Positions 1 through 64,000 of a stretch of 64,000 nt of DNA are shown piece by piece. Origin of the DNA: Falsochrobactrum shanghaiense (lineage in GTDB: Bacteria; Pseudomonadota; Alphaproteobacteria; Rhizobiales; Rhizobiaceae); NCBI RefSeq assembly GCF_003149535.1, contig NZ_QGDB01000002.1:62001-126000 (forward strand), written 5' to 3'. Under the pieces are notes generated by a model. That model made no database searches and was not told the origin of the DNA. It worked only from the letters and a program-made list of their open reading frames with translations. How positions within the stretch are numbered: position 1 is the first letter of the stretch; every line of letters starts with the position of its first letter. Made by a program: the position numbers and the translations under genes.

Positions 1-2
1 CC

Positions 3-893
3 TTTGCTTTAGGTACAGATACGGGGGGATCGATCCGAACACCAGCTGCCGTATGTGGCGTAGTTGGATTGAAGCCAACTTACGGACTCGTGAGTCGCGG
101 AGGGTGTATTCCAAACTCATTTTCGCAGGATCATATTGGTCCGATCACTGGTACGGTTGAAGATGCGGCGATCGTTTTAGAGGCCATAGCCGGTTATGAT
201 GTCTACGATTCAGGCAGCGTAAACCGCGAGAGAGTTCAATATATCGGTTACTTGGAACAAGCGGTCCCGAGAGGTTTGCGGGTAGGCGTTCCGTGGAAAT
301 GGTTCACTCAGGATTCTCCGGTAAGTTTGGCGGTTTTATCCGCTTTCGAAGCCTCGATGAAAGTACTCGCCAGTTTGGGTGCTGAACTGGAGGAAGTGGA
401 ACTCCCACCATTACACGAATTTGAAGCTGTTAAAAAAATAATCGCCTTATCAGATCTTTATTCGTTGCACGGCCCGGTTTTACGCCATTCACCGGAACTT
501 TTGGGAAGCAACCTTCGAGGCCGGATCGTGGCGGGTGCCTTGCTTCAAGCCGATGATCTCGTTCAGGCGCAACGCTTACGCGGGCTGTTACAGCGCGCTA
601 TGAATAAAGTTTTTAATCAGGTAGAAATTTTGGCTCTTCCTATGTCTGAGCCGGCAAGCGTGCTGAGAGCCGAGCCACCAGAGTCCCTATTTGAAACCCT
701 TGGTTTTGCTTCGCCTTTTAATGTGACCGGCCATCCTGCCATCAGTATCCCAAATGGAAAAACCAAAGATGGGCTTCCCTTGAGTCTTCAACTTGTTGGT
801 CGGCATTTTTGCGAGGCACGATTGTTGAATGTAGCGCATCAGATGGAACTGGTATTTGATAGTATCGTCGGCCATCCTGCTGGATATATGTAA
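3..893 (+). CDS. Amidase (amidase signature family), 5' end outside window
   Basis: Amidase-signature hydrolase that would cleave an amide or carbamate C-N bond. The reading frame is open from the first bases and begins inside the signature: GTDTGGSIRTPA with the nucleophilic Ser, then GVVGLKPTYG. The catalytic Lys and cis-Ser of the family lie upstream, outside the window. The C-terminal hallmark (SPFNVTGHPAISIP, then GLPLSLQLVG) is intact and the gene ends in TAA at 891-893. About 296 residues are visible of a usual 450-500. The DNA is clearly less GC-rich than the rest of the window, which suggests recent acquisition. The substrate cannot be told; GatA itself is unlikely because no gatB or gatC is adjacent. 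Confidence 0.9.
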   Translation, partial: FALGTDTGGSIRTPAAVCGVVGLKPTYGLVSRGGCIPNSFSQDHIGPITGTVEDAAIVLEAIAGYDVYDSGSVNRERVQYIGYLEQAVPRGLRVGVPWKWFTQDSPVSLAVLSAFEASMKVLASLGAELEEVELPPLHEFEAVKKIIALSDLYSLHGPVLRHSPELLGSNLRGRIVAGALLQADDLVQAQRLRGLLQRAMNKVFNQVEILALPMSEPASVLRAEPPESLFETLGFASPFNVTGHPAISIPNGKTKDGLPLSLQLVGRHFCEARLLNVAHQMELVFDSIVGHPAGYM

Positions 894-1139
894 TGAAGGT
901 GGAGTAAGGGAACAGTTGCCGGTCTTGCAGTAAAAAGCTCAACCGGGTATTCAGCCATCCGATTATCCTTCCTGCGGTGCGTAAACATTTTTTGCTTGCA
1001 ACGATGCAGGAATAGGACAGGCACGAGACCGGATCATATGCCGGGACCAGACACCTGACGCAGCCCCATCAATTTTTCTTGCCGTAAAAACTGAACTGCT
1101 TCTCGCAGGAAGGCTTGACATCCACTTTGGATTTATAGA
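894..1139. other. Intergenic region, no gene recognised
   Basis: This stretch lies between the amidase and the GntR regulator. Short frames on both strands have no recognisable motif. A TTGACA hexamer at 1115-1120 could be a -35 element, but no good -10 box follows at the usual distance, so no promoter is called. Confidence 0.4.
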
Positions 1140-1153
1140 GTGTATCCAATTAT

Positions 1154-1167
1154 CGTATTCAAATACG
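1154..1167. promoter_or_regulatory. Candidate GntR operator
   Basis: A perfect inverted repeat, CGTATT-N2-AATACG, ends two bases before the preferred ATG (1170) of the GntR gene. FCD-type GntR proteins usually bind short palindromes next to their own genes, so autoregulation is plausible. Binding is inferred. Confidence 0.4.
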
Positions 1168-1169
1168 GG

Positions 1170-1895
1170 ATGTCAGGAATGGCGAAGTTTTCTGCAAGCC
1201 AGCGAGTGGCGGATCATATGCGCAAGGCCATCCTCTCGGGCGACATCCTTCCCGGAGGTCGCCTGATACAGGAACAAATCGCTGAAGCATTGGGCGTGTC
1301 ACGTATTCCTGTTCGGGAAGGGCTGAGGCTTCTCGAAGCGGAAGGATTGGTGGTTTACGAGAAAAACAGTGGCTATTCAGTAGCGCGGATGGATGCGGCT
1401 CAATTGCACAGTACCCAGCGCATTCGGCAGTTGCTGGAGGCTGAAGCGGTTCGGCAGGCTGCATCGGCGGGTCGCCTCGGTCCCGCTCTTGCGGGAGCCA
1501 TGAAGCAACAGCATCTCAATCTTCAACAATTGCCGGTGGATGAGACGGTAGCGGTCGCAACAAAAACGCGGGCCTTCCACTTCACGCTTTTCGAAGCCTG
1601 CTGTGAGCCGGTCCTGCTGCGCATATTGCGCAACCTGTGGGATAACACCGATAGCTGGCGCACCATTTATTACCGGCTGATCTTTGCTTCCGATGCGGAG
1701 CATCGGGCAGCGGTCTTTGCCGAACATCGTCACCTTATCGAGCTTGTGGAGAGCGGGCAGCCTGAAGCCGTAATCGAGCTTCTCGACAGCTTGCGTTCAA
1801 ATGGTATCGCGGCCGTTGAATCCGCGGTCGTACGAAGTCGTGGACAGGAGAACCGGGTTCAGGCGCATCTCATGATGCGCGCACTCCAAATGTAA
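1170..1895 (+). CDS. GntR-family (FCD) transcriptional regulator
   Basis: A 241-residue regulator with an N-terminal winged helix-turn-helix (ADHMRKAILSGDILPGGRLI, then EALGVSRIPVREGLRLLEAEG) and an all-helical FCD effector domain. FCD proteins usually sense organic acids or related metabolites. A longer frame starts at GTG 1140, but ATG 1170 or 1179 is preferred because the helix-turn-helix follows at once and a palindrome sits just upstream. The TRAP transporter genes begin 30 bp downstream on the same strand, so it probably controls that uptake and catabolic cluster. Confidence 0.87.
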   Translation: MSGMAKFSASQRVADHMRKAILSGDILPGGRLIQEQIAEALGVSRIPVREGLRLLEAEGLVVYEKNSGYSVARMDAAQLHSTQRIRQLLEAEAVRQAASAGRLGPALAGAMKQQHLNLQQLPVDETVAVATKTRAFHFTLFEACCEPVLLRILRNLWDNTDSWRTIYYRLIFASDAEHRAAVFAEHRHLIELVESGQPEAVIELLDSLRSNGIAAVESAVVRSRGQENRVQAHLMMRALQM

Positions 1896-1925
1896 AAATC
1901 AAAAAACAAAGGGGAAAATATAATA

Positions 1926-2930
1926 ATGGGTATTTCACGTTTCACGCGCCGATCGGCGTCTGCCCTGCTGGCAGGATGTTTCTTCTCGGCGATGCTTGCC
2001 GGAGGCAGCGTCGCTCAGGAAAAAGTCAAACTCCGCCTTGCTCATGGTTACACGCCGATCTCCGTCGAGCAGGAAGTGCTGACCGCCACCACGGATAAAA
2101 TTCGTGAGCGAACCAATGGCGGACTGGATATTCAGATATTTCCCAGCAATGAGCTTGGAACCAACTCGGATGTCGTCGAGCAGGCTGTTTCCGGCGGCGA
2201 TATAATCGTTTTCGTCGATGCTTCGGGGGCGGCGGAAAAGGGGTTTCCCACTCTTTCGATTCTTTCGGGCCCGTTCCTCTTTGACAATGGAGAGCAGGCG
2301 CAAAAATTTGCTGAATCTCCCATGTTCAAGGAGTGGACCGAGGAGCTTGCGAAGAAAGGCAACTTGCGCCTTCTGGCATTGAATTGGTTCGATGAGCCCC
2401 GCGATATTATCGGTGATCGATCCTTTGCGGACCCTGCCGCATTGAACGGCATGAAAATTCGCCTTCCGCCTCTGGATGCATGGCTTCATACCTTCAAGCC
2501 GCTCGGAGCGATCCCGACCAATCTGACATATGGTGAAACCTATGGAGCGCTCGAACAGGGCGTTGTGAATGGCGCTGAATCGTCTCCAAATGCCATTTTC
2601 GCCGCCAAGTGGGGAGAAGTTTCCAAGCATCTTACCCGAACGGGGCATATCCGCCCATGGTTGGGTTACGCCATGGGTGAGGATGCTTTCTTGCGCTTGC
2701 CTGAAGAATACCGTGCCATTCTTCTGGAAGAGTTCAATGAGGCAGGAAAGCTGGCTGCAAAAACCCATACCGAGCGCACCAACGCCAATATCGAGGCCAT
2801 GAAGGCAATGGGGGTCGAGGTGCATCAGGCCGACATCGACGCCTATCGTGCTGCGGCAGCCGGTTTTTACACCAGCTCCAAGGATTGGCCCGCTGATCTC
2901 GTCGATCAGATACGCACCGCCGCAAAATAA
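1926..2930 (+). CDS. TRAP transporter solute-binding protein (DctP family)
   Basis: Periplasmic receptor of a tripartite ATP-independent transporter. The 334-residue product starts with a signal peptide (RRSASALLAGCFFSAMLAGG, cleavage near SVAQE). The mature part has the DctP fold: a lobe ending in the NELGTNSDVVEQ region, and a region around LALNWFDEPRD and MKIRLPP, where the family places its carboxylate-binding Arg. It is the first of three TRAP genes in the order P-Q-M. The ligand is probably a carboxylate or betaine-type acid, which cannot be read from sequence alone. Confidence 0.92.
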   Translation: MGISRFTRRSASALLAGCFFSAMLAGGSVAQEKVKLRLAHGYTPISVEQEVLTATTDKIRERTNGGLDIQIFPSNELGTNSDVVEQAVSGGDIIVFVDASGAAEKGFPTLSILSGPFLFDNGEQAQKFAESPMFKEWTEELAKKGNLRLLALNWFDEPRDIIGDRSFADPAALNGMKIRLPPLDAWLHTFKPLGAIPTNLTYGETYGALEQGVVNGAESSPNAIFAAKWGEVSKHLTRTGHIRPWLGYAMGEDAFLRLPEEYRAILLEEFNEAGKLAAKTHTERTNANIEAMKAMGVEVHQADIDAYRAAAAGFYTSSKDWPADLVDQIRTAAK

Positions 2931-2983
2931 GGCAGAATCGGCCCCTCTTGCGAGGGCTGGTTTCAACCCAAGCGGAAAAGCAC

Positions 2984-3517
2984 ATGAAACGCATCATCCT
3001 CTTCATGGAGGATAGCCTGCCGGCTATCCTTCTGGCGATCATGGTCACGGCTCTGAGCGCCGAAGTATTTGCCCGGTACGTTCTCAAGCATTCTATTCTC
3101 GGTGTGACCGAGATAGCCGAAATCTGTTTCGTCTGGCAGGTCTATCTTGCCAGCATCGCAATCATGCGCAGAAGGCGGCACATCGCCGTCCATGTCTTGC
3201 GGGACAGGCTGGCTGCACGCGGGCGCGCGCTCCTCGATAGCCTGAATAATCTCATCATAGCCGGAACGCTGGTGCTTGTCGGATGGCAAGCATGGAAATT
3301 CGTCATACGCACCAATTTCTCGCTGCTCCCGGCTACGGGCCTGTCGCGCCGCATATTGGCGATAGCAGTGCTGGTCGGCGTGCTGGGAATGCTGTTTCAC
3401 GTGGTTCTGCATCTATACACGTCCCTGCGCGGCGCATGTGATGGCGACTACACCGCCGAACCGGAAAGTCTGGGAGAGCTTGACGATCTGGAACAGGGCA
3501 AGGGAGAGTTGGCATGA
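2984..3517 (+). CDS. TRAP transporter small permease (DctQ family)
   Basis: Small four-helix membrane subunit of the TRAP transporter, 177 residues from ATG 2984; an upstream in-frame start at 2948 is less likely. Hydrophobic segments lie near LPAILLAIMVTALSAEVFA, EICFVWQVYLASIAIM, NNLIIAGTLVLVGWQAWKF and ILAIAVLVGVLGMLFHVVL. The pattern ending in WQVYLASIAIMRRRRHIAV is typical of the family. It overlaps the large subunit by 4 bp (ATGA), showing translational coupling. The acidic C-terminal tail is cytoplasmic. Confidence 0.9.
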   Translation: MKRIILFMEDSLPAILLAIMVTALSAEVFARYVLKHSILGVTEIAEICFVWQVYLASIAIMRRRRHIAVHVLRDRLAARGRALLDSLNNLIIAGTLVLVGWQAWKFVIRTNFSLLPATGLSRRILAIAVLVGVLGMLFHVVLHLYTSLRGACDGDYTAEPESLGELDDLEQGKGELA

Positions 3518-4794
3518 CTATCGCATTGCTGATATTGCTGATCGTCGGGCTTATCGCCATCGGGTTGCCGATTGCATTCGCGTTGCTTGCAGCGTGCCTG
3601 GTCTATTTCACGGTCACTCCCGCGCTGGATATTATCGTGGTGCAGCGCATGGTTACAGCGCTCGCTTCCTTCCCGCTCCTTGCCGTGCCGTTCTTCGTCC
3701 TTACAGGGACGATCATGGCGCGCGGTGGTATCGCCGAACGTCTGATTGGCTTTGCCGATGTGCTGGTCGGGCATTTGCGTGGCGGCCTCGCACAGGTCAA
3801 TGTCATGAACAGCGTGCTGATCGGCGGCATGTCCGGCTCGGCAAGCGCCGATGCGGCAATAGACAGCAAGGTTCTTGTGCCTATCATGCGTCGCAAGGGC
3901 TATTCCAATGGCTTCGCCAGTGCGCTGACCGCAACCTCTTCCGTCTTTTCTCCCATCCTGCCGCCCTCGATCAGCCTGGTGATCTATGGCGTGCTGGCCG
4001 ACGTCTCCATTGGTGACCTGTTCATAGCGGGGCTGGGCGTCGCGGCGGTCATGCTGGTCGTCATGATGGTGACCGTGCATATCATGTCGATCCGCAACGG
4101 TTATGCGCCTTCCCGCCGCCGGGCATCCCTGGTCGAGATTGGCGCGGCGGCGAAACATTCCTTCTTTGCCCTGATGATGCCTGTGCTGCTTCTGGTGGGA
4201 CTTCGGGCAGGGGTATTCACCCCGACCGAGCTGGCCGCTGTGTCAGTCGTATATTCGCTGTTCATTGCGATGTTCGTTTATCGCGAAATCAGCTGGGGCT
4301 CTCTCATGCCGATCTTGCGCGAGGCTTCGCTGACGACGGCGATGATCATGCTTATCATCGCCGCTTCGGGCGCTTTCGGGCTGGTGGTTTCCTATGAGCA
4401 AATTCCCCGGCAGATGAAAGCCGTGCTGGATGCAGCTTCCGTCTCTCCGATCATCTTCATGCTGATGGTTGCCGGCGCGCTGCTTATTTTGGGAATGGTG
4501 CTGGAGTCATTGTCCTTGATGATTATCCTCATCCCGGTTCTTGCGCCGATCGGCGAAGCGCTGGGTATTCCGGCAGTGCAGCTGGGGCTGATGCTGGTGC
4601 TGGTTTTCACCATCGGCGGAATCACGCCTCCGGTCGGAACCATTTCCTTCACCGTCTGCGCGATCACCGGTTGCAGGCTTGGGGAATTTACCCGCGCCTT
4701 CCTTCCCTTTCTGGTGGGTTTGATCCTCGTTACGCTGGCCGTAATCCTGTTTCCGGCGCTGACGACATATCTGCCCGCAGTCCTTCGTCATTAG
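3514..4794 (+). CDS. TRAP transporter large permease (DctM family)
   Basis: Twelve-helix membrane subunit that couples import to an ion gradient; 426 residues, the usual DctM length. Typical features are GGIAERLIGFADVLVGHLRG, NSVLIGGMSGSASADAAID, the PILPPSISLVIYG loop and TPPVGTISFTVCAI near the C-terminus. The start overlaps the DctQ stop. With DctP and DctQ it makes a complete transporter. The flavoenzyme gene starts 17 bp later, so substrate uptake and oxidation are probably co-transcribed. Confidence 0.93.
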   Translation: MTIALLILLIVGLIAIGLPIAFALLAACLVYFTVTPALDIIVVQRMVTALASFPLLAVPFFVLTGTIMARGGIAERLIGFADVLVGHLRGGLAQVNVMNSVLIGGMSGSASADAAIDSKVLVPIMRRKGYSNGFASALTATSSVFSPILPPSISLVIYGVLADVSIGDLFIAGLGVAAVMLVVMMVTVHIMSIRNGYAPSRRRASLVEIGAAAKHSFFALMMPVLLLVGLRAGVFTPTELAAVSVVYSLFIAMFVYREISWGSLMPILREASLTTAMIMLIIAASGAFGLVVSYEQIPRQMKAVLDAASVSPIIFMLMVAGALLILGMVLESLSLMIILIPVLAPIGEALGIPAVQLGLMLVLVFTIGGITPPVGTISFTVCAITGCRLGEFTRAFLPFLVGLILVTLAVILFPALTTYLPAVLRH

Positions 4795-4810
4795 TTGCCG
4801 TCAGGAAAGA

Positions 4811-6850
4811 ATGAACATGTCACAGGACCCGCTACTGCAACCCTTTCAGCTAAAGAACCTGACATTGCGCAACCGGATTGTCAGCACCTCGCATGAGCCC
4901 GCCTATGGCGAACAGGGCATGCCAAAGGACCGTTATCGCCTTTATCATGTCGAGAAGGCCAAAGGCGGGGTAGGGCTTACGATGATCGGCACTTCCATGG
5001 TGTCGCGCGATAGTCCGTCGTCATTCGGCAGCAATCTCGTTCTGCACAGGCCGGAAATCGAGGGCTGGCTGCGTAAGGTGGCTGATGATGTGCATGCCGA
5101 GGGTGCGGCGCTCATGCTGCAAATCACGCATCTGGGCAGGCGTACAAGCCATTATGCAGGCGACTGGCTGCCCGCACTTTCCGCATCGGCGATCCCCGAG
5201 CCATTCCATCGTGCTACGCCGAAAATTGCCGAGGACTGGGACCTCGAACGCATCATCGCCGATTACGCTGCGGCGGCACTGCGTTGCAGGGAAGCCGGGT
5301 TGGATGGAATCGAGATCGAATGCTACGGTCATCTTTTCGACGGGTTTTTATCGCCGCTGACCAATAAGCGTACCGACCGCTGGGGCGGTTCTGCGGAAAA
5401 GCGGCTCGCTTTTCCCCGTGCTGTGGTTCAGGCGATCCGCAAAGCCGTCGGACCCGACTTTATCGTGGGCCTGCGCGCTGCGATTGATGAGGATGATCCC
5501 GAGGGTGTCGGGCTGGAAGAGGGACTGAACGCCGTTCGGGTTCTTGCCAGTGACGGGATCGACTTTCTGTCGGTCATCAAAGGCACGATTGGCACCGATG
5601 AGGGGCTGGCCCGGGTCATTCCGCCGATGGGCACGCCTTCGGCGCCTTTCCTCGATTTTGCCGGCAAAGTGAAGAAGGCTCTCGATCTGCCCATCATGCA
5701 TGCCGCCCGCATCAATGATGTGGCGACCGCTCGCCATGCGGTCGGCGAGGGGCTTCTGGATCTTGTCGGCATGACACGAGCGATGATGGCCGATCCGCAT
5801 ATCGTCAATAAGGTCGCAACGGGCCTCGCTGATCGTATCCGGCCCTGCGTTGGCGCTACCTATTGCCTGGATGCCCTGCATAGAACGGGCGATTCAAAAT
5901 GTATTCACAACCCTTCCACCGGGCGCGAGGGCGTGCTTCCACACATAATCCCCAGAAGCGCCACTCCGGGACGCCGCGCGGTCGTTGTTGGCGGCGGTCC
6001 CGCCGGGTTGGAAGCCGCAAGAGTGCTGGCCGAGCGCGGGCACAAGGTCACGCTTTTTGAAGCGAATAAACAGCCGGGCGGGCAGATCGTCATAGCAGCC
6101 AAATCGAAACGCCGCCGCGATCTTATCGGGATAGTGGATTGGCGATTGGCCGAAGCGGAAATTCTTGGCGTTGATATACACTGCGGTGTCTATGCCGAGG
6201 TCGATGACGTGCTGGCCGAACGGCCGGATATTGTCATCGTCGCCACCGGCGGACTGCCTGACCGCAGCTTTTTAAAACAGGGCGAAGACCTCGTCGCCGA
6301 CACATGGGAGGTAATGACCGACAGGCCGAAGTCGGGCGATGTGCTGGTATTCGACAATATGGGTGGTCATGCGGGGCTGGATGCGACGGAAACGCTGGTC
6401 AATGGTGGAGCGAAAGTCGAATATGTTACGCCTGCGCGTGTTATTGCACCTGAAGTCGGCCCCCTGACGTCGCCCGGCTATCTGCGCATGTTCGCCGACC
6501 ATGGCGTACAGGTGAGTTTGGGCTGGCGTCTTCATGGTGTCACCCGCGAAGGCGGAAGGCTGGCGGCGCATCTTGTAAACGAATATTCCCAGTCGGCGCG
6601 CACCCGCATTGTTGACCATGTCGTGGTTGAACATGGCACGCTGCCCAATGACGATCTCTATTTCGGCCTGATCCCCTATTCGGTCAATCTTGGAGAGCTT
6701 GATCTCCAGGCCTTCATCGACATCAAGCCTCAAGGCCTCAGGCGTAACGAGAACGGGCGATTTCAGTTGTTCCGTATTGGTGACGCCGTGGCCGGACGCA
6801 ACATCCATGCCGCCATTTATGACGCTGCACGGCTGTGCATGCCCGCTTGA
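4811..6850 (+). CDS. TMADH/N-methylproline-demethylase-like NADH:flavin oxidoreductase
   Basis: A 679-residue two-part flavoenzyme. Residues about 8-340 form an old-yellow-enzyme TIM barrel (LRNRIVSTSHEP, LQITHLGRRTSHYAGDW, GHLFDGFLSPLTNKRTDRWG). A linker that normally binds a 4Fe-4S cluster follows (RPCVGATYC, then KCIHNPSTGRE), and then an NAD(P)/FAD domain with AVVVGGGPAGLEAARVLAERG. The RNRI.STSH start and the Ala in place of the second cluster Cys recall stachydrine/N-methylproline demethylases more than FadH. An oxidative N-demethylase is my best guess. It sits between a TRAP transporter and an aldo/keto reductase. Confidence 0.8.
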   Translation: MNMSQDPLLQPFQLKNLTLRNRIVSTSHEPAYGEQGMPKDRYRLYHVEKAKGGVGLTMIGTSMVSRDSPSSFGSNLVLHRPEIEGWLRKVADDVHAEGAALMLQITHLGRRTSHYAGDWLPALSASAIPEPFHRATPKIAEDWDLERIIADYAAAALRCREAGLDGIEIECYGHLFDGFLSPLTNKRTDRWGGSAEKRLAFPRAVVQAIRKAVGPDFIVGLRAAIDEDDPEGVGLEEGLNAVRVLASDGIDFLSVIKGTIGTDEGLARVIPPMGTPSAPFLDFAGKVKKALDLPIMHAARINDVATARHAVGEGLLDLVGMTRAMMADPHIVNKVATGLADRIRPCVGATYCLDALHRTGDSKCIHNPSTGREGVLPHIIPRSATPGRRAVVVGGGPAGLEAARVLAERGHKVTLFEANKQPGGQIVIAAKSKRRRDLIGIVDWRLAEAEILGVDIHCGVYAEVDDVLAERPDIVIVATGGLPDRSFLKQGEDLVADTWEVMTDRPKSGDVLVFDNMGGHAGLDATETLVNGGAKVEYVTPARVIAPEVGPLTSPGYLRMFADHGVQVSLGWRLHGVTREGGRLAAHLVNEYSQSARTRIVDHVVVEHGTLPNDDLYFGLIPYSVNLGELDLQAFIDIKPQGLRRNENGRFQLFRIGDAVAGRNIHAAIYDAARLCMPA

Positions 6851-6886
6851 AGAATTCCACCTCAACAAAGATAGGTTATATGACAG

Positions 6887-7861
6887 ATGAATTACGTAAA
6901 TCTCGGTAAAAGCGGCTTGAAAATCTCGCGTCTGGCACTCGGATGCATGACCTACGGAGACCCCAAAGCCGGTACGCATGATTGGGCGCTTGGCCTTGAC
7001 GATGCGCGCCCTTTCATCCGGCAGGCAATCGAAGCGGGCATCAATTTTTTCGATACTGCGAATGCTTATTCTGCGGGTGCCAGCGAAGAGGTCGTCGGCC
7101 AGTTGCTCAAGGAGCATGCTTCGCGCGATGATGTCGTGATCGCTACAAAGGTACATTTTCCTGTCGGCAAAGGCGGCCCCAATCGGCAGGGCCTGTCACG
7201 CAAGGCACTGATTGCGGCCTGCGATGCCAGCCTGAAGCGTCTGGGCACGGATTATATCGATCTTTATCAGATCCATCGCTGGGATCCGGAAACGCCGATC
7301 GAAGAGACACTGCAAACGCTTGATGACCTCATTCGCGCGGGCAAGGTGCGTTATATCGGTGCGTCATCCATGTATGCCTGGCAGTTTTCCAAGGCGCTTT
7401 ATACGTCGAAACTCAATGGCTGGGCGCATTTCGTCAGCATGCAGCCGCATTACAATCTGCTTTACCGCGAGGAAGAGCGCGAAATCATTCCGCTTTGTCA
7501 GGATCAGGGTGTTGCTGTCATTCCGTGGAGCCCGCTTGCTCGTGGTCGACTGACCAAGATCACGACGGATAGCGACCGCAGCCGCCACGATCCATTCGCC
7601 AAAAGCCTTTATCTGGACGAGGACGAGAAGATTATCGAAGTGGTCGCGCGTATTGCCAAGAACCGTGATGTGCCCATGGCACAGATCGCTTTGGCATGGA
7701 CTTCGAGCCGACCGGGCATCACCGCGCCGATCATAGGGGCAACAAAGCCGCATCATATTACGGATGCCGTCGCGGCCCTCGATATTTCCTTGACCAAGGA
7801 AGAAATCGCCGAGATGGAACAGTTCTATACGCCGCGATCGGTATCGGGATTGTCGCGCTGA
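6887..7861 (+). CDS. Aldo/keto reductase
   Basis: NADPH-dependent oxidoreductase of the AKR superfamily, 324 residues. The catalytic tetrad can be placed: Asp in NFFDTANAYS, Tyr in the same motif, Lys in VVIATKVHFP and His in LYQIHRWDP. The cofactor region (IPWSPLARGRL, then APIIGATKPHHI) is intact. It lies 36 bp after the flavoenzyme gene and ends the GntR-TRAP cluster. It may process an aldehyde or ketone from the pathway; the substrate is unknown. Confidence 0.88.
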   Translation: MNYVNLGKSGLKISRLALGCMTYGDPKAGTHDWALGLDDARPFIRQAIEAGINFFDTANAYSAGASEEVVGQLLKEHASRDDVVIATKVHFPVGKGGPNRQGLSRKALIAACDASLKRLGTDYIDLYQIHRWDPETPIEETLQTLDDLIRAGKVRYIGASSMYAWQFSKALYTSKLNGWAHFVSMQPHYNLLYREEEREIIPLCQDQGVAVIPWSPLARGRLTKITTDSDRSRHDPFAKSLYLDEDEKIIEVVARIAKNRDVPMAQIALAWTSSRPGITAPIIGATKPHHITDAVAALDISLTKEEIAEMEQFYTPRSVSGLSR

Positions 7862-7870
7862 ATGTAATTT

Positions 7871-7918
7871 AGAGCGCATCCCGAAAAGTGTGAAACGGTT
7901 TTCGGACAAGATGCGCGG
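7871..7918. repeat. Short palindromic Rhizobiales-type intergenic repeat
   Basis: The sequence folds as GCGCATC/GATGCGC outer arms and CCGAAAA/TTTTCGG inner arms around a GTGTGAAACG core. The same GTGTGAAACGG core recurs at 22164, 33886 and, inverted, at 19784. It sits just after the aldo/keto reductase and before the end of a convergent operon, where it could also act as a terminator hairpin. Confidence 0.7.
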
Positions 7919-8037
7919 TAAAAACAAACAGTCAGATCAAAATGGTCCCGTCGGCGCTTTGTGCCGGCGGGAAATTATACCGTACCGGCCGACCCCATCG
8001 GCATGCGGGTTTCAGGAAGCGGGCCTTGCGAGCCGTT

Positions 8038-8568
8038 TTAGCGGTTGGTCTGGAGAGGCATGGCTGTGCCTTGTTGCCATATGAGAGGGACAGGGCACGG
8101 GTTGTCTTCAACCTGAAAGATGTCAATGATCTTTCCAAAATACACGAGATGGCTGCCATATTCATGTACAGCGTCGCGCTCACAGAAGACGGAGGAGAGA
8201 CAGCCTTCAAGCCAGGGCAGGCCCCTCGGGCCTTCGTGCCAGAGAGGGCTTCGGAAACGCTCTGCCCGCGTTTTGGAACTTGAGAACAATCGCAGGATTG
8301 GCTCGTGCGCTATGCTCAGAATGTTCACACAAAATAACCCCGTCTGTTCCAGAACCGGGGCGGCCGACGCGGTGTGATTGATCGCGAACATCATGGAAGG
8401 AGGAGACATCGACAGGGAGTTCGCGGTGGTGACAGCCAGACCATGATAATCACCGGCAGCATCGCGGGTTGTAACCAATGCTACGCCTGTTGCGGCATTG
8501 CGCATCGTCAAACGCAGGCCATTTGCAAGATTTTGATGGAGCAGGTTGCAGGGTGTGGTTTCCGCCAT
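8038..8568 (-). CDS. Flavin reductase-like protein (NtaB/EmoB type)
   Basis: A 176-residue protein of the flavin reductase-like domain family, which supplies FMNH2 to a partner monooxygenase. The FMN-binding start (LRNAATGVALVTTRDAAG-like, then GLAVTTANSLSMSPPSMMFA) is clear. The start is supported by a strong AGGAGG six bases before the ATG. It is the last gene of the leftward operon headed by an NtaA-type monooxygenase, which strongly suggests the two form a two-component system. It lies 44 bp after the hydroxyacid dehydrogenase. Confidence 0.85.
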   Translation of the reverse strand: MAETTPCNLLHQNLANGLRLTMRNAATGVALVTTRDAAGDYHGLAVTTANSLSMSPPSMMFAINHTASAAPVLEQTGLFCVNILSIAHEPILRLFSSSKTRAERFRSPLWHEGPRGLPWLEGCLSSVFCERDAVHEYGSHLVYFGKIIDIFQVEDNPCPVPLIWQQGTAMPLQTNR

Positions 8569-8612
8569 GGATTTCCTCCTTCTTCGTTCATTGGCCCTTT
8601 CGGACCCGCTAC

Positions 8613-9533
8613 CTATCGATTTCGGGTTGTTTCTATGGCCTGACGCATCAGACGCTGAGTGGCTTCACGGGTCTTGAAACCGGCATGGCTGGTCATAGTG
8701 AGATTGGGTGCTGAAAGCAGCGGGTCATCGGGGGGAAGCGGCTCCATTTCGAACACATCCAGCCCGGCATGACGTAAATGACCGGATTTTAGCGCCGCGA
8801 TTAGAGCGCTTGTATCAATGAGACCAGCCCGTGCGGTGTTTATCAGGATCGCTCCGGGGCGCATACGGGCGATATGCGCCGCCGATAGAAAGCCATGCGT
8901 CTGGGGATTTAACGACAGGTGCAGCGAGATGAAGTCGCTGCCGGAAAGCAGATCATCCAGCTCTGTTGCGCAGTCAGCCCATTCCGCAGGCAGCGGCGAA
9001 CGGTTCCAGATTGATACTTTCATGTCGAGGGCCCGAGCCATGCCCGCGAGGCTGCGGGCGATGCCGCCGCCGCCTATCAGCCCCAGCCGCCGCTCGCCCA
9101 GTTCCATACCTTCCAATGGATCCCATATTCCGATACGCAGCGCCCGGTCCATGTCCGCCACCCTGCGCGCAGATGCCAGCATCAGAGCCAGCGCGTGCTC
9201 CGCCACTGCGCGGTCGCCATATCTGGCTACCCTGTCGACGACGATACCTGCCTTGGCGCAATACTCCATGTCGATATAGCTTTGCGGACCACTGCCCAGA
9301 AACAATATACGCTTCAGTCGCGGCAATTGTGACAGAAGCGGTGCGGTCATCATGGTGTGACCGTTCCAGATAACAGTGGCATCCTGGCAGAATTCGGCTA
9401 TCTCCGATGCCGGCATATCGCCGAGATAGACTTTCATGTTTCTGGCATGGTCGGGCCATTCGAGACTGAGCATCTCATACATCAGATCGGAGCAGTCTAT
9501 ATAGGCGACGAAGGGGGAGCTGTTGTGGGTCAC
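8613..9533 (-). CDS. D-2-hydroxyacid dehydrogenase family protein
   Basis: NAD(P)-dependent reductase of 306 residues. The C-terminal nucleotide-binding domain has LGLIGGGGIARSLAG, an unusual GxGxxA version of GxGxxG. The catalytic Arg (NTARAGLID), Glu (DVFEMEPLP) and His (TSHAGFKT) are present. Members include glyoxylate/hydroxypyruvate reductases and phosphoglycerate dehydrogenase. It is encoded between the ABC ATPase (3 bp gap) and the flavin reductase. If the operon degrades aminopolycarboxylates, which release glyoxylate, reduction to glycolate would be a sensible role; this is inference. Confidence 0.85.
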   Translation of the reverse strand: MTHNSSPFVAYIDCSDLMYEMLSLEWPDHARNMKVYLGDMPASEIAEFCQDATVIWNGHTMMTAPLLSQLPRLKRILFLGSGPQSYIDMEYCAKAGIVVDRVARYGDRAVAEHALALMLASARRVADMDRALRIGIWDPLEGMELGERRLGLIGGGGIARSLAGMARALDMKVSIWNRSPLPAEWADCATELDDLLSGSDFISLHLSLNPQTHGFLSAAHIARMRPGAILINTARAGLIDTSALIAALKSGHLRHAGLDVFEMEPLPPDDPLLSAPNLTMTSHAGFKTREATQRLMRQAIETTRNR

Positions 9534-9536
9534 GGG

Positions 9537-11168
9537 TCAGGCACCGATCAGTTGGGACAGGTCATGATGGGCGGCCAAAAGGCTGCGAGTATATTCGGTA
9601 GCCGGATTGGTGAAGACGTCCTCGGTGGGGCCGATCTCCAGTAACCTGCCGTGATACATCACCGCGATACGGTCGCAGATATAACGCGCCACATCGAGGT
9701 CATGGGTGATGAAGATCATCGACATTCCAAGTTCCCTCTGTACATCCGCCAGCAAATTGAGGACGCCGGCGCGTACGGATACGTCCAGCTTCGACACGGC
9801 TTCGTCAGCGATGATTACCTTGGGATTGAGCGCAATGGCGCGGGCGATCGCTACACGCTGGAGTTGTCCGCCGGACATCTCATGCGCATAGCGATCAGCA
9901 TGAAGTGCCTGCAGGCCGACACGCTCCAGAAGCGTGACGATCCGGTCAGAAATATCGGGCTTGGATATACCTGCCGCTACCAGCGCCTCACGCAACGAGG
10001 CACCCATGGTCTTGCGTGGATTGAAGCTGCCGCCGGGATCTTGAAAGATCATTTGCATCTCGCGCCGAAAGCCGCGCAATCGGCTTTCCGCCATATTCGT
10101 AATGTCGCGGCCCTGGTATTCTATCGACCCCTCCATCGGAGTGTAGAGCCTGAGCAGCGTGCGCCCGAGTGTTGTCTTGCCCGAACCGGACTCCCCGAGA
10201 AGCCCCAGGATTTCCCCCGGACGCACATCGAAACTTACCCTGTCGATGGCCTTAAACAGGCTATGCCCACCCGATTGGGGAAAGGAGACACTGAGGCCGC
10301 GCACCTTGAAGAGCGGTGTTTCACCGGCCTGTTTTTCAAGCAACATGCGCTGGGCGGGGCTGGCCTTGGGGCGGCCATTGGCGCCGGCAAGCTCAAGCGC
10401 TGTATCGATCAGACGGCGCGTATAGGGGTGTTGCGGTTTGCGGAACACCTGTTCAGTCGGCCCGGCCTCGACAAGCTCTCCCTTGTTCATTACCGCAACC
10501 CGGTGGCAGAAGGATGCCGCAATCGGCATATCGTGCGTGACAAAGATGACGCTGGCATCAAGCTTGCGCTGCATTTCGAGGAACAGATCCAGCACTTGCT
10601 TCTCGACAATCTTGTCGAGGTTCGTAGTGGGCTCATCGGCGACGATGAGGTGCGGTTTCAAGGCCGCGACCAGTGCTATCAGAGCGCGTTGCAGCATGCC
10701 GCCACTCAATTGGTGGGGATAGAGCGTGACCGTTTCCTGTGCGCGTTTCACTCCGACATCGTTTAGAAGGCGCACAGCCTCGGATTGGAAGCCGTGCTTT
10801 ATGCCGGTACGCCGCAATACATGCTCAAAATGCCAGCCGATGGTCTTGCATGGATTGAAGCTGCCCACGGGGTCTTGAAAGACCATCGCCATGCTGACGC
10901 CGCGCAGGGTGTCGAATTGACTGTCCGGCATTGATTGCAGATCATTGCCTTCAAAGCTCATTTTCTCGGCAATGGCGGTGGCGGTTTGCGGTAGAAGGCG
11001 CAGCAGGGCAAGACCGGTCATTGTCTTGCCGGACCCGGATTCTCCGATGATGCCGAGGATCTCTCCCCGCTTCACAGCAATGTCGACCCCTTTAAGCACT
11101 TCGGTGCGGCTGTCACCCCTGCCAAACGAAACGCGAAGGTTCATCAGTTCAACGAGATATTCGTTCAT
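9537..11168 (-). CDS. Opp/Dpp-type ABC transporter, fused dual ATPase
   Basis: A 543-residue protein with two complete ABC ATPase halves, a fusion of DppD- and DppF-like subunits. Each half has a Walker A (GESGSGKTMT and GESGSGKTTL), a signature (LSGGMLQRALI and MSGGQLQRVAI) and a Walker B (LIVADEPTT and VIIADEAVS). The second half has Ala-Val in place of the usual Pro-Thr after the Walker B Glu. ATG 11168 is chosen over GTG 11186 because it follows the permease stop by 4 bp. It powers the two permeases upstream in the operon. Confidence 0.92.
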   Translation of the reverse strand: MNEYLVELMNLRVSFGRGDSRTEVLKGVDIAVKRGEILGIIGESGSGKTMTGLALLRLLPQTATAIAEKMSFEGNDLQSMPDSQFDTLRGVSMAMVFQDPVGSFNPCKTIGWHFEHVLRRTGIKHGFQSEAVRLLNDVGVKRAQETVTLYPHQLSGGMLQRALIALVAALKPHLIVADEPTTNLDKIVEKQVLDLFLEMQRKLDASVIFVTHDMPIAASFCHRVAVMNKGELVEAGPTEQVFRKPQHPYTRRLIDTALELAGANGRPKASPAQRMLLEKQAGETPLFKVRGLSVSFPQSGGHSLFKAIDRVSFDVRPGEILGLLGESGSGKTTLGRTLLRLYTPMEGSIEYQGRDITNMAESRLRGFRREMQMIFQDPGGSFNPRKTMGASLREALVAAGISKPDISDRIVTLLERVGLQALHADRYAHEMSGGQLQRVAIARAIALNPKVIIADEAVSKLDVSVRAGVLNLLADVQRELGMSMIFITHDLDVARYICDRIAVMYHGRLLEIGPTEDVFTNPATEYTRSLLAAHHDLSQLIGA

Positions 11169-11172
11169 GATG

Positions 11173-12027
11173 CTAGCTCCTCTCACGCAGTCGTGGGTCG
11201 CTTAGATCACGCAGGCCGTCCCCAAGCAGATTGAGACCTAAAAGAGCAGCTGAAATCGCAAGCCCGCTCATGCTGAGAACCCAGGGCGCGCGGCTGAAAT
11301 ATTCACGTCCGTCCGACATGATGCCGCCGAGTGAAGGCGTCGGCGGTTGCACGCCTAAACCGATGAATGACAGACCGGCCTCCAGAATGATGGCAAAGGC
11401 CATGCCGGCGGAAGCTTGCACCAGAAGGGGCGCAGAGATATTCGGAAGAATTTGCGTCAGCATGATCTCGGTAGGCCGCCGGCCCATTAATCGTGCCGCC
11501 TGCACAAAAGGATCATCGCGCACCAGCAGTGTAGAGTTGCGTGCAATTCGGGCGAAGATCGGCAGGTAGACAAGCGAAATCGCAAGAATGATGTTGAAGG
11601 TCGAAAAACCGAACAGGATCATCAGCAACAGGGCGAAAATAAAGCTCGGAAAAGCGAACAGAAGATCGGCAACGCGCATCAATATGACGTCGGTCCAGCC
11701 GCCATGATAGGCGGCGGTCAGGCCCATGCCCCCGCCAACCACGGTGGCAAGCAGGATGGCAACGAAGCTGATCATGAGGGAAACCTGTCCGCCTGCGAGA
11801 ACCCGCACGAGCACGTCGCGGCCGAAACTATCCGTACCAAAGGGATGGAGCAGGCTGGGAGGGGCCAGCGTGGCCATGAAATCCATGTCCTCGGGACCGT
11901 ATGGAAGTATCAGCGGGCCGATGACAACCGCCAGAAATACGGTGACGCAGATGGTCAGACCTGCCAGCGCGGTTTTGTGGTGCAGAAAGCGCCCGGCAAG
12001 CGAGTTGTGCCCAAGAAGATGGATCAT
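11173..12027 (-). CDS. Opp/Dpp-type ABC transporter permease (DppC type)
   Basis: Inner-membrane permease of 284 residues. An N-terminal helix (TICVTVFLAVVIGPLILPYG) is followed by a periplasmic GTDSFGRDVLVRVLAG motif, the hallmark of the DppC branch. The EAA-type loop with GLGVQPPTPSLGGIMSDGR is present. It overlaps the DppB-type gene by 4 bp (ATGA) and is followed closely by the fused ATPase, so all subunits are translationally linked. Confidence 0.92.
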   Translation of the reverse strand: MIHLLGHNSLAGRFLHHKTALAGLTICVTVFLAVVIGPLILPYGPEDMDFMATLAPPSLLHPFGTDSFGRDVLVRVLAGGQVSLMISFVAILLATVVGGGMGLTAAYHGGWTDVILMRVADLLFAFPSFIFALLLMILFGFSTFNIILAISLVYLPIFARIARNSTLLVRDDPFVQAARLMGRRPTEIMLTQILPNISAPLLVQASAGMAFAIILEAGLSFIGLGVQPPTPSLGGIMSDGREYFSRAPWVLSMSGLAISAALLGLNLLGDGLRDLSDPRLRERS

Positions 12028-13040
12028 CGTGACCTCCGGGGATCAAGAATGCTACACAATGCATCCGTCAGCGTATTAACCAGCAGGACGATGGCGAGGA
12101 AGATCACGGTGCAGGCGAGAAGCACCGGGATGTCTCGCAAGAAGGCACCGTCGACCATGAAGGAGCCGACACCCGGAATCCCGAATATGCGCTCAACCAC
12201 GACAACGCCGCCGAGAATATAGCGAATCTGGAGGCCGATGATTGTGAGGTAAGGGATCAGGGCATTACGCAGAGTGAAATGCAAGAAAACGAAGCGTGGT
12301 TTTAATCCGAAGGAACGCGCAGCCGTCACATAGGGGCGGTTCATCGTTTCAAGCAGCACCGCGCGCAATGTGCGGGCAAAGACCGCCGCCATGGGGGCCG
12401 CTATGGCCAATGCCGGCAGAAAGCTGGCATGTATAGATCCTGGAAAATCAGAAAAAGGCGAGACATAGCCATAGGTCGGGAACCAGCCCAGAGAAAGGGC
12501 GAAAAAGAAGATCAGCACATAGCTTAGCCAGAAATCCGGCATCGAGATGCCCAGAACCGAGACTGACGTCGCTATCGTGTCGCCGATCCGCCCACGATGA
12601 TGTGCGGCATAGATGCCGAGCACCAGTGAAATTGCGACAGCCAGAAACAATGCGTAGAAACCGAGGAACAATGTGGCTGGCAACTTGCTGGAAAGCAGGG
12701 TGGAAATCTTCTGCCCGCTGGCAATCGACAGTGAAACGCCGAAGTCGCCCGTTGCGGCATTGCCGAGCCAGGCCAGATATTGCACCAGCACAGGCTTATC
12801 CAGACCATGTTGTCGCTCGAATGCGGATACGGCCTCTGGCGTCGCCTGTTCACCAAGTACGGATAAAGCGGCACTACCGGGTGCGGCCTTGATCGTCAGG
12901 AACACCACCAGAGATCCCACCAGCAACAGGATAATGGCGCTCAGCAGCTTGCCGAACAGCAGCATCAGATGGCGACGCGTAGCCTGCCCCGGAACAGGCA
13001 GGCTACGGCTTTTCTTCACGAGCGATCCGACTTCCGTCAT
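12024..13040 (-). CDS. Opp/Dpp-type ABC transporter permease (DppB type)
   Basis: Inner-membrane permease of 338 residues from ATG 13040; a longer frame to 13148 overlaps the binding-protein gene and is rejected. The ATG shares a base with the binding protein's stop (TAATG), a coupling signal. DppB features are LIILLVGSLVVFLTIKAAPG-like helix 1, the LDKPVLVQYLAWLGNAATGD segment, RAVLLETMNRPYVTAARSFG and VVVERIFGIPGVGSFMVDG. Confidence 0.92.
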   Translation of the reverse strand: MTEVGSLVKKSRSLPVPGQATRRHLMLLFGKLLSAIILLLVGSLVVFLTIKAAPGSAALSVLGEQATPEAVSAFERQHGLDKPVLVQYLAWLGNAATGDFGVSLSIASGQKISTLLSSKLPATLFLGFYALFLAVAISLVLGIYAAHHRGRIGDTIATSVSVLGISMPDFWLSYVLIFFFALSLGWFPTYGYVSPFSDFPGSIHASFLPALAIAAPMAAVFARTLRAVLLETMNRPYVTAARSFGLKPRFVFLHFTLRNALIPYLTIIGLQIRYILGGVVVVERIFGIPGVGSFMVDGAFLRDIPVLLACTVIFLAIVLLVNTLTDALCSILDPRRSR

Positions 13041-14602
13041 TAAACAAGGCTCAATTTTACGAACTGATCGGCAAAGTTGGAATAGGGCTTTTGGACAAAG
13101 CCTTTGACGTTGGAAGCGAGCAGATTGTGAATGTTCGACGTGAAGCACGGAATAATGGGCATTTCCTCGATCGCTTTGGCTTCTATCTCGTGATAAAGCT
13201 CGGCCCGCTTTGCAGGATCGAGTTGCGCGCGCGCCTGTTCGAGCAGGGCATCGATTTCAGGATTGGAGTATTTGCCCATGTTGCGCCAGCCTTCAGTATG
13301 CAGGATGTCGCCGACATATTCATCGGGATCGATAAAGCCCAACCAGCCCCAGACGCCAGCCACGAAATCGCCTGACGTCTGGCGTGCAAAGGCTGCATTG
13401 GAATCTGTTACGCTGACAGTGAATTTCGTGCCAAGCACCTGATTGACCTGGGCTACGAAGATTTCGGCATAACGTTTCCACCAGCCGCCGCCCCATGTCA
13501 CCACCTCAACCGGATGCTCGTCGGCCTTGTATTTCGACTTGGCCAGTTCGGCCTTGGCCGCTTCAGGATTGAAGCTGGTAAGCGGGCGTTCACCGGGCGT
13601 GAAATAGTCGCCGAGAAGTGGCGGGAAGAAGCCGTTAAGCGGCGCCCCTTCGCCGAAGAGGACTGTTTGTACCATCGCCTCGCGCTGGAAGGCCATGGAA
13701 ACCGCGCGGCGGAAGTGGACGTCGTCGAAGGGAGGCTTTTTCAAGTTGAGGGATATAAAGCGAACATTAAGCCCCGGCTGGCGTAACACCTCCACATCGC
13801 TGTTGTTCATCAGCTGCGGCACGTCCGAGGTCGGCACGGTGGAAGTCATATCGATCTGCCCGCCCAGAAGCGCTGTCACGCCGGAAGGCTCCTCTACAAT
13901 GAGAGGCACATGGACGGTTTTGATTGCCGGGGCGCCTTCAAAATAGTCCTCGAAAGCCTCCAGTTTCAGCCCCGTGCCGGCATCCCAGGTCGCCAGCTTG
14001 TATGGACCCGTGCCGACGGGTGTGCGGGCATAGCCCTCTGGTCCAAGCTTTTCATAAGCAGATTTGGAGAGAATCTGGGTTCCGGTGCGGGCATTGGTCA
14101 GGAAGGTCAGAAGCGGAGCGAAGGGGCCTTTGGTGTGGATTGTCAGGTTGAGGTCGTCTATCACTTCGACGGTCTCGATTGCTGCCACTTTAGAGGCATT
14201 GGGCGAAGCAAGGTCCTTGTCGAGCAGACGTTCCAAAGAGAATTTCACGTCTTCTGCAGTCAGCGTCGAACCGTCATGGAATTTGACGCCGCTGCGCAGC
14301 TTGAACCCGAGCGCGCCGTTTTCGTGCAGCTCATAGCTTTCGGCAAGGTCCGGGACGATCTGCATTTTATCGTCAAATGTTAATAGCGCATTATAGAGAC
14401 CCCAGATCATATAGAACTCTGGCACCAGCGATGCCTTGCCGGGATCAAGCGTATTGAGTACGCCATAGCCGGTAATCGCTGCACGCAGCACGGTGTCCTG
14501 AGCAAACGCAACACGCGGCGACATGCCCAGTCCTGCGAGGCCAAGGAGGGCACCCGTGCCCGCCATAAGGCTGCGGCGGCTGAGCTTCATCGTATTTTCC
14601 AT
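13040..14602 (-). CDS. Opp/Dpp-type ABC transporter substrate-binding protein
   Basis: Family 5 extracellular solute-binding protein of 520 residues with a Tat-like signal (KLSRRSLMAGTGALLGLAG, cleavage near VAFAQD). Family marks include LAESYELHENGALGFKLRSG, KFHDGSTLTAEDVKFSLERL and the YARTPVGTGPYKL box. A GGGGA ribosome site seven bases upstream supports the ATG at 14602 over an internal Met. The family binds peptides, opines, nickel and metal-chelate ligands. Next to an NtaA-like monooxygenase it resembles the EppA receptor of EDTA uptake; the ligand is inferred. Confidence 0.9.
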   Translation of the reverse strand: MENTMKLSRRSLMAGTGALLGLAGLGMSPRVAFAQDTVLRAAITGYGVLNTLDPGKASLVPEFYMIWGLYNALLTFDDKMQIVPDLAESYELHENGALGFKLRSGVKFHDGSTLTAEDVKFSLERLLDKDLASPNASKVAAIETVEVIDDLNLTIHTKGPFAPLLTFLTNARTGTQILSKSAYEKLGPEGYARTPVGTGPYKLATWDAGTGLKLEAFEDYFEGAPAIKTVHVPLIVEEPSGVTALLGGQIDMTSTVPTSDVPQLMNNSDVEVLRQPGLNVRFISLNLKKPPFDDVHFRRAVSMAFQREAMVQTVLFGEGAPLNGFFPPLLGDYFTPGERPLTSFNPEAAKAELAKSKYKADEHPVEVVTWGGGWWKRYAEIFVAQVNQVLGTKFTVSVTDSNAAFARQTSGDFVAGVWGWLGFIDPDEYVGDILHTEGWRNMGKYSNPEIDALLEQARAQLDPAKRAELYHEIEAKAIEEMPIIPCFTSNIHNLLASNVKGFVQKPYSNFADQFVKLSLV

Positions 14603-14649
14603 GGTATTTTCCCCTTTTTGTTATTGTGTCGGACGGGCCGGGAGCGCGA

Positions 14650-15987
14650 TCAGGTCAATCCCAGGTTTTCGCGCAGGGTTTTGCCTTCGTATTCGGTGCG
14701 GAAGAGCCCGCGCCTGCGCAACTCCGGCAGGATGAATTCAATAAAGTCATCAAGTGAATTTGGCAGGATTGGCGGGCATAGATTGAAGCCGTCTGCAGCC
14801 CCGGTTTCCATCCAATGCTGCATGTCATCGACGATTTCTTCCGCGGAGCCAATGACGTAGCGCACGGTAAAGCCCGCCGCTACCTGCTCGTAGAGCTGGC
14901 GAATGGTCATGCCGGTCTCGCGCGCCTGCTTTAGAAGTCCGCTGCCGATAGAGATTTTATCGGTGAAATGATCTTCGGGAATTGGCTTGTCAAGATCGTA
15001 GCCGGAGAGATCGCCGGCGAAGCTGTAAAGCTGCGCAAGACCTGCCAGCGGATCGATCAGCGCTTGAAGAGCATCGAACTTCGCCTGCGCCGCTTCGCGT
15101 GTTTCCCCGACATAAAAGGCGAGTGCGGGCATAATCAACGGGGCATTGTTCTTTCGTCCCTGTTGAGCGGCTCGTGCCTTGATGTCCGAATAGAAAGCGC
15201 GTGCCTCGTCAATGTTCTGCGCGACCGAATAGACGACATCGGCATATTGTGCAGCAATATCGCGCCCCTTGTCGGAAGCTCCGGCCTGCACGATCAGCGG
15301 TCTGCCCTGCGGCGTCACTCCCGAGGTCAGCGGCCCGCGGACCTGAAAGTGCTTTCCCTTATGGTCGAGCACATGCATTTTCGTTGGGTCGTAGAACTGA
15401 CCGGTTTTCTTGTCGTGCGTGAATGCGTCCGCTTCAAAGCTGTTCCAAAGGCCGCAAACAACCTCGACGAATTCCTGCGCCCGGTCGTAACGCTCATCCT
15501 TGGGCAGATTCTCGGTGCGGTTAAAATTCAGCGCCTCCTGCTCGGACCATGAGGTAACGACATTCCAACCGGCGCGACCATGGCTGATCATGTCCAGTGA
15601 CGCATAGCGGCGGGCTATGTGATATGGCTCATTATAAGTGGTCGATGATGTCGCAACCAGACCGATATGGCTCGTGGTGGCGGCGATGGCCGAGAGAAGC
15701 GTTAACGGCTCAAGATCGGCATTACGCATGTCATGCGAAAGCGATCCCTCTGGCTTGGCCTCGTTACGCACAGCAAGGCCATCCGCGAAGAATATCATGT
15801 CGAGCTTGGCCTCTTCCGCCTTCCGGGCAATGTCCCGGTAAGCCTCGAAGCGGGTAATGCTGGCCGGATCGAAATCTGGATGCCGCCATGCCGCCAGATG
15901 GTAGCCTAAATATCGCATCGACAGGCCGAGTTTCATATTCTTCAAAACGTTTCCCTCGTCATGTGATTGGGCGTCGATCGGCGCCAT
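14650..15987 (-). CDS. NtaA/SnaA/DszA-family FMNH2-dependent monooxygenase
   Basis: A bacterial-luciferase-fold oxygenase of about 445 residues, or 428 if it starts at the internal ATG 15936. NtaA/EmoA-type features are SMRYLGYHLAAWRHPDFDP at the N-terminus, MIFFADGLAVRNE, SHIGLVATSSTTYNEPYHIA, HGRAGWNVVTSW and RPLIVQAGASDKGRDIAA. The family includes nitrilotriacetate, EDTA, pristinamycin and dibenzothiophene-sulfone monooxygenases. It needs reduced flavin, which the reductase at 8038-8568 can supply. It heads a seven-gene leftward operon and is divergent from a GntR regulator. Confidence 0.88.
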   Translation of the reverse strand: MAPIDAQSHDEGNVLKNMKLGLSMRYLGYHLAAWRHPDFDPASITRFEAYRDIARKAEEAKLDMIFFADGLAVRNEAKPEGSLSHDMRNADLEPLTLLSAIAATTSHIGLVATSSTTYNEPYHIARRYASLDMISHGRAGWNVVTSWSEQEALNFNRTENLPKDERYDRAQEFVEVVCGLWNSFEADAFTHDKKTGQFYDPTKMHVLDHKGKHFQVRGPLTSGVTPQGRPLIVQAGASDKGRDIAAQYADVVYSVAQNIDEARAFYSDIKARAAQQGRKNNAPLIMPALAFYVGETREAAQAKFDALQALIDPLAGLAQLYSFAGDLSGYDLDKPIPEDHFTDKISIGSGLLKQARETGMTIRQLYEQVAAGFTVRYVIGSAEEIVDDMQHWMETGAADGFNLCPPILPNSLDDFIEFILPELRRRGLFRTEYEGKTLRENLGLT

Positions 15988-16010
15988 TGTCTTTTTAGTG
16001 TCTTTTTAGG

Positions 16011-16039
16011 TTATTAAACCTGCTAAGGTATACTGACAA
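16011..16039 (-). promoter_or_regulatory. Leftward promoter with GTATAC operator in the spacer
   Basis: On the minus strand TTGTCA (16039-16034), a 17-base spacer and TAATAA (16016-16011) form a good promoter for the monooxygenase operon. The spacer begins with GTATACC, so TCAGTATACC overlaps the -35 box. The same TCAGTATAC block lies in the spacer of the divergent GntR promoter. Two copies of the 11-mer TGTCTTTTTAG follow between this promoter and the gene. FCD regulators often bind GTATAC-centred sites. Confidence 0.6.
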
Positions 16040-16281
16040 CACTGCGATGCTTGCAAGGGCTTTCTGCAAGAATTTTTGTTTTGAGGCAGGCATTGTGCAG
16101 GATTTGTAACGGGGCCGCTTATCTTTATCGGCGACATGCTTATTGAATAAGCAAATAATTATAATTAGTTAATACGACAACCCATTGCTGGAGCCCCAAC
16201 GTAAAATTGAGTCACGCAGCCCGGATATTAGGGAAGGGTGGATGGATGGGAGGTGAGAGAATAAAAGTGCATAAAGAATCA

Positions 16282-16310
16282 TTGACATATTTCAGTATAC
16301 GGAATTTGAT
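16282..16310 (+). promoter_or_regulatory. Rightward promoter with GTATAC operator in the spacer
   Basis: TTGACA (16282-16287), a 17-base spacer and TTTGAT (16305-16310) form a promoter for the GntR gene at 16339. TCAGTATACG at 16292-16301 lies in the spacer, where a bound repressor would block RNA polymerase. The match to the block at 16028-16036 on the other strand suggests one regulator controls both operons. Confidence 0.6.
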
Positions 16311-16338
16311 AGAAGAACCTGAGTTCGGCTAGAGCAAC

Positions 16339-17055
16339 ATGACACATTCAAATATCATCCAGCCACAAGACGCTACGGATCTGGCGACCGGTCTGGCCTC
16401 CCTTTCGACGGGAGATCTGGTTTATTCCGGACTGAAGCAGCGCATTCTGGGACATGAACTGGAAATGGGTGCTCCTTTACGGGAGGAGGATGTGGCCAAT
16501 TGGTTTGAATCCTCGCGAGCGCCCGCCCGCGACGCTTTGCGCCGACTGGAGCAAGAGGGATTGGTGGTGCGCAACGGACGGCGTTATGCGATCCGCAGTT
16601 TCACTTATCACGAGGTGATGATCACTTATCGGCAACGTGCAGCGCTTGAATTCCTTGCCGTGGAATATGCCGTCAAACGTGGTCAGGCGGCGCTCGCACC
16701 CGTTGAAGCGATCCTGGAGCAGCAGAAGCTTGCGTTTGCAGCCGCCACTCGTTCGCAGTTTAGCCAACTCGACCGCGCATTTCATCTGGCGCTTGCAGAA
16801 CTCAGCGGCCAGCCGCTGCTGGTGAACGAATTAAGTATAATTCTGGATCGCGTCCAGCTTTTACGCACCACCGAATTGCGGCGCGACGCAGGACCGCAGG
16901 GGGCCTATCTGGATCATTGCCGAATCTTCGATGCCCTGAAGCGGGGGCAGGCGAGCATTGCGCAGGCGGAACTGGAATATCACTACGCGACCACCGTGCG
17001 TCTTCATGCCGATCTCGATACCGCTGAAGTCACTACGCCCCCGGAGATGAGATGA
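16339..17055 (+). CDS. GntR-family (FCD) transcriptional regulator
   Basis: A 238-residue regulator with a winged helix-turn-helix (GDLVYSGLKQRILGHELEMG, then RAPARDALRRLEQEGLVVRN) and a C-terminal helical ligand domain. It is divergent from the monooxygenase/ABC operon and overlaps the FAD oxidase gene by 4 bp (ATGA). It is therefore the likely local regulator of both sides. A GntR-type regulator also accompanies the nta genes in NTA degraders, which fits the proposed pathway. Confidence 0.88.
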   Translation: MTHSNIIQPQDATDLATGLASLSTGDLVYSGLKQRILGHELEMGAPLREEDVANWFESSRAPARDALRRLEQEGLVVRNGRRYAIRSFTYHEVMITYRQRAALEFLAVEYAVKRGQAALAPVEAILEQQKLAFAAATRSQFSQLDRAFHLALAELSGQPLLVNELSIILDRVQLLRTTELRRDAGPQGAYLDHCRIFDALKRGQASIAQAELEYHYATTVRLHADLDTAEVTTPPEMR

Positions 17056-18353
17056 CTGATTACGCAGGCGATTGCCAGAACCAATTTCCCTCCCTTTGGT
17101 CCGCCACCGCGACCGAGAATGATCCGTCGACTCCTCTGGATGGCGACACGCGCTGTGATGTTGCCGTTGTCGGTGCGGGTTACACTGGCCTCAGCGCTGC
17201 AATTGAGCTGCAACGTCGGGGCGTTTCGGTGTGCGTGCTGGATGGCGGCTTTCCTGGTTGGGGGGGCTCGGGGCGCAATAGCGGCGCGGTAATCCGTGGT
17301 TTCAAGAACAGCCGCAGCGAATTGGTGAAGGAATTTGGCGAACAGCGCGGTCGCGCAATGGCTGACTTTGGCGCCAAAGTTAGCGCGCGGGTGTTCTCCC
17401 TGATAGACGAGTTTTCCATCCGTTGCGACCTCAAGCGCACCGGCTGGATTCTGCCCGCACATAATAAGGGGGGGCTTGCGCGCATTGAGGAGCGTGTGCG
17501 GCTGTGGACGGAAGACGGCTTTCCGGGGCTTTCGATGATTGCAAGGGAGGATCTGGCGCGCCAACTGGGGTCACAGCATTATATTGGCGGCATGATAGAC
17601 AGCGAGGGCGCATCGCTCAACCCGCTTTCCTATGCACGGGGACTTGCCCGCGCTGCCATGGAGTTCGGTGCCCGCGTGCATCGGGAAACACCGGTCACTC
17701 ATATTCGACAGGCATCGGCTGGCTGGCGGCTTGAAACGCCGCGTGGGGCGGTGCATGCCAAACAAGTTCTTGTGGCGACGGATGCATATTCCAGCGGGCT
17801 TGAAGCCTCACTGGATCGCAGCACCGCGACAGTGCATACAAACATCGTGTCAACCTATCCGCTGCCAAAAGATATTGCCGATTCAATCCTTCCGGGCGAA
17901 CAGGCAGTCTCCGATATTCGCCGCATCCTTTACTACTGGCACAAGGACCCGCATGGCAGGATTCTGTTTGGCACCCGCGGTAGTCTGCGCGGCCCCAACT
18001 CCGAACGTGAATTCAATCATGTGCAAGCTGCCATGCTGTCTGTTTACCCGCAACTTGCGGGGCAGCCGATTGAATTCCGTTGGTCAGGCAAAGTAGGGCT
18101 TACGGGCAATTTTGTGCCTCATATAAATCAACCCAAACCCGGTTTGTGGACTTCGCATGGTTATTGCGGGCGCGGCGTAGCCATGGCCACCGCTTATGGC
18201 ACTCTGGTGGGGCAGGTGATAGCTGCCGATCCGGGGATCGGTGAGTTGCCAGTACCACACGGTCCGGCACCCAGTATGCCGCCGGAGCCATTGCGCGGGA
18301 TGGGAGTGATGGCGGTGACCAATTTTTATCGTCTGCTCGATCTGGTGAATTGA
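17052..18353 (+). CDS. FAD-dependent amine oxidoreductase (DAO family)
   Basis: A 433-residue flavoprotein with a dinucleotide-binding site near residues 35-60 (DVAVVGAGYTGLSAAIELQ), the GWGGSGRNSGAVIRG flavin loop and a C-terminal GLWTSHGYCGRGVAMATAYG segment. It belongs to the DadA/PuuB-like branch that oxidises secondary amines or glutamyl-amines. Its translational coupling to the GntR regulator divergent from the NtaA-like operon makes an iminodiacetate-oxidase-like role (compare EmoC) attractive, but gamma-glutamylputrescine or another amine is equally possible from sequence. Confidence 0.85.
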   Translation: MTDYAGDCQNQFPSLWSATATENDPSTPLDGDTRCDVAVVGAGYTGLSAAIELQRRGVSVCVLDGGFPGWGGSGRNSGAVIRGFKNSRSELVKEFGEQRGRAMADFGAKVSARVFSLIDEFSIRCDLKRTGWILPAHNKGGLARIEERVRLWTEDGFPGLSMIAREDLARQLGSQHYIGGMIDSEGASLNPLSYARGLARAAMEFGARVHRETPVTHIRQASAGWRLETPRGAVHAKQVLVATDAYSSGLEASLDRSTATVHTNIVSTYPLPKDIADSILPGEQAVSDIRRILYYWHKDPHGRILFGTRGSLRGPNSEREFNHVQAAMLSVYPQLAGQPIEFRWSGKVGLTGNFVPHINQPKPGLWTSHGYCGRGVAMATAYGTLVGQVIAADPGIGELPVPHGPAPSMPPEPLRGMGVMAVTNFYRLLDLVN

Positions 18354-18357
18354 AGCG

Positions 18358-18382
18358 CAGATGGTCCTCACCCGACCATCTG
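18358..18382. terminator. Bidirectional hairpin between convergent genes
   Basis: A perfect nine-base inverted repeat, CAGATGGTC and GACCATCTG, with a seven-base loop lies in the 37 bp between the convergent FAD oxidase and NDH-2 genes. Neither side has a long T-run, so it is a likely rather than certain terminator. Confidence 0.55.
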
Positions 18383-18390
18383 GCCCCGGC

Positions 18391-19683
18391 TCAATCCATG
18401 CGAATCTTCGGTCGTACTGCGGAAGCAATTGCATCCGACAGCCAGATCATGCTGGCGCGACCGAGTCCGTGCAATTCGGCCTGATGCAGCCGATAGAGCA
18501 TGGCATGGCTCAACTGAGCGAAACGCCCTCTGATGAAGCGATTGCGAAACAGTCCGTGCCGTCCGAGCGTGCCGAAGGCATTATAGCGACTCAGCGAAAC
18601 TAACGAGCCGAGATCGCGCACGGAGAAGGGAGGAATGGGCTGCCCTTCCAGCCAGCGCGGCACATGCCGGCCCAGATGCATCGCCTGCTGGCGCGCTACC
18701 TGAGCGGTAGGCGGTAGCGGCCTGAGCGCGCCAACGGGTGTGAAACTGGCGCAATCGCCCAGGGCGAACACTCGGTCACCTGTTGTCGCCTGCAGCGTCG
18801 GCCCGACCTTCACCTGGCCGGAAGGCGTTAATTCGAAGCCATTGAGCGCGGCAATGACATCCTGTGCCTTGACGCCTGCCGCCCAGACCCGCAGCGAAGC
18901 CTCGATGCGCGAACCATCGTCAAGGATGAAGCCGTTTGCGTCCGCGCTGACGACGCGGGTGCCCGTACGAACGTTGATGCCCAGCGTCCTCAACTGTTCG
19001 GTCGCGGCCTGCGCAACCTCCTCCGGAAAGGCGGCAAGGATACGCGGGCCGCTTTCGATCAGCGTCAGTTCCAGTTTGGGGCGCAGGTTGCCCGCACCGT
19101 AGCTGGCGACGATGTCGAGCAACTGGCTGATTTCGGCAGCCAGTTCCACACCGGTGGCACCACCGCCAACGATGGCGATTGTTAGCGGCTTGCCAAGTTC
19201 TGCCGTGCGGAGCAGGTCCGTATAGAGCCGATCATTGAAAGCCTCTGCCTGTTGCAGATCGTCAATGAACTGGCAGTGCTCCACCACGCCCGGGGTGCCG
19301 AAATCATTGGCCTTGCTGCCTGCAGCCAGAAACAGGCTGTCATATGGGATGATGCGTTCCCCAAGAACTTCCTCGCCACGGGCCGAGACCACCGGACTGA
19401 CTGTAATTTGTTGTGCCGCCCGGTCGATCTGCTGCATGGCTCCGGGTAAAAAGCGAAACGAGCACCGTGCAGCCTGTGCAACGAACGAGATGCGCTGCTG
19501 GTAGGAATTCGCCGTGCCAGCGGCGAAAGTATGGAGCATCGGTTTCCATACATGGGCCCCGCTGCGGTCGAGTAACGTAATATCGGCGCGGTCGGTGCGA
19601 CCCAGCCGCTTGCCCAGTTGCGTCGCCAGCGCCAAGCCTGCAATGCCGCCGCCCACGATGACGATACGTTCCCGGATTGCCAT
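18391..19683 (-). CDS. ndh: Type II NADH dehydrogenase (NDH-2)
   Basis: Single-subunit, non-proton-pumping NADH:quinone oxidoreductase at the inner membrane; 430 residues from ATG 19683 (the frame extends to 19743). Two nucleotide-binding folds are clear: RIVIVGGGIAGLALATQLG for FAD and IAIVGGGATGVELAAEIS for NADH. Further marks are WKPMLHTFAAGT, YDSLFLAAGSKANDFGTPG and VFALGDCASFTP. The C-terminal amphipathic stretch would attach it to the membrane. It gives an electron-entry route that bypasses complex I. Confidence 0.9.
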   Translation of the reverse strand: MAIRERIVIVGGGIAGLALATQLGKRLGRTDRADITLLDRSGAHVWKPMLHTFAAGTANSYQQRISFVAQAARCSFRFLPGAMQQIDRAAQQITVSPVVSARGEEVLGERIIPYDSLFLAAGSKANDFGTPGVVEHCQFIDDLQQAEAFNDRLYTDLLRTAELGKPLTIAIVGGGATGVELAAEISQLLDIVASYGAGNLRPKLELTLIESGPRILAAFPEEVAQAATEQLRTLGINVRTGTRVVSADANGFILDDGSRIEASLRVWAAGVKAQDVIAALNGFELTPSGQVKVGPTLQATTGDRVFALGDCASFTPVGALRPLPPTAQVARQQAMHLGRHVPRWLEGQPIPPFSVRDLGSLVSLSRYNAFGTLGRHGLFRNRFIRGRFAQLSHAMLYRLHQAELHGLGRASMIWLSDAIASAVRPKIRMD

Positions 19684-19783
19684 ATTCGTACTCCAATGAA
19701 AGAATTCAGGGGCAACACGCCTTGTTTGCGTCGCTTTTCCCAAGGTTTGGTTGTTATTTGATCGGCATTCCGGCCGGTTGGCC

Positions 19784-19887
19784 AGAGCAGTTCCTGTTCA
19801 AACAGAATCGTCGGAACAGCTCTATCTATTTGTTTTTACGCATTATCCGGACGCAGAACCGTTTCACACTTTTGCTGGAAATGCTCT
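19784..19887 (-). repeat. About 104-bp Bru-RS-like palindromic intergenic repeat
   Basis: This element runs from AGAGCAGTTCCTG to CCAGCAAA-type sequence on the opposite strand (GCTGGAAATGCTCT). It matches, in inverse orientation, the copies at 33886-33990 and 60998-61100. Shared blocks are AGAGCATTTCCAGCA, GTGTGAAACGGTT and TCTGTTTAAGCAGGAAC. Size and ends fit the Bru-RS repeats described in Brucella; the family name is from memory of that literature. Confidence 0.72.
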
Positions 19888-20081
19888 GAACTGCACTCTT
19901 GCGGGGGGGCGGATGTTTCGCCTTTTCAATTCTGCTCACATAGACGTTCGGCGCCTGCTTTTCCACTTCAGAATCCTTTGATAAGGCATCAGGCGTGATC
20001 TGCATGGTATTAATTGTTCCATTATAAATAATTTTAATTACAATAGTCCTGTTATGATTTTATATACAAATAAGAAGCAAA

Positions 20082-20109
20082 GCGGCAGTCAGAGTTAACT
20101 GACTGCCGC
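20082..20109 (-). terminator. Rho-independent terminator of the porin gene
   Basis: A perfect 11-base inverted repeat, GCGGCAGTCAG and CTGACTGCCGC, with a six-base loop lies about 130 bp past the porin stop. In the porin direction it is followed by the T-rich TTTGCTTCTTATTTG. Confidence 0.75.
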
Positions 20110-20240
20110 CATTATGTGATAATTATTGACTGGAGGTCATCTTATCACAATCTTATATTATACTTGTATTTGATCGCGTCAAGCTCATCCTGTTCCGATA
20201 TGATCATGACGCGATCAACCTTATGTGAGTAGAATAATAG

Positions 20241-21359
20241 TTAGAAAGAACGCTGGAAGCGGATCATGCCCTGCCAGGCGTCATCTACATCATTGCCATA
20301 GAAGGCTTCATGAGCCTTCCAGTCGTCATCGAACTTGGTGTAGGAGACTTCCGGCGTAATGGTGAAGCCGGGGACCAGCTCATATGCGACGTTGGCAGTA
20401 ACTGCGGTTTTACCCCAGTCGTCATATGCCGCCTGCAGGTTGAAGGCTGCCTTTTCCGTCGCCTTGTATTTCAGGCCGCCCCAGACAGCCCATTCGCCGC
20501 CCCACTGACCGTAGTTCTGGTCAGGCGATTCTTCAGACGCATAGGCACCCTGCAACCAGACGGAGAACTGATCGGTGATGTTGAGGTCGCCGCGAACCTT
20601 GGCGGCCCACTCTTCAATAACCGCATCGTAAGCGACAACACCGGCGATCGAGCCCCAGCCTTGTGCGTATTTCAAGCCGCCGACGATATGCGGTACATAT
20701 TCGTCAACCGTGTAGGCATTGCTGTCGCCAGCGCCGCGACGGCCATCATAACCGCCATCATTGTCGCCGCCTTCTTCAACTGCGAGAACTGCGGAGAAGC
20801 CGTTTCCGGCATCGAAAGTGTACGAAATCTTGCCGGTACGGTAGCTGCCGGCAGAAATGACGTCATCGTTAATCACGTCGCCGAGATAACCCGTAAAGGT
20901 ATGGAATTCGGATTCATCGATACCAATCTTCAGGCCGCCGAGTTTGATGTAGGCGAAGCGCATATTGGTGCCATCGCTGGAATCGCCGTAATAGCCATCA
21001 TCGTTGGACGCGCTGCCGCTATAGTTGAAACGCAGCTCGGTGAAGGTGGACAGGGTGCCGAGCTCGGTTTCCGAAGCGGTCGAAAGGCGAAGGGCGAAGC
21101 GGGCGCTCTTGTCCCAGCCGCCGCGCTCAAGGCCGCTATAGGCGTTATCGCCGCCCTTGACGTCGTAACGGACATATCCGTGGACGCGCAAGCAGGTTTC
21201 AGTGCCCGGAATATAGAAGAAACCAGCGCCATAAGCATCGCAGACGCGGACATATTCAACGGCTTCCGGTTCTGGAGCGACGATAATATCTGCGGCCTGT
21301 GCGGTGGATGCCGACAAGATTGCCGCGGCAGAGCCGAATAAGATGTGTTTTAGTTTCAT
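20241..21359 (-). CDS. Outer-membrane porin, Omp2a/Omp2b family
   Basis: Trimeric 16-strand beta-barrel porin, 372 residues with a signal peptide ending ASTAQA. The mature start ([20 protein letters not shown]), the two conserved cysteines (VCDAYG and ETCLRVHG), and [20 protein letters not shown] are nearly diagnostic of Brucella/Ochrobactrum Omp2 porins. The protein ends in QRSF, the C-terminal Phe needed for barrel assembly. This is the best taxonomic marker in the window. A MarR regulator is divergent from it, but no link between them is shown. Confidence 0.93.
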
Positions 21360-21630
21360 GAGAGTTGCCTCGATATATAGATAAGGTGACGGCTCATGTT
21401 TCTTTCCAATTTATCTTTTAAGCAAGAAGATTTATTCAAATAAAATTCATATTCGGACTCATGTTGCCTTTAAGAGACCAATTGTTTAAAATGAAAAAAT
21501 TAAAAACAGAATAGTTATTTATACTAATTGAATTATGACATTTTTGTTATTTGACGTGCTTTCGTATGATTTCGGTTCAACAAATCGTTACTTTATTCAT
21601 CGATTGCTCAATCCTAGAGATGGGGGATGA

Positions 21631-22152
21631 ATGAGTAGTAAGAAAGGGCATCTCGTGGTTCATTCTGATACCCCAGCGGACAAATCAGGGCGCCCCGCGG
21701 AAAGAAAAGAATTGTCGCGCGAGCTTGCGTCTGCATTGTTTGGCGCCGCACAAAACTGGAGGACCCTTGCCGGAAAGCAATTGGTCGAAAGAGGCATCCG
21801 CACTGAGGTGGCTGCGGCTTTATTGAGTATCGCCGAAGTGGGAGATGGCGCCAAACAGGTTGATGTCGCCGGGCGCATGGGGGTATCGGCCGCGTCATTG
21901 GTACGCGTCGTCGATTCTCTGGAGGGCCTGGGTTACGTCAGGCGTGAGGTAGATGAGTTCAACAGGCGCGCCAACCGTCTTTGGTTAACGGGCAAGGGCC
22001 AGTCATTCATAGAGAAAATACAAAGCAGTCTGGACGACCTCAATCGCCAGCTGCTCCAGTTCGTCGATACGTCTCAAATATCAACGGCGATATCTACTTT
22101 GAGTTCGATTAAAAGCCCGCCGTCACTGACGCGGAAAAGACGTTTGCGTTAA
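21631..22152 (+). CDS. MarR-family transcriptional regulator
   Basis: A 173-residue winged helix-turn-helix protein. The DNA-binding part is QVDVAGRMGVSAASLVRVVDSLEGLGYVRR (written in pieces: recognition helix near SAASLVRVVDSLE) followed by a wing with RRANRLWLTGKGQ. A helical dimerisation N-terminus precedes it (ASALFGAAQNWRTLAGKQLV). It is divergent from the porin gene across 271 bp of AT-rich DNA. Target and ligand are unknown; regulation of the porin is possible but unsupported beyond position. Confidence 0.85.
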   Translation: MSSKKGHLVVHSDTPADKSGRPAERKELSRELASALFGAAQNWRTLAGKQLVERGIRTEVAAALLSIAEVGDGAKQVDVAGRMGVSAASLVRVVDSLEGLGYVRREVDEFNRRANRLWLTGKGQSFIEKIQSSLDDLNRQLLQFVDTSQISTAISTLSSIKSPPSLTRKRRLR

Positions 22153-22163
22153 AACAACAACTT

Positions 22164-22215
22164 AAAGCGCATCCCGAAAAGTGTGAAACGGTCTTGCGAC
22201 GACAAGATGGGCGAT
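22164..22215. repeat. Degenerate short palindromic repeat
   Basis: The left part, AAGCGCATCCCGAAAAGTGTGAAACGG, matches the element at 7871, but the right arm has diverged (GACAAGATGGGCG), so the outer stem is only partly kept. Confidence 0.6.
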
Positions 22216-22249
22216 TTTCACCATATCCTTGCAGGACGCCGGCTGGCAG

Positions 22250-23005
22250 TCAGGTCGCAAGTTTAAAATCCATTGCCCCGATTTTGTTTTCTATCTTTTC
22301 ACGACAGTTCCGAAGACTGGCGGAAATAGTATCTTCCCGCCCGTGGACCCGAATAGTAGGCAGAACAACTGCCAAAGCATAAAGGCCCAGATGAGTGCGC
22401 AAAGCGATTGCAAAGCTGGACATGCCGGTGAAGAAGTCCGATGTGTCTCTGGCGACATCCTTTTCGCATGAAATGGCTTCGAGTTCGTGCGCAATGTCGG
22501 CCCCGGCCATGCTTTCTGTCAGGATCTGTCTCGCACGCTCAGCTGGCATCTGGGCGATGATCACGCGTCCTGGTGCCAGCTGATGGACCGGAAAAGGAAC
22601 CGTTCCCAAGGGGAAGACGACACGCAGCGGCTGCTCGGCAATGCAGCGATCTATCGTCGTGAGACTAGGGCCGATCAAGCTGCAAAGCGCAATGGTTTCA
22701 CCCAGCTCGCCGCATAATTCTTCAAGTAGCGGTCGCACTTCGGTTACGATGTCGGCCTGCCGACGGTAGACCAGTTCGGAGAGCGCAGGACCAAGACGGA
22801 AACCATAACCCTGTGGAGCGAGTTCCACGAAGCCCTCGGCTTCCAGTGATTGCATGATCCGCTGCACGGTGGATCGTGCCAGCCCGACCCGCGCTGCGAC
22901 CGTGGCCAGGCTTAATCCATTGGGGGAGGCACCGAGTTCGCGCAGAATACCGGCAGCGCGGGCGATAACCTGAATGCTCGCAGTCCTGTCTTCTGTCTCC
23001 TTCAT
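22250..23005 (-). CDS. IclR-family transcriptional regulator
   Basis: A 251-residue regulator from ATG 23005; the frame is open to 23191 but the extra N-terminus is unlike the family. The N-terminal winged helix has NGLSLATVAARVGLARSTVQ and QRIMQSLEAEGFVEL, and the C-terminal IclR effector domain includes LCGELGETIALCSLIGP. It is divergent from an RND efflux pair. IclR-type repressors of RND pumps are known (TtgV/TtgT in Pseudomonas), so control of the pump is likely. Confidence 0.85.
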   Translation of the reverse strand: MKETEDRTASIQVIARAAGILRELGASPNGLSLATVAARVGLARSTVQRIMQSLEAEGFVELAPQGYGFRLGPALSELVYRRQADIVTEVRPLLEELCGELGETIALCSLIGPSLTTIDRCIAEQPLRVVFPLGTVPFPVHQLAPGRVIIAQMPAERARQILTESMAGADIAHELEAISCEKDVARDTSDFFTGMSSFAIALRTHLGLYALAVVLPTIRVHGREDTISASLRNCREKIENKIGAMDFKLAT

Positions 23006-23287
23006 TGGCGGTCTCCATATAATTATTGCGTTGTTCACGATATTTTGCATGTTATTGTGATACACTGTACCATATAGCATAGACCATCTTCTCTTCCGGT
23101 GCATCAAGGATGATAGCGAGACATGAATTTTGGAAGTTTGGTACCTGATGGAAAGTGCCATTTTGCGGTTATGCATGGGATGACGGTGCATCTGCGGCGC
23201 AAGACTGTTTGCAATTTAAATCTCCGGCGCGGTGCGGCGCTTCGCTCGCCCGCCGCCTTTATTCTTTGACCTCCCGGTAGGAAACCT
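23006..23287. promoter_or_regulatory. Divergent IclR/RND control region
   Basis: This 282-bp region separates the IclR regulator from the RND adaptor. A candidate rightward promoter is TTGCAT (23045-23050), 17 bases, TACCAT (23068-23073). It would leave a 5' leader of about 200 bases. No clear operator palindrome was identified. Confidence 0.4.
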
Positions 23288-24421
23288 ATGGCAAATCACC
23301 CCAAAAATTTTGCTGCGACTATTGCTTTGCTGATTGGGCTCGTTCCCGTTGGTGCACTTGCACAGCAGCCAGTACCGACAGTGACCGTCATGACTGCGGA
23401 GCCTGTAGATTTTACGGCAACCGTCCGGCTTCCGGGACGCATCAAGGCGTCGACGGTTGCGGAAGTGCGACCGCAGGTCTCCGGCATTCTTCAGACGCGC
23501 CTTTTTGAAGAAGGCGTCTCGGTTGACGTCGGGGAGGCGCTTTATCAGATTGAAGACGTGACCTATCGTGCCGCCGTGGCGGCTGCCAAGGCAGCGGTCT
23601 CGCAGGCTCAAGCCAATTATGATCTGGCTGTTCTGGAAGCAGAACGTGCCGAGAAACTTCTCTCGACCAATACAGGCTCGGCTGCCAATCGAGACAAGGC
23701 CGTCGCGAGCCAGGATGCTGCCGAAGCCGCGTTGCAAATGGCGCAGGCCCAGTTGAGCAGTGCCGAGATCGATCTGGACCGGACAACGGTTCGCGCGCCT
23801 GTTGCAGGTGTCATTGGCCTGTCTCAAACCACGACCGGTGCTCTGCTTAGTGCCCAGCAAGCCACTGCGCTGACGACAATCCGGACGCTGGATCCGGTTT
23901 ATGTCGATGTGACGCTGTCGGCGAATGACCTTCTCAACTGGAGCGCCTCATCCGAGCAGCGGGAGGCCATGAAACACGCCAATGCCACCATGATTCTGCC
24001 AAACCGGCAGATATTCGACGCGCAAGGCGAGATCAAGGCCGCAGAGCCGCAGGTAGAGCCGACGACCGGGATGGTGACGTTGCGCGTAAGCTTTCCCAAC
24101 CCCGACCATAAGCTGCTTCCCGGCCTTTACGTCGAAGTTGAACTGCCGCAGAGCGTCACCAGAAACGCGGTCCTGATACCCCAGAATGCGGTTATGCGTG
24201 ACGCGAAGGGCGCTGCAAGCGTCTGGGTCGTCGAAGACGGCAAAATAGCGGTTCGTGAATTGACGGTTGTCACTGCTGACGGCAATCGCTGGGTCACGTC
24301 GGGATTGAAGGAAGGCGAGTTGATCGTCGTTTCGGGTTTCCAGAAAGCCGGGCCGGGAGCCGAAGTCCAGACCGAGACTGAAGAGCGCAAGCCCGACCCT
24401 GCCTCGAGCGGGGCTAACTGA
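23288..24421 (+). CDS. RND efflux periplasmic adaptor (membrane fusion protein)
   Basis: Adaptor of a tripartite HAE1-type multidrug pump, 377 residues. A signal peptide ends near GALAQQ, then come the half-lipoyl motif (VRPQVSGILQTRLFEEGVSV), a long alpha-hairpin (residues about 95-160, rich in Ala and Gln), and the second lipoyl half (DLDRTTVRAPVAGVIGLSQT). AGGA six bases upstream supports the start. There is no lipobox, so it is probably soluble in the periplasm. It resembles Brucella BepD/BepF; which one cannot be decided here. Confidence 0.9.
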   Translation: MANHPKNFAATIALLIGLVPVGALAQQPVPTVTVMTAEPVDFTATVRLPGRIKASTVAEVRPQVSGILQTRLFEEGVSVDVGEALYQIEDVTYRAAVAAAKAAVSQAQANYDLAVLEAERAEKLLSTNTGSAANRDKAVASQDAAEAALQMAQAQLSSAEIDLDRTTVRAPVAGVIGLSQTTTGALLSAQQATALTTIRTLDPVYVDVTLSANDLLNWSASSEQREAMKHANATMILPNRQIFDAQGEIKAAEPQVEPTTGMVTLRVSFPNPDHKLLPGLYVEVELPQSVTRNAVLIPQNAVMRDAKGAASVWVVEDGKIAVRELTVVTADGNRWVTSGLKEGELIVVSGFQKAGPGAEVQTETEERKPDPASSGAN

Positions 24422-24423
24422 TC

Positions 24424-27400
24424 ATGGCTCGTTTTTTCATAGACCGCCCGATCTTTGCCTGGGTTATCGCGATCATCATCATGGGCCTCGGGATTCTGGC
24501 GATTCTCCGCCTGCCCATTTCACAATATCCATCCATTGCCGGTCCTTCGATCGTCATTGGAGCGACATATCCCGGTGCATCGGCAGAGACGGTTGCCGAC
24601 ACGGTCGTCCAGCTTATCGAAAAAGAGATGACCGGCCTGGACGGAATGCGTTATATCGACTCCACGACCACTTCGACCGGTCGTGCAACGATAACGCTGA
24701 CCTTCGAAATCGGCACCGATCCCGATATTGCACAGGTGCAGGTCCAGAATAAGCTGGCTCAGGCGGAAGCAAGCCTTCCTGCGGAGGTGACGCGCCAGGG
24801 CGTGACGGTCGAGAAATCCGCGACCGGCTTCCTCATGATCGTCGGTCTTGTGTCCGATGATGGCACGCGCAGCGATGTTGATCTGTCCGACTATCTGAGT
24901 TCATATATGGTCGAACCGGTATCTCGTCTGACCGGTGTCGGCAAGGTCGAGGTTTTCGGCGCTGAATATTCCATGCGCATATGGCTCGATCCGCTGAAGC
25001 TGAAATATTACGATCTTTCTCCCGATGTGGTTGTCAATGCGATTTCTTCGCAGAATGCGCAGATCTCGGCTGGCGCTTTCGGTGCGATGCCAGCGCCTCC
25101 GGGCCAGTTGCTGAATGCGACGATTACCGCCCAGTCCTTGCTGCAAACGCCTGAAGACTTTGAAAGCATCGTCTTGCGGGCCGATACTGACGGCGGGATG
25201 GTTCTGCTGCGGGACGTGGCACGAGCGGAGCTTGGCACTGAAAATTACGAAATCTCGTCCTTTTTTAACGGCAAACCGTCGACGGGCATGGCGATCCAGC
25301 TCGCATCGGGCGCCAACGCGCTGGAAACGGCCAATCTGGTCAAAGCCAAGATCGAAGAACTCTCGCATAATCTCCCTGCAGGGGTCAGCTATGTCATACC
25401 CTATGACACGACACCCTTTGTTCTGATTTCGATTGAAGCCGTGATCCATACCCTGATCGAGGCCATCGTGCTGGTGTTCCTCGTCATGCTTTTGTTCCTG
25501 CATAATTTCCGGGCCACGCTCATTCCGACGCTTGCGGTTCCCGTCGTGCTGCTGGGAACATTCGGAATCATGGCGGTGCTTGGTTTTTCGATCAACACGC
25601 TAACGATGCTGGCCATGGTGCTCGCAATCGGCCTGCTGGTCGACGATGCCATCGTGGTGGTCGAGAATGTCGAACGCATCATGCGCGACGAGCATCTGGG
25701 TCCAGTTGAAGCAACCCGCAAATCCATGGACGAAATCTCGGGCGCACTGGTCGGTATCGGCATCGTGGTCTCGGCGGTTTTCGTGCCTATGGCATTTTTT
25801 GGCGGATCGACCGGCGAGATGTACAAGCAATTCGCGGTCACGATCGTCTCGGCCATGATGCTGTCCGTCCTTGTGGCGCTGATTTTTACGCCCGCACTTT
25901 GTGCGACCATGCTCAAACCCCATTCTCATGCGCCGCGCAAGGGCATGCTGGCACGGCTGGGCGGGACATTCAGTTCCGGTTTTGAAAAGCGTTTCGACAG
26001 GGTTGTCGAGGCTTATAGCGGACTGGTCCGGCGCGTTACGGCGGGGCCGTTGCGCATGCTGGTCGTTTACGGGCTGATAGTTGCAGGGATGGCGGCACTT
26101 TATCAGAGCATCCCCACTTCTTTCCTGCCCGATGAAGATCAGGGCGCGCTTATCACCATCGTTCAGTTGCCTTCCGGTGCGACAGCCGAACAAACTGAAG
26201 ATGTGCTCAAAAAGGTGGAAAAATATTACACCACCGCTGAAGCGCGCAATGTCGAATCTGTTTTCGCTGTTCGAGGCTTCTCATTTGCCGGACAGGGCCA
26301 GAACATGGCGATGATGTTCGTCAAGCTGAAAGACTGGGGGGAACGCACTGCCCCCGAGGACTCGGTTGAAGCCATTGCCGAGCGCGCCTTTGGACCGCTG
26401 ATGGGCGGGATTAAAGAGGCTATCGTCATACCCATCGTGCCGCCTGCGGTCATGGAGCTTGGCACGTCTAACGGTTTCACCGCCTATCTTCAGGCAAATG
26501 CGGGCCAGACGCATGAGGAATTGCTGGAGGCCCGCAACATGCTTCTGGGTCTGGCTGCACAGGATAGCCGGCTGACTGCCGTGCGTCCGAGTGGGGTCGA
26601 GGATGCTTCGCAGTTCCGGATCAATATCGACTGGGCAAAAGCCGGGGCGGTCGGTGTCACCGCTGCGGATGTGGGTACGTTCCTCAGAACCATCTGGTCG
26701 AGTTCTTACGTAAACGATTTTCTTTATGAAGGCCGTGTCAAACGGGTCTATGTCCAGGGTGAACCCTGGGCGCGGACATCACCGGAGGATCTGGGCCTCT
26801 GGCGAATTCAGAATGCCAATGGTGCATTCGTCGATTTCTCGACGTTTGCGACACAGGAATGGATCTACGGTCCGCAGCAGGTCAGTCGCTATAATGCTTT
26901 GGCTGCGATGAAGATCGAAGGCTCGGCTTCCGAAGGATATACTTCCGGCGACGCGATTGCGGCCATGGAGGAGTTGGCGCAAAAACTGCCGCAGGGGTTC
27001 TCGCTGCAATGGACGGGCATGTCGCTGGAGGAAAAGGAAGCGGGAGCAGGCGCGATGCTTCTCTATGCCCTGGCCCTGACCACGGTTTTCCTTTGCCTTG
27101 CCGCGCTTTATGAAAGCTGGTCGATCCCGATCGCCGTGCTTCTGGCCATGCCGGTGGGGATTCTCGGGGCTTTGTTGGGAGCCTGGTTTGGCGGCCAGTC
27201 AAATGGCGTCTATTTTCAGGTGGGCATGCTGACAGTCGTCGGCCTGACCGGCAAAAACGGGATCATGATCGTCGAATTCGCCCGTGAACGCATGGCGACA
27301 TTGGGTGAAACAGCGTTGGAGGCGGTACGTGAATCCGCCAAGCAGCGGTTCAGGCCGATTCTGATGACATCACTGGCCTTCGGCCTTGGCGTCACGCCGC

Positions 27401-27579
27401 TCATGCTTTCCACTGGCGCTGGATCAGGCGCACGCACGGCGATCGGCTATGCGACCGTGTTCGGAACGGCTACGGGCACGGCACTGGCCATCCTGTTTGT
27501 CCCGGTGTTCTTCGTGTTGATTACACGCTTGCTGTCTGGAAAAAGCAAGAACACGGAAAGCCAGTCCAGCCAAAGCTGA
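24424..27579 (+). CDS. RND multidrug efflux transporter (AcrB/BepE/BepG type)
   Basis: Inner-membrane proton-driven pump of 1051 residues, the usual HAE1 length. It starts with the classic FFIDRPIFAWVIAIIIMGLG, has the helix 4 proton-relay Asp pair in GLLVDDAIVVVENVERIM, and the LPDEDQGALITIVQLPSGA start of the second half. The helix 10-11 Lys region reads GLTGKNGIMIVEFARE. It begins 2 bp after the adaptor. No outer-membrane TolC-type gene is adjacent, so it probably shares BepC, as the Brucella pumps do. Confidence 0.93.
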   Translation: MARFFIDRPIFAWVIAIIIMGLGILAILRLPISQYPSIAGPSIVIGATYPGASAETVADTVVQLIEKEMTGLDGMRYIDSTTTSTGRATITLTFEIGTDPDIAQVQVQNKLAQAEASLPAEVTRQGVTVEKSATGFLMIVGLVSDDGTRSDVDLSDYLSSYMVEPVSRLTGVGKVEVFGAEYSMRIWLDPLKLKYYDLSPDVVVNAISSQNAQISAGAFGAMPAPPGQLLNATITAQSLLQTPEDFESIVLRADTDGGMVLLRDVARAELGTENYEISSFFNGKPSTGMAIQLASGANALETANLVKAKIEELSHNLPAGVSYVIPYDTTPFVLISIEAVIHTLIEAIVLVFLVMLLFLHNFRATLIPTLAVPVVLLGTFGIMAVLGFSINTLTMLAMVLAIGLLVDDAIVVVENVERIMRDEHLGPVEATRKSMDEISGALVGIGIVVSAVFVPMAFFGGSTGEMYKQFAVTIVSAMMLSVLVALIFTPALCATMLKPHSHAPRKGMLARLGGTFSSGFEKRFDRVVEAYSGLVRRVTAGPLRMLVVYGLIVAGMAALYQSIPTSFLPDEDQGALITIVQLPSGATAEQTEDVLKKVEKYYTTAEARNVESVFAVRGFSFAGQGQNMAMMFVKLKDWGERTAPEDSVEAIAERAFGPLMGGIKEAIVIPIVPPAVMELGTSNGFTAYLQANAGQTHEELLEARNMLLGLAAQDSRLTAVRPSGVEDASQFRINIDWAKAGAVGVTAADVGTFLRTIWSSSYVNDFLYEGRVKRVYVQGEPWARTSPEDLGLWRIQNANGAFVDFSTFATQEWIYGPQQVSRYNALAAMKIEGSASEGYTSGDAIAAMEELAQKLPQGFSLQWTGMSLEEKEAGAGAMLLYALALTTVFLCLAALYESWSIPIAVLLAMPVGILGALLGAWFGGQSNGVYFQVGMLTVVGLTGKNGIMIVEFARERMATLGETALEAVRESAKQRFRPILMTSLAFGLGVTPLMLSTGAGSGARTAIGYATVFGTATGTALAILFVPVFFVLITRLLSGKSKNTESQSSQS

Positions 27580-27586
27580 TTGCGCT

Positions 27587-27616
27587 GTTCTTCCCCGCTG
27601 CAATGCGGGGAAGAAC
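27587..27616 (+). terminator. Hairpin after the RND pump
   Basis: A perfect 12-base inverted repeat, GTTCTTCCCCGC and GCGGGGAAGAAC, with loop TGCAAT begins 8 bp after the pump stop. The downstream T-rich tract is weak, but stem strength and position support termination. Confidence 0.65.
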
Positions 27617-27682
27617 CCGATGCTTCCCCTTTGTGCGGGGCAGCACAGAAGGGCGCGTCCTGCAAAATGTCATTCCATCAGA

Positions 27683-28504
27683 TCAGAAGACATCGGCAAG
27701 CATCTTGACTGCTGTAATGGCGAGGAAAATGCCGAATAGTTTGCGCAGCACACTTGGTTCAATCGTGTGGGCTGCGCGCGCGCCAAGTGGAGCAAACCAC
27801 AGGCTCGTCAAAACGATCGCCACCATGCCGCCAAGATTGACATAGCCCAGCGAATAGACCGGCAGACCTTCTTTCCCCCAGCCATTGATAATATAGCCCA
27901 GCGTTCCCGGTACAGCGATGATGAGGCCGATGACGGAGGCGGTGCCGACCGCACGCCGAACGGGATAGCTGCATATGCTCAGGGTTGGCACCGTAAGCGT
28001 TCCGCCGCCGATACCCATCAAGGTCGAGATGGTGCCAATGCCGGTTGCCATCGCGGCTTGCTGGGGTTTGGGCGGCAGCGATTTGATGGGGTGCCAGCCT
28101 TCCGGGGTGAACAGCATGTAAATGGCGACGAAGGCCGCCACGAATGCGAATATGGCCGTCAATATTTCGCCCGGCGCATAGGCTGCGACAAGCACGCCGA
28201 TCACCACGCCCACCCCGACGAAAGGCCCCCAGAAGCGCAGAAGTTCGCCATCGACGGCGCCACGGGCGCGGTGGGCGCGGATCGACTGGAACGAGGTCGG
28301 GATGATCGTCGCAAGCGATGTGCCGACCGCTATATGGGCCCGCAGGGATGGATCGACGTCGAAGAAGGCGAGGACGTGGTAAAGAACCGGCACCACAATA
28401 ATGCCGCCTCCCACTCCCAGAAGCCCGGCAAGAAAACCCGAAAGACAGCCGACCAGACCCAGCACCAGGGCGAATGTCGTCATGACGGTCAATGTAATTG
28501 GCAT
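27683..28504 (-). CDS. TSUP-family (TauE/SafE) membrane permease
   Basis: Eight-helix integral membrane protein, 273 residues from ATG 28504; ATG 28516 is an alternative. The two TSUP signature segments are FLAGLLGVGGGIIVVPVLYH near the N-terminus and IGTISTLMGIGGGTLTVPTL in the middle, and they mark the internal repeat. Members move sulfite, sulfoacetate or other organosulfur anions. It is separated from the FAA hydrolase gene by a strong terminator, so it is probably its own unit. Substrate unknown. Confidence 0.87.
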   Translation of the reverse strand: MPITLTVMTTFALVLGLVGCLSGFLAGLLGVGGGIIVVPVLYHVLAFFDVDPSLRAHIAVGTSLATIIPTSFQSIRAHRARGAVDGELLRFWGPFVGVGVVIGVLVAAYAPGEILTAIFAFVAAFVAIYMLFTPEGWHPIKSLPPKPQQAAMATGIGTISTLMGIGGGTLTVPTLSICSYPVRRAVGTASVIGLIIAVPGTLGYIINGWGKEGLPVYSLGYVNLGGMVAIVLTSLWFAPLGARAAHTIEPSVLRKLFGIFLAITAVKMLADVF

Positions 28505-28592
28505 GGTTCTTTCCATTTGAGTATTCCAGCGGCAGCAAAAACGCGTGCGCGTGGAAAAACATGAAGCTGGCACAGTCGGGAGAAGGGCATGG

Positions 28593-28617
28593 AAAAATGG
28601 CGCGCCGCAGCGCGCCA
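28593..28617 (-). terminator. Rho-independent terminator of the FAA-hydrolase operon
   Basis: On the minus strand a perfect TGGCGCGC/GCGCGCCA stem with a four-base loop is followed by ATTTTTCC. It lies 23 bp past the FAA hydrolase stop and closes the NitT-type ABC operon. Confidence 0.8.
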
Positions 28618-28639
28618 GAATTTGTCGCGCAGGTCTTCT

Positions 28640-29350
28640 TCAGACGACTTTGAAGGCTACTTCATCGACGCCGTCCACATGCGCCACCATTTCATCGCCT
28701 TTGACGATGGCGCCGACGCCCGCCGGAGTGCCTGCGAAAATCAGGTCGCCAGCGCGCAGTGTGAACAATCTGGAGAGATAGGAGATCATTTCCGGCACCT
28801 TCCAGATCATCTGGTTGAGGTCGCCGTTCTGTCGTATCTCACCATTCACCTTAAGCCAGATCGCACCTTGCGTGGGGTGGCCTACAGCTGCCACAGGATG
28901 CAAGGGGCCGCAGGGTGCGGATTGCTCGAATGCCTTGCCGGTTTCCCATGGACGACCAAGCTTCTTGGCTTCGCCCTGCAAGTCACGGCGGGTCATATCG
29001 AGACCGACGGCGTAGCCATAGACGCAATCAAGGGCCTTTTCGAGCGGTATGTTGTCACCGCCGCTCTGAAGGGCGACGACAAGCTCGACCTCGTGATGAA
29101 CATCGTTCGTTTCCGGCGGGTAGGGGAAGTCGGCTCCGGCTACGACCAGCGTATCGGGGTTTTTCTGGAAGAAGAACGGTGGCTCCTTGTTGGGGTCGTG
29201 GCCCATCTCGATGGCGTGATCGGCAAAATTCCGGCCGACACAATAGATGCGGTGCACGGGAAAGAGCGCCTGGCTGTTAGCCACCGGCAGGGTGGGAACC
29301 GGGGCGGGCTTGAAGACGTAGGCGGTGTTGATGGAGGTCATGTCGTTCAT
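28640..29350 (-). CDS. Fumarylacetoacetate hydrolase (FAH) family protein
   Basis: A 236-residue metal-dependent C-C hydrolase or decarboxylase. The start HRIYCVGRNFADHAIEMG is typical of the fumarylpyruvate/acylpyruvate hydrolase branch. The metal ligands are Glu residues in HHEVELVV and Asp in GYAVGLDMTRRD. The C-terminal LRAGDLIFAGTPAGVGAI is conserved. Its ATG shares a base with the upstream permease stop (TAATG). It is the only enzyme in the ABC operon, so it probably acts on the imported compound or a close product, perhaps an acylpyruvate. Confidence 0.87.
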   Translation of the reverse strand: MNDMTSINTAYVFKPAPVPTLPVANSQALFPVHRIYCVGRNFADHAIEMGHDPNKEPPFFFQKNPDTLVVAGADFPYPPETNDVHHEVELVVALQSGGDNIPLEKALDCVYGYAVGLDMTRRDLQGEAKKLGRPWETGKAFEQSAPCGPLHPVAAVGHPTQGAIWLKVNGEIRQNGDLNQMIWKVPEMISYLSRLFTLRAGDLIFAGTPAGVGAIVKGDEMVAHVDGVDEVAFKVV

Positions 29351-30102
29351 TATCTTGCTCCTGCGTAATATTCGATGCGTTTTTCAAAGAGTTCCACCGC
29401 CGCGGACAACAGCATGGCCACCGCGAAGAGGATGATTGTGAGAGCCCAGAACCGCTCCATGTCGAAGCTTCTGGAATAGAGTTCAAAGAGTTCGCCATAG
29501 CCGATGATGGATACGAGAATCTGCCCGATCACCACGCCCTTCACACCACGGATAAGGCCGATGCGGATGCCCGCGAGGATTTCCGGGAGAGCGGAGAAAA
29601 CGATGATCTTGGAGAAGATCGCAAAGCGGGAAGCCCCGTAACTGCGGCCCATTTCGATAAGGGATGGCGGCACCTGCATGACGCCTGCGCGTGCATCGAG
29701 CACGATGATCCAGACGGCGAACAGGAAAACCGTGACGAAGATTGTGGTTTCGCCGAGACCGAACAGGATCATGAGGACCGGCACAAGGGCCGACAAGGGC
29801 GCACTGACGAAGATATTGACCCACAGGCCGAAAATATTATCGACAATCTTGAAGCGCCCCATGGCGATGCCAAGCGGCACGCCGACACTGATAGCGAGGG
29901 CCATGCCGATCACGAAGGAGCGGATGGTCACCACCGATGCATTCTGCCAGGAATTGGTCGCGACCAGCTCGAAGCCTGCGGAAATGATGGCGCTCATGGG
30001 CGGGATGAGGAATATCACATCCATCCTGCCGACGATTTCCCACATGCACGCCCAGAAGAGGAGCGACGCCATCATGGGTATCTTTATACCGAAGAGTCTC
30101 AT
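29350..30102 (-). CDS. NitT/TauT-type ABC transporter permease
   Basis: Inner-membrane subunit of 250 residues in the SsuC/TauC family. The EAA loop reads EMGRSYGASRFAIFSKIIVF and the later GIRIGLIRGVKGVVIGQIL segment is typical. It is the second of two different permeases in the operon (the other is at 30917-31759), so the channel is likely a heterodimer. The ATPase gene ends 6 bp before its start. Confidence 0.88.
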   Translation of the reverse strand: MRLFGIKIPMMASLLFWACMWEIVGRMDVIFLIPPMSAIISAGFELVATNSWQNASVVTIRSFVIGMALAISVGVPLGIAMGRFKIVDNIFGLWVNIFVSAPLSALVPVLMILFGLGETTIFVTVFLFAVWIIVLDARAGVMQVPPSLIEMGRSYGASRFAIFSKIIVFSALPEILAGIRIGLIRGVKGVVIGQILVSIIGYGELFELYSRSFDMERFWALTIILFAVAMLLSAAVELFEKRIEYYAGAR

Positions 30103-30108
30103 GGCGCA

Positions 30109-30915
30109 TCACTCCGCATATTGCCGGAGACCCTGCCAGATCTCCTCCACCACATCGAGATAGCCCTTGTCGCGCCGGATGACGTCCGGCGAGGCGGAGC
30201 GGTCGATATTGGGTTCCATGATTTGCGAAACGCGCCCGGGCCGGGGCGAAAGCAGAACGATGCGGTCGGAAACATAGACGGCTTCCTCGATCGAGTGGGT
30301 TACGAAGATGAAGGTCTTGCGCTCCTTTTCGACAAGATTAAGCAGGTCTTCCTGAAACTTGCGCCGGTTCTGTTCATCGACTGCGGAGAACGGCTCGTCC
30401 AGAAGCAGCACATCCGCATTCACCGAGAAGGCCCGGGCAATCCCGACACGCTGATGCATTCCGCCCGAAAGCTCATGCGGATATTTGTCCTCAAAACCTG
30501 TGAGGCCGACTTCGCTGATATAATGTTTGGCGATACGGTGGCGCTCAGTCCGGGGGATGCCCTTGAGTTCGAGGCCGAACGCCACATTGCGCAGCACCGT
30601 CGCCCAGGGCATCAGCGCAAAATCCTGAAAGACGAAGGCGCGTTCAGGGCCGGGGCCCGTCACGACCTTGCCATTAATCCGGATCTGGCCGGAGGTTGCA
30701 GGTACAAGACCGGCAATGATCTTGAGCAGGGTTGTTTTTCCGCATCCGGAAGGCCCCAGCAAGGTCGTCAGCTTGCCGCGCTCGAAAGAGAGGCTGACAT
30801 TGCGCAGCGCTTCTACATCATTGTAGCGTTTGCAGATGTCGCGCACGTCGACAATGGCGTCGTAATCCACTGCGCCGGAAAAATCAGCAGCACTGGCTGC
30901 CATGGGACTGGCCAT
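30109..30915 (-). CDS. NitT/TauT-type ABC transporter ATPase
   Basis: A 268-residue ATPase of the SsuB/TauB family. It has Walker A LLGPSGCGKTTLLKIIAG, Q-loop FVFQDFALMPW, signature ELSGGMHQRVGIARA and Walker B DVLLLDEPFSAVDE. ATG 30915 has AGGAG eight bases upstream and is preferred over a start at 30960. It lies between the two permease genes. Confidence 0.92.
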   Translation of the reverse strand: MASPMAASAADFSGAVDYDAIVDVRDICKRYNDVEALRNVSLSFERGKLTTLLGPSGCGKTTLLKIIAGLVPATSGQIRINGKVVTGPGPERAFVFQDFALMPWATVLRNVAFGLELKGIPRTERHRIAKHYISEVGLTGFEDKYPHELSGGMHQRVGIARAFSVNADVLLLDEPFSAVDEQNRRKFQEDLLNLVEKERKTFIFVTHSIEEAVYVSDRIVLLSPRPGRVSQIMEPNIDRSASPDVIRRDKGYLDVVEEIWQGLRQYAE

Positions 30916-30916
30916 T

Positions 30917-31759
30917 TTATTTTCTCCTCTTTTCGGGACGCAGGAAGCGCAGCTCGACATATTGCAAAGCAGCGAGCGTCAGCGTCGAAACGGCGATGAT
31001 GGATGCGACCGCCGCATACATATGCGCATAATTGGCCACTGAGCGGTGATAGGTGATCAGATCGCCAATGCCGGTCGGCGTAATCAGAAGTTCTGCAAGC
31101 ATGACGCCGATGAAACCGGCGGCAACGCCAAGGCGAAGCCCGGCAAACAGGACCGGCGTGGCATCGGGAACAATGATCTTGAAGATCTGCTGTCTGCGGC
31201 TGCCCTGAAATGAGCGGCACATATCGACAAGCGACGGATTGACGTGCCGTACGGCCTTGTAGGAGTTGAGCACGATCACAGGCAATGCCAGCATGATGAC
31301 GGCGAGGGTCTTGGCGACGAGGCCGATGCCATAAACGAATGTGACCAGCGGTACGAGCGCTGCCATCGGTGCTGCCTGAAGCACGATGAAGACTGGCGCC
31401 AGCAACCATTCGGCCTTGTCCGACAGGCCCATGGCGATTCCAAGGCTAATCCCCAACAGGGCCGATACGGCAACGCCAATTATCAGCGGCTGGAGGGTCA
31501 GGGCATAGGCGGGCAGGAGCGTGCCGTCAGCCGCCATTTCAAAAAGGGCGGCAATCGTTTCAAGAAAGGTGGGAAAGGCGAAGCTGATTGGAATGCGGCC
31601 AGCAATTTCCCACATGGTAAACAGGATTGCGAGAGACACCACGACCCAGAAGGACTTCCGGCGTTGGGCGAAATCGGTGAGCGCTTCGACGATGCCGGGG
31701 GAGCCGTTGTTGGCCCCTCCGGTCGCGCTCACCTTGGAAGGTGAAGCGGTCATGTCCAT
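30917..31759 (-). CDS. NitT/TauT-type ABC transporter permease
   Basis: Inner-membrane subunit of 280 residues with the EAA-type sequence DMCRSFQGSRRQQIFKIIVP and the following GLRLGVAAGFIGVMLAELL. A cytoplasmic N-terminal tail of about 35 residues precedes the first helix (FWVVVSLAILFTMWEIAGRI). The ATG directly follows the binding-protein stop (TAGATG). It is clearly different from the second permease in the operon. Confidence 0.88.
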   Translation of the reverse strand: MDMTASPSKVSATGGANNGSPGIVEALTDFAQRRKSFWVVVSLAILFTMWEIAGRIPISFAFPTFLETIAALFEMAADGTLLPAYALTLQPLIIGVAVSALLGISLGIAMGLSDKAEWLLAPVFIVLQAAPMAALVPLVTFVYGIGLVAKTLAVIMLALPVIVLNSYKAVRHVNPSLVDMCRSFQGSRRQQIFKIIVPDATPVLFAGLRLGVAAGFIGVMLAELLITPTGIGDLITYHRSVANYAHMYAAVASIIAVSTLTLAALQYVELRFLRPEKRRK

Positions 31760-32749
31760 CTACTTGTTTCCGATTTTTTCAAGCACTGCATTGAGCGCGG
31801 TGAGATCCCAGAAATCTTCGACTTTCAGCTCTTCAGGCTTGCCTTCGAGCGCGCCGGAAATGGTATAAAAGTCAAAGTCGTCGCGGGCGGCATCTTCACC
31901 GCCGCCATTGAGCGGCAGAACGGCCGCGGCCTCTTCGAAATAGGGCTGAATGTCGGCAATCATATCGGGTGTTGCATCGGGCAGCAGCTTGTATTGGTCG
32001 CGCAGGGCGGCTGCCGCCTTCGGATCGGCCTGAACCTCGCGCCATGTCGTCAGGATGCTTTCGATGAGGATTTCAACATCCTTCTGGTTCTTGGAAAGAT
32101 AGTCGGTATTGGCGAAGAGCGCCTCATCCGTCGCGCTGACTTCACCCAATGGCAGGAAAGCGAATTTGCCCGGTGCTTCTTTTTCGAGAATGCGCTTGCC
32201 CGACGAATCCACGATGGTCGCCTTGACATTGCCTTGCAACAGCGCACCGGTTCTCACTTCCGCACCCGGCACATAGGAAATGTTGGAATAGGCGATGTCG
32301 TTCTTGTCGGCCATCAGCTGCATGATGGCCTCGGTGCCCGAGCCGCGCGAATGCACCGCGATCTCCTGACCGTCGAGATCCTTCCATTCCTTGTAGAATT
32401 CGGTGTTCACGACCGGATAGAACTGGAGTCTGGAAAGCTGCATGAAAATGCGGATCGGCGCCTTGACCTTTTGAAGCAGCGCATAGGGGCCGCCTACACC
32501 AATATCAGCCTGCCCGCCGACTACGGCCTGCGCCGCAATATCCTCGCTCTTGAGGAAGGTGATCTTTATATCGACGCCTTTCTCTCTGGCGCGCTCAAAG
32601 GCAGCGAGAAGATGAACGGATTCGACCGTCGCGATGTCGCCAAAGGCGATACGCATCGGATCGGCCATGGCCAATCCGGGAATTGCGGTGGAAAGGCAAA
32701 GGGCTGCCGCGACCGCAGACGCCCTCAATCGTCTGACAAAAATGCTCAT
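31760..32749 (-). CDS. NitT/TauT-type ABC transporter substrate-binding protein
   Basis: Periplasmic receptor of 329 residues with a signal peptide ending GLAMA-DPMRIAFGD. The family layout is seen: KITFLKSEDIAAQAVVGGQADIG is the substrate-lobe stretch, and EIAVHSRGSGTEAIMQLMAD is the second. AGGA about seven bases before ATG 32749 favours it over the in-frame starts at 32755 and 32788. It is the first gene of a five-gene operon that ends in the FAA hydrolase. The ligand is unknown; a carboxylate or aromatic acid would suit that enzyme. Confidence 0.87.
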   Translation of the reverse strand: MSIFVRRLRASAVAAALCLSTAIPGLAMADPMRIAFGDIATVESVHLLAAFERAREKGVDIKITFLKSEDIAAQAVVGGQADIGVGGPYALLQKVKAPIRIFMQLSRLQFYPVVNTEFYKEWKDLDGQEIAVHSRGSGTEAIMQLMADKNDIAYSNISYVPGAEVRTGALLQGNVKATIVDSSGKRILEKEAPGKFAFLPLGEVSATDEALFANTDYLSKNQKDVEILIESILTTWREVQADPKAAAALRDQYKLLPDATPDMIADIQPYFEEAAAVLPLNGGGEDAARDDFDFYTISGALEGKPEELKVEDFWDLTALNAVLEKIGNK

Positions 32750-32881
32750 TCTCATTCCTCCCATAATCAGGTTTAGCCTTAAACCCAATCTGAAACCAAT
32801 TCTTCATTAATTTATAATGGTGTCAATATAGGAAATGTGATGGATAGCTCTGAGAAAATGTCACCGCAATTAAAATTAAGG

Positions 32882-32893
32882 TCAATATATTGA
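32882..32893. promoter_or_regulatory. Candidate operator TCAATATATTGA
   Basis: A perfect 12-base palindrome lies in the AT-rich divergent region between the ABC operon and its GntR regulator. A second half-like copy, TCAATATA, occurs at about 32824. Both positions suit joint control by the GntR protein; binding is inferred. Confidence 0.5.
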
Positions 32894-32998
32894 TATATAA
32901 TAATAAAATATTTTCGTTTTTTAATAATTCAATCAAGATTGACAGGCGTGTATGGGGCCGTTATAACGAAACCAATCAGAAATTGGTTAGGTTTGAAT

Positions 32999-33673
32999 AT
33001 GGATAGCGGCACAGAAGCGGACATTCTTTCCCGTCTGCGAGACTTTCTGGCGACGGCTGAACTTTCGGATGGCGGGCGTGTACCAGCGGAGCGCGTATTG
33101 GCGGAAACACTGGGTGTGGGTCGCGGCGCCTTACGCAAGGCGCTGGCGACATTGCAGGCAGAGGGCGTAATCTGGCGGCATGTCGGCAAGGGCACTTTCA
33201 CGGGAGAGCGCCCTATAGATACTGTTGCCGATATTCAGGCGATGGTTCAGCGGACCAATCCGCCTGAGGTCATGAGCGCCCGTATCGCCTTCGAGCCGGA
33301 AGTGGCACGCTGCGCTGCTCTCAATGCGACGCCCAGTCAGATCGTGGAAATACGCAATTGCATGCTCAAAGCGCAGCAGGCGCCGACATGGCGCATCTAT
33401 GAGCAGTGGGACAATCGCCTGCATCGGGCGATTGGGGAAGCTTCGCAGAATTCACTTCTTCTTGGGCTTCTTGATACGCTGAACGCGGTACGCCGTGCGG
33501 TGACATGGGGTCGCTTGCGAAACAATCCGGTTCGCCCGCCTCGGGATCATCATTCCTTTGAGGAGCACGCCGCAATCGTTGAGAGTATAGCCAATCGCGA
33601 TGGTGCGGGTGCGGCAGACGCCATGCGGCGGCACCTGCGCAGTGTAGAAAACCATATGCGTGACCTGAGCTGA
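32999..33673 (+). CDS. GntR-family (FCD) transcriptional regulator
   Basis: A 224-residue regulator from ATG 32999, with TTAGG upstream; the frame opens at TTG 32939. The winged helix reads RVPAERVLAETLGVGRGALR and KALATLQAEGVIWRHVGKGT. The FCD domain follows, with conserved Asp and His residues (EQWDNRLHRAIGEAS, DHHSFEEHAAIVESI) that bind metal in this family. It is divergent from the NitT-type ABC operon and probably controls it. Confidence 0.87.
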   Translation: MDSGTEADILSRLRDFLATAELSDGGRVPAERVLAETLGVGRGALRKALATLQAEGVIWRHVGKGTFTGERPIDTVADIQAMVQRTNPPEVMSARIAFEPEVARCAALNATPSQIVEIRNCMLKAQQAPTWRIYEQWDNRLHRAIGEASQNSLLLGLLDTLNAVRRAVTWGRLRNNPVRPPRDHHSFEEHAAIVESIANRDGAGAADAMRRHLRSVENHMRDLS

Positions 33674-33717
33674 ATGTGCCTATGCAGTGAGCGCCTGCGG
33701 TCCGGATTTCTCATTTT

Positions 33718-33770
33718 AGAGCATGTCGTTATCCCGAAACCGGTTCCCACTTTCGGGCGACATGCTTTAG
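33718..33770. repeat. Palindromic intergenic repeat (GCATGTCG type)
   Basis: A 53-bp hairpin with outer arms GCATGTCG/CGACATGC and inner arms CCCGAAA/TTTCGGG around CCGGTTCCCA. This is a common Rhizobiales intergenic element, different from the Bru-RS-like type, and lies just after the GntR gene. Confidence 0.75.
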
Positions 33771-33816
33771 GCTGGACATCAATCCGGGTAGGGTAAATAT
33801 TCTCGACATTCATATA

Positions 33817-33831
33817 TGAGGAAAGTAATCA
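33817..33831. promoter_or_regulatory. Iron-responsive operator (RirA-type IRO box)
   Basis: TGAGGAAAGTAATCA matches TGA-N9-TCA, the RirA IRO motif of rhizobia. It lies about 175 bp before the siderophore-binding protein gene. Matching boxes precede the TonB receptor and efeU. A palindromic repeat now separates this box from the gene. Confidence 0.65.
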
Positions 33832-33885
33832 TGTTTTTGACATGAGAATCTGCGATTCGACTGAATTTCGGCGAACTGCGTCATT

Positions 33886-33990
33886 AGAGCATTTCCAGCA
33901 AAAGTGTGAAACGGTTTTGCGTCGGATAATGCGATAAAACAAAGACTTGAGACGCGGTTCAAGCGATTCTGTTTAAGCAGGAACAGCTCT
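33886..33990 (+). repeat. About 105-bp Bru-RS-like palindromic repeat in a 5' leader
   Basis: The element runs from AGAGCATTTCCAGCAAAAGTG to GCAGGAACAGCTCT and matches the copies at 19784-19887 (inverted) and 60998-61100. It lies between the IRO box and the start of the siderophore-binding protein gene, so it is probably transcribed as part of the leader. The ribosome site AAAGGGG follows directly. Confidence 0.75.
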
Positions 33991-34005
33991 AGAAAGGGGA
34001 TATTT

Positions 34006-35001
34006 ATGAGGGCCGGTCTTATTTGCAGCTTGATGCTGGCTGCTGCAATCATGCCGTCGGCGGCATTTGCCGATAGTGTGACTGTCACCCACGCCAAGGG
34101 TGAGCTTACCCTTGATGGGGTGCCGCAAAAGGTTGCCGTTTTTGATCTGGCCAGCCTCGATATTATCGATGCTTTGGGCGTGGATGCCGTCGCGGGCGTG
34201 CCGAAGAGCGAGGATGGTTCATTCAATGCCCCGGCCTATTTGTCTAAATATGCAGATGGAAAATATGTAGGGGTCGGAACGCTTTTCGAGCCGGACATCG
34301 AAGCGCTCAAGGCATTGAAACCCGATCTGATTATTATCGCGGGCCGTTCGTCGCGCCAGTATGACGCCGTTAAGGACATCGCACCGACTGTTGACCTGTC
34401 ACCGGCCGGTGAAGGTCTGGTCGCAGATGGGATCAAGACGACCAGAACATTGGGCGAAATTTTTCACGTTGAAGAGAAGGCTTCGGCAGAAATAGCGCAA
34501 TTGAATGCTTCGGTGGATGCCCTGCATTCCGCAGCGCCCCAAAACGCGAAGGCGCTCGTCTTGTTCGCCGTCGGTGAAAATTTCATGCCGCATGCGCCCG
34601 GAGCGCGTTTTGGCACGCTTTACGACTATATAGGGCTTGCTTCGGTGATGGAGCCCTATGTTGCACCGGCAAGGACTGATGCTTCGGCAAGGAAACGTCC
34701 GGAGCCCGGCTCACCCGAGGCGGAAGCTGCAAGGAAGAAGCAGATCGAAGCTCGTGATTCCGCTTTGGCGCAATCGCCGGATTGGATCGTCACCCTTGAT
34801 CGGGGAGCAATTTCGAGCCCGGAACCGAGCGATATTGCGCAGCGTCTGGAAAAGGTCGAAACAGTTACCGCGACACCGGCCTGGAAGGCGGGTCAGGTTA
34901 TCCACCTCGATCCGCGTGCGTGGTATCTGGTGGGCAGCGGGATTCAGAATCTGACGAATACAGCCAAGGACATCACCTTGCAGTTCGCTGAAAACAAGTA
35001 A
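34006..35001 (+). CDS. Siderophore/iron-compound ABC transporter substrate-binding protein
   Basis: Periplasmic receptor of the FhuD/CeuE class, 331 residues, with a signal peptide ending AAFADS. The class III binding fold is visible: KVAVFDLASLDIIDALG, the VGTLFEPDIEALKALKPDLI hinge region and IIAGRSSRQYDAV. A charged loop (ARKRPEPGSPEAEAARKKQ-like, about residues 228-248) is an unusual insertion. No permease or ATPase gene is adjacent, so it must use a distant transporter. An IRO box upstream indicates iron repression. Confidence 0.85.
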   Translation: MRAGLICSLMLAAAIMPSAAFADSVTVTHAKGELTLDGVPQKVAVFDLASLDIIDALGVDAVAGVPKSEDGSFNAPAYLSKYADGKYVGVGTLFEPDIEALKALKPDLIIIAGRSSRQYDAVKDIAPTVDLSPAGEGLVADGIKTTRTLGEIFHVEEKASAEIAQLNASVDALHSAAPQNAKALVLFAVGENFMPHAPGARFGTLYDYIGLASVMEPYVAPARTDASARKRPEPGSPEAEAARKKQIEARDSALAQSPDWIVTLDRGAISSPEPSDIAQRLEKVETVTATPAWKAGQVIHLDPRAWYLVGSGIQNLTNTAKDITLQFAENK

Positions 35002-35009
35002 ACATTACA

Positions 35010-35035
35010 CCGCCGTGCCCGACAGGGTGCGGCGG
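35010..35035 (+). terminator. Hairpin after the siderophore-binding protein gene
   Basis: CCGCCG and CGGCGG arms, with a second CCC/GGG pairing inside, are followed by TTTCG nine bases after the stop codon. There are two mismatches in the stem, but position and shape fit a terminator. Confidence 0.6.
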
Positions 35036-35103
35036 TTTCGCCTTCTGGCTCTCTTATTGGCCGCACTCTGATTCCATTGCCTGAGTGGTGATTTGGTCTG
35101 AGC

Positions 35104-35360
35104 ACAAAGATGTCACGGCTGCGTGGACGAGCCCCTCGCGGAGATCGATGCGGCCCCCCCGATCCCACACGGGCACTGGAAGACGGCGACATTTACCGGA
35201 GCGCTCAGGCTCTCCGGCATGAGCGCGCCCATGGTCCTCGACAGTGCGATGAACGGGGTGGCGTTCCAAACTTAAAGCTGTCTTGCGCGCCAAAGCTGAG
35301 CGAGCGGTCGAGGGCTTATGGAATGCGCCAACTCCTTCAAATCATGCGGATATGACCCGA
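35104..35360 (+). pseudogene. IS630-family transposase relic
   Basis: Fragments in three frames match the C-terminal half of IS630-type (DDE) transposases. TKMSRLRGRAPRGDRCGP begins at 35104; a frameshift leads to IPHGHWKTATFTGALRL, then APMVLDSAMNGVAFQ to about 35275; LKAVLRAKAERAVEGLW follows; and ECANSFKSCGYDPS ends the relic at about 35360. The segment between VAFQ and LKAVLR, which should hold the MDN and second Asp motifs, is missing. No terminal repeats were found. Identification is from remembered family motifs. Confidence 0.75.
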
Positions 35361-35449
35361 GTAAAGTGGAAATTCCCCAGCAGCAGGCCCGGCATGGCAA
35401 TCTTTCCGGTGCGGCGCGCAGATGAGGTCTTCATTTTGCATAATTAAAG

Positions 35450-35477
35450 TTGACTAAAAGAATCATGATTATATACC
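35450..35477 (+). promoter_or_regulatory. TonB-receptor promoter with IRO box
   Basis: TTGACT (35450-35455), 16 bases and TATACC (35472-35477) form a good promoter. TGACTAAAAGAATCA (35451-35465) overlaps the -35 box and spacer and fits TGA-N9-TCA, so RirA binding would block transcription. The palindrome AATCATGATT (35461-35470) is nested in it. Confidence 0.68.
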
Positions 35478-35525
35478 CCCTATTTAACTTGAGTCATTGA
35501 GTCTACTTAAACATGGGGTGAAAGC

Positions 35526-37679
35526 ATGTCGTGCCTGCAGATTGAAATTCGGAACAAAAACAGATGGGCCGGCCATTTGCTGGCCACGACGATGCTGGGC
35601 AGCGCAGTTGGGCTGATTTTGACCGGCGCGATGCCAGCGGGGGCGCAAGAACAGGCCGGGACACAGGGCGATACGCCAGCAAGGGCCGCGAATGGCGCAA
35701 AGGAAAATGTGCTTCAGCTTGATACGATCACCATCTCGCCGCTCATCGGCAATCAGGCAGTTATCGATGCCATTGGTGCGACGAGCATTGTTACCCGGCA
35801 GCAGATCGATCGCATCCAGCCAACGACTGCCGCTGATCTGTTCCGTTCTACTCCGGGGGTTCATGCTTCGCTTAACGGTGATGACCCGGCAACGTCGATC
35901 AACATTCGCGGATTGCAGCAATATGGCCGTGTTGCCGTGACACTGGATGGCGCACGACAGGATTACTGGCGGGTCGGTCACGGTTCGGGTTCGTTCTATA
36001 TCGAGCCGGAAATGCTCAAGCAGGTCACGGTCATTCGCGGGCCGGTTTCCAACGCTTATGGTTCGGGTGGGATTGGCGGTCTCGTGGCGTTTGAAACCAA
36101 GGACGCGCGCGATTTCCTGAATGATGACGAAACGTGGGCGCTCAGTGAAAAGCTGCGATATGAGAGCAATGGCAAAGGCTTTTTGACGAGCACGGTCGGT
36201 GCTTACCGGTTCAACGAAAACGTCGACGTGATCGGCAATATCAATTACCGCGACAGCGATGAATACAAGAACGGCGATGGCGATTATGTGCGCTGGACCG
36301 GTGAAAGAGCGATCAGCGGGCTTGGAAAGGTCACGCTGCGCCCGGCGGATGGGCACGAGGTGAAGATGGGCTTTTCCCGCCAGAAATATGATGACATCAT
36401 GACCGGCAGCAGCGGTTCGTCCTCTGCGAGCCTGTCACGTTACGACGCCGATACGATTGTCAGCACCTATACCGGCAGCTACACCTACAAGCCGGATGAC
36501 AATCCGCTCTGGGATCTGTCGGTCAATGCCTATTACAGCGACACCGACAATGACCAGTATCAGGTCTGGTCGAAGGCGAATATCGGCAATACCCGCTATT
36601 ACGATGTGTCCACCGCCGGTATCCGCGCCTATAACAGTTCGCGTTTCGAAACCGATGCGATGACCCATACCCTGACCTACGGCATGGATTACTACAAGTT
36701 GCGCGGCGAATCCGACACCGACAATTTCGGCAATGGCGAGCAGCAGGCTTATGGCGGTGTTCTTCAATGGCAGGGCGATTACCAGAACTGGCTCGAACTG
36801 ATCGGTGCTGTTCGCTATGACGGATATAAGCTCGACGGCTCCACGAAAGGCACGCCCGACGTTCCTTCAGAAGAGGTAAGCGTCGACGGCAATCGCGTTT
36901 CGCCGCGCCTGAGCATCGGTGTCACGCCCTTCGACGGGGTGCAATTCTATGGCCTTTATTCACAAGGCTATCGTGTGCCCCATATGCAGGACATGTTCCG
37001 GCAAAATGGCGCCCATGGGGCGACGGGCTATGAGCCTAATCTTTTCCTCGAACCGGAAGTCGCGACATCTTATGAGTTCGGGATCAATCTGCGCCAGGAC
37101 AACCTGATCGAAGCGGGAGACCAGTTGCGCACGAAGCTCAATTTCTTCTACACGGACGTCAAGGATTACATCAATACGGTGACGGTTCGGAGGGCGGGGG
37201 GCGTCAATATAACGACCTCGGAAAATGTCGGCACGGCGCGCCTGCGCGGCGTCGAGCTTGAAGGCACCTATGATAGCTGGTGGGGCTACGTCAATCTGGC
37301 CGCATCCTTCACGGATGCGGAAATGAAGGACGGCATTTACAAGGGTGAAGCGCTCAGCAACACGCCGCTGGATAATGTCAGCGCAACCTTGGGCCTCAAG
37401 GCGTTCGAAGACAAGCTGATCTATGGTGTCGAATATGCAAGCATGGGCAAGGTCACCCGCGTGATCAGCAATGGCGTCAAGGTCTATCCGCGCGTGGATC
37501 TGGTCAATGTGTTCGCCAACTGGCAGGTCACAGATAATATGAAGCTCGATTTTGGCGTCGATAACCTCTTCGACAAGTCCTATACCGACGCACAAACGGG
37601 ATGGGCGACCGCTTCGGATATTGAGCAGGGCAAGGGACGGACGTTCAAGATTGCCCTTACCGGGCGCATTGGCGGCTAA
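35526..37679 (+). CDS. TonB-dependent outer-membrane receptor (haem/siderophore)
   Basis: A 717-residue gated beta-barrel importer. A long signal region ends at PAGAQEQ; a TonB-box-like DTITISPL lies near residue 68; the plug follows (TAADLFRSTPGVHASLNGDD, SINIRGLQQYGRVAVTLDGA, EMLKQVTVIRGPVSNAYGSG). The barrel has YRVPHMQDMFR and YEPNLFLEPEVATSYEFGI, which echo the FRAP and NPNL boxes of haem receptors but are altered. It resembles the haemoglobin/transferrin-receptor family; a siderophore is also possible because a siderophore-interacting reductase follows. An IRO box lies in the promoter. Confidence 0.87.
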   Translation: MSCLQIEIRNKNRWAGHLLATTMLGSAVGLILTGAMPAGAQEQAGTQGDTPARAANGAKENVLQLDTITISPLIGNQAVIDAIGATSIVTRQQIDRIQPTTAADLFRSTPGVHASLNGDDPATSINIRGLQQYGRVAVTLDGARQDYWRVGHGSGSFYIEPEMLKQVTVIRGPVSNAYGSGGIGGLVAFETKDARDFLNDDETWALSEKLRYESNGKGFLTSTVGAYRFNENVDVIGNINYRDSDEYKNGDGDYVRWTGERAISGLGKVTLRPADGHEVKMGFSRQKYDDIMTGSSGSSSASLSRYDADTIVSTYTGSYTYKPDDNPLWDLSVNAYYSDTDNDQYQVWSKANIGNTRYYDVSTAGIRAYNSSRFETDAMTHTLTYGMDYYKLRGESDTDNFGNGEQQAYGGVLQWQGDYQNWLELIGAVRYDGYKLDGSTKGTPDVPSEEVSVDGNRVSPRLSIGVTPFDGVQFYGLYSQGYRVPHMQDMFRQNGAHGATGYEPNLFLEPEVATSYEFGINLRQDNLIEAGDQLRTKLNFFYTDVKDYINTVTVRRAGGVNITTSENVGTARLRGVELEGTYDSWWGYVNLAASFTDAEMKDGIYKGEALSNTPLDNVSATLGLKAFEDKLIYGVEYASMGKVTRVISNGVKVYPRVDLVNVFANWQVTDNMKLDFGVDNLFDKSYTDAQTGWATASDIEQGKGRTFKIALTGRIGG

Positions 37680-37731
37680 TCCAAGTCAAAGGCACCGCGC
37701 CGGTAGGCGACGCTATGCACCAACATATATC

Positions 37732-38832
37732 ATGTCGAGTTATATCATGCCTGATCAGACTTCCGATCTCCTGAGTTTTGCTCATATTCATCTGCAACGG
37801 GGTGAAACCTATCTGCCATCCATTATCGATCGCCTGAACTCCTATGATCCCCTTTACGAAAAAAGAGGGCAGAGCCACATCTTCCGCTATGCTTTCGGGC
37901 AGGCTGAAATCAGGGTGGAAGAGGATGGGTATCGGGTGGCACTTCAGGCGGCTGAAGGCGTTGGCCTGCATCGCCTCAAGGATCTCGCCGCCGTCGCGAT
38001 CAAGCTCTATACCAAGGAAGAAGCGCCCGAAATCGTCTGGCTGGGCGACCGGGCGGACGAAAAAATATTGCCGCAGTTCCGGTTGATGCGCGTCATATCT
38101 GCCGACAGGCTGACGCCACATATGCTGCGCGTGCGATTGTCGGGAGAGGATTTGCGGCGGTTTTCGATGTTTGGCGCGATGCATGTTCGGCTCCTGTTGC
38201 CAACGCCGCAGGTATCGCAGCCGGTTTGGCCTATCATGGGGGCGAACGGGCTGCCGTTCTGGCCCGATGAAATGCGCAAGCCTGCTTCGCGTGCCTATAC
38301 AGTCCGCAATCTGAATCTCGATGAGGGCTGGCTGGAAATAGATTTCTATCTGCATGAAATCGAGGGGCTTGCCTGCCAATGGGCCAAGGCGGCAAGGCCG
38401 GGCGATGCGATTGGCCTGATGGGGCCGGTCGGACGACCGCTGCGCCGCGCGCGTCGCTATATCATCGGTGCCGATGCAACCGGCCTGCCAGCGGTCGGGC
38501 GAATGCTGGAGGAATTCAGCTCCGACGTCACCGGTCGCGTGGTGCTCGCCGTCGACAGCGCCGCTGACATCCAGCCGCTGTCGCATCCGGAAGGGGTGAC
38601 GATAGACTGGATCGTCGATGCCGATGCAAGGCGCGCCGCGGATATGCTGACGAGCAGGCTCTGCGACATGCCCTGGCCGGAAGGAGAGGGTGGTTTTGGC
38701 TGGTTTGCCGGTGAGGCCGATCAGGCCCGGATCATCCGCGCATATTGGCGACAGACACTCGGTAAAAGCCGGGACGAAACGCTCGTCGCGGGGTATTGGC
38801 ACAAGAATACTGTCGGCTTTATGGCAGGATGA
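37732..38832 (+). CDS. Siderophore-interacting protein (ferric reductase, SIP family)
   Basis: Cytoplasmic FAD-containing reductase of 366 residues (365-361 if it starts at ATG 37747). An N-terminal extension of about 110 residues precedes the FAD-binding half (RLMRVISADRLTPHMLRVRL, then RKPASRAYTVRNL). The C-terminal half has AGDATGLPA-like IIGADATGLPAVGRMLEEF and ends with the conserved GYWHKNTVGF. It would release iron by reducing the ferric-siderophore inside the cell. It lies 52 bp after the TonB receptor and is probably co-transcribed and iron-repressed. Confidence 0.87.
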   Translation: MSSYIMPDQTSDLLSFAHIHLQRGETYLPSIIDRLNSYDPLYEKRGQSHIFRYAFGQAEIRVEEDGYRVALQAAEGVGLHRLKDLAAVAIKLYTKEEAPEIVWLGDRADEKILPQFRLMRVISADRLTPHMLRVRLSGEDLRRFSMFGAMHVRLLLPTPQVSQPVWPIMGANGLPFWPDEMRKPASRAYTVRNLNLDEGWLEIDFYLHEIEGLACQWAKAARPGDAIGLMGPVGRPLRRARRYIIGADATGLPAVGRMLEEFSSDVTGRVVLAVDSAADIQPLSHPEGVTIDWIVDADARRAADMLTSRLCDMPWPEGEGGFGWFAGEADQARIIRAYWRQTLGKSRDETLVAGYWHKNTVGFMAG

Positions 38833-39014
38833 TGTGGCAGGTCAGCGAGCGAGTACGGAAGCATCCTTGCAAAAGGTTTGTGAACGGATTGTGTTGATAG
38901 ATGTGCTGAACGGCAGCTCGGTGATCAGGAAATTTCTCGCCTGCGAGCGTTGACTTGTATAAATTCAATGCGGCCATCGGATATTGATTCGAATTTTACG
39001 TGGAAGAGATACAT

Positions 39015-40403
39015 ATGTCAGCCATGGACACAGTTGCCGGCGGACGGCAGGTGCCGACCGATTTGCGGCGGTCGGTTTCCAATACTATCAAGGGCTCAGC
39101 CGGTAACCTCGTCGAATGGTACGATGTTTATGTATATTCCGTCTTTGCTGCCTCGTTTGAGCATCATTTCTTCAGCGCCGAGGATGCCAACGCCGATATT
39201 TATATCTGGGCGATCTTTGCGCTGACCTTTCTGATGCGCCCGGTCGGCTCGTGGTATTTTGGCCGCTTCGCTGATCGTTACGGGCGTCGCGCGGCGTTGA
39301 CTCTTTCAGTGTCGATCATGTCGGCGTGCTCATTCATCATTGCAATCACGCCGACGCAGCTCACGATCGGCGGGTTTGCTGCCGTCATCCTGATTTTGTG
39401 CCGTCTGGTCCAGGGTTTTGCCACCGGCGGAGAATATGGCACCTCGGCTACCTATCTGACAGAAGCAGCCGTGCCCCGGCATCGCGGTTTTCTGGCATCC
39501 TTCCATTATGTGACGCTGGTGGGCGGGCATGTTCTCGCGCAGGCGCTGTTTCTGGCGCTGCTGCTGAGCACCTCCCACGAGGCCATCAGTGAATGGGGCT
39601 GGCGTTTGGCATTCCTGATCGGCGGCGTTGGGGCCATCGTCGTTTTGTGGATGCGCCGGACCATGGACGAATCCATGAGCCAGGAGGAGCTGCAATCGGT
39701 CAAGAAGGAGGGCGGGGCGGCGACCTCCGGCTCTCTGGCCGAATTGTTCACCCAATACTGGAAGGAACTGCTTGCCTGTTTCCTCGTGACCATGGGCGGA
39801 ACGGTGGCCTTCTATGCCTATTCCATCAACGGGCCGAACATCGTCAAGGCTTCATTCTCGGACAGCAGCCCGATCACCGGCTCGGTAGTTTCTCTGATTG
39901 CGCTGATCATTCTCATGGTGCTGCAACCCGTCGGCGGTTATATATCCGACCGTATCGGTCGCCGTTCCCTGCTGGTTTTCTTCGGCGTCGGCGGTGTTTT
40001 GTTTACCTGGGTCCTGTTTTTCGTGCTGCCTGGCGTAACAAACAGCTTCCTGGCTTTTGCCATTCTTACGGTGGGCTTCATCATCCTCACCGGCTATACC
40101 TCCATCAACGCGGTGGTCAAGGCGGTCATGTTCCCGACGCATATCCGCGCACTGGGCGTCGGTCTGGGTTATGCGATTGCCAATTCCTGTTTCGGCGGCA
40201 CCGCGCCAATGCTATATGCTGCCGCAAAGACCAGCGGACATATTCCACTGTTTGTTGGCTACGTCACGGTGCTTATCGCGGCATCGCTCATTGTCTATCT
40301 GTTCCTGCTCCGAAATCATGGGGCTAACTGGCTCGACGCCCCGGAGGAGATGCAGCGGCGCAGGGACAGCAAGGAACACCGCACCTTCCCGATGGGAGTG
40401 TGA
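39015..40403 (+). CDS. MFS transporter, metabolite:H+ symporter family
   Basis: Twelve-helix permease of 462 residues; GGAAGAG before ATG 39015 supports this start over GTG 39000. Family marks are GNLVEWYDVYVYSVFA, RPVGSWYFGRFADRYGRRAA, RLVQGFATGGEYGTSATYL and GYISDRIGRRSLLVF. Relatives move 2-oxoglutarate, citrate, shikimate or proline/betaine. It lies between iron-uptake loci but has no IRO box close upstream, so a link with iron (such as citrate handling) is only a guess. Confidence 0.88.
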   Translation: MSAMDTVAGGRQVPTDLRRSVSNTIKGSAGNLVEWYDVYVYSVFAASFEHHFFSAEDANADIYIWAIFALTFLMRPVGSWYFGRFADRYGRRAALTLSVSIMSACSFIIAITPTQLTIGGFAAVILILCRLVQGFATGGEYGTSATYLTEAAVPRHRGFLASFHYVTLVGGHVLAQALFLALLLSTSHEAISEWGWRLAFLIGGVGAIVVLWMRRTMDESMSQEELQSVKKEGGAATSGSLAELFTQYWKELLACFLVTMGGTVAFYAYSINGPNIVKASFSDSSPITGSVVSLIALIILMVLQPVGGYISDRIGRRSLLVFFGVGGVLFTWVLFFVLPGVTNSFLAFAILTVGFIILTGYTSINAVVKAVMFPTHIRALGVGLGYAIANSCFGGTAPMLYAAAKTSGHIPLFVGYVTVLIAASLIVYLFLLRNHGANWLDAPEEMQRRRDSKEHRTFPMGV

Positions 40404-40514
40404 ACATAAATACCGTAATGCGGATGAGGGGCTTTCGGCGCCGCGTTTAAATGCGGCACCCAAGGTTTTGATCAGGGCAGGCCAGTCAAAGCGCGCTTCG
40501 TCATCCGCATTACT

Positions 40515-40590
40515 CTGAAACGATCACGGTTCTCGGGTGAACCGATCATCGGCATTCTGAAAAAGCATCGGGCGGAGTCGATGATGGATG
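40515..40590 (+). pseudogene. IS3-family transposase OrfA relic
   Basis: The frame LKRSRFSGEPIIGILKKHRA starting at 40515 matches the N-terminus of IS3-family OrfA (usual form KRSRFTEEQIIGILKEHQAG). The homology fades after about 25 codons and the helix-turn-helix continuation is lost. No OrfB or inverted repeats were found. It lies between the MFS gene and the efe operon promoter. Confidence 0.65.
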
Positions 40591-40708
40591 TATCGACGCT
40601 TCGCGAGATGCCGGCCAAAAACGTCGGGCCCGGATCGATACCGATCACCCCTTCTATTGGCGCAGCCTCCCGTTCCTGTCTTGCGCGCAATCGGGAATTC
40701 CAATAACG

Positions 40709-40723
40709 TGATCGTAATAGTCA
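40709..40723. promoter_or_regulatory. Iron-responsive operator (RirA-type IRO box) before efeU
   Basis: TGATCGTAATAGTCA fits TGA-N9-TCA and lies 45 bp before the efeU start. A TATTAT hexamer directly follows (40724-40729) and could be the -10 element. It is the third such box upstream of an iron gene in this window. Confidence 0.65.
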
Positions 40724-40768
40724 TATTATTGCCTATTGCGACCCATATCTACAGGCTGCCAAAACAAC

Positions 40769-41599
40769 ATGCTTGCACCTTTCCTGATCATGCTGCGTGA
40801 GGGGCTGGAAGCCGCCCTCATTGTCGGCATTATTGCCAGCTATCTGCGCCAGACGGGGCGCGGGGCCTGGCTGCCAACCATCTGGGTGGGCGTGCTTCTT
40901 GCCGTTGCCCTGTCGCTCTTTACCGGCGCAGCCCTGCTGCTCGTCAGCGCCGAGTTTCCGCAAAAGGCGCAGGAAGCCTTTGAGGCGGTGGTCGGGCTTG
41001 TTGCCGTGGGCATATTGACATGGATGGTCTTCTGGATGCGCCGCGCCGCGCGCTCGATCAGATCGGGGCTGCAGGCCGATATTGAACACGCCATGACCGC
41101 ACCGGAAGGCGCGACCTGGGCGCTGCTCGGCATGGCCTTCTTCGCAGTTGCACGCGAGGGGCTGGAATCGGTGTTCTTTCTGCTGGCGATCTTCCAGCAA
41201 AGCCCCGGCCCCGCTGCGCCTTTGGCGGCGCTTGCCGGTGTTGCGGTCTCGGTCGTCCTCGGACTTCTGATCTATTGGGGCGGCGTGCGCATCGATTTGC
41301 GGCTCTTTTTCCGCTGGACCGCCATCTTCATCCTCTTCGTCGCCGCAGGGCTTCTTGCGGGCGTGCTGCGCAACCTGCATGAAGCGGGCCTGTGGAACCA
41401 CCTGCAAACCGTCGTTTTCGACCTGTCGGAAAGCCTGCCGGTGTCCGGGCTTGCAGGGACCATACTCTCCGGCCTCTTCGGCTATGACGATACGCCGACG
41501 CTGGGCGAAGTGCTGGTCTGGGGAGGTTATCTTGCCACCGCCTTGTTTTTCTTTTTGCGACGGCATCCCGTTTCCGCCCCGCAGGCCGTGAAAGGATAA
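40769..41599 (+). CDS. efeU: FTR1-family iron permease
   Basis: Inner-membrane ferric/ferrous iron permease of 276 residues. The two iron-binding REGLE motifs are present: MLREGLEAALIVG at the N-terminus and AVAREGLESVFFLLAIF in the middle, each with the conserved Arg-Glu-x-x-Glu. Seven hydrophobic segments fit the family. ATG 40769 is chosen so that the first REGLE helix begins directly. It heads efeUOB and a second EfeO-like gene, and an IRO box precedes it. Confidence 0.92.
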   Translation: MLAPFLIMLREGLEAALIVGIIASYLRQTGRGAWLPTIWVGVLLAVALSLFTGAALLLVSAEFPQKAQEAFEAVVGLVAVGILTWMVFWMRRAARSIRSGLQADIEHAMTAPEGATWALLGMAFFAVAREGLESVFFLLAIFQQSPGPAAPLAALAGVAVSVVLGLLIYWGGVRIDLRLFFRWTAIFILFVAAGLLAGVLRNLHEAGLWNHLQTVVFDLSESLPVSGLAGTILSGLFGYDDTPTLGEVLVWGGYLATALFFFLRRHPVSAPQAVKG

Positions 41600-41602
41600 T
41601 CC

Positions 41603-42784
41603 ATGCGCGATCCCGGCAAGACCTCTGCACCTTCGCGGCTGATGCCTGTCGCGGTTGCAATATCTGCACTTTTGGCAATCGCGGGCGCTGGATTGTTCTA
41701 TTATGCGACGCAGACTGCCAGCGGGCCGGAGCGCGGCAATATTCACAAGGTCGTCGTGGGTGCGAAAAGCTGCGATCCGATGGACTTTTCCCTCTCCGCC
41801 GGACGGGCAACCTTCGAGATTCACAACGCTTCCGACAGGCCGATCGAATGGGAAATCCTCGACGGCGTGATGGTGGTGGAAGAGCGTGAGAACATCGCTC
41901 CCGGCTTTCATTCGCTGCTGACCGCCAGGCTCAAGCCCGGAACCTACGAGATCACCTGCGGCCTTCTGTCGAACCCGCGCGGCAAGCTTACCGTTGCCCC
42001 TTCCGAAAGCTCTGAAGCCGAACGTGCCGCCCCGCCTGTCACGGCTTTTATCGGCCCGCTTTCGGAATTCAAGGTCTATCTCGCTCTCCAGTCTGCGGCG
42101 CTGGTAAAGGAGACAGGACGGCTTTCAGCAGCGATTGATGCTGGAAATATCGAGGAGGCGAGGGCCGCCTGGCTTGCCGCGCGTTTGCCGTACCGGCGCA
42201 TGGAGGCAGTCATGGGCCGCATCGCCGATCTGGAAAACGCCATCGATCCTCTGTCCGATTATCTGGAGAAGCGCGAGGAGGATCCGGCATTCACCGGCTT
42301 CCACCGCATTGAATACGGGCTTTGGGATAAGCACAGCGTTGCGGACCTCGCACCCGTGGCTGCACAGCTGCTCGCCGATGTTACGGCGCTCAAGGAGCGT
42401 CTGCGCGCTCTGAAGCTTGCTCCCGCAGATCTTGCCAGCATGGCTGAGCGGCAGGCTGAACGGTTGGCAACGGCCCAGATCATCACGGGTGAGGACCGCT
42501 GGTCCGGCGCGGATCTGCCCGGCATCGAGGCCAATCTTGACGGCATCGCCAAGGGCGCAGGCCTGCTCCTGCCGCTGGTCAGGGAGGCTGCGCCCGACAT
42601 TGCCCATACTTATGAGGAACGCCTTGCTGGCGCGCGCGCCGCATTGGCCGCGACTGCCGGAGAGGCTTCCGGCTATCCATCCTATGGCAATCTCGACCAG
42701 CCGGTTCGCGAGAGGCTGGCCACAGCTTTTGCCGATCTGGGCAAGGCGATTGCTGCAATAAATCCTGCAATCGGACTGGAATAG
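41603..42784 (+). CDS. efeO: EfeO, periplasmic cupredoxin plus imelysin (M75) protein
   Basis: Periplasmic partner of the EfeU permease, 393 residues. An N-terminal hydrophobic signal (VAVAISALLAIAGAGLFYYA) is followed by a cupredoxin-like domain at about 45-130 (KVVVGAKSCDPMDFSLSAGR to LKPGTYEITCGLLSNPRGKL). An M75/imelysin domain follows, with the HxxE-type site in FTGFHRIEYGLWDK. It begins 3 bp after efeU with GGATAA upstream. It is thought to oxidise or deliver iron to the permease. Confidence 0.9.
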   Translation: MRDPGKTSAPSRLMPVAVAISALLAIAGAGLFYYATQTASGPERGNIHKVVVGAKSCDPMDFSLSAGRATFEIHNASDRPIEWEILDGVMVVEERENIAPGFHSLLTARLKPGTYEITCGLLSNPRGKLTVAPSESSEAERAAPPVTAFIGPLSEFKVYLALQSAALVKETGRLSAAIDAGNIEEARAAWLAARLPYRRMEAVMGRIADLENAIDPLSDYLEKREEDPAFTGFHRIEYGLWDKHSVADLAPVAAQLLADVTALKERLRALKLAPADLASMAERQAERLATAQIITGEDRWSGADLPGIEANLDGIAKGAGLLLPLVREAAPDIAHTYEERLAGARAALAATAGEASGYPSYGNLDQPVRERLATAFADLGKAIAAINPAIGLE

Positions 42785-42788
42785 AACG

Positions 42789-44138
42789 ATGACGCGGCAA
42801 GATGATAAGGGCTCGGTGAAAGGACTGCTGACAAGCCGGCGTAAAGTGCTTGGCGCAATCGGCGCGGTCGCGGCCTGTCCCTTCATGCATTCCTCGCGCG
42901 CAGCAATGGCTGAAGCGCCCCCGCGCCATGTCACCGACGCCCCCGCCTTCAACCGGGCCTCGCCGGAAGACCGGGTGGAATTTCACGGACGCTATCAGGC
43001 GGGCATCACCACGCCCCGGCCTGCCAATGGCATGATCGCCAGCTTCGCCGTGGTTGCCACGACGCCCGGCGAGCTGGAAAACCTGTTTCGCCGCCTCACC
43101 GACCGGATCGCCTTTCTGACGACCGGCGGTCCCGTTCCTGAACTCGATTCCAAGCTGCCAGCCGCCGATTCCGGTATTGTCGGCCCTGTTGTGCATCCCG
43201 ACGCCCTGACTGTAACCGTGTCGCTCGGCGCATCGCTCTTCACCAGTCGTCCATGGCTTGCGCCTCTCAAACCAAGGCGGCTCAAGCGCATGACGCGCTT
43301 TCCCAATGATGCGCTGGATGCGAGCCTTTGCCATGGCGACCTGACGCTGCAAATTTGCGCCAATACGCAGGACACCACGATCCATGCGCTGCGCGACATC
43401 GTAAAAAACCTGCCCGACCGGCTGATCCTGCGCTGGAAACAGGAGGGCAACGTCCCCGTGGTCGTTCCCGGTCCGGACGGCACGACCCCCAGCGCGCGTA
43501 ACTTCCTTGGTTTTCGCGACGGTTCGGCCAATCCTGATGGTGGCGACGAGGCGTTGATGGAGCGGCTGGTCTGGATTGGACCCGACCGCGGCGAGCCGGA
43601 CTGGGCGCTTGGCGGCAGCTATCAGGTGGTCCGCATCATACGCAATTTCGTGGAACGCTGGGACCGGACACCACTGGGCGAACAGGAGAAGATCATGGGC
43701 CGCGTGCGCGCGAACGGCGCACCGCTCGATCATCGCGACGCCGGTGAATTCGACGTGCCGGATTACAGGCAGGATTCCGATGGCAGCGCGACCCCTTTGG
43801 ATGCCCATATCCGGCTGGCCAATCCGCGTCGGCCCGAAACGGAGAAGAACATCATCCTGCGCCGGCCATTCAATTATTCGAATGGCGTCACGAAATCCGG
43901 CCAGCTTGATCAGGGCCTGCTGTTCATCTGTTATCAGGCCGATCTGGACAAGGGTTTCATCGCAGTACAGCGCCGTCTCGATGGCGAACCGCTCGAGGAA
44001 TACATCAAGCCTGTCGGTGGGGGGTATTTCTTCACCCTGCCCGGCGTGCGGGATGCCTCGGATTACCTCGGCAGCACACTTCTCGCCGCAGCGCGGGCGC
44101 TTGCTTCCGATCAAACCCAAACCAAGCAGGGAGACTGA
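42789..44138 (+). CDS. efeB: EfeB, Dyp-type haem peroxidase (deferrochelatase)
   Basis: Tat-exported haem peroxidase of 449 residues. The twin-arginine motif is SRRKVLGAIGAVAACP. The Dyp signature GFRDGSANP (distal Asp and Gly) and the region with the proximal His (DAHIRLANPR) are present, as is ILRRPFNYSNG. It needs haem and works with EfeU and EfeO in iron uptake, possibly by oxidising ferrous iron or removing iron from haem. It starts 4 bp after efeO. Confidence 0.92.
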   Translation: MTRQDDKGSVKGLLTSRRKVLGAIGAVAACPFMHSSRAAMAEAPPRHVTDAPAFNRASPEDRVEFHGRYQAGITTPRPANGMIASFAVVATTPGELENLFRRLTDRIAFLTTGGPVPELDSKLPAADSGIVGPVVHPDALTVTVSLGASLFTSRPWLAPLKPRRLKRMTRFPNDALDASLCHGDLTLQICANTQDTTIHALRDIVKNLPDRLILRWKQEGNVPVVVPGPDGTTPSARNFLGFRDGSANPDGGDEALMERLVWIGPDRGEPDWALGGSYQVVRIIRNFVERWDRTPLGEQEKIMGRVRANGAPLDHRDAGEFDVPDYRQDSDGSATPLDAHIRLANPRRPETEKNIILRRPFNYSNGVTKSGQLDQGLLFICYQADLDKGFIAVQRRLDGEPLEEYIKPVGGGYFFTLPGVRDASDYLGSTLLAAARALASDQTQTKQGD

Positions 44139-44139
44139 C

Positions 44140-44961
44140 ATGAAACCGAGACTCCTCCTGAGCGCCGCAGCTTTCGCGCTCTCCATGACGACCGGCCCGG
44201 CATTCGCCCAGGTCGACGCGCTGGCGCTGGTCGAGCCGATTGCGGAATACAAGATCTATGTCACCGAAAAGACCGACGAGTTGTTGAAAGGCACGACCGA
44301 ATTCGTCGCGGCGGTCAAGGCCGGTGATGTCGATAAGGCCAAGGATCTCTTCGCCCGGGTGCGCATGTCTTACGAGGCGATTGAACCGATTGCCGAACTT
44401 TTCAGCGATCTCGACGTTTCCATCGACAGCCGCGCCGACGATTATGAGAAGGCCGAGCAGGATCCGGAATTCCCCGGCTTTCATCGCATCGAATATGGAC
44501 TATGGGAGAAAAATTCCACGCAAGGGCTGGATCCGGTCGCCGACAAGCTGCTGGCCGACGTGACGGAACTCCATGCCCGCATCGCAAATCTGACTTTCCC
44601 GCCGGAGAAGGTCGTTGGCGGTGCTGCGGTGCTGATGGAGGAGGTGGCTGCGACAAAAATCTCCGGCGAGGAGGATCGCTACAGCCACACCGATCTGTGG
44701 GATTTCAAGGGTAATTTCGACGGTGCCTACAAGATCGTCGAACTGGTGCGTCCGCTGATCGCCGATAAAGAAGCCGATTTTCTCAAAACGGTGGATGATA
44801 ACTTCAGCAAGGTCGATACGATTCTCGCCAAATACAAGGAAGGAGACGGCTATGTCTCCTACGAGAAGCTGACGGATGAGGACCGCAATATGCTCGCCGC
44901 TGCGGTCAATACGCTGGCTGAGGATCTCTCGACGCTCCGCGCCAAACTCGGCCTCGAATAG
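44140..44961 (+). CDS. Second EfeO/EfeM-like imelysin-domain protein
   Basis: Periplasmic M75-domain protein of 273 residues with a signal peptide ending GPAFAQ. It lacks the cupredoxin domain, so it is an EfeM-like short form. The FPGFHRIEYGLWEKNSTQGL stretch parallels the one in the efeO product, showing that the two are related. It starts 1 bp after the efeB stop with GGGAG upstream. The frame is open further upstream inside efeB, but those starts are rejected. Having both full EfeO and a short paralogue in one operon is less common than efeUOB alone. Confidence 0.87.
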   Translation: MKPRLLLSAAAFALSMTTGPAFAQVDALALVEPIAEYKIYVTEKTDELLKGTTEFVAAVKAGDVDKAKDLFARVRMSYEAIEPIAELFSDLDVSIDSRADDYEKAEQDPEFPGFHRIEYGLWEKNSTQGLDPVADKLLADVTELHARIANLTFPPEKVVGGAAVLMEEVAATKISGEEDRYSHTDLWDFKGNFDGAYKIVELVRPLIADKEADFLKTVDDNFSKVDTILAKYKEGDGYVSYEKLTDEDRNMLAAAVNTLAEDLSTLRAKLGLE

Positions 44962-45032
44962 AACGAAATTGGTCGCGGAGCGAATAGGCAGCATCGCTTC
45001 CCGGTCCATTGTCCTTCGCCACAATAGGGTAT

Positions 45033-45050
45033 CCGCGCGCTCAGGCGCGG
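45033..45050. terminator. Weak hairpin between convergent genes
   Basis: CCGCGC/GCGCGG with a six-base loop lies between the efe operon and the CFI-box gene. No T-run follows, so this is a low-confidence terminator. Confidence 0.35.
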
Positions 45051-45057
45051 TCCCCGA

Positions 45058-46206
45058 TCATTCAGCTGCCAGTCTGATCATCATGCGCTTATAAAGGCGA
45101 TAAGCCATGCCGGGCCAGCCGATCCAGATCATGGCGACACAAGGCATGATCGTGCGCCAGTACAGGTTGCGAAGCTTTTTTCGCCCCTCCCTGCTTGCCA
45201 ACAGGGAACCGCTGATATTCGGGGCGACCCGGTAATAATGGGCAATTTCCCCCGCTCCGAAAGGCTGGCGCAGAAGCCATTTATCACGAAATCTGCGCAA
45301 GGTTTGCAATTCCAGGCAATCGTCCGGACGGCCCTGGACCGCACAACAGGCCGTCGTCAGAAAGCAGTGGTCGAATTCGAAATCTCTTTCGTAGACCCCG
45401 CAGGCGGTTCCGCTTGCGAAATTTGCATTGAATTCCGCCAGTGCCTCGACATAAAGCTTTTCGAAATCCTCGGTATCCAGAGTTTCCCGCATGAATGCAA
45501 TCTTCATCGAGTCCTGGCGTATCACACCGGTTTCTATGGTCACCGGTGACTGTCTGCGCAGAAAGTAGGAAATCTGGTTGCCGATGGTATGGTTGTCTAT
45601 ATCGAAAGAGGCGTCCAGAAAAAATTCGGCAACGGGGGCATCCATCTTGCTATATGCGTATGGCCCGCGTGCTCCCGGAGAAAACCCTCCTTCCATGCGT
45701 ACCGATTGTCCATTGGCTGCTGTTATCTGAAAATAGATACGGTCCGTCTGGCGATAGCTGATCCGCCTTTGTACAGTGTCGGCTGCGCCATCCTTTCCAG
45801 CCCAGTAATGGATGTCCGATTTCCCGTCGCGGAGGGTAACGACTGCCCTGTCGGTATAGGCCAGAGCGGAAACATCGATCTTTCCGCCTGTGATCCTGTC
45901 TCCTGCAGTACGCAGTTCAATGGAAAATCCGAGTTCCGGTTGGGAAACCAAATGGTCGGAACGCGAGACGGTGCCATAATCAAACGTATGTACGATTTCG
46001 AGGTTTTCCGTCTTTGTGTCGCTCGAAGCACTTTGCTCAACGATAGGGACAACTTTTACGCGCCACTTTCCGTCCTGCTTTTCGACACTGCATGTAAAGT
46101 CGGCCAGAGCAAGTTCAGGAAACAATGATGTAGCCGCCGCCGCAGGGGCTGCGGATAATAGAGTGCGTCTGGTGAACCTGTGCGACATCTTTCCCGCCTC
46201 TTTCAT
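45058..46206 (-). CDS. Tat-exported CFI-box C-terminal domain protein
   Basis: A 382-residue protein of unknown function. A Tat signal (HRFTRRTLLSAAPAAAATS) precedes a beta-rich region of about 230 residues with no family I recognise. Residues 281-311 form a CFI-box (CFLTTACCAVQGRPDDCLEL, then RRFRDKW), and a hydrophobic helix follows at about 352-370, ending in a basic tail. The CFI-box carries four Cys. The start at 46206 overlaps the stop of the TPR-OmpA gene (ATGA), implying joint synthesis; ATG 46188, with AGGCGGG upstream, is an alternative. Confidence 0.75.
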   Translation of the reverse strand: MKEAGKMSHRFTRRTLLSAAPAAAATSLFPELALADFTCSVEKQDGKWRVKVVPIVEQSASSDTKTENLEIVHTFDYGTVSRSDHLVSQPELGFSIELRTAGDRITGGKIDVSALAYTDRAVVTLRDGKSDIHYWAGKDGAADTVQRRISYRQTDRIYFQITAANGQSVRMEGGFSPGARGPYAYSKMDAPVAEFFLDASFDIDNHTIGNQISYFLRRQSPVTIETGVIRQDSMKIAFMRETLDTEDFEKLYVEALAEFNANFASGTACGVYERDFEFDHCFLTTACCAVQGRPDDCLELQTLRRFRDKWLLRQPFGAGEIAHYYRVAPNISGSLLASREGRKKLRNLYWRTIMPCVAMIWIGWPGMAYRLYKRMMIRLAAE

Positions 46207-48848
46207 TGTTCGGTATCCTCTTGTGCCTGAAGTTCCTGGAGGGTGCGCAGCCAGGGAATATTAAAAACAAATGCCTGTTCGTCCTTTGCCGCCAGCAGGG
46301 TCTCGCCTGTCGGGGACAGGCCGATGGAATAGGTGCCGTCATCGGGCCAGGTGGCGATGGTTTTCATCTGCTCGAAATCCATTATTGCCAGCGAGGTGTC
46401 GCTCGCCGCGAATTTGGCGTTAAACACGACATGGGGGCGGTCCGGACGGAATTCGAGTTGCAAGGGGATCATGGGAGAACGCGCTTTGCGCGGCCCCGAC
46501 CAGTCACGCGTCCGCCATACGCTCATCTGGTGGCGATTGTCGAAAACCACGAGATGGCGGCTGTCGGGGCTTGCTCCCATCGCGTGCGGCCAGTTGACCC
46601 CGTGCAGCCGCCGAAGCCCGGCAAGCGTTTGCGGGTTCCATAGGGCTATCTCGGTCATCTGGTGCTGGCCGCTTGCGATCGCGCTCCCATCGGGAAGCCA
46701 TGCAAGAGGGCCGCCGATCCGCATGGGCCCCATACGCGTTACAGCTGTAATTTTGCGTGTTTTGACATCGTAGATTTTAAGAAAGCCATCCGCGGTGGAA
46801 AAGGCGACCGCAGTGGCATCCGGTTTCCAGACAATATCGATGATCTCGTGCGGTTCGTGAATCTGCGCGACGGCATATCCGGAATCCGTATCGTAGATAT
46901 AGGCAGCTTCGGTCGTCTGGCCGCTCGCCTCGCGATAACTCGAAATGGAGGCGATGAGACGCCCATCGGGTGAAAAACGATGGCTTCGCCCACGATAGAG
47001 GTCGTGCTGTTTGATGCCGGCGCGTACATCCCATATTTGAGGTGGTTCCTGACCGATGACAGCGCGATAGGCATCAGGCGCGAAAGCACTCCCCCTGCCT
47101 GCCGGCGGAAGCGGCGACGCGCTTTGTCGGCCTGCCGCAAGAGGCCGGATTTCCACGCGCCGGTTTGAACTGCGGCTTTCGCGGCTTTCATTGGAAGCGA
47201 CCGGATAGCGGGTGCCAAAACCGCTGACTGGCAGGCGGGAGGCTTCGATACCATGCTTCTCGACAAGGTAGCGCTGCACCGCCCATGCACGGCGAAGGGA
47301 CAGGGCATCGTTGACATCCAGACGCCCGGTGGCGTCTGCATGGCCTTCAATTGACAGCGCCGTGTCTGCGTCTTTCGCCGATTTCAATATTTCAGCCGCC
47401 TTGTCCAGCGTGTCAGCCGCTTCCGGTGCAAGAATATCGGAGTCAAAAGCGAATGCAACATTCAACGGACCGTCATGCCCGAACGACAAATGCCATTGCG
47501 CAAGAAGCCAATCCGGAATCCGCGGCTCATAGGGTTGCTTTTGCATGATAAGCGCATTCTCTATCAGCGACGATTTCCACGAGAGCCAGTCGGCTGGCGC
47601 GCCATCCATGGAACGTATCGTCTCAAGCAGCCCTTTTGCCTCGGTGAATTGCTGCGCGGCAATCCTGTTATCCGTCATTGCCTTGAGCAGATGCTGGCGG
47701 CGCGCCGCCGACCATGGAAGAGACAGTTTTTCGCGATAGAGGTCGTGGGCCTTGTCAAAATGCCCATAAGATTGATGAATGGCCCCCAATGACATGATCG
47801 CAGAGAGACGGCCTTCATCATGCGGAGCGAGCGTCAGTGCTTCATGTGCGAGTGCCGCTGCCTTGTCCGGCTGCGGCAGGAAGTTGTAGTTCAGCCAGGC
47901 AAGGGTGTTCTTGAGATAATAATCGTCTGGCAGAACACGCTGCGCATCTTCGACAAACGCTTGCGCCCCGCCGAAATCATAAAGCGACATCGCCAGAAAT
48001 ATCTCTTCTGCGACCTCGGCGGTGGGATGAATCGCGAAGCCTGCCTTGAGATACTCGACGGCATAGCGGTTTGCGCCCAGCTGATCGCGCAGCATCCGGC
48101 CGACAAATGCATAGGCGGAAGCTTCCCCATCCGGGCGCAGCAGCGATGCGATAGGCTCGGATGCATAGGCCAGCCGTTCGGCCTTCGGCATGGTGTCATC
48201 CGAGAGTTTGTCGCGCCGCAATATTGCGAGCTTCTCATATACTTCAAAGGGAGCGTCCTTGCTGATTGCGTTCAGGTAGAATTTTTCAGCTTCCGCAAAT
48301 CGGCCATCAGCCTCGGCATCGAGACCGCGCACAAAATCAAAAGCATATTCCACATCGCCCACCTCGCTTTCCCAGCGGGCGAGAAAATCCAGAGCGGCCT
48401 GTTTGTCTGCGAATTTATTCTTGCGCAGGAAAAACCCGTTCCGAACGAGGTCGGCATCGAAGGGGGCCGTGGCGAGCGCCTTATCATATAGATCGCGCGC
48501 CGCGTCTGGCCGCGAGGCTTTCTCATGGGCGAGGGCAAGATTGATATAGGCGACGGTCAGTTCAGGATCGGTTTCGATGGCGGCTTCATAGAGCCGGATT
48601 TGCTCATCTGTCCGTCCATCCACACCGGCGATCCATGCTGCGGAAAACAGCCCCTCGGCAGTCTGCGAATGGGCGCGGGCCAGATAGCCGCGGATGATGG
48701 CCCGCTCCGCAGGACCGGGTGTTTTCAGGCTGCGTTGCAGGAGGTCGAACGGATATTGGCCGGAATAGGATGGCTGTTCCAGCGCGAACGACTGCGGCAG
48801 GCCGCATAACAGAAAGATGAGGCAGAAAAAGCAGCGAAGCGACATCAT
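46203..48848 (-). CDS. Envelope TPR-OmpA-beta-propeller fusion protein
   Basis: An 881-residue fusion. A signal peptide (FFCLIFLLCGLPQSFA) is followed by TPR-like repeats over about 50-440 (for example NLALAHEKASRPDAARDLYD). An OmpA C-terminal peptidoglycan-binding domain spans about 463-570 (NVAFAFDSDILAPEA, IEGHADATGRLDVNDALSLR, ESRSSNRRVEI). A WD40-like propeller spans about 605-870 (HRFSPDGRLIAS, AWLPDGSAIASG). It should be anchored to the cell wall in the periplasm. It is coupled to the CFI-box protein. Each domain is known; I do not recall this order as a named system. Confidence 0.82.
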   Translation of the reverse strand: MMSLRCFFCLIFLLCGLPQSFALEQPSYSGQYPFDLLQRSLKTPGPAERAIIRGYLARAHSQTAEGLFSAAWIAGVDGRTDEQIRLYEAAIETDPELTVAYINLALAHEKASRPDAARDLYDKALATAPFDADLVRNGFFLRKNKFADKQAALDFLARWESEVGDVEYAFDFVRGLDAEADGRFAEAEKFYLNAISKDAPFEVYEKLAILRRDKLSDDTMPKAERLAYASEPIASLLRPDGEASAYAFVGRMLRDQLGANRYAVEYLKAGFAIHPTAEVAEEIFLAMSLYDFGGAQAFVEDAQRVLPDDYYLKNTLAWLNYNFLPQPDKAAALAHEALTLAPHDEGRLSAIMSLGAIHQSYGHFDKAHDLYREKLSLPWSAARRQHLLKAMTDNRIAAQQFTEAKGLLETIRSMDGAPADWLSWKSSLIENALIMQKQPYEPRIPDWLLAQWHLSFGHDGPLNVAFAFDSDILAPEAADTLDKAAEILKSAKDADTALSIEGHADATGRLDVNDALSLRRAWAVQRYLVEKHGIEASRLPVSGFGTRYPVASNESRESRSSNRRVEIRPLAAGRQSASPLPPAGRGSAFAPDAYRAVIGQEPPQIWDVRAGIKQHDLYRGRSHRFSPDGRLIASISSYREASGQTTEAAYIYDTDSGYAVAQIHEPHEIIDIVWKPDATAVAFSTADGFLKIYDVKTRKITAVTRMGPMRIGGPLAWLPDGSAIASGQHQMTEIALWNPQTLAGLRRLHGVNWPHAMGASPDSRHLVVFDNRHQMSVWRTRDWSGPRKARSPMIPLQLEFRPDRPHVVFNAKFAASDTSLAIMDFEQMKTIATWPDDGTYSIGLSPTGETLLAAKDEQAFVFNIPWLRTLQELQAQEDTEQ

Positions 48849-49117
48849 GGCTCCCGGGCAAGAAATTCAGATATGCATACAGGGCCTCTGGCCAGCTTCC
48901 TGATGCGCGTGATGGAGATATTCTGCCCGGATTTTCTCTTGCCGATCAATGCCGACAGCGTTCTTCTGAACTTTGCTTTAAGCAAAATCGCTTGAACCTT
49001 TGCGGAGTTTCCTGCAACCTGTTCCGGGCTTGGGATATAGATCTTTTGAATAGGCTCTGTTGCAGTGTGAGGGGCCTTGTAAGGTGGCACGCAACAAAAT
49101 TGCAGGCGGGATATTGG
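48849..49117. other. Divergent intergenic region
   Basis: This 269-bp gap lies between the TPR-OmpA gene and the LuxR-type regulator. It should hold both promoters. I see no clear -35/-10 pair or strong palindrome. Confidence 0.4.
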
Positions 49118-50224
49118 ATGCTGTCGAATTCGCAGGAGCAGGGCGACGAACTGATCGCCGCGATCTATGCGGCGTTGCTTGGAGAGCAGGATTGGCAAGG
49201 GTTTCTGGACAGAATAAACAATGTGACGCCGGGCGCGCTTTCCACCCTGTTCTTTCATGACTTCAGGGCCAATGCCGGAGCCGTGGCCTATGTATCGGGT
49301 ACGCAGGGCCGGGAACGTGCTCTCAATGATTACGAAGGCTATTACAGCAACCTCAATCCATGGATGAGGCGTGTTGCAGCCACTCCTGTCGGAAGAGGCA
49401 TCATCGGCGAGGAGATCATCTCCCGCGAGGAGTTCAATCGCAGCGAATATTACGCCGACTATATTCGCCCGAACGGACTTGAAACGGGCGTCGGCCTGAC
49501 CCTTTTCAAGGACCAGAACTGCTATTTCCTGCTGAGCACGCTGTCGGATGACACGAATACAGATCGCAATCTCGACCGTGCCAGCATGCTGACCCGCATT
49601 GCCCCGCATTTGCAGCGGGTGTTTCGCTATTACCGTTCTGGTGAATTCCATACGGCTGCGGTCGATTTCGGCAAGGGCATCGACATGGCGACCGGACTGG
49701 CTTTCATGCTGGTCAATGAAGATTTCAGGGTGGTCAAGGCGTCGGCTGCCGCCGAACCGGCGCTTTCTTCCGGCAGAATAGCCGGGCTTGATCCACTGGG
49801 GCGCATCAGGTTCGTCGATCCGGAGCTTCAATCGGCCTTGCGCTCCTTGCTGGTGCGCCAGCAAGGCATCAGGGAAACGAAGGTTTTCAGCGACCCTGCT
49901 TCGGGTGTCCGGTTCATCAGGATTGGAGGCAGTCCAGCGGTGGAATTCTTTGCAGGCCCGATGGTGGCGGTCCTTATGGAAGAAGGGCCGTCTGGAGGTG
50001 CTTCCGGCCTTGCCCGGATCGCCGCCAGTTACCGGCTGTCCCCTGCGGAAACGAGGGTCTTCGTCGGCATTGTGAACGGGCTGAGCCTGTCCGATATTGC
50101 CGATCGCTCCAACGTTACGAAGGAAACCGTACGATCCCAACTCAAATCGATCTTCGGCAAGACCGGCGCTTCCAGCCAGAAGGATCTCGTGCGCCTTGGC
50201 GCAGGGAAAACCCCGTCGGTGTGA
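49118..50224 (+). CDS. LuxR-type transcriptional regulator
   Basis: A 368-residue protein whose C-terminus (about 300-360) is a LuxR/FixJ helix-turn-helix: YRLSPAETRVFVGIVNGLSL, then IADRSNVTKETVRSQLKSIF. The N-terminal 200 residues look like a PAS-type or autoinducer-like sensory region, with no receiver Asp pocket seen. ATG 49118 is preferred over upstream starts, which add a Cys-rich leader unlike the family. It is divergent from the TPR-OmpA gene and may regulate it. Confidence 0.78.
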   Translation: MLSNSQEQGDELIAAIYAALLGEQDWQGFLDRINNVTPGALSTLFFHDFRANAGAVAYVSGTQGRERALNDYEGYYSNLNPWMRRVAATPVGRGIIGEEIISREEFNRSEYYADYIRPNGLETGVGLTLFKDQNCYFLLSTLSDDTNTDRNLDRASMLTRIAPHLQRVFRYYRSGEFHTAAVDFGKGIDMATGLAFMLVNEDFRVVKASAAAEPALSSGRIAGLDPLGRIRFVDPELQSALRSLLVRQQGIRETKVFSDPASGVRFIRIGGSPAVEFFAGPMVAVLMEEGPSGGASGLARIAASYRLSPAETRVFVGIVNGLSLSDIADRSNVTKETVRSQLKSIFGKTGASSQKDLVRLGAGKTPSV

Positions 50225-50274
50225 GAATTTGTGTCCGTTCGGACGAAACGCCCGGGTTAAACAGTATCTGTCCA

Positions 50275-50550
50275 TCAGTCGTAAGCCGGATTTCGATGCC
50301 AGCGGCCTGAGCGATCGGAGGTGAATGCGCGACCGCTGCTGTTATATCGCAATCGCGGCACCTCACAGCCTCTTGACGTCATGATGTAGCCGAGCGGACA
50401 TGAGCCATAACGAACATGAAGGTCATGGTTTGTTTCAGCGAGATTGGCGCTGGCCTGTGCAAGCGCTCCGTTCAATGTCCGGCTCGTCTCGTTGCAGCCA
50501 GCCGGAACGCTCATCAGCAATATCATCGTGGAGATAGTGAGAGCGTTCAT
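50275..50550 (-). CDS. Small exported protein, possible lipoprotein
   Basis: A 91-residue protein of no known family. The hydrophobic N-terminus (TISTMILLMSVPAGCNE) could be a lipoprotein signal with Cys at residue 19, but Pro at -3 departs from the standard lipobox. Two later cysteines (YGSCPLGYIM, RGCEVPR) could form a disulfide. It starts 2 bp after the stop of the 50553 gene, so the two are probably an operon. Confidence 0.6.
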   Translation of the reverse strand: MNALTISTMILLMSVPAGCNETSRTLNGALAQASANLAETNHDLHVRYGSCPLGYIMTSRGCEVPRLRYNSSGRAFTSDRSGRWHRNPAYD

Positions 50551-50552
50551 GA

Positions 50553-51851
50553 CTATTCTTCCTGCAACGCTCTTACTATCAGGATGGAAAGTTCCCGCTG
50601 ACGTTCTTCGAGTTCAGCCTTGAACTTCTCATAAGGCGCCATGACCCTGTCATAGGTGCCATCCAGTTCCTCCTTTAATTCAGGACCGAGAAAGTCCAGA
50701 GGCATCATCGCATAGGCCGCGTCATAGTGATCCGAAATATAATCGAAGTATTTTATTTTTTCTTTCTGCAGACATGAGCGTTCCTCTACGAATGAGATGA
50801 ATTGCACGCAAGTCTGCCTTTTGGAATCGATAGGATATTGTGGTTCTGAGTAATTATAAAGATCAGAGCCAAGATGATCTGTCAGCCAAACTTTCATGGT
50901 CTTATAATATTTTGTGCCTTCAATGGTCTTCAATTTAGAGACATAATCATTAATGCACGCGAAGTAACTCTCCAGATCCGCATCTTTCTCAAGTTCACCA
51001 CATTGAAAATTTGGAAAGCTCGTTGGCTCGGCTACAGGCGTAGGGGTTGTCGCTGCAACCTCGTGCTCAGGCATCGCGACCGGGATCGTGTCCGGCGTGA
51101 GGGTTGCAGCAGCAGTTGGTCCCGATTTGTTGACGATTTCCGTAATCGTTTTCCCTGCACTGCTGCGTCCTTCACCCAGCGCCACATATATTTGTGCAAT
51201 CGCCTTTGCAGATCCTTTCATGGCCATCGTGTGCTGGAACGAGCCTGCATCGACAATGACGCGGTCGGCTCCCTGAAGGTGGATGATGAAGGTTTGCGGC
51301 AATGTAAGCTGGATTATCCGCGCATTTGCCGTGGACGGCACAGCATTCCTGATCTCCAGAGGAAGACTGCTGAGCAATTGTGGTTCCACATCAAGGGTTT
51401 CGATCCGATGCGGTCGATTACGGGTCTTATCCTCGTCATAGACGGCGCGAAGCGTTATGTCGCCGCGCAATGGCAGGTCATAGCCGGAAACCAGAAGAAG
51501 CCGCCATTGTCTGGTCTTTGCGTCGAATGCCAGCGAACTGAACAGATCAGCCGACCGGTAACGGGCAGCGGGCATTTGCTGACTGGCCGATTGATCGAAA
51601 AAGGTCCAGCTTTCCGCAGGAAGAACGGATGCCTGACTGGTTTGCGCGAGAAGAGCGGCAAGGAGCGCGCTGGCAATGGCGCTCGGCACAGGCCGATCCA
51701 TGATTCTCGATATAAGCCTGCCCGTCGCCTTTATAGTCGGCATGAGGGCTCTTTGTGCAGTGCTGGTTATGGTTGCCATCTTATCGGTCCCGTTCCCGGC
51801 CACTCCCCGGAAGAACGGCTGTTCAGGGCCGTTCCTCCGCTCAGGGAACAT
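50553..51851 (-). CDS. Exported protein of unknown family
   Basis: The frame encodes up to 432 residues, but the true start is uncertain. ATG 51701 would begin a clean signal peptide (MDRPVPSAIASALLAALLAQ, cleavage after TSQA). Starts at 51779 and 51851 add a long polar leader. A beta-rich half (about 75-230), a Pro/Thr/Ala-rich linker (EVAATTPTPVAEPTSFP) and a helical C-terminal half with four Cys are seen. Nothing catalytic is recognisable. A small exported protein follows, and another secreted protein ends 20 bp upstream. Confidence 0.65.
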   Translation of the reverse strand: MFPERRNGPEQPFFRGVAGNGTDKMATITSTAQRALMPTIKATGRLISRIMDRPVPSAIASALLAALLAQTSQASVLPAESWTFFDQSASQQMPAARYRSADLFSSLAFDAKTRQWRLLLVSGYDLPLRGDITLRAVYDEDKTRNRPHRIETLDVEPQLLSSLPLEIRNAVPSTANARIIQLTLPQTFIIHLQGADRVIVDAGSFQHTMAMKGSAKAIAQIYVALGEGRSSAGKTITEIVNKSGPTAAATLTPDTIPVAMPEHEVAATTPTPVAEPTSFPNFQCGELEKDADLESYFACINDYVSKLKTIEGTKYYKTMKVWLTDHLGSDLYNYSEPQYPIDSKRQTCVQFISFVEERSCLQKEKIKYFDYISDHYDAAYAMMPLDFLGPELKEELDGTYDRVMAPYEKFKAELEERQRELSILIVRALQEE

Positions 51852-51870
51852 TCAGCGGGCTGTCGCAAAC

Positions 51871-52224
51871 TTATGGATTTCCGAATGGTGTGTGGGTTCC
51901 CGCTTCGCGGTGCCACCATTTGTAACGGCCGGTTCCGTCACACACCATGAAGCCCCAGCCGTTCGGGTACACTTCACCGGGAGCGGTGCTCAGATTTGTG
52001 AAACAACCCCAGCCGCCATGGGATTTTTCCAGACAAACCCTGAAATCCCTTGGTTCATCACCAATATTTCTCAGTTTCACGGCAAAACTCTTTGAACTGT
52101 TGCAGTTCTCTCCCCAGGCGGTATCGTATTTGACGATTTCGGCGTTCGCCGTGGCCCCCAGAGACAACAGGGTTATAAATCCTAATATTACTCTATGTCT
52201 GATGCTGCCTTGCTTGAACTGCAT
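51871..52224 (-). CDS. Small secreted Cys-rich protein of unknown function
   Basis: A 117-residue product with a clear signal peptide (VILGFITLLSLGATANA), followed by about 88 mature residues with four Cys (ENCNSS, FRVCLEK, GGWGCFTN, FMVCDG) and many aromatic residues near the end (YKWWHREAG). GGAGG lies five bases before the ATG. The layout suggests a small, disulfide-bonded envelope or secreted protein. It is on the same strand as, and just upstream of, the 50553 gene. Confidence 0.65.
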   Translation of the reverse strand: MQFKQGSIRHRVILGFITLLSLGATANAEIVKYDTAWGENCNSSKSFAVKLRNIGDEPRDFRVCLEKSHGGWGCFTNLSTAPGEVYPNGWGFMVCDGTGRYKWWHREAGTHTPFGNP

Positions 52225-52766
52225 GATAATCCTCCAGATTTAGACAGCTTCTTATTGCTGGAGAAAAATCCTGCAACATCCCCCGACCGGGGGATGGACA
52301 GCATGGTCAGAGGATTTCGTGCAAAAATATGAACTGCCTTCGCAGGCGCACCGGGAGAGCTGATCCTGCCGCTGGAATGGTTCCGCAAGCCAAGGCGCGG
52401 CATCAAGCTCGCAGTCGTGAAGGCAGATGAAAGGGCTGCAATGCACCGGACCCAAATGATTGCGCCGATGATTTAAGGAGAGAGTTAGAGGGTTCTTAAC
52501 AAAGAACTGTGCTATATCCGGGAAGGAATACGTCAAATCAGGAAGGCGACTGACTGATTATTAACAGCTTGCTCAAATCAGAAAACAAAACGGCCATCAA
52601 TACAGCAATGAAAGCGGCTGCGCTGTAATCGTTGATTTAAGCCTTCTGGTGATAATCATCTTGTGGTAGAAATGCGACTTGATAATTAATGATTTGCCAG
52701 TAAAAACAAAGTCAATTATACAGTTGGCATTCCCCTCACACATGTCGATCATTTTAGGATCAAATA
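52225..52766. other. Long intergenic region before the MucR-like gene
   Basis: This 542-bp region has no gene I can support. It contains a perfect hairpin, CATCCCCC/GGGGGATG with a four-base loop, at 52277-52296 and an AT-rich part from about 52640 that probably holds the promoter of the MucR-like gene. AGGA seven bases before ATG 52767 is its ribosome site. Confidence 0.45.
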
Positions 52767-53234
52767 ATGCCCGATACAATAAACGAAAAGACACTTTTGC
52801 TTGAATTGACGGCGGAAATCGTCACTGCCTATGTGACGAACAATCCGATTCAGGCCGCTGAACTGCCAAACCTCATGCAGCAGGTCCATGACAAGTTTAC
52901 TGCGCTTGGCGCCGAAGCCGCGCCTGAACAGCCGAAGGTCGAACTTGTTCCCGCTGTAAACCCGAAGAAATCCATTCATAGCGACCATCTGATCTGCCTT
53001 GAAGACGGTTTGAAATTCAAATCGCTCAAGCGCCATCTGATGACCCATCACAACCTGACGCCTGAAGAATACCGGGCGAAGTGGGATCTGCCAGCCGATT
53101 ATCCGATGGTTGCCCCCGGCTATTCCGCCGCGCGATCGCAGCTTGCAAAGGCAATGGGCCTTGGCCGCAAGCCCAGGGAAGCAGAAGCCGAGGCCGAGGT
53201 GGCCAAGGCACCGCGCAAGGCCCGTTCGAAATAA
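52767..53234 (+). CDS. Ros/MucR-family zinc-finger transcriptional regulator
   Basis: A 155-residue DNA-binding protein of the Ros/MucR family, which controls virulence, surface polysaccharide and cell-cycle genes in alphaproteobacteria. The N-terminus (LLLELTAEIVTAYVTNNPIQ) is the oligomerisation region. The prokaryotic zinc finger follows: Cys and Asp in HLICLEDG and two His in KSLKRHLMTHH, then NLTPEEYRAKWDLPADYPMV. A charged Ala/Glu/Lys tail extends past the usual end. Brucella carries a main mucR; whether this is that gene or a paralogue is unclear. Confidence 0.88.
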   Translation: MPDTINEKTLLLELTAEIVTAYVTNNPIQAAELPNLMQQVHDKFTALGAEAAPEQPKVELVPAVNPKKSIHSDHLICLEDGLKFKSLKRHLMTHHNLTPEEYRAKWDLPADYPMVAPGYSAARSQLAKAMGLGRKPREAEAEAEVAKAPRKARSK

Positions 53235-53280
53235 TTGGTACTATCGACCGCCGCCAGTGCGGTTGGCGAAGTTTATGACG

Positions 53281-53308
53281 GTGGCCGCAACGCAATGTTT
53301 GCGGCCAC
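53281..53308 (+). terminator. Hairpin after the MucR-like gene
   Basis: A perfect ten-base inverted repeat, GTGGCCGCAA and TTGCGGCCAC, with an eight-base loop is followed by TTGCTTTCTC. It starts 47 bp after the stop and is a likely terminator. The rest of 53235-53474 is open in frame with the next gene, but no recognisable protein is seen. Confidence 0.6.
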
Positions 53309-53474
53309 TTGCTTTCTCATCGGCGAAATCACGTCGGAAGCGCTCGCCATCATTTGCGATCCGGCCATCAAGGGCATGACCATGGTGCTGGCGGCGCATG
53401 AAACGGGCTTTTCTCAAGCCTGCTATCAAGGCGGGACGACTCTAAAGCAGCTGACTTCAGAACAGGAAATGAAA

Positions 53475-54506
53475 ATGCCTGCAACCGCGCGCGATTTCGG
53501 CATCATTTGCGGCACCATGCCGACGGGCCTCAAAAATACCATTGCCGATGTGCCGGGCGTGCGCGTCGGCCATCACACGCTGCGCAATGGCGACATCAAC
53601 ACCGGCGTCACCGCCATCCTCCCGCATGATGGCAATCTATACCGGCGCAAGGTGCTGGCTGCGTGCGATGTCATTAATGGCTTTGGCAAGAGCACCGGGC
53701 TGGTGCAGGTCGAGGAACTGGGCACGCTGGAAACGCCCATCCTGCTGACCAATACATTTGGGGTGGGCGCTTGCGCCAATCTGCTGATCCGCGAGGCGAT
53801 AGCGGCCAATCCGGACATCGGGCGGGAAACCGCGACGGTCAATCCCGTGGTGCTGGAATGCAATGACGGCCCGCTCAACGACATACAGGCGATGGCGATC
53901 ACCGAGGATTACGCGCGTCTTGCCTTGCAGGCCGCAAGCTTCGAGATGGCGCAGGGCAATGCGGGTGCGGGGACCGGAATGTCATGTTTTGGTTTCAAGG
54001 GCGGGATCGGCACATCGTCACGACGATTCGAGCTGGATGGAGCCACGCATCATCTTGGCGTGCTGGCATTGACCAATTTTGGCAGTGCGGGCGATCTGGT
54101 GCTTCCCGATGGCCGCAGGCCGTCACCTGACACGGAAGCGGAGCCGGAAAAAGGCTCGGTCATCGTGGTGCTTGCCACCGATGTTGCGATGGAACACCGG
54201 CAGTTAAAGCGGGTGACGCGTCGCTGCGGGGCAGGGCTTGCGCGGCTCGGTGCCTTCTGGGGGCATGGCAGCGGCGATATAGCCATCGGCTTTTCGACCG
54301 CCGTGACATTCGATCATGACGAGATGCGCGATCTTGTCCCCTTCACGGCGCTCAATGAAAACCGCATCGATATATTGTTTCGGGCCGCGGCGGAGGCGAC
54401 GCAGGAATCGGTGCTGAACTCCTTATGCGCAGCGGAAGCCATGCAGGGTCGTGCCGGCAATCATCGCCGCTCGCTTGCTGACTGGCTTGAAACTAACCGC
54501 GCCTGA
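53475..54506 (+). CDS. P1-family aminopeptidase (DmpA/BapA type)
   Basis: N-terminal-nucleophile hydrolase of 343 residues that cleaves itself into two chains and removes N-terminal or beta-amino residues from peptides. Family stretches are TIADVPGVRVGHHTL, TGVTAILPHDGN, GFGKSTGLVQVEELG and NAGAGTGMSCFGFKGGIGTS. A Gly-Ser pair (LTNFGSAGDL) is at about the usual place of self-cleavage. ATG 53475 has AGGA seven bases upstream; the frame is open back to 53235, but that part resembles nothing. It starts a rightward set of three amide hydrolases. Confidence 0.87.
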   Translation: MPATARDFGIICGTMPTGLKNTIADVPGVRVGHHTLRNGDINTGVTAILPHDGNLYRRKVLAACDVINGFGKSTGLVQVEELGTLETPILLTNTFGVGACANLLIREAIAANPDIGRETATVNPVVLECNDGPLNDIQAMAITEDYARLALQAASFEMAQGNAGAGTGMSCFGFKGGIGTSSRRFELDGATHHLGVLALTNFGSAGDLVLPDGRRPSPDTEAEPEKGSVIVVLATDVAMEHRQLKRVTRRCGAGLARLGAFWGHGSGDIAIGFSTAVTFDHDEMRDLVPFTALNENRIDILFRAAAEATQESVLNSLCAAEAMQGRAGNHRRSLADWLETNRA

Positions 54507-54562
54507 GCGCAGGTTCATGACAATCGCGGCCATGCCCAATTCGGAACTACGGTAATCTGATC

Positions 54563-55258
54563 ATGAAGCGCAAACCCAATATCGCCATCATCATGGATGA
54601 AAATACAAGCGCCGGGGGCCAGCGTTACGATACATCGAAACATTATTTTACCGCGATCGACCGGGCCGGTGGAATCCCTTACGGAATTGCCTATCTGCCA
54701 AATCTCGTTGACCATGTAATCGATGCATTTGACGGCTTCGTGAGCGTTGGAGGACGGATAGGCTTTCCGCAGGAATGGTATGTCGAGGGCGACCGGTCCG
54801 CTTATCCCGCGTCGGACCGGCTGTCCGTCGAACTGGCACTGATGAAGGGTTTTCTCGCCCGCAACAAGCCGGTGCTGGGGATCTGCAACGGCATGCAGAT
54901 GCTCGGATGCCTTCATGGCTGTCGCATGGTGTCGAATGTGCATGCCTCCTGGCCGGATGCGCTCATCCACGACCAGAGCGATTTTCTTCATGAGGTGTCG
55001 GTTGCGGCGGGCACCCGGCTGGCCGATATTTTTCGTGTCGAAAAATTCAGCGTCAATAGCTTTCATCGCGAAGCGCTTGTGGAGGTTTCGGGCGATGTGA
55101 GCGTTGCCGCGCGCGGGCCTGACGGGGTTGTCGAAGCGATCGAAGTCCCGGCCCATGCTTTTGCAATGGGCGTGCAGTGGCATCCTGAAATGCTCGATTA
55201 TGAAACCCATCCCGGCGCCCGTATATTCGACGCCTTCGTCAAGGCTGCCGCTGAATAG
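54563..55258 (+). CDS. Class I glutamine amidotransferase-like hydrolase (PuuD type)
   Basis: A 231-residue enzyme similar to gamma-glutamyl-GABA hydrolase. The nucleophilic Cys lies in PVLGICNGMQMLG and the His-Glu pair in GVQWHPEML, completing the catalytic triad. It would cleave gamma-glutamyl amides in the cytoplasm. Next to a P1 peptidase and an M20 amidohydrolase, it suggests breakdown of gamma-glutamyl or N-acyl amino compounds. No puuA, puuB or puuC genes are adjacent; the FAD oxidase at 17052 is PuuB-like but distant. Confidence 0.85.
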   Translation: MKRKPNIAIIMDENTSAGGQRYDTSKHYFTAIDRAGGIPYGIAYLPNLVDHVIDAFDGFVSVGGRIGFPQEWYVEGDRSAYPASDRLSVELALMKGFLARNKPVLGICNGMQMLGCLHGCRMVSNVHASWPDALIHDQSDFLHEVSVAAGTRLADIFRVEKFSVNSFHREALVEVSGDVSVAARGPDGVVEAIEVPAHAFAMGVQWHPEMLDYETHPGARIFDAFVKAAAE

Positions 55259-55327
55259 AAGATTTGCTCTGGCCAGCAGACGAACGGGCGTTTAATCAGG
55301 TTTATCTTGATAGAACTGGATATAGTC

Positions 55328-56527
55328 ATGTCTGCCCCATCCGATCCAAACCTGCTCAATGATCTCGCATCTTTCGTTCAAGATCTTTCCAATGAGATCG
55401 AACCCCATCTGATCGGCCTTCGCCGCGACATTCACGCCCATCCCGAAACCGGGTTCGATGTAGAGCGGACTGCCGGAGTGGTCGCGCGCGAGCTTGAGGA
55501 TCTGGGCATTGAATGCCAGACCGGCGTGGGCCGCACCGGCGTTGTCGGCCTGATCAAAGGCGGACGTCCCGGACCGACCCTGCTGATCCGCGCCGATATG
55601 GATGCGCTGCCCATCGAAGAGCAGACGGGCCTGCCTTTCGCCAGCATCTATCCGGGTAAGATGCATGCCTGCGGCCATGATCTTCATACCGCCACGCTCA
55701 TCGGTATCGGCAGGATATTGAAGGAGATCGCCCCGCGTCTTGGCGGCAGTGTGAAGCTGATGTTCCAGCCTGCCGAGGAAACGCTGGAAAGCGGCGCGCG
55801 CGCCATGATCGCCGATGGCGTCCTTGAGGGCGTGGATTACGCATTGGGCTTTCACAACCAGCCTGACGAACCCACGGGCACCTTCACCTTTGTCGAAGGG
55901 GTCGCCAACGGATCGTCGGATGAATTCGACATTAGCGTTCATGCGGCTTCCGGCCATGCGGCGCGGCCGCATCAGGCGGTCGATCCGATCGTTGCAACGG
56001 CGCAGCTTGTCACGCAGTTGCAAACGATCGTATCGCGTGAGGTCGACCCGATGCGAACGGCGGTCCTGACCATCGGCGCAATCCATGGCGGCCACACCCA
56101 CAATATCATCCCCGATACCGTCTCCATCATGGGCACCGTGCGCTGTCAGGACCGTGAGACGCGCGATATTATCGAAGCGGCGGTGCGCCGCATTTGCGCG
56201 GGGCTTGAAGCTTCGATGCGGGTGCGCTGCGAAATCAGCTATGTACGCGGCGTTCCACCGATGGTCTCCGACCCTTACCTGATCGAGAACGCCGGCGCGG
56301 TCATTCGCGAGCATTATGGCGAGGTCTTCTTCAAGCGCGGCGGAAGCCTTGGTTCGGAAGATTTTGCGCTGGTCGGCGAAAGGGTGCCCTCTTTCCAGCT
56401 TGGCATCGGCGCGGGACAGGAAGGCCGCGACGACAAGCTGCATAATTCCGATTACCAGCCCGACGAACGCTCGATTGCCAATGGCGTCGTCGCACTTTCA
56501 CTGGCTGCGGCGCGCATTTTGTCATGA
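55328..56527 (+). CDS. M20-family amidohydrolase (hippurate hydrolase type)
   Basis: Dinuclear metal hydrolase of 399 residues from ATG 55328; TTG 55307 is an earlier alternative. Metal and catalytic motifs are LLIRADMDALPIEE, MHACGHDLHTATLIG and MFQPAEETLESGARAM. The dimerisation domain lies in the middle (SGHAARPHQAVDPIVATAQL), and GSEDFALVGERVP near the end holds another metal ligand. It removes acyl groups from N-acylated amino acids. It converges with the MmuM gene. Confidence 0.9.
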   Translation: MSAPSDPNLLNDLASFVQDLSNEIEPHLIGLRRDIHAHPETGFDVERTAGVVARELEDLGIECQTGVGRTGVVGLIKGGRPGPTLLIRADMDALPIEEQTGLPFASIYPGKMHACGHDLHTATLIGIGRILKEIAPRLGGSVKLMFQPAEETLESGARAMIADGVLEGVDYALGFHNQPDEPTGTFTFVEGVANGSSDEFDISVHAASGHAARPHQAVDPIVATAQLVTQLQTIVSREVDPMRTAVLTIGAIHGGHTHNIIPDTVSIMGTVRCQDRETRDIIEAAVRRICAGLEASMRVRCEISYVRGVPPMVSDPYLIENAGAVIREHYGEVFFKRGGSLGSEDFALVGERVPSFQLGIGAGQEGRDDKLHNSDYQPDERSIANGVVALSLAAARILS

Positions 56528-56567
56528 TATGCAAAGGGCGGCTGAAAAGCCGCCCCGTCTTGTTGCA

Positions 56568-57479
56568 TCAGGCGCAGAGATAGCGGTTTGAGAGCGCATG
56601 AATATGCGGGGTGCCAATGCCGCAGCATCCGCCAATGATGGCTGCACCGTTTTTCACCCAGCGCTGCGCCCATTCCCCATAGGCATCGGGATCGAGATCG
56701 GCGCGAATTTCGGTCACGGTTGCATTGGCTTCCTCATCGTCCTGCTGTGATGGGAATGCATTGGCATAAACGCCGATCGGAATATCCTTGCCCAGCGCGT
56801 CAAAAACCTGTTTTGCCGCAAGGATTGCGGCATCCATGACTTCCGGCATCGCGCAATTGAACAGAAGCGCCTGGGCTCCCAGTTCCGCTGCAAGCCGTGC
56901 GCCCTCGGCCACCGTTTCGCCGGAACGAAGCTGCGCTTCGGGCATGTCCTCAGGCGCAATATCGTCGCGCAGGGTAAAGGAAATCCAGAACGGCTTGCCC
57001 GTTGCGCGAATAGCCTCGTAAGCGGCTTTGACTTCGGCGAGGCTGCTCTGGGTTTCGGCAAGCCAGAGGTCGACCGATGGCGACAATCCTTCCACGAGCA
57101 CGTCCAGCAGTTCGGCGGCGCGGCTGGGGTCGAACAGGTCGGGCTGGTAAGAACCAAACAGCGGCGGCAACGATCCGGCAACCCGGACCTTGCGACCGGC
57201 TGCATCGGCGGCATCGCGCGCGATGGTGCCGGAGAGTGCTGCGAGCCTGCTGCCTTCCGTGGCAAAGCGTTCCTCGCCGATATGGAAAGGCACGACCGCA
57301 TAGCTGTTGGTGGTTATGACATCGGCACCGGCTGCGATATAGCCGTCATGCACTTCGCGCACATATTGCGGTGCCTCGATGAGCGCAAGAGCCGACCATT
57401 CCGGCTGGCGGAACGGCGCGCCGACGCGTTCAAGTTCACGCCCCATGCCGCCGTCGAGAATGATTGTCTTTTTGCTCAT
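56568..57479 (-). CDS. Homocysteine S-methyltransferase (MmuM type)
   Basis: Zinc enzyme of 303 residues that moves a methyl group from S-methylmethionine (or S-adenosylmethionine) to homocysteine. The zinc Cys ligands are in LLFNCAMPEVM and IIGGCCGIGTPHI, and the start IILDGGMGRELERVG is typical. It overlaps the fused ABC ATPase gene by 4 bp (ATGA) and is the last gene of the Opp-type operon. A decayed metE lies just upstream of that operon. Confidence 0.9.
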   Translation of the reverse strand: MSKKTIILDGGMGRELERVGAPFRQPEWSALALIEAPQYVREVHDGYIAAGADVITTNSYAVVPFHIGEERFATEGSRLAALSGTIARDAADAAGRKVRVAGSLPPLFGSYQPDLFDPSRAAELLDVLVEGLSPSVDLWLAETQSSLAEVKAAYEAIRATGKPFWISFTLRDDIAPEDMPEAQLRSGETVAEGARLAAELGAQALLFNCAMPEVMDAAILAAKQVFDALGKDIPIGVYANAFPSQQDDEEANATVTEIRADLDPDAYGEWAQRWVKNGAAIIGGCCGIGTPHIHALSNRYLCA

Positions 57480-59116
57480 GCTTTCATGTCCTTGTTGGTA
57501 TCTGTGGCGGCAGCATTCGCACGCTGTGCGATTATGCCATCGAGCCAGCCCGGCTTCATTTGCGGAATGGAAGCCAGCAGCCTTGCGGTGTAATCATCAA
57601 AAGGCGGGTTTAGCACATCGGATTTCAAACCGTAACGCACGACCGATCCGCGATGCATGACGGCGATCTTGTCGGCAATGGCGCGGACGATTGCGAGATC
57701 GTGGGTGACGAAAAGATAAGAGGTGCCGGTCTCATTCTGTATCCGCCGCAGCAGTTCGAGAATGCCTTCCGCCACCAGCGGGTCCAGCGCCGAGGTCGGC
57801 TCGTCGCATAAAAGCAGCCGGGGGCGCGCGGCAAGGGCGCGGGCGATGCAGACGCGCTGTTTCTGGCCGCCGGATAATTCCGCCGGATAGCGATCCAGAA
57901 TCTTGCGGGGCAACTCATTGAGTTCAAGCAGTTCATGAACCGCTTTCCGCCGCTCCTCGCGCCCCATCCTGAAATAAAATTGCAGCGGCCTGCCGATAAT
58001 GTCGGCGATGGTGCGGCGCGGATTGAGCGCCAGATCGGGCAACTGGCTGATTACCTGGATGTTGCGCAGCGTCTCCTTCGACCGGCGGTCGACGCTTGCC
58101 GGCAGCACCGCGCCATCGAAGCGGATTTCGCCTGCGGTGGGTTGCAGAAGGCCGCTGACCACGCGCGCCAGCGTCGATTTGCCGGAACCCGATTCACCGA
58201 CAATGGCCAGCGTCTGGCCTTTCGCAAGATCAAGCGTGACATCCTTGAGCACCGGCATTGCCGGGTCGTAAGCGGCAGAAATATTGGCAATGGAAAGCAA
58301 AGGTGCGCCTGTCTGCGCTCTTTCGTCACTTTCCCTCTGGCGCACGGCCACGAGCTGGCGCGTATAGTCCTCTTGCGGTGCATCGAAAATCTGGCGGGCA
58401 GGGCCTTTTTCCACCATGCGCCCATGACGCAATACCATGATGTCGTCGGCAATCTGCGCCACCACAGCCAGATCATGGGAAATATAAAGCGCCGCCGTTG
58501 CGGTCTTCTCAATGGCCTTCTTGATTGCGATGAGAACCTCAATCTGCGTCGTGACATCAAGGGCAGTGGTGGGTTCATCGAAGACGACAAGATCGGGGCT
58601 GGAGCAGAGCGCCATCGCCGTCATTGCCCGTTGAAGCTGCCCGCCGGAAACCTGATGCGGATAGCGCTCACCAAAATTTTCGGGATCGGGAAGGCCAAGC
58701 AGGGTGAACAGTTCGATAGCGCGGGTCCGGGCTTCGCCCCGTTTCATAGAACCGTGCCAGACCACGGCTTCAATAACCTGATCGATGAGCTTGTGTGCGG
58801 GATTGAAAGCGGCGGCAGCGGATTGGGCGACATAGGTGATCTTGCTGCCGCGCATTTTCTGCGTGTCTTTTCGCGACAGCGAAAGAACGTTGAGCCCATC
58901 GAGCGTTACCGTTCCGCCGGTAATGCGCAGCCCGCCGCGCGCAAACCCCAGCGCGGCAAGGCCGATGGTCGATTTGCCTGCGCCCGATTCCCCGATGAGG
59001 CCAAGTACCCGGCCTTTTTCAAGGGTCAGATCGATACCATCGACGACAAGCCCTTCGTCGGAGCTTATTTGCAGGCTCTCGATTTTCAGAAGCGGTTTCG
59101 TGTTCCGGTCAGCCAT
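57476..59116 (-). CDS. Opp/Dpp-type ABC transporter, fused dual ATPase
   Basis: A 546-residue protein with two ATPase halves. Walker A motifs are GESGAGKSTIGLAAL and GESGSGKSTLARVV; signatures are VSGGQLQRAMTAM and LSGGQKQRVCIAR; Walker B motifs are DLVVFDEPTTALD and LLLCDEPTSALD. All catalytic motifs are intact in both halves, unlike the Ala-Val variant in the 9537 paralogue. It overlaps the upstream permease by 8 bp and the downstream MmuM gene by 4 bp. Confidence 0.93.
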   Translation of the reverse strand: MADRNTKPLLKIESLQISSDEGLVVDGIDLTLEKGRVLGLIGESGAGKSTIGLAALGFARGGLRITGGTVTLDGLNVLSLSRKDTQKMRGSKITYVAQSAAAAFNPAHKLIDQVIEAVVWHGSMKRGEARTRAIELFTLLGLPDPENFGERYPHQVSGGQLQRAMTAMALCSSPDLVVFDEPTTALDVTTQIEVLIAIKKAIEKTATAALYISHDLAVVAQIADDIMVLRHGRMVEKGPARQIFDAPQEDYTRQLVAVRQRESDERAQTGAPLLSIANISAAYDPAMPVLKDVTLDLAKGQTLAIVGESGSGKSTLARVVSGLLQPTAGEIRFDGAVLPASVDRRSKETLRNIQVISQLPDLALNPRRTIADIIGRPLQFYFRMGREERRKAVHELLELNELPRKILDRYPAELSGGQKQRVCIARALAARPRLLLCDEPTSALDPLVAEGILELLRRIQNETGTSYLFVTHDLAIVRAIADKIAVMHRGSVVRYGLKSDVLNPPFDDYTARLLASIPQMKPGWLDGIIAQRANAAATDTNKDMKA

Positions 59117-59945
59117 TGTCCTGCACGCCTTTCTTCAGGCTGGCCGTGCGCTGTAAAATCCAGTCGACGACGAAATTGACGCTGATCGCAAGCAGGGCAA
59201 TGGTGGCGCCGGGAATAAGTGCTGCAAAGACGCCGAACATGAGGCCATCCTTGTTTTCCTTGACCAGACTTCCCCAGTCGGCGATCGGCGGCTGCACGCC
59301 AAGGCCGAGAAAGGAGAGGGTGGAAAGAAACAGGATCGAAAAAACAAAGCGCAGCCCGAATTCCGCCAGCAATGGCGACAGCGCATTGGGCAGGACTTCA
59401 TGGAAAATGATCCAGCTTTTGCCCTCGCCGCGCAGGCGTGCGATTTCAACATAATCGAGCACCACAATATCCAGCGCAATAGCGCGGCTGACACGGAAAA
59501 CGCGTGTCGCCTCCAGAACGGCCATGACGGCCACCAGAATGAAGACGCTCTTGGGCAGGACGGCGAGGACGACCAGCGCGAAGATGAGGGTGGGCAGCGC
59601 CATCAGCAGATCATTGCCGCGCGAGAGCAATTGATCCAGCCATCCGCGGGTGAGGGCGGCAAGAAACCCGAGCGGCACGCCGATAAGGAAGGCCAGTATG
59701 GTTGCCGCGGCTGCAATCGAAAGCGTCAGCCTCGTTCCCCAGATGAGGCGGGAGAGGAGATCGCGGCCGATATTGTCGGTTCCAAGCAAAGCCTCGCGCG
59801 ATGGCCCCTGCCAGACGGCTCCCACCACTTCCGATATGGGATGCGGCGCCAGCCAGCTTGCGAAGACCGCGATGAATACAAAGAAGGCGATGCCGCCAAA
59901 ACCGATGGCCGCAAGCAATCGTGAGCCTCGTCTGCGCCGTGTCAT
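59109..59945 (-). CDS. Opp/Dpp-type ABC transporter permease (DppC type)
   Basis: Inner-membrane subunit of 278 residues from ATG 59945, which overlaps the DppB-type gene stop (ATGA); a frame reaching 60038 is rejected. The DppC motif LLGTDNIGRDLLSRLIWGTR, the EAA loop near EIARLRGEGKSWIIFHEVLP and the GLGVQPPIADWGSLVKEN end are present. A very basic N-terminus (TRRRRGSR) precedes helix 1. Confidence 0.92.
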   Translation of the reverse strand: MTRRRRGSRLLAAIGFGGIAFFVFIAVFASWLAPHPISEVVGAVWQGPSREALLGTDNIGRDLLSRLIWGTRLTLSIAAAATILAFLIGVPLGFLAALTRGWLDQLLSRGNDLLMALPTLIFALVVLAVLPKSVFILVAVMAVLEATRVFRVSRAIALDIVVLDYVEIARLRGEGKSWIIFHEVLPNALSPLLAEFGLRFVFSILFLSTLSFLGLGVQPPIADWGSLVKENKDGLMFGVFAALIPGATIALLAISVNFVVDWILQRTASLKKGVQDNG

Positions 59946-60985
59946 CGTGGATGCCTCAGCCGTGGATTGGTGAGAATGACGATCACATCCGCAATGATGT
60001 TGAGGCCAATATAGACGGCTGCGAAAATCAGGCCGCAAGCCTGCACCACCGGCACATCGCGCTTGGCCACATGGTCGACCATATACTGGCCCATGCCGGG
60101 ATAGACGAAGATCACTTCCACGACCACGACGCCCACCACCAGATAGGCGAGGTTGAGCGCTATCACATTGATGACGGGCGAAAGAGCATTGGGCAGGGCG
60201 TGGCGCAGAAGAATGCGCCAGCGCGGCAGGCCCTTGAGCTGCGCCGTCTCGATATAGGGCGATGACATGACCGCAAGAAGCGAAGCGCGCGTCATGCGCA
60301 CCATATGTCCGGTGACGGCAATAACCAGCGTCATGCAGGGGAGTGCAATTGCTGTCAGCCGCTGCCAGCCGCCCATCGACGGATTGACCAGCGCGCTTGA
60401 GGGCAAAAGCCCGAGCGAAACCGCAAAATAGGCGATCAGAATATAGGCCACGAAGAATTCAGGCAGCGATATGGTGCCAAGCGTCGCCACGGCGATCGTG
60501 CGGTCTACCGCCGTGCCAGCATAAAGAACCGAAATCACGCCGAGCAGCAGGGCGAGCGGAATGGCGAACAGCGCCGCCATCGCGGCGAGATAAAGTGTAT
60601 TGGACAGGCGGGGGGCTATGCTTTTTGCAATATCCTGCCGGTTGGAATAGCTGCGGCCAAGATCGCCCTGAACGGCATTGCCAAGCCATTCCGCATAGCG
60701 CTGTATGGCGGGCCTTTCGAGGCCGAGTTCCTTGCGGATATTCTCGACCGCCTGCGGCGTCGCCTGCTGCCCGAGCATCGCCGTTGCGACATCGCCCGGC
60801 AGGACCTGCGTTCCCGCGAAAATGACAATGGAGATCGCCCAGAGCAGGACGATGCCAAGCGCGATGCGGCGAAGAACCATTCCACAAAGTGAGTTGCCGC
60901 GCAAAAAGCCATGGGAACGCCGCAGGCTTACGCTTGTCGCTATTCTGGCCTCCTGTTGAGACTGGTTTGTCGGCACGTCTGTCAT
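59942..60985 (-). CDS. Opp/Dpp-type ABC transporter permease (DppB type)
   Basis: Inner-membrane subunit of 347 residues from ATG 60985; ATG 60880 is an alternative that starts at the first helix (LRRIALGIVLLWAISIVIF). DppB marks are PQAVENIRKELGLERPAIQR, YAEWLGNAVQGDLGRSYSNR, ASLLAVMSSPYIETAQLKGL and VVVVEVIFVYPGMGQYMVDH. A palindromic repeat separates it from the binding-protein gene upstream. Confidence 0.9.
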   Translation of the reverse strand: MTDVPTNQSQQEARIATSVSLRRSHGFLRGNSLCGMVLRRIALGIVLLWAISIVIFAGTQVLPGDVATAMLGQQATPQAVENIRKELGLERPAIQRYAEWLGNAVQGDLGRSYSNRQDIAKSIAPRLSNTLYLAAMAALFAIPLALLLGVISVLYAGTAVDRTIAVATLGTISLPEFFVAYILIAYFAVSLGLLPSSALVNPSMGGWQRLTAIALPCMTLVIAVTGHMVRMTRASLLAVMSSPYIETAQLKGLPRWRILLRHALPNALSPVINVIALNLAYLVVGVVVVEVIFVYPGMGQYMVDHVAKRDVPVVQACGLIFAAVYIGLNIIADVIVILTNPRLRHPR

Positions 60986-60997
60986 GGCGGTCCAGAT

Positions 60998-61100
60998 AGA
61001 GCATTTCCAGCAAGAATGTGAAGCGGTTTTGAGTTTGGGCAATGCGACAAAACATATAGGCCGGGCGGCTCCGGCGTTTCTGTTTAAACAGGAACCGCGC
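60998..61100 (+). repeat. About 103-bp Bru-RS-like palindromic repeat
   Basis: It runs from AGAGCATTTCCAGCAAGAATGTGAAGCGG to TGTTTAAACAGGAACCGCGCC, matching 33886-33990 in the same orientation and 19784-19887 inverted. It lies inside the ABC operon, between the binding-protein and first permease genes, where it could stabilise the upstream part of the mRNA. Confidence 0.72.
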
Positions 61101-61200
61101 CCTGTGCAAATTGCGAGGCACCGATGGAGCTAACCCTTCGGTGCCTCGATGCCAGGTTCCTTGTTTCGCCTGCGGAGAATCCTCCCCGCACAGGATGGTC

Positions 61201-62796
61201 CTATTCTTCGAGCCAGATTTTTTCGGCGAGCCGATAGCCGCTCATATCGCCGCCGCCCGGCACCGATACATAGCCCTTCACCTTGTCGTTGGCGGCGGCA
61301 AGATTGTCGGTGAAAACGGGGATCAGCTCGCCGCCATCTTCCACGATGAGCACCTGCATGTCGTGATAGATCTGCTTGCGCTTTGCTTCATCAAGCTCGA
61401 TGCGGGACGCGGCGAGAAGATTGTCGAAGGTTTCATTGCTCCAGCCGGTTTCGTTCCATGGCGCGCCGGTTTGCAGCAGCATGGAAAGCATGGCATCCGC
61501 GGTCGGGCGCACGGACCAGTTGGAAGCGACGAAGGGCTTTTTCAGCCAGACTTCTTCCCAATAGCCGTCCGAAGGCACGCGCTCGACATCGATGGTAATG
61601 CCGGCCTTGGCCGCCGACGCCTGATAAAGCTGTGCTGCATCCGCCGATCCGGTAAAGCCATTATCGGAAACGCTAAGCGGAATGGAGCCGGAGAAGCCGG
61701 ATTTTTTCAGATGGAATGCCGCTTTTTCAGGATCATAGGCGCGTTGCGGAATGTCGCTGGAATGCAGCGGATTCCATGACGGGATCGGATGGTCGTTGCC
61801 GACGGCACCTGTTCCAACGAGCAGGCTCTTTTGCAATTCCTCGCGGTCGATCGCATATTTGAGTGCAAGCCGCAGATCATTGTTTTTCAGAAGCTCGGAA
61901 TCGGTGCGCATCGGGAAGCAATACATCGAGTTTTCCGGTGTGCGCAGAATCTGGATGTCCGGGCGCGCGCTCAGATGACTGACCATGCGTGCTTCGACGG
62001 CATTGATTACATGGGCCTGTCCGCTCATCAGCGCCGCCATGCGAGCCGTAGTGTCTTCCATGGCAATGGTTTCAACCGAATCGACATTGGCGCGGTCCGG
62101 GTGCCAGTAATTTGGATTGCGGCGGGTGAGCGCCCGCACGCCGGGCTGGAAATCTTCCAGAATGAATGCGCCGGTGCCGATACCCTTGTCGAAATCTTCG
62201 CCTTCCGGCCCGATGCCGAGGTGATAATCGACGAAAGCCGCCGGGAAATCGACATTGCCTGCATCAAGCGTGACGGTGATTTCATGGGTGTCGGAAGCAA
62301 CAATATCCGTGACCGCGAGCAAGACGCCCTTGCCGCCCGACTTGGTGTCGTCGCCGCGATGATGATTGAGCGAATAGACCACATCCCTGGCGGTCAGTTC
62401 CTTGCCATTATGGAAGGTCACACCCTTGCGCAGACGGAATACCCATTTGCTGGCATCGGCATTGGCCGGTTCCCAGCTTTCCACCAAAGCGCCGGTGAGC
62501 TTTCCATCGGGGCCAAGCTCCAGCAGCGTGTTGAAGAGCTGGAAGCCGACCGTATACATATATGCCATCGTATAGGAGGCCGGATCGAGATGGTCCGAGC
62601 TGGAGGCCGAATGCATGGCGATAACCAGATGCCCGCCCTTGCCGGGCTTTGCATCCTGCGCGCGCGCCCGAGTGGGCAGCAGCAGCCCCGATGCGCTCAT
62701 GCCGAAGCCGGCAGCGACGGCTGCTCCGGCTGTCATGCCGAGAAACTGCCGCCGCGAGGGTTGCAATGAAACGATCGGAGTTTTCTGATGGGACAT
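61201..62796 (-). CDS. Opp/Dpp-type ABC transporter substrate-binding protein
   Basis: Family 5 solute-binding protein of 531 residues with a Tat signal (PSRRQFLGMTAGAAVAAGFG, cleavage near ARAQ). Family stretches are LVESWEPANADASKWVFRLR, KGVTFHNGKELTARDVVYSL, GTGAFILEDFQPG and RLALKYAIDREELQKSLLVG. It heads an operon with permeases, the fused ATPase and homocysteine S-methyltransferase. Ligands in this family include peptides and modified amino acids. A methionine-containing peptide or S-methylmethionine would fit the context; this is inferred. Confidence 0.88.
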   Translation of the reverse strand: MSHQKTPIVSLQPSRRQFLGMTAGAAVAAGFGMSASGLLLPTRARAQDAKPGKGGHLVIAMHSASSSDHLDPASYTMAYMYTVGFQLFNTLLELGPDGKLTGALVESWEPANADASKWVFRLRKGVTFHNGKELTARDVVYSLNHHRGDDTKSGGKGVLLAVTDIVASDTHEITVTLDAGNVDFPAAFVDYHLGIGPEGEDFDKGIGTGAFILEDFQPGVRALTRRNPNYWHPDRANVDSVETIAMEDTTARMAALMSGQAHVINAVEARMVSHLSARPDIQILRTPENSMYCFPMRTDSELLKNNDLRLALKYAIDREELQKSLLVGTGAVGNDHPIPSWNPLHSSDIPQRAYDPEKAAFHLKKSGFSGSIPLSVSDNGFTGSADAAQLYQASAAKAGITIDVERVPSDGYWEEVWLKKPFVASNWSVRPTADAMLSMLLQTGAPWNETGWSNETFDNLLAASRIELDEAKRKQIYHDMQVLIVEDGGELIPVFTDNLAAANDKVKGYVSVPGGGDMSGYRLAEKIWLEE

Positions 62797-62959
62797 GGCT
62801 TACACTTTAACGCTTGAGATTTTTCATACAGCTTTGTCAGGCTTGTTAATCTCATTGGAAGGAATCCTCAACAAGCAATAAATAAAATAATCTCTCGGCT
62901 CCGATTAGAATATTATTCCAACCGGAGAGATCGGGCATCTGGTTCAGGCTGGCGAGATT

Positions 62960-63647
62960 ATGCGGCTCGCGCTATGTTCGTCCTCCGATCATTTTCGGCG
63001 ATGTTTCGCGCCCTGAACCGATGACCGTCGGCTGGTGGCAATATGCCCAGTCCCTGACCACGCGTCCCGTCAAGTCCATGCTGACCGGCCCTGTGACCAT
63101 CCTCAACTGGTCGTTTGTTCGCAATGATATTGCACGCGCGCAAACCTGTCGCCAGATTGCATTCGCCATTCGCGACGAGGTTGTCGATCTTGAAAAAGCA
63201 GACGCCGTCATGGTTCAGATCGATGAAGCCGCCCTGCGCGAGGGGCTTCCGCTGCGTCGTTCGGAATGGAAAACCTATCTGAACTGGGCCGTGGAATGTT
63301 TCCGCATCTGCGCAAGCGGTGTTTCCGGCCATACGCAGATTCACACGCATATGTGCTATTCGGAATTCAATGACATTATCGACGCGATCGCGGATGGAAT
63401 TGCTCGATGCATTCAAGTCCTTCAAATATCCAAATGAAATCGGGCCGGGTGTTTGCGATATTCACTCGCCCCGCGTGCCCGGCGTCCCGGAATGACCGTT
63501 CTTCTCTCGCTTGCGCGTGAGAGGCTGTCCGACCGCCAGCTTTGAGTTAATCCCGATTGCGGGTTGAAGACACGAAAATGGGAAGAAGTCCGCCCGGCAC
63601 TCATCAATATGGTGGCCGCAGCCAAGGCGCTGCGCGCGCAGGCATAG
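62960..63647 (+). pseudogene. metE: Decayed metE (cobalamin-independent methionine synthase), C-terminal remnant
   Basis: Only the last third or so remains. [20 protein letters not shown] starts near 62964, and the frame stays open through [36 protein letters not shown] and [19 protein letters not shown]. About 44 bases are then missing and the frame shifts at about 63393, resuming with [20 protein letters not shown]. Another shift occurs near 63490, and TGA replaces the Trp codon at 63543. [20 protein letters not shown] continues to a TAG at 63645. The 5' two thirds are absent. Zinc ligands His, Cys (HTHMC) and Cys (NPDCG) are still readable. Confidence 0.9.
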
Positions 63648-63659
63648 GCTTGAGAGATG

Positions 63660-63684
63660 CCCTCGTGCCGTCCCGGCACGAGGG
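63660..63684 (+). terminator. Rho-independent terminator of the former metE
   Basis: A perfect 11-base stem, CCCTCGTGCCG and CGGCACGAGGG, with a three-base loop is followed by TTTCTGTGT. It lies 12 bp after the metE remnant and still looks functional. Confidence 0.8.
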
Positions 63685-63904
63685 TTTCTGTGTCGCATCG
63701 TCGCGCAACTTCACGATTTTTTCAATAATCTTTTCATAGTATTATCTTGACGGCTTCTAAAGAGAATATAGGCTAAGACAGAAGCGGCCTTTATGTTTGC
63801 ACGCGATAGAATTTTCGCTTTGAAATGCAAAAACGGCGTGGGAAAGTGATACTCTGCTTTCATCGCTTTCAAGTTCGCTTCAAAGCATCCTGAGGAGGTT
63901 ACCC

Positions 63905-64000
63905 ATGGCAGACGAAGACAAGCCCCATGCCGGGCATTGCACCGCTTTCATCAAGCTGTCCGGTGCTCCCGCTCCAGGCGAACGCCTTCCCCTTTTGATC
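63905..64000 (+). CDS. Start of a gene of unknown function, cut by the window end
   Basis: The first 32 codons are visible (ADEDKPHAGHCTAFIKLSGA and on). AGGAGG lies six bases before the ATG, so this is a real start. No family can be named from so short a piece. Confidence 0.6.
   Translation, partial: MADEDKPHAGHCTAFIKLSGAPAPGERLPLLI

What the first reader, a model, noticed from the sequence alone, without database searches (positions are those of the whole stretch)
8038..18353. Candidate aminopolycarboxylate (NTA/EDTA/iminodiacetate-like) catabolic locus
One divergent locus holds an NtaA/EmoA-family monooxygenase, its likely flavin reductase (at the far end of the same operon), a complete Opp-type importer, a 2-hydroxyacid dehydrogenase, a GntR regulator and an FAD amine oxidase. 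In NTA/EDTA degraders, EmoA/NtaA plus flavin reductase releases glyoxylate and iminodiacetate; EmoC oxidises iminodiacetate; and an Opp-type transporter (Epp) imports the chelate. A glyoxylate-reducing dehydrogenase would complete it. The gene set matches step by step, but the substrate is inferred and this family also includes SnaA and DszA.
Basis: partly seen in the sequence, partly recalled or inferred. Interest (0 to 1): 0.8.

Follow-up and report, generated by a model that had tools for sequence, protein, structure and literature searches.

The report
Mobile import-and-oxidise catabolic gene cassette
A nine-gene block, apparently moved as one unit between bacteria, encodes an importer, a two-part flavin monooxygenase, an amine-oxidase-type enzyme and their switch; it probably breaks down an unknown N-substituted amino acid, but nothing shows that it degrades the chelators NTA or EDTA.

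Summary
All nine genes are present as described, in two divergent operons. They form a discrete cassette: a 97.9%-identical copy of window 8037-18356 lies in Brucella pecoris between unrelated flanks, while two other window stretches match that genome at about 63-75% apart from short repeats. Seven module copies were examined. Each has two near-palindromes, TTTCRGTATAC (11 of 14 exact, 3 one base off); in Thioclava the same site ties the monooxygenase-importer operon to a GntR-oxidase pair about 155 kb away. So the set works as one regulated unit.

The NTA/EDTA reading is weakened: the monooxygenase is in the NtaA/DmoA family but 30% identical to EmoA, against 42% to CmoJ, in its own uncharacterised clade. 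NtaA, SnaA and EmoA could not be placed in the tree. The oxidase resembles glycine, sarcosine and MnmC-type amine oxidases, so an N-substituted amino acid is the best guess (0.4). Against it: 11 of 11 monooxygenase-free importer relatives have a GlpD-like FAD enzyme nearby, and neighbouring monooxygenase clades use other transporters. The substrate is unresolved.

The parts
8037..18356 (.). whole cassette: block shared with Brucella pecoris (97.9% DNA identity) whose flanks are unrelated
   Evidence: 10,320-base alignment; boundaries; no tblastx match of the B. pecoris flanks to the window at E 1e-5
8038..8568 (-). flavin reductase (PF01613), presumed FMNH2 supplier
   Evidence: Neorhizobium carries a non-orthologous reductase (23% identity) at the same locus
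8613..9533 (-). D-2-hydroxyacid dehydrogenase, probably a 2-oxoacid reductase (inferred)
   Evidence: motif blocks GGGGIA, NTARAG, DVFEMEP, SHAG; in 5 of 7 module copies
9537..11186 (-). ABC ATPase with two nucleotide-binding domains (Opp/Dpp/Gsi type)
11173..12027 (-). ABC permease, OppC type
12024..13040 (-). ABC permease, OppB type (start in the SBP stop codon)
13040..14602 (-). periplasmic binding protein, SBP_bac_5
   Evidence: relatives at 49% or more in 10 of the 54 plasmid records matched
14650..15987 (-). FMN-dependent luciferase-like monooxygenase, NtaA/DmoA family (true start probably near 15936)
16022..16039 (-). operator copy 2 (TTGTCAGTATACCTTAGC; one base off the consensus), upstream of the monooxygenase operon
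16290..16305 (+). operator copy 1 (TTTCAGTATACGGAAT), upstream of GntR-DAO
16339..17055 (+). GntR/FCD regulator
   Evidence: relatives at 53-58% in Salipiger, L219, Neorhizobium, Paroceanicella and Thioclava
17052..18353 (+). FAD-dependent amine-oxidase-type enzyme (DAO/AmaA/glycine-oxidase-like)

Best explanation
A horizontally mobile, GntR-controlled catabolic cassette. The Opp-type importer takes up a small anionic N-substituted amino acid (aminopolycarboxylate- or opine-like in the broad sense). The flavin reductase, or a host reductase, feeds FMNH2 to the luciferase-like monooxygenase, which oxygenates the carbon next to the heteroatom and releases a 2-oxoacid or aldehyde. The FAD enzyme oxidises the remaining secondary amine. 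The dehydrogenase reduces the released 2-oxoacid. GntR binds the two TTTCRGTATAC sites and is released by the inducer. Shown here: gene content, conservation as a unit, co-transfer, shared operator-like sites, conserved core of the FMN site. Inferred: substrate class, order of steps, cleaved bond, DNA binding and the role of the dehydrogenase.
For: Module conserved in window, L005, L006/L207, L219, L103, L104 and L105. Near-identical block with unrelated flanks in B. pecoris. Two operator copies in the promoter region of each of the seven copies, 11 of 14 exact and 3 one base off. In Thioclava the operator links two distant operons, and the distant GntR, not the one near the operon, is the closer relative, 53% against 30%. 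DAO profile: first solved relatives are glycine oxidase, L-amino acid deaminase, sarcosine oxidase and dimethylglycine dehydrogenase; AmaA and MnmC models match 9 of 9 members. The monooxygenase keeps 4 of 6 FMN-contact residues of BdsA (Val144, Ser146, Arg166, Tyr167) and folds confidently as a family member. A different flavin reductase lies at the Neorhizobium copy. In Thioclava an operator lies between a chemoreceptor gene and a polar-amino-acid ABC transporter.
Against: No substrate is known to me for any member of the clade. Neighbouring monooxygenase clades sit with transporters of other kinds: annotated polyamine type with SHMT and what looks like a taurine type (by eye). The 11 importer relatives without the monooxygenase all have a GlpD-like FAD enzyme within about 7 kb, and 4 of 11 an MmgE/PrpD protein, which would suit a hydroxy- or polycarboxylate without nitrogen. 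The dehydrogenase and flavin reductase are not in every copy. The DAO's match to known oxidases is distant (AmaA 261 bits, cut-off 600).
Confidence: 0.4

Rival explanations
1. Literal first-reader reading: an NTA/EDTA/iminodiacetate catabolic locus, with the monooxygenase acting as EmoA/NtaA, the DAO as iminodiacetate oxidase and the importer as EppABCD.
For: Same broad gene classes as the BNC1 pathway described in PMC7312458 (EmoA/EmoB, IdaA, EppABCD). TIGR03860 match. Oxidase of the glycine/sarcosine type. 3sdo, named nitrilotriacetate monooxygenase and treated as such in PMC5819316 (passages), is 42% identical; I know of no assay of it (recall).
Against: EmoA scores lowest of 11 full-length family sequences (7th of 11) and is 30% identical on structure, no closer than LadA, DmoA or HcbA1 at 29-32%. 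PMC7312458 reports EppA at no more than 22.7% identity to PDB binding proteins, whereas this binding protein scores 172 bits to 5u4o. A module copy is in a Mariana Trench isolate.
Confidence: 0.07
2. Thioether or S-conjugate salvage: the monooxygenase cleaves a C-S bond, as CmoJ or YxeK do, of an imported cysteine or glutathione conjugate.
For: CmoJ is the nearest characterised relative by sequence (mechanism in PMC10863075). ATPase nearest to the glutathione importer GsiA model. Gamma-glutamyltransferase near two importer relatives, L109 and L227. ASL-superfamily lyase beside the Thioclava operon; a lyase also serves one 2-succinocysteine pathway (PMC9706529).
Against: CmoJ groups elsewhere in the tree, with L137 and L121 (97/96), not with the window clade. 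No N-acetyltransferase, deacetylase or second monooxygenase among the nine genes. An amine-type oxidase is not part of the pathway described. The Thioclava lyase is divergent (best NCBIfam 119.8 bits, cut-off 575) and the ASL GSSxMPxKxN signature (recalled) is not visible in it.
Confidence: 0.15
3. Catabolism of a nitrogen heterocycle or of an amine-free polycarboxylate: the monooxygenase hydroxylates or opens the ring, and the DAO acts on a cyclic imine or a hydroxyacid.
For: L-pipecolate oxidase AmaA is the best model for the DAO. Importer relatives occur with PrpD-like and GlpD-like enzymes. A family member at 52% identity lies in a Vibrio cluster with citrate synthase and aconitase. Nicotinate dehydrogenase genes lie near the Neorhizobium copy.
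Against: The GlpD/PrpD association was seen only where the monooxygenase is absent. Nicotinate genes are not annotated near the Paroceanicella or Thioclava copies.
Confidence: 0.2

Closest known systems
CmoJ (YtnJ) of Bacillus subtilis, alkylcysteine sulfoxide C-S monooxygenase
   Same: Nearest characterised relative of the monooxygenase by sequence (343.8 bits), 42% structure-aligned identity, same FMN-site Ser/Arg/Tyr; works with a flavin reductase (PMC10863075)
   Different: Different branch of the tree; pocket positions 23, 29 and 255 differ; no acetylation/deacetylation genes or second monooxygenase among the nine genes
EmoA-EmoB-IdaA-EppABCD pathway of Chelativorans sp. BNC1 (EDTA/NTA)
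   Same: Same broad classes: FMNH2 monooxygenase plus reductase, an oxidase that releases glyoxylate, cluster-C ABC importer (PMC7312458 introduction)
   Different: Monooxygenase 30% identical to EmoA and EmoA lowest of 11; double-domain ATPase; divergent GntR-DAO pair and hydroxyacid dehydrogenase; EDTA or NTA activity unknown
BdsA/DszA and 3sdo (named nitrilotriacetate monooxygenase)
   Same: Highest structural Z (48.9 and 48.2); 40% and 42% identity
   Different: DszA lies outside the window clade and 5 of 7 substrate-contact residues differ (F12, H20, F246, H316, V372 are S, Y, Y, F/Y, G); 3sdo was not in the tree
Glycine/sarcosine oxidase, MnmC and AmaA families (DAO)
   Same: FAD oxidases of glycine, N-substituted glycines and cyclic amino acids; best profile matches
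   Different: All far below curated cut-offs for the window protein (AmaA 261 of 600 bits, MnmC 55 of 174)

Membership tests
NtaA/DmoA-family FMN monooxygenase (TIGR03860) | score above the curated cut-off; core of the FMN site kept | tested here: met
NTA/EDTA aminopolycarboxylate pathway | monooxygenase closest to EmoA among known structures | tested here: not met
   EmoA scores lowest of 11 full-length family sequences and is 30% identical, against 38-45% for CmoJ, BdsA, 3sdo and 7e36
NTA/EDTA aminopolycarboxylate pathway | monooxygenase in one branch with NtaA and EmoA | tested here: inconclusive
   tree of 87 rows holds neither NtaA nor EmoA nor SnaA: sequences not obtained here
NTA/EDTA aminopolycarboxylate pathway | separate NADH:flavin reductase partner | tested here: met
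   8038-8568, PF01613, cofactor and partnership inferred; a flavin reductase was found beside only 3 of 7 module copies
NTA/EDTA aminopolycarboxylate pathway | iminodiacetate oxidase (IdaA) orthologue | tested here: inconclusive
   DAO profile finds glycine oxidase, L-amino acid deaminase and sarcosine oxidases first; no chain named iminodiacetate oxidase in the 60 of 133 rows shown
NTA/EDTA aminopolycarboxylate pathway | EppA-type binding protein | tested here: inconclusive
   EppA not recognisable by name in the 60 of 105 rows shown; the fold of this binding protein was not computed
NTA/EDTA aminopolycarboxylate pathway | oxidation of NTA, EDTA or iminodiacetate | not testable with these tools
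   needs enzyme assay
CmoJ cysteine-salvage pathway | monooxygenase in the CmoJ branch | tested here: not met
   CmoJ groups with L137 and L121 (97/96), away from the window clade
CmoJ cysteine-salvage pathway | N-acetyltransferase and deacetylase encoded in the locus | tested here: not met
   none among the nine genes; elsewhere in the genome not searched
Opp/Dpp-type ABC importer | SBP_bac_5, two BPD_transp_1 permeases, two ABC domains | tested here: met
GntR/FCD autoregulated divergent operon | conserved palindromic operator in the divergent promoter region | tested here: met
   two TTTCRGTATAC sites in 7 of 7 module copies, 11 of 14 exact and 3 one base off; in Thioclava both lie before the monooxygenase operon and the GntR is elsewhere; DNA binding itself not tested

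The most novel reading that the evidence does not exclude
The cassette defines a new, naturally evolved pathway for biogenic aminopolycarboxylates or opine-like compounds (for example phytosiderophore, EDDS or aspergillomarasmine-type molecules), with a dedicated clade of NtaA-family monooxygenases and its own GntR operator, spreading as a mobile unit through plant-associated, marine and other alphaproteobacteria. It would show where chelator-degrading enzymes come from.
Probability: 0.18. Interest if true: 0.65.

Novelty: new variant of a known kind. Interest (0 to 1): 0.42.

Why it matters
NtaA-family monooxygenases get named nitrilotriacetate monooxygenase by similarity alone (for example the Neorhizobium genes). 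This locus shows an uncharacterised clade of them fixed in one conserved, mobile, operator-defined unit, so one assay on one module could name the substrate of the clade and correct such annotations. The regulator and operator also give a direct way to find the inducer, and hence probably the substrate.

Tried and rejected
Placing EmoA, NtaA and SnaA in the tree: EmoA (5dqp) never came among the five printed PDB alignments (three printed); guessed BNC1 plasmid accessions are not held. I used bit scores and structure-aligned identity instead.

Lyase and PrpD as support for aminopolycarboxylates: the Thioclava lyase's best PDB match is 6g3d (named argininosuccinate lyase in the list; EDDS lyase by recall; 78.8 bits), and the best match of the Azospirillum PrpD is IDS epimerase (62.4 bits, but the IRG1-type 7bra has 56.0). 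I rejected both as decisive. The lyase's best NCBIfam model is XcbC and the ASL signature (recalled) is not visible; PrpD was found in 4 of the 11 monooxygenase-free loci.

Genome-wide regulon in the own genome: only the cassette site matches TTTCNGTATAC exactly (1, against 6 for the reversed control). The looser pattern is less frequent than its control (9 against 21). So no wider regulon is seen there. The Thioclava sites at 348586 and 348651 may belong to another GntR, and a loose Neorhizobium site was taken as chance. The chemoreceptors of Paroceanicella and Thioclava align only in their C-terminal part, so chemotaxis is not used as evidence.

A fold of the binding protein was not obtained. 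RNA families: no match in 7700-22500; tRNA: none in the window. The row G548 (L208, a 3.2-kb contig) was too short to read its context and is not counted.
Full report
What is there. The window is G000:C12:62001-126000 of a 3.84-Mb genome. Its genus, by the tool's kinship labels, also holds G028, whose contig carries the same locus at the same coordinates as the named Brucella pecoris record L005; this is Brucella in the broad sense that includes Ochrobactrum. The genome has four luciferase-family genes, and only this one matched in a search with the window monooxygenase. Spacing argues for one operon running from the monooxygenase to the flavin reductase and a divergent two-gene operon GntR-DAO.

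A discrete, recently moved cassette. B. pecoris L005 matches the window over 10,320 bases, 18356 down to 8037, at 97.9% identity, and the match ends at the outer ends of the flavin reductase and DAO genes. The B. pecoris flanks show no tblastx match to the window at E 1e-5. Two other window stretches, 18391-26000 and 38000-45900, match the B. pecoris genome (G028) only in pieces: in the matches listed, coding stretches at about 63-75%, apart from short dispersed repeats at up to 94% (the list is cut). In eight of the nine genes 141 differing codons are synonymous and 23 are not; the monooxygenase was left out of this count because its alignment has a gap. The DAO occurs at E of 1e-120 or better in 2 of 35 genomes of the genus (own and G028). 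The binding protein occurs at 1e-100 or better in 1 of 199 family genomes searched (own) and at 1e-110 or better in 9 of 385 class genomes, own included.

The module elsewhere. Monooxygenase, binding protein, both permeases and the double ATPase are in 7 of 7. GntR-DAO is adjacent in 6 of 7. The hydroxyacid dehydrogenase is in 5 of 7. A flavin reductase was found beside 3 of 7, and the Neorhizobium one is no close relative of the window's (23% identity). A second Thioclava record (H4) was listed but not examined.

Operator. The divergent intergenic region carries two copies of TTTCRGTATAC with partial dyad symmetry, one before each operon (window 16022-16039 and 16290-16305). Two copies are present in all seven modules: 11 of 14 fit exactly, and 3 (one in the window, both in L219) are one base off. 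In Thioclava both copies lie before the monooxygenase operon, which has no related GntR-DAO pair beside it. The closer GntR relative (53% to the window, while the gene near the operon has 30%) and a DAO (51%) lie about 155 kb away on the same plasmid, and two exact TTTCNGTATAC sites lie just before them. The plasmid has 7 exact sites, the reversed control 2. One further site lies between a chemoreceptor gene and a polar-amino-acid ABC transporter, and two lie between an oxygenase gene and a nucleoside hydrolase gene. This is the best evidence that monooxygenase, importer and DAO serve one pathway. The sigma-70 scan of the region is no better than shuffles.

The oxidase. A profile of nine DAO relatives finds glycine oxidase, L-amino acid deaminase, sarcosine oxidase and dimethylglycine dehydrogenase first among solved structures. 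L-pipecolate oxidase AmaA and MnmC models match 9 of 9 members, well below cut-offs for the window protein. Such enzymes act on glycine, N-substituted glycines or cyclic amino acids; MnmC removes a carboxymethyl group from nitrogen (general knowledge). This is why I keep an N-substituted amino acid as substrate.

What speaks against it. Eleven importer relatives without the monooxygenase (L155-L157, L220-L227) all have a GlpD-like FAD enzyme within about 7 kb, in 8 of 11 as the next matched gene to the binding protein, and 4 of 11 have a PrpD-like protein. Those would suit hydroxy- or polycarboxylates. Gamma-glutamyltransferase near L109 and L227, and the GsiA-like ATPase, point weakly to glutathione-derived compounds. 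A related monooxygenase in Vibrio tubiashii is inside what looks like a biosynthetic cluster.

Chelator pathway compared. PMC7312458 (abstract and sections 3, 7 and 10 seen) describes EmoA/EmoB, IdaA and EppABCD, with glyoxylate released at each oxidative cleavage. The present set resembles it by class; by sequence its monooxygenase is not close to EmoA. I do not file the locus as an NTA/EDTA system. CmoJ chemistry was taken from PMC10863075 (parts 1 and 2 of 3), and the 2-succinocysteine lyase from PMC9706529 (abstract, outline and start of the introduction).

Literature. Among the rows listed in searches (titles and starts of abstracts; several lists were capped) none describes this nine-gene cassette; one search listed nothing. 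Only openly licensed PMC papers were searched.

Verdict. Observation confirmed; chelator reading only partly supported; a mobile, operator-defined variant of a known kind of catabolic operon with substrate unknown.

Noticed in passing
window 19784-19887 and 22145-22216: Short repeats (about 100 and 70 bp) with dozens of copies, mostly at 80-97% identity, in related genomes; probably dispersed repeats of the genus.
   Followed up: no
window 1140-7861: Neighbouring plus-strand run: a GntR-like regulator (by eye), TRAP transporter genes, an old-yellow-enzyme/FAD fusion (454 bits to the mycofactocin OYE 2 model, cut-off 793) and an aldo-keto reductase; outside the block shared with B. pecoris.
   Followed up: partly
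L155:7004-18885, L156, L157, L220-L227: A second recurrent context of the same importer clade: GlpD-like FAD enzyme within about 7 kb in 11 of 11, PrpD-like protein in 4; no monooxygenase.
   Followed up: partly
L110:1-13029 (Vibrio tubiashii plasmid p251): NtaA-family monooxygenase (52% identical) inside a cluster with citrate synthase, aconitase, adenylation and ATP-grasp genes: a possible biosynthetic use of this family.
   Followed up: no
L186:7585-7984 (Thioclava sp. GXIMD2076 plasmid p3, record position 77784): A symmetrical cassette-type operator lies between a chemoreceptor gene and a polar-amino-acid ABC transporter, perhaps another regulon member.
   Followed up: partly
L107:19067-21584 and L113:9540-10925: Further NtaA-family genes with dipeptide-type transporters, one beside a threonine aldolase gene, on Neorhizobium and Salipiger plasmids; some genomes hold many family copies (17 matches in G024).
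   Followed up: no
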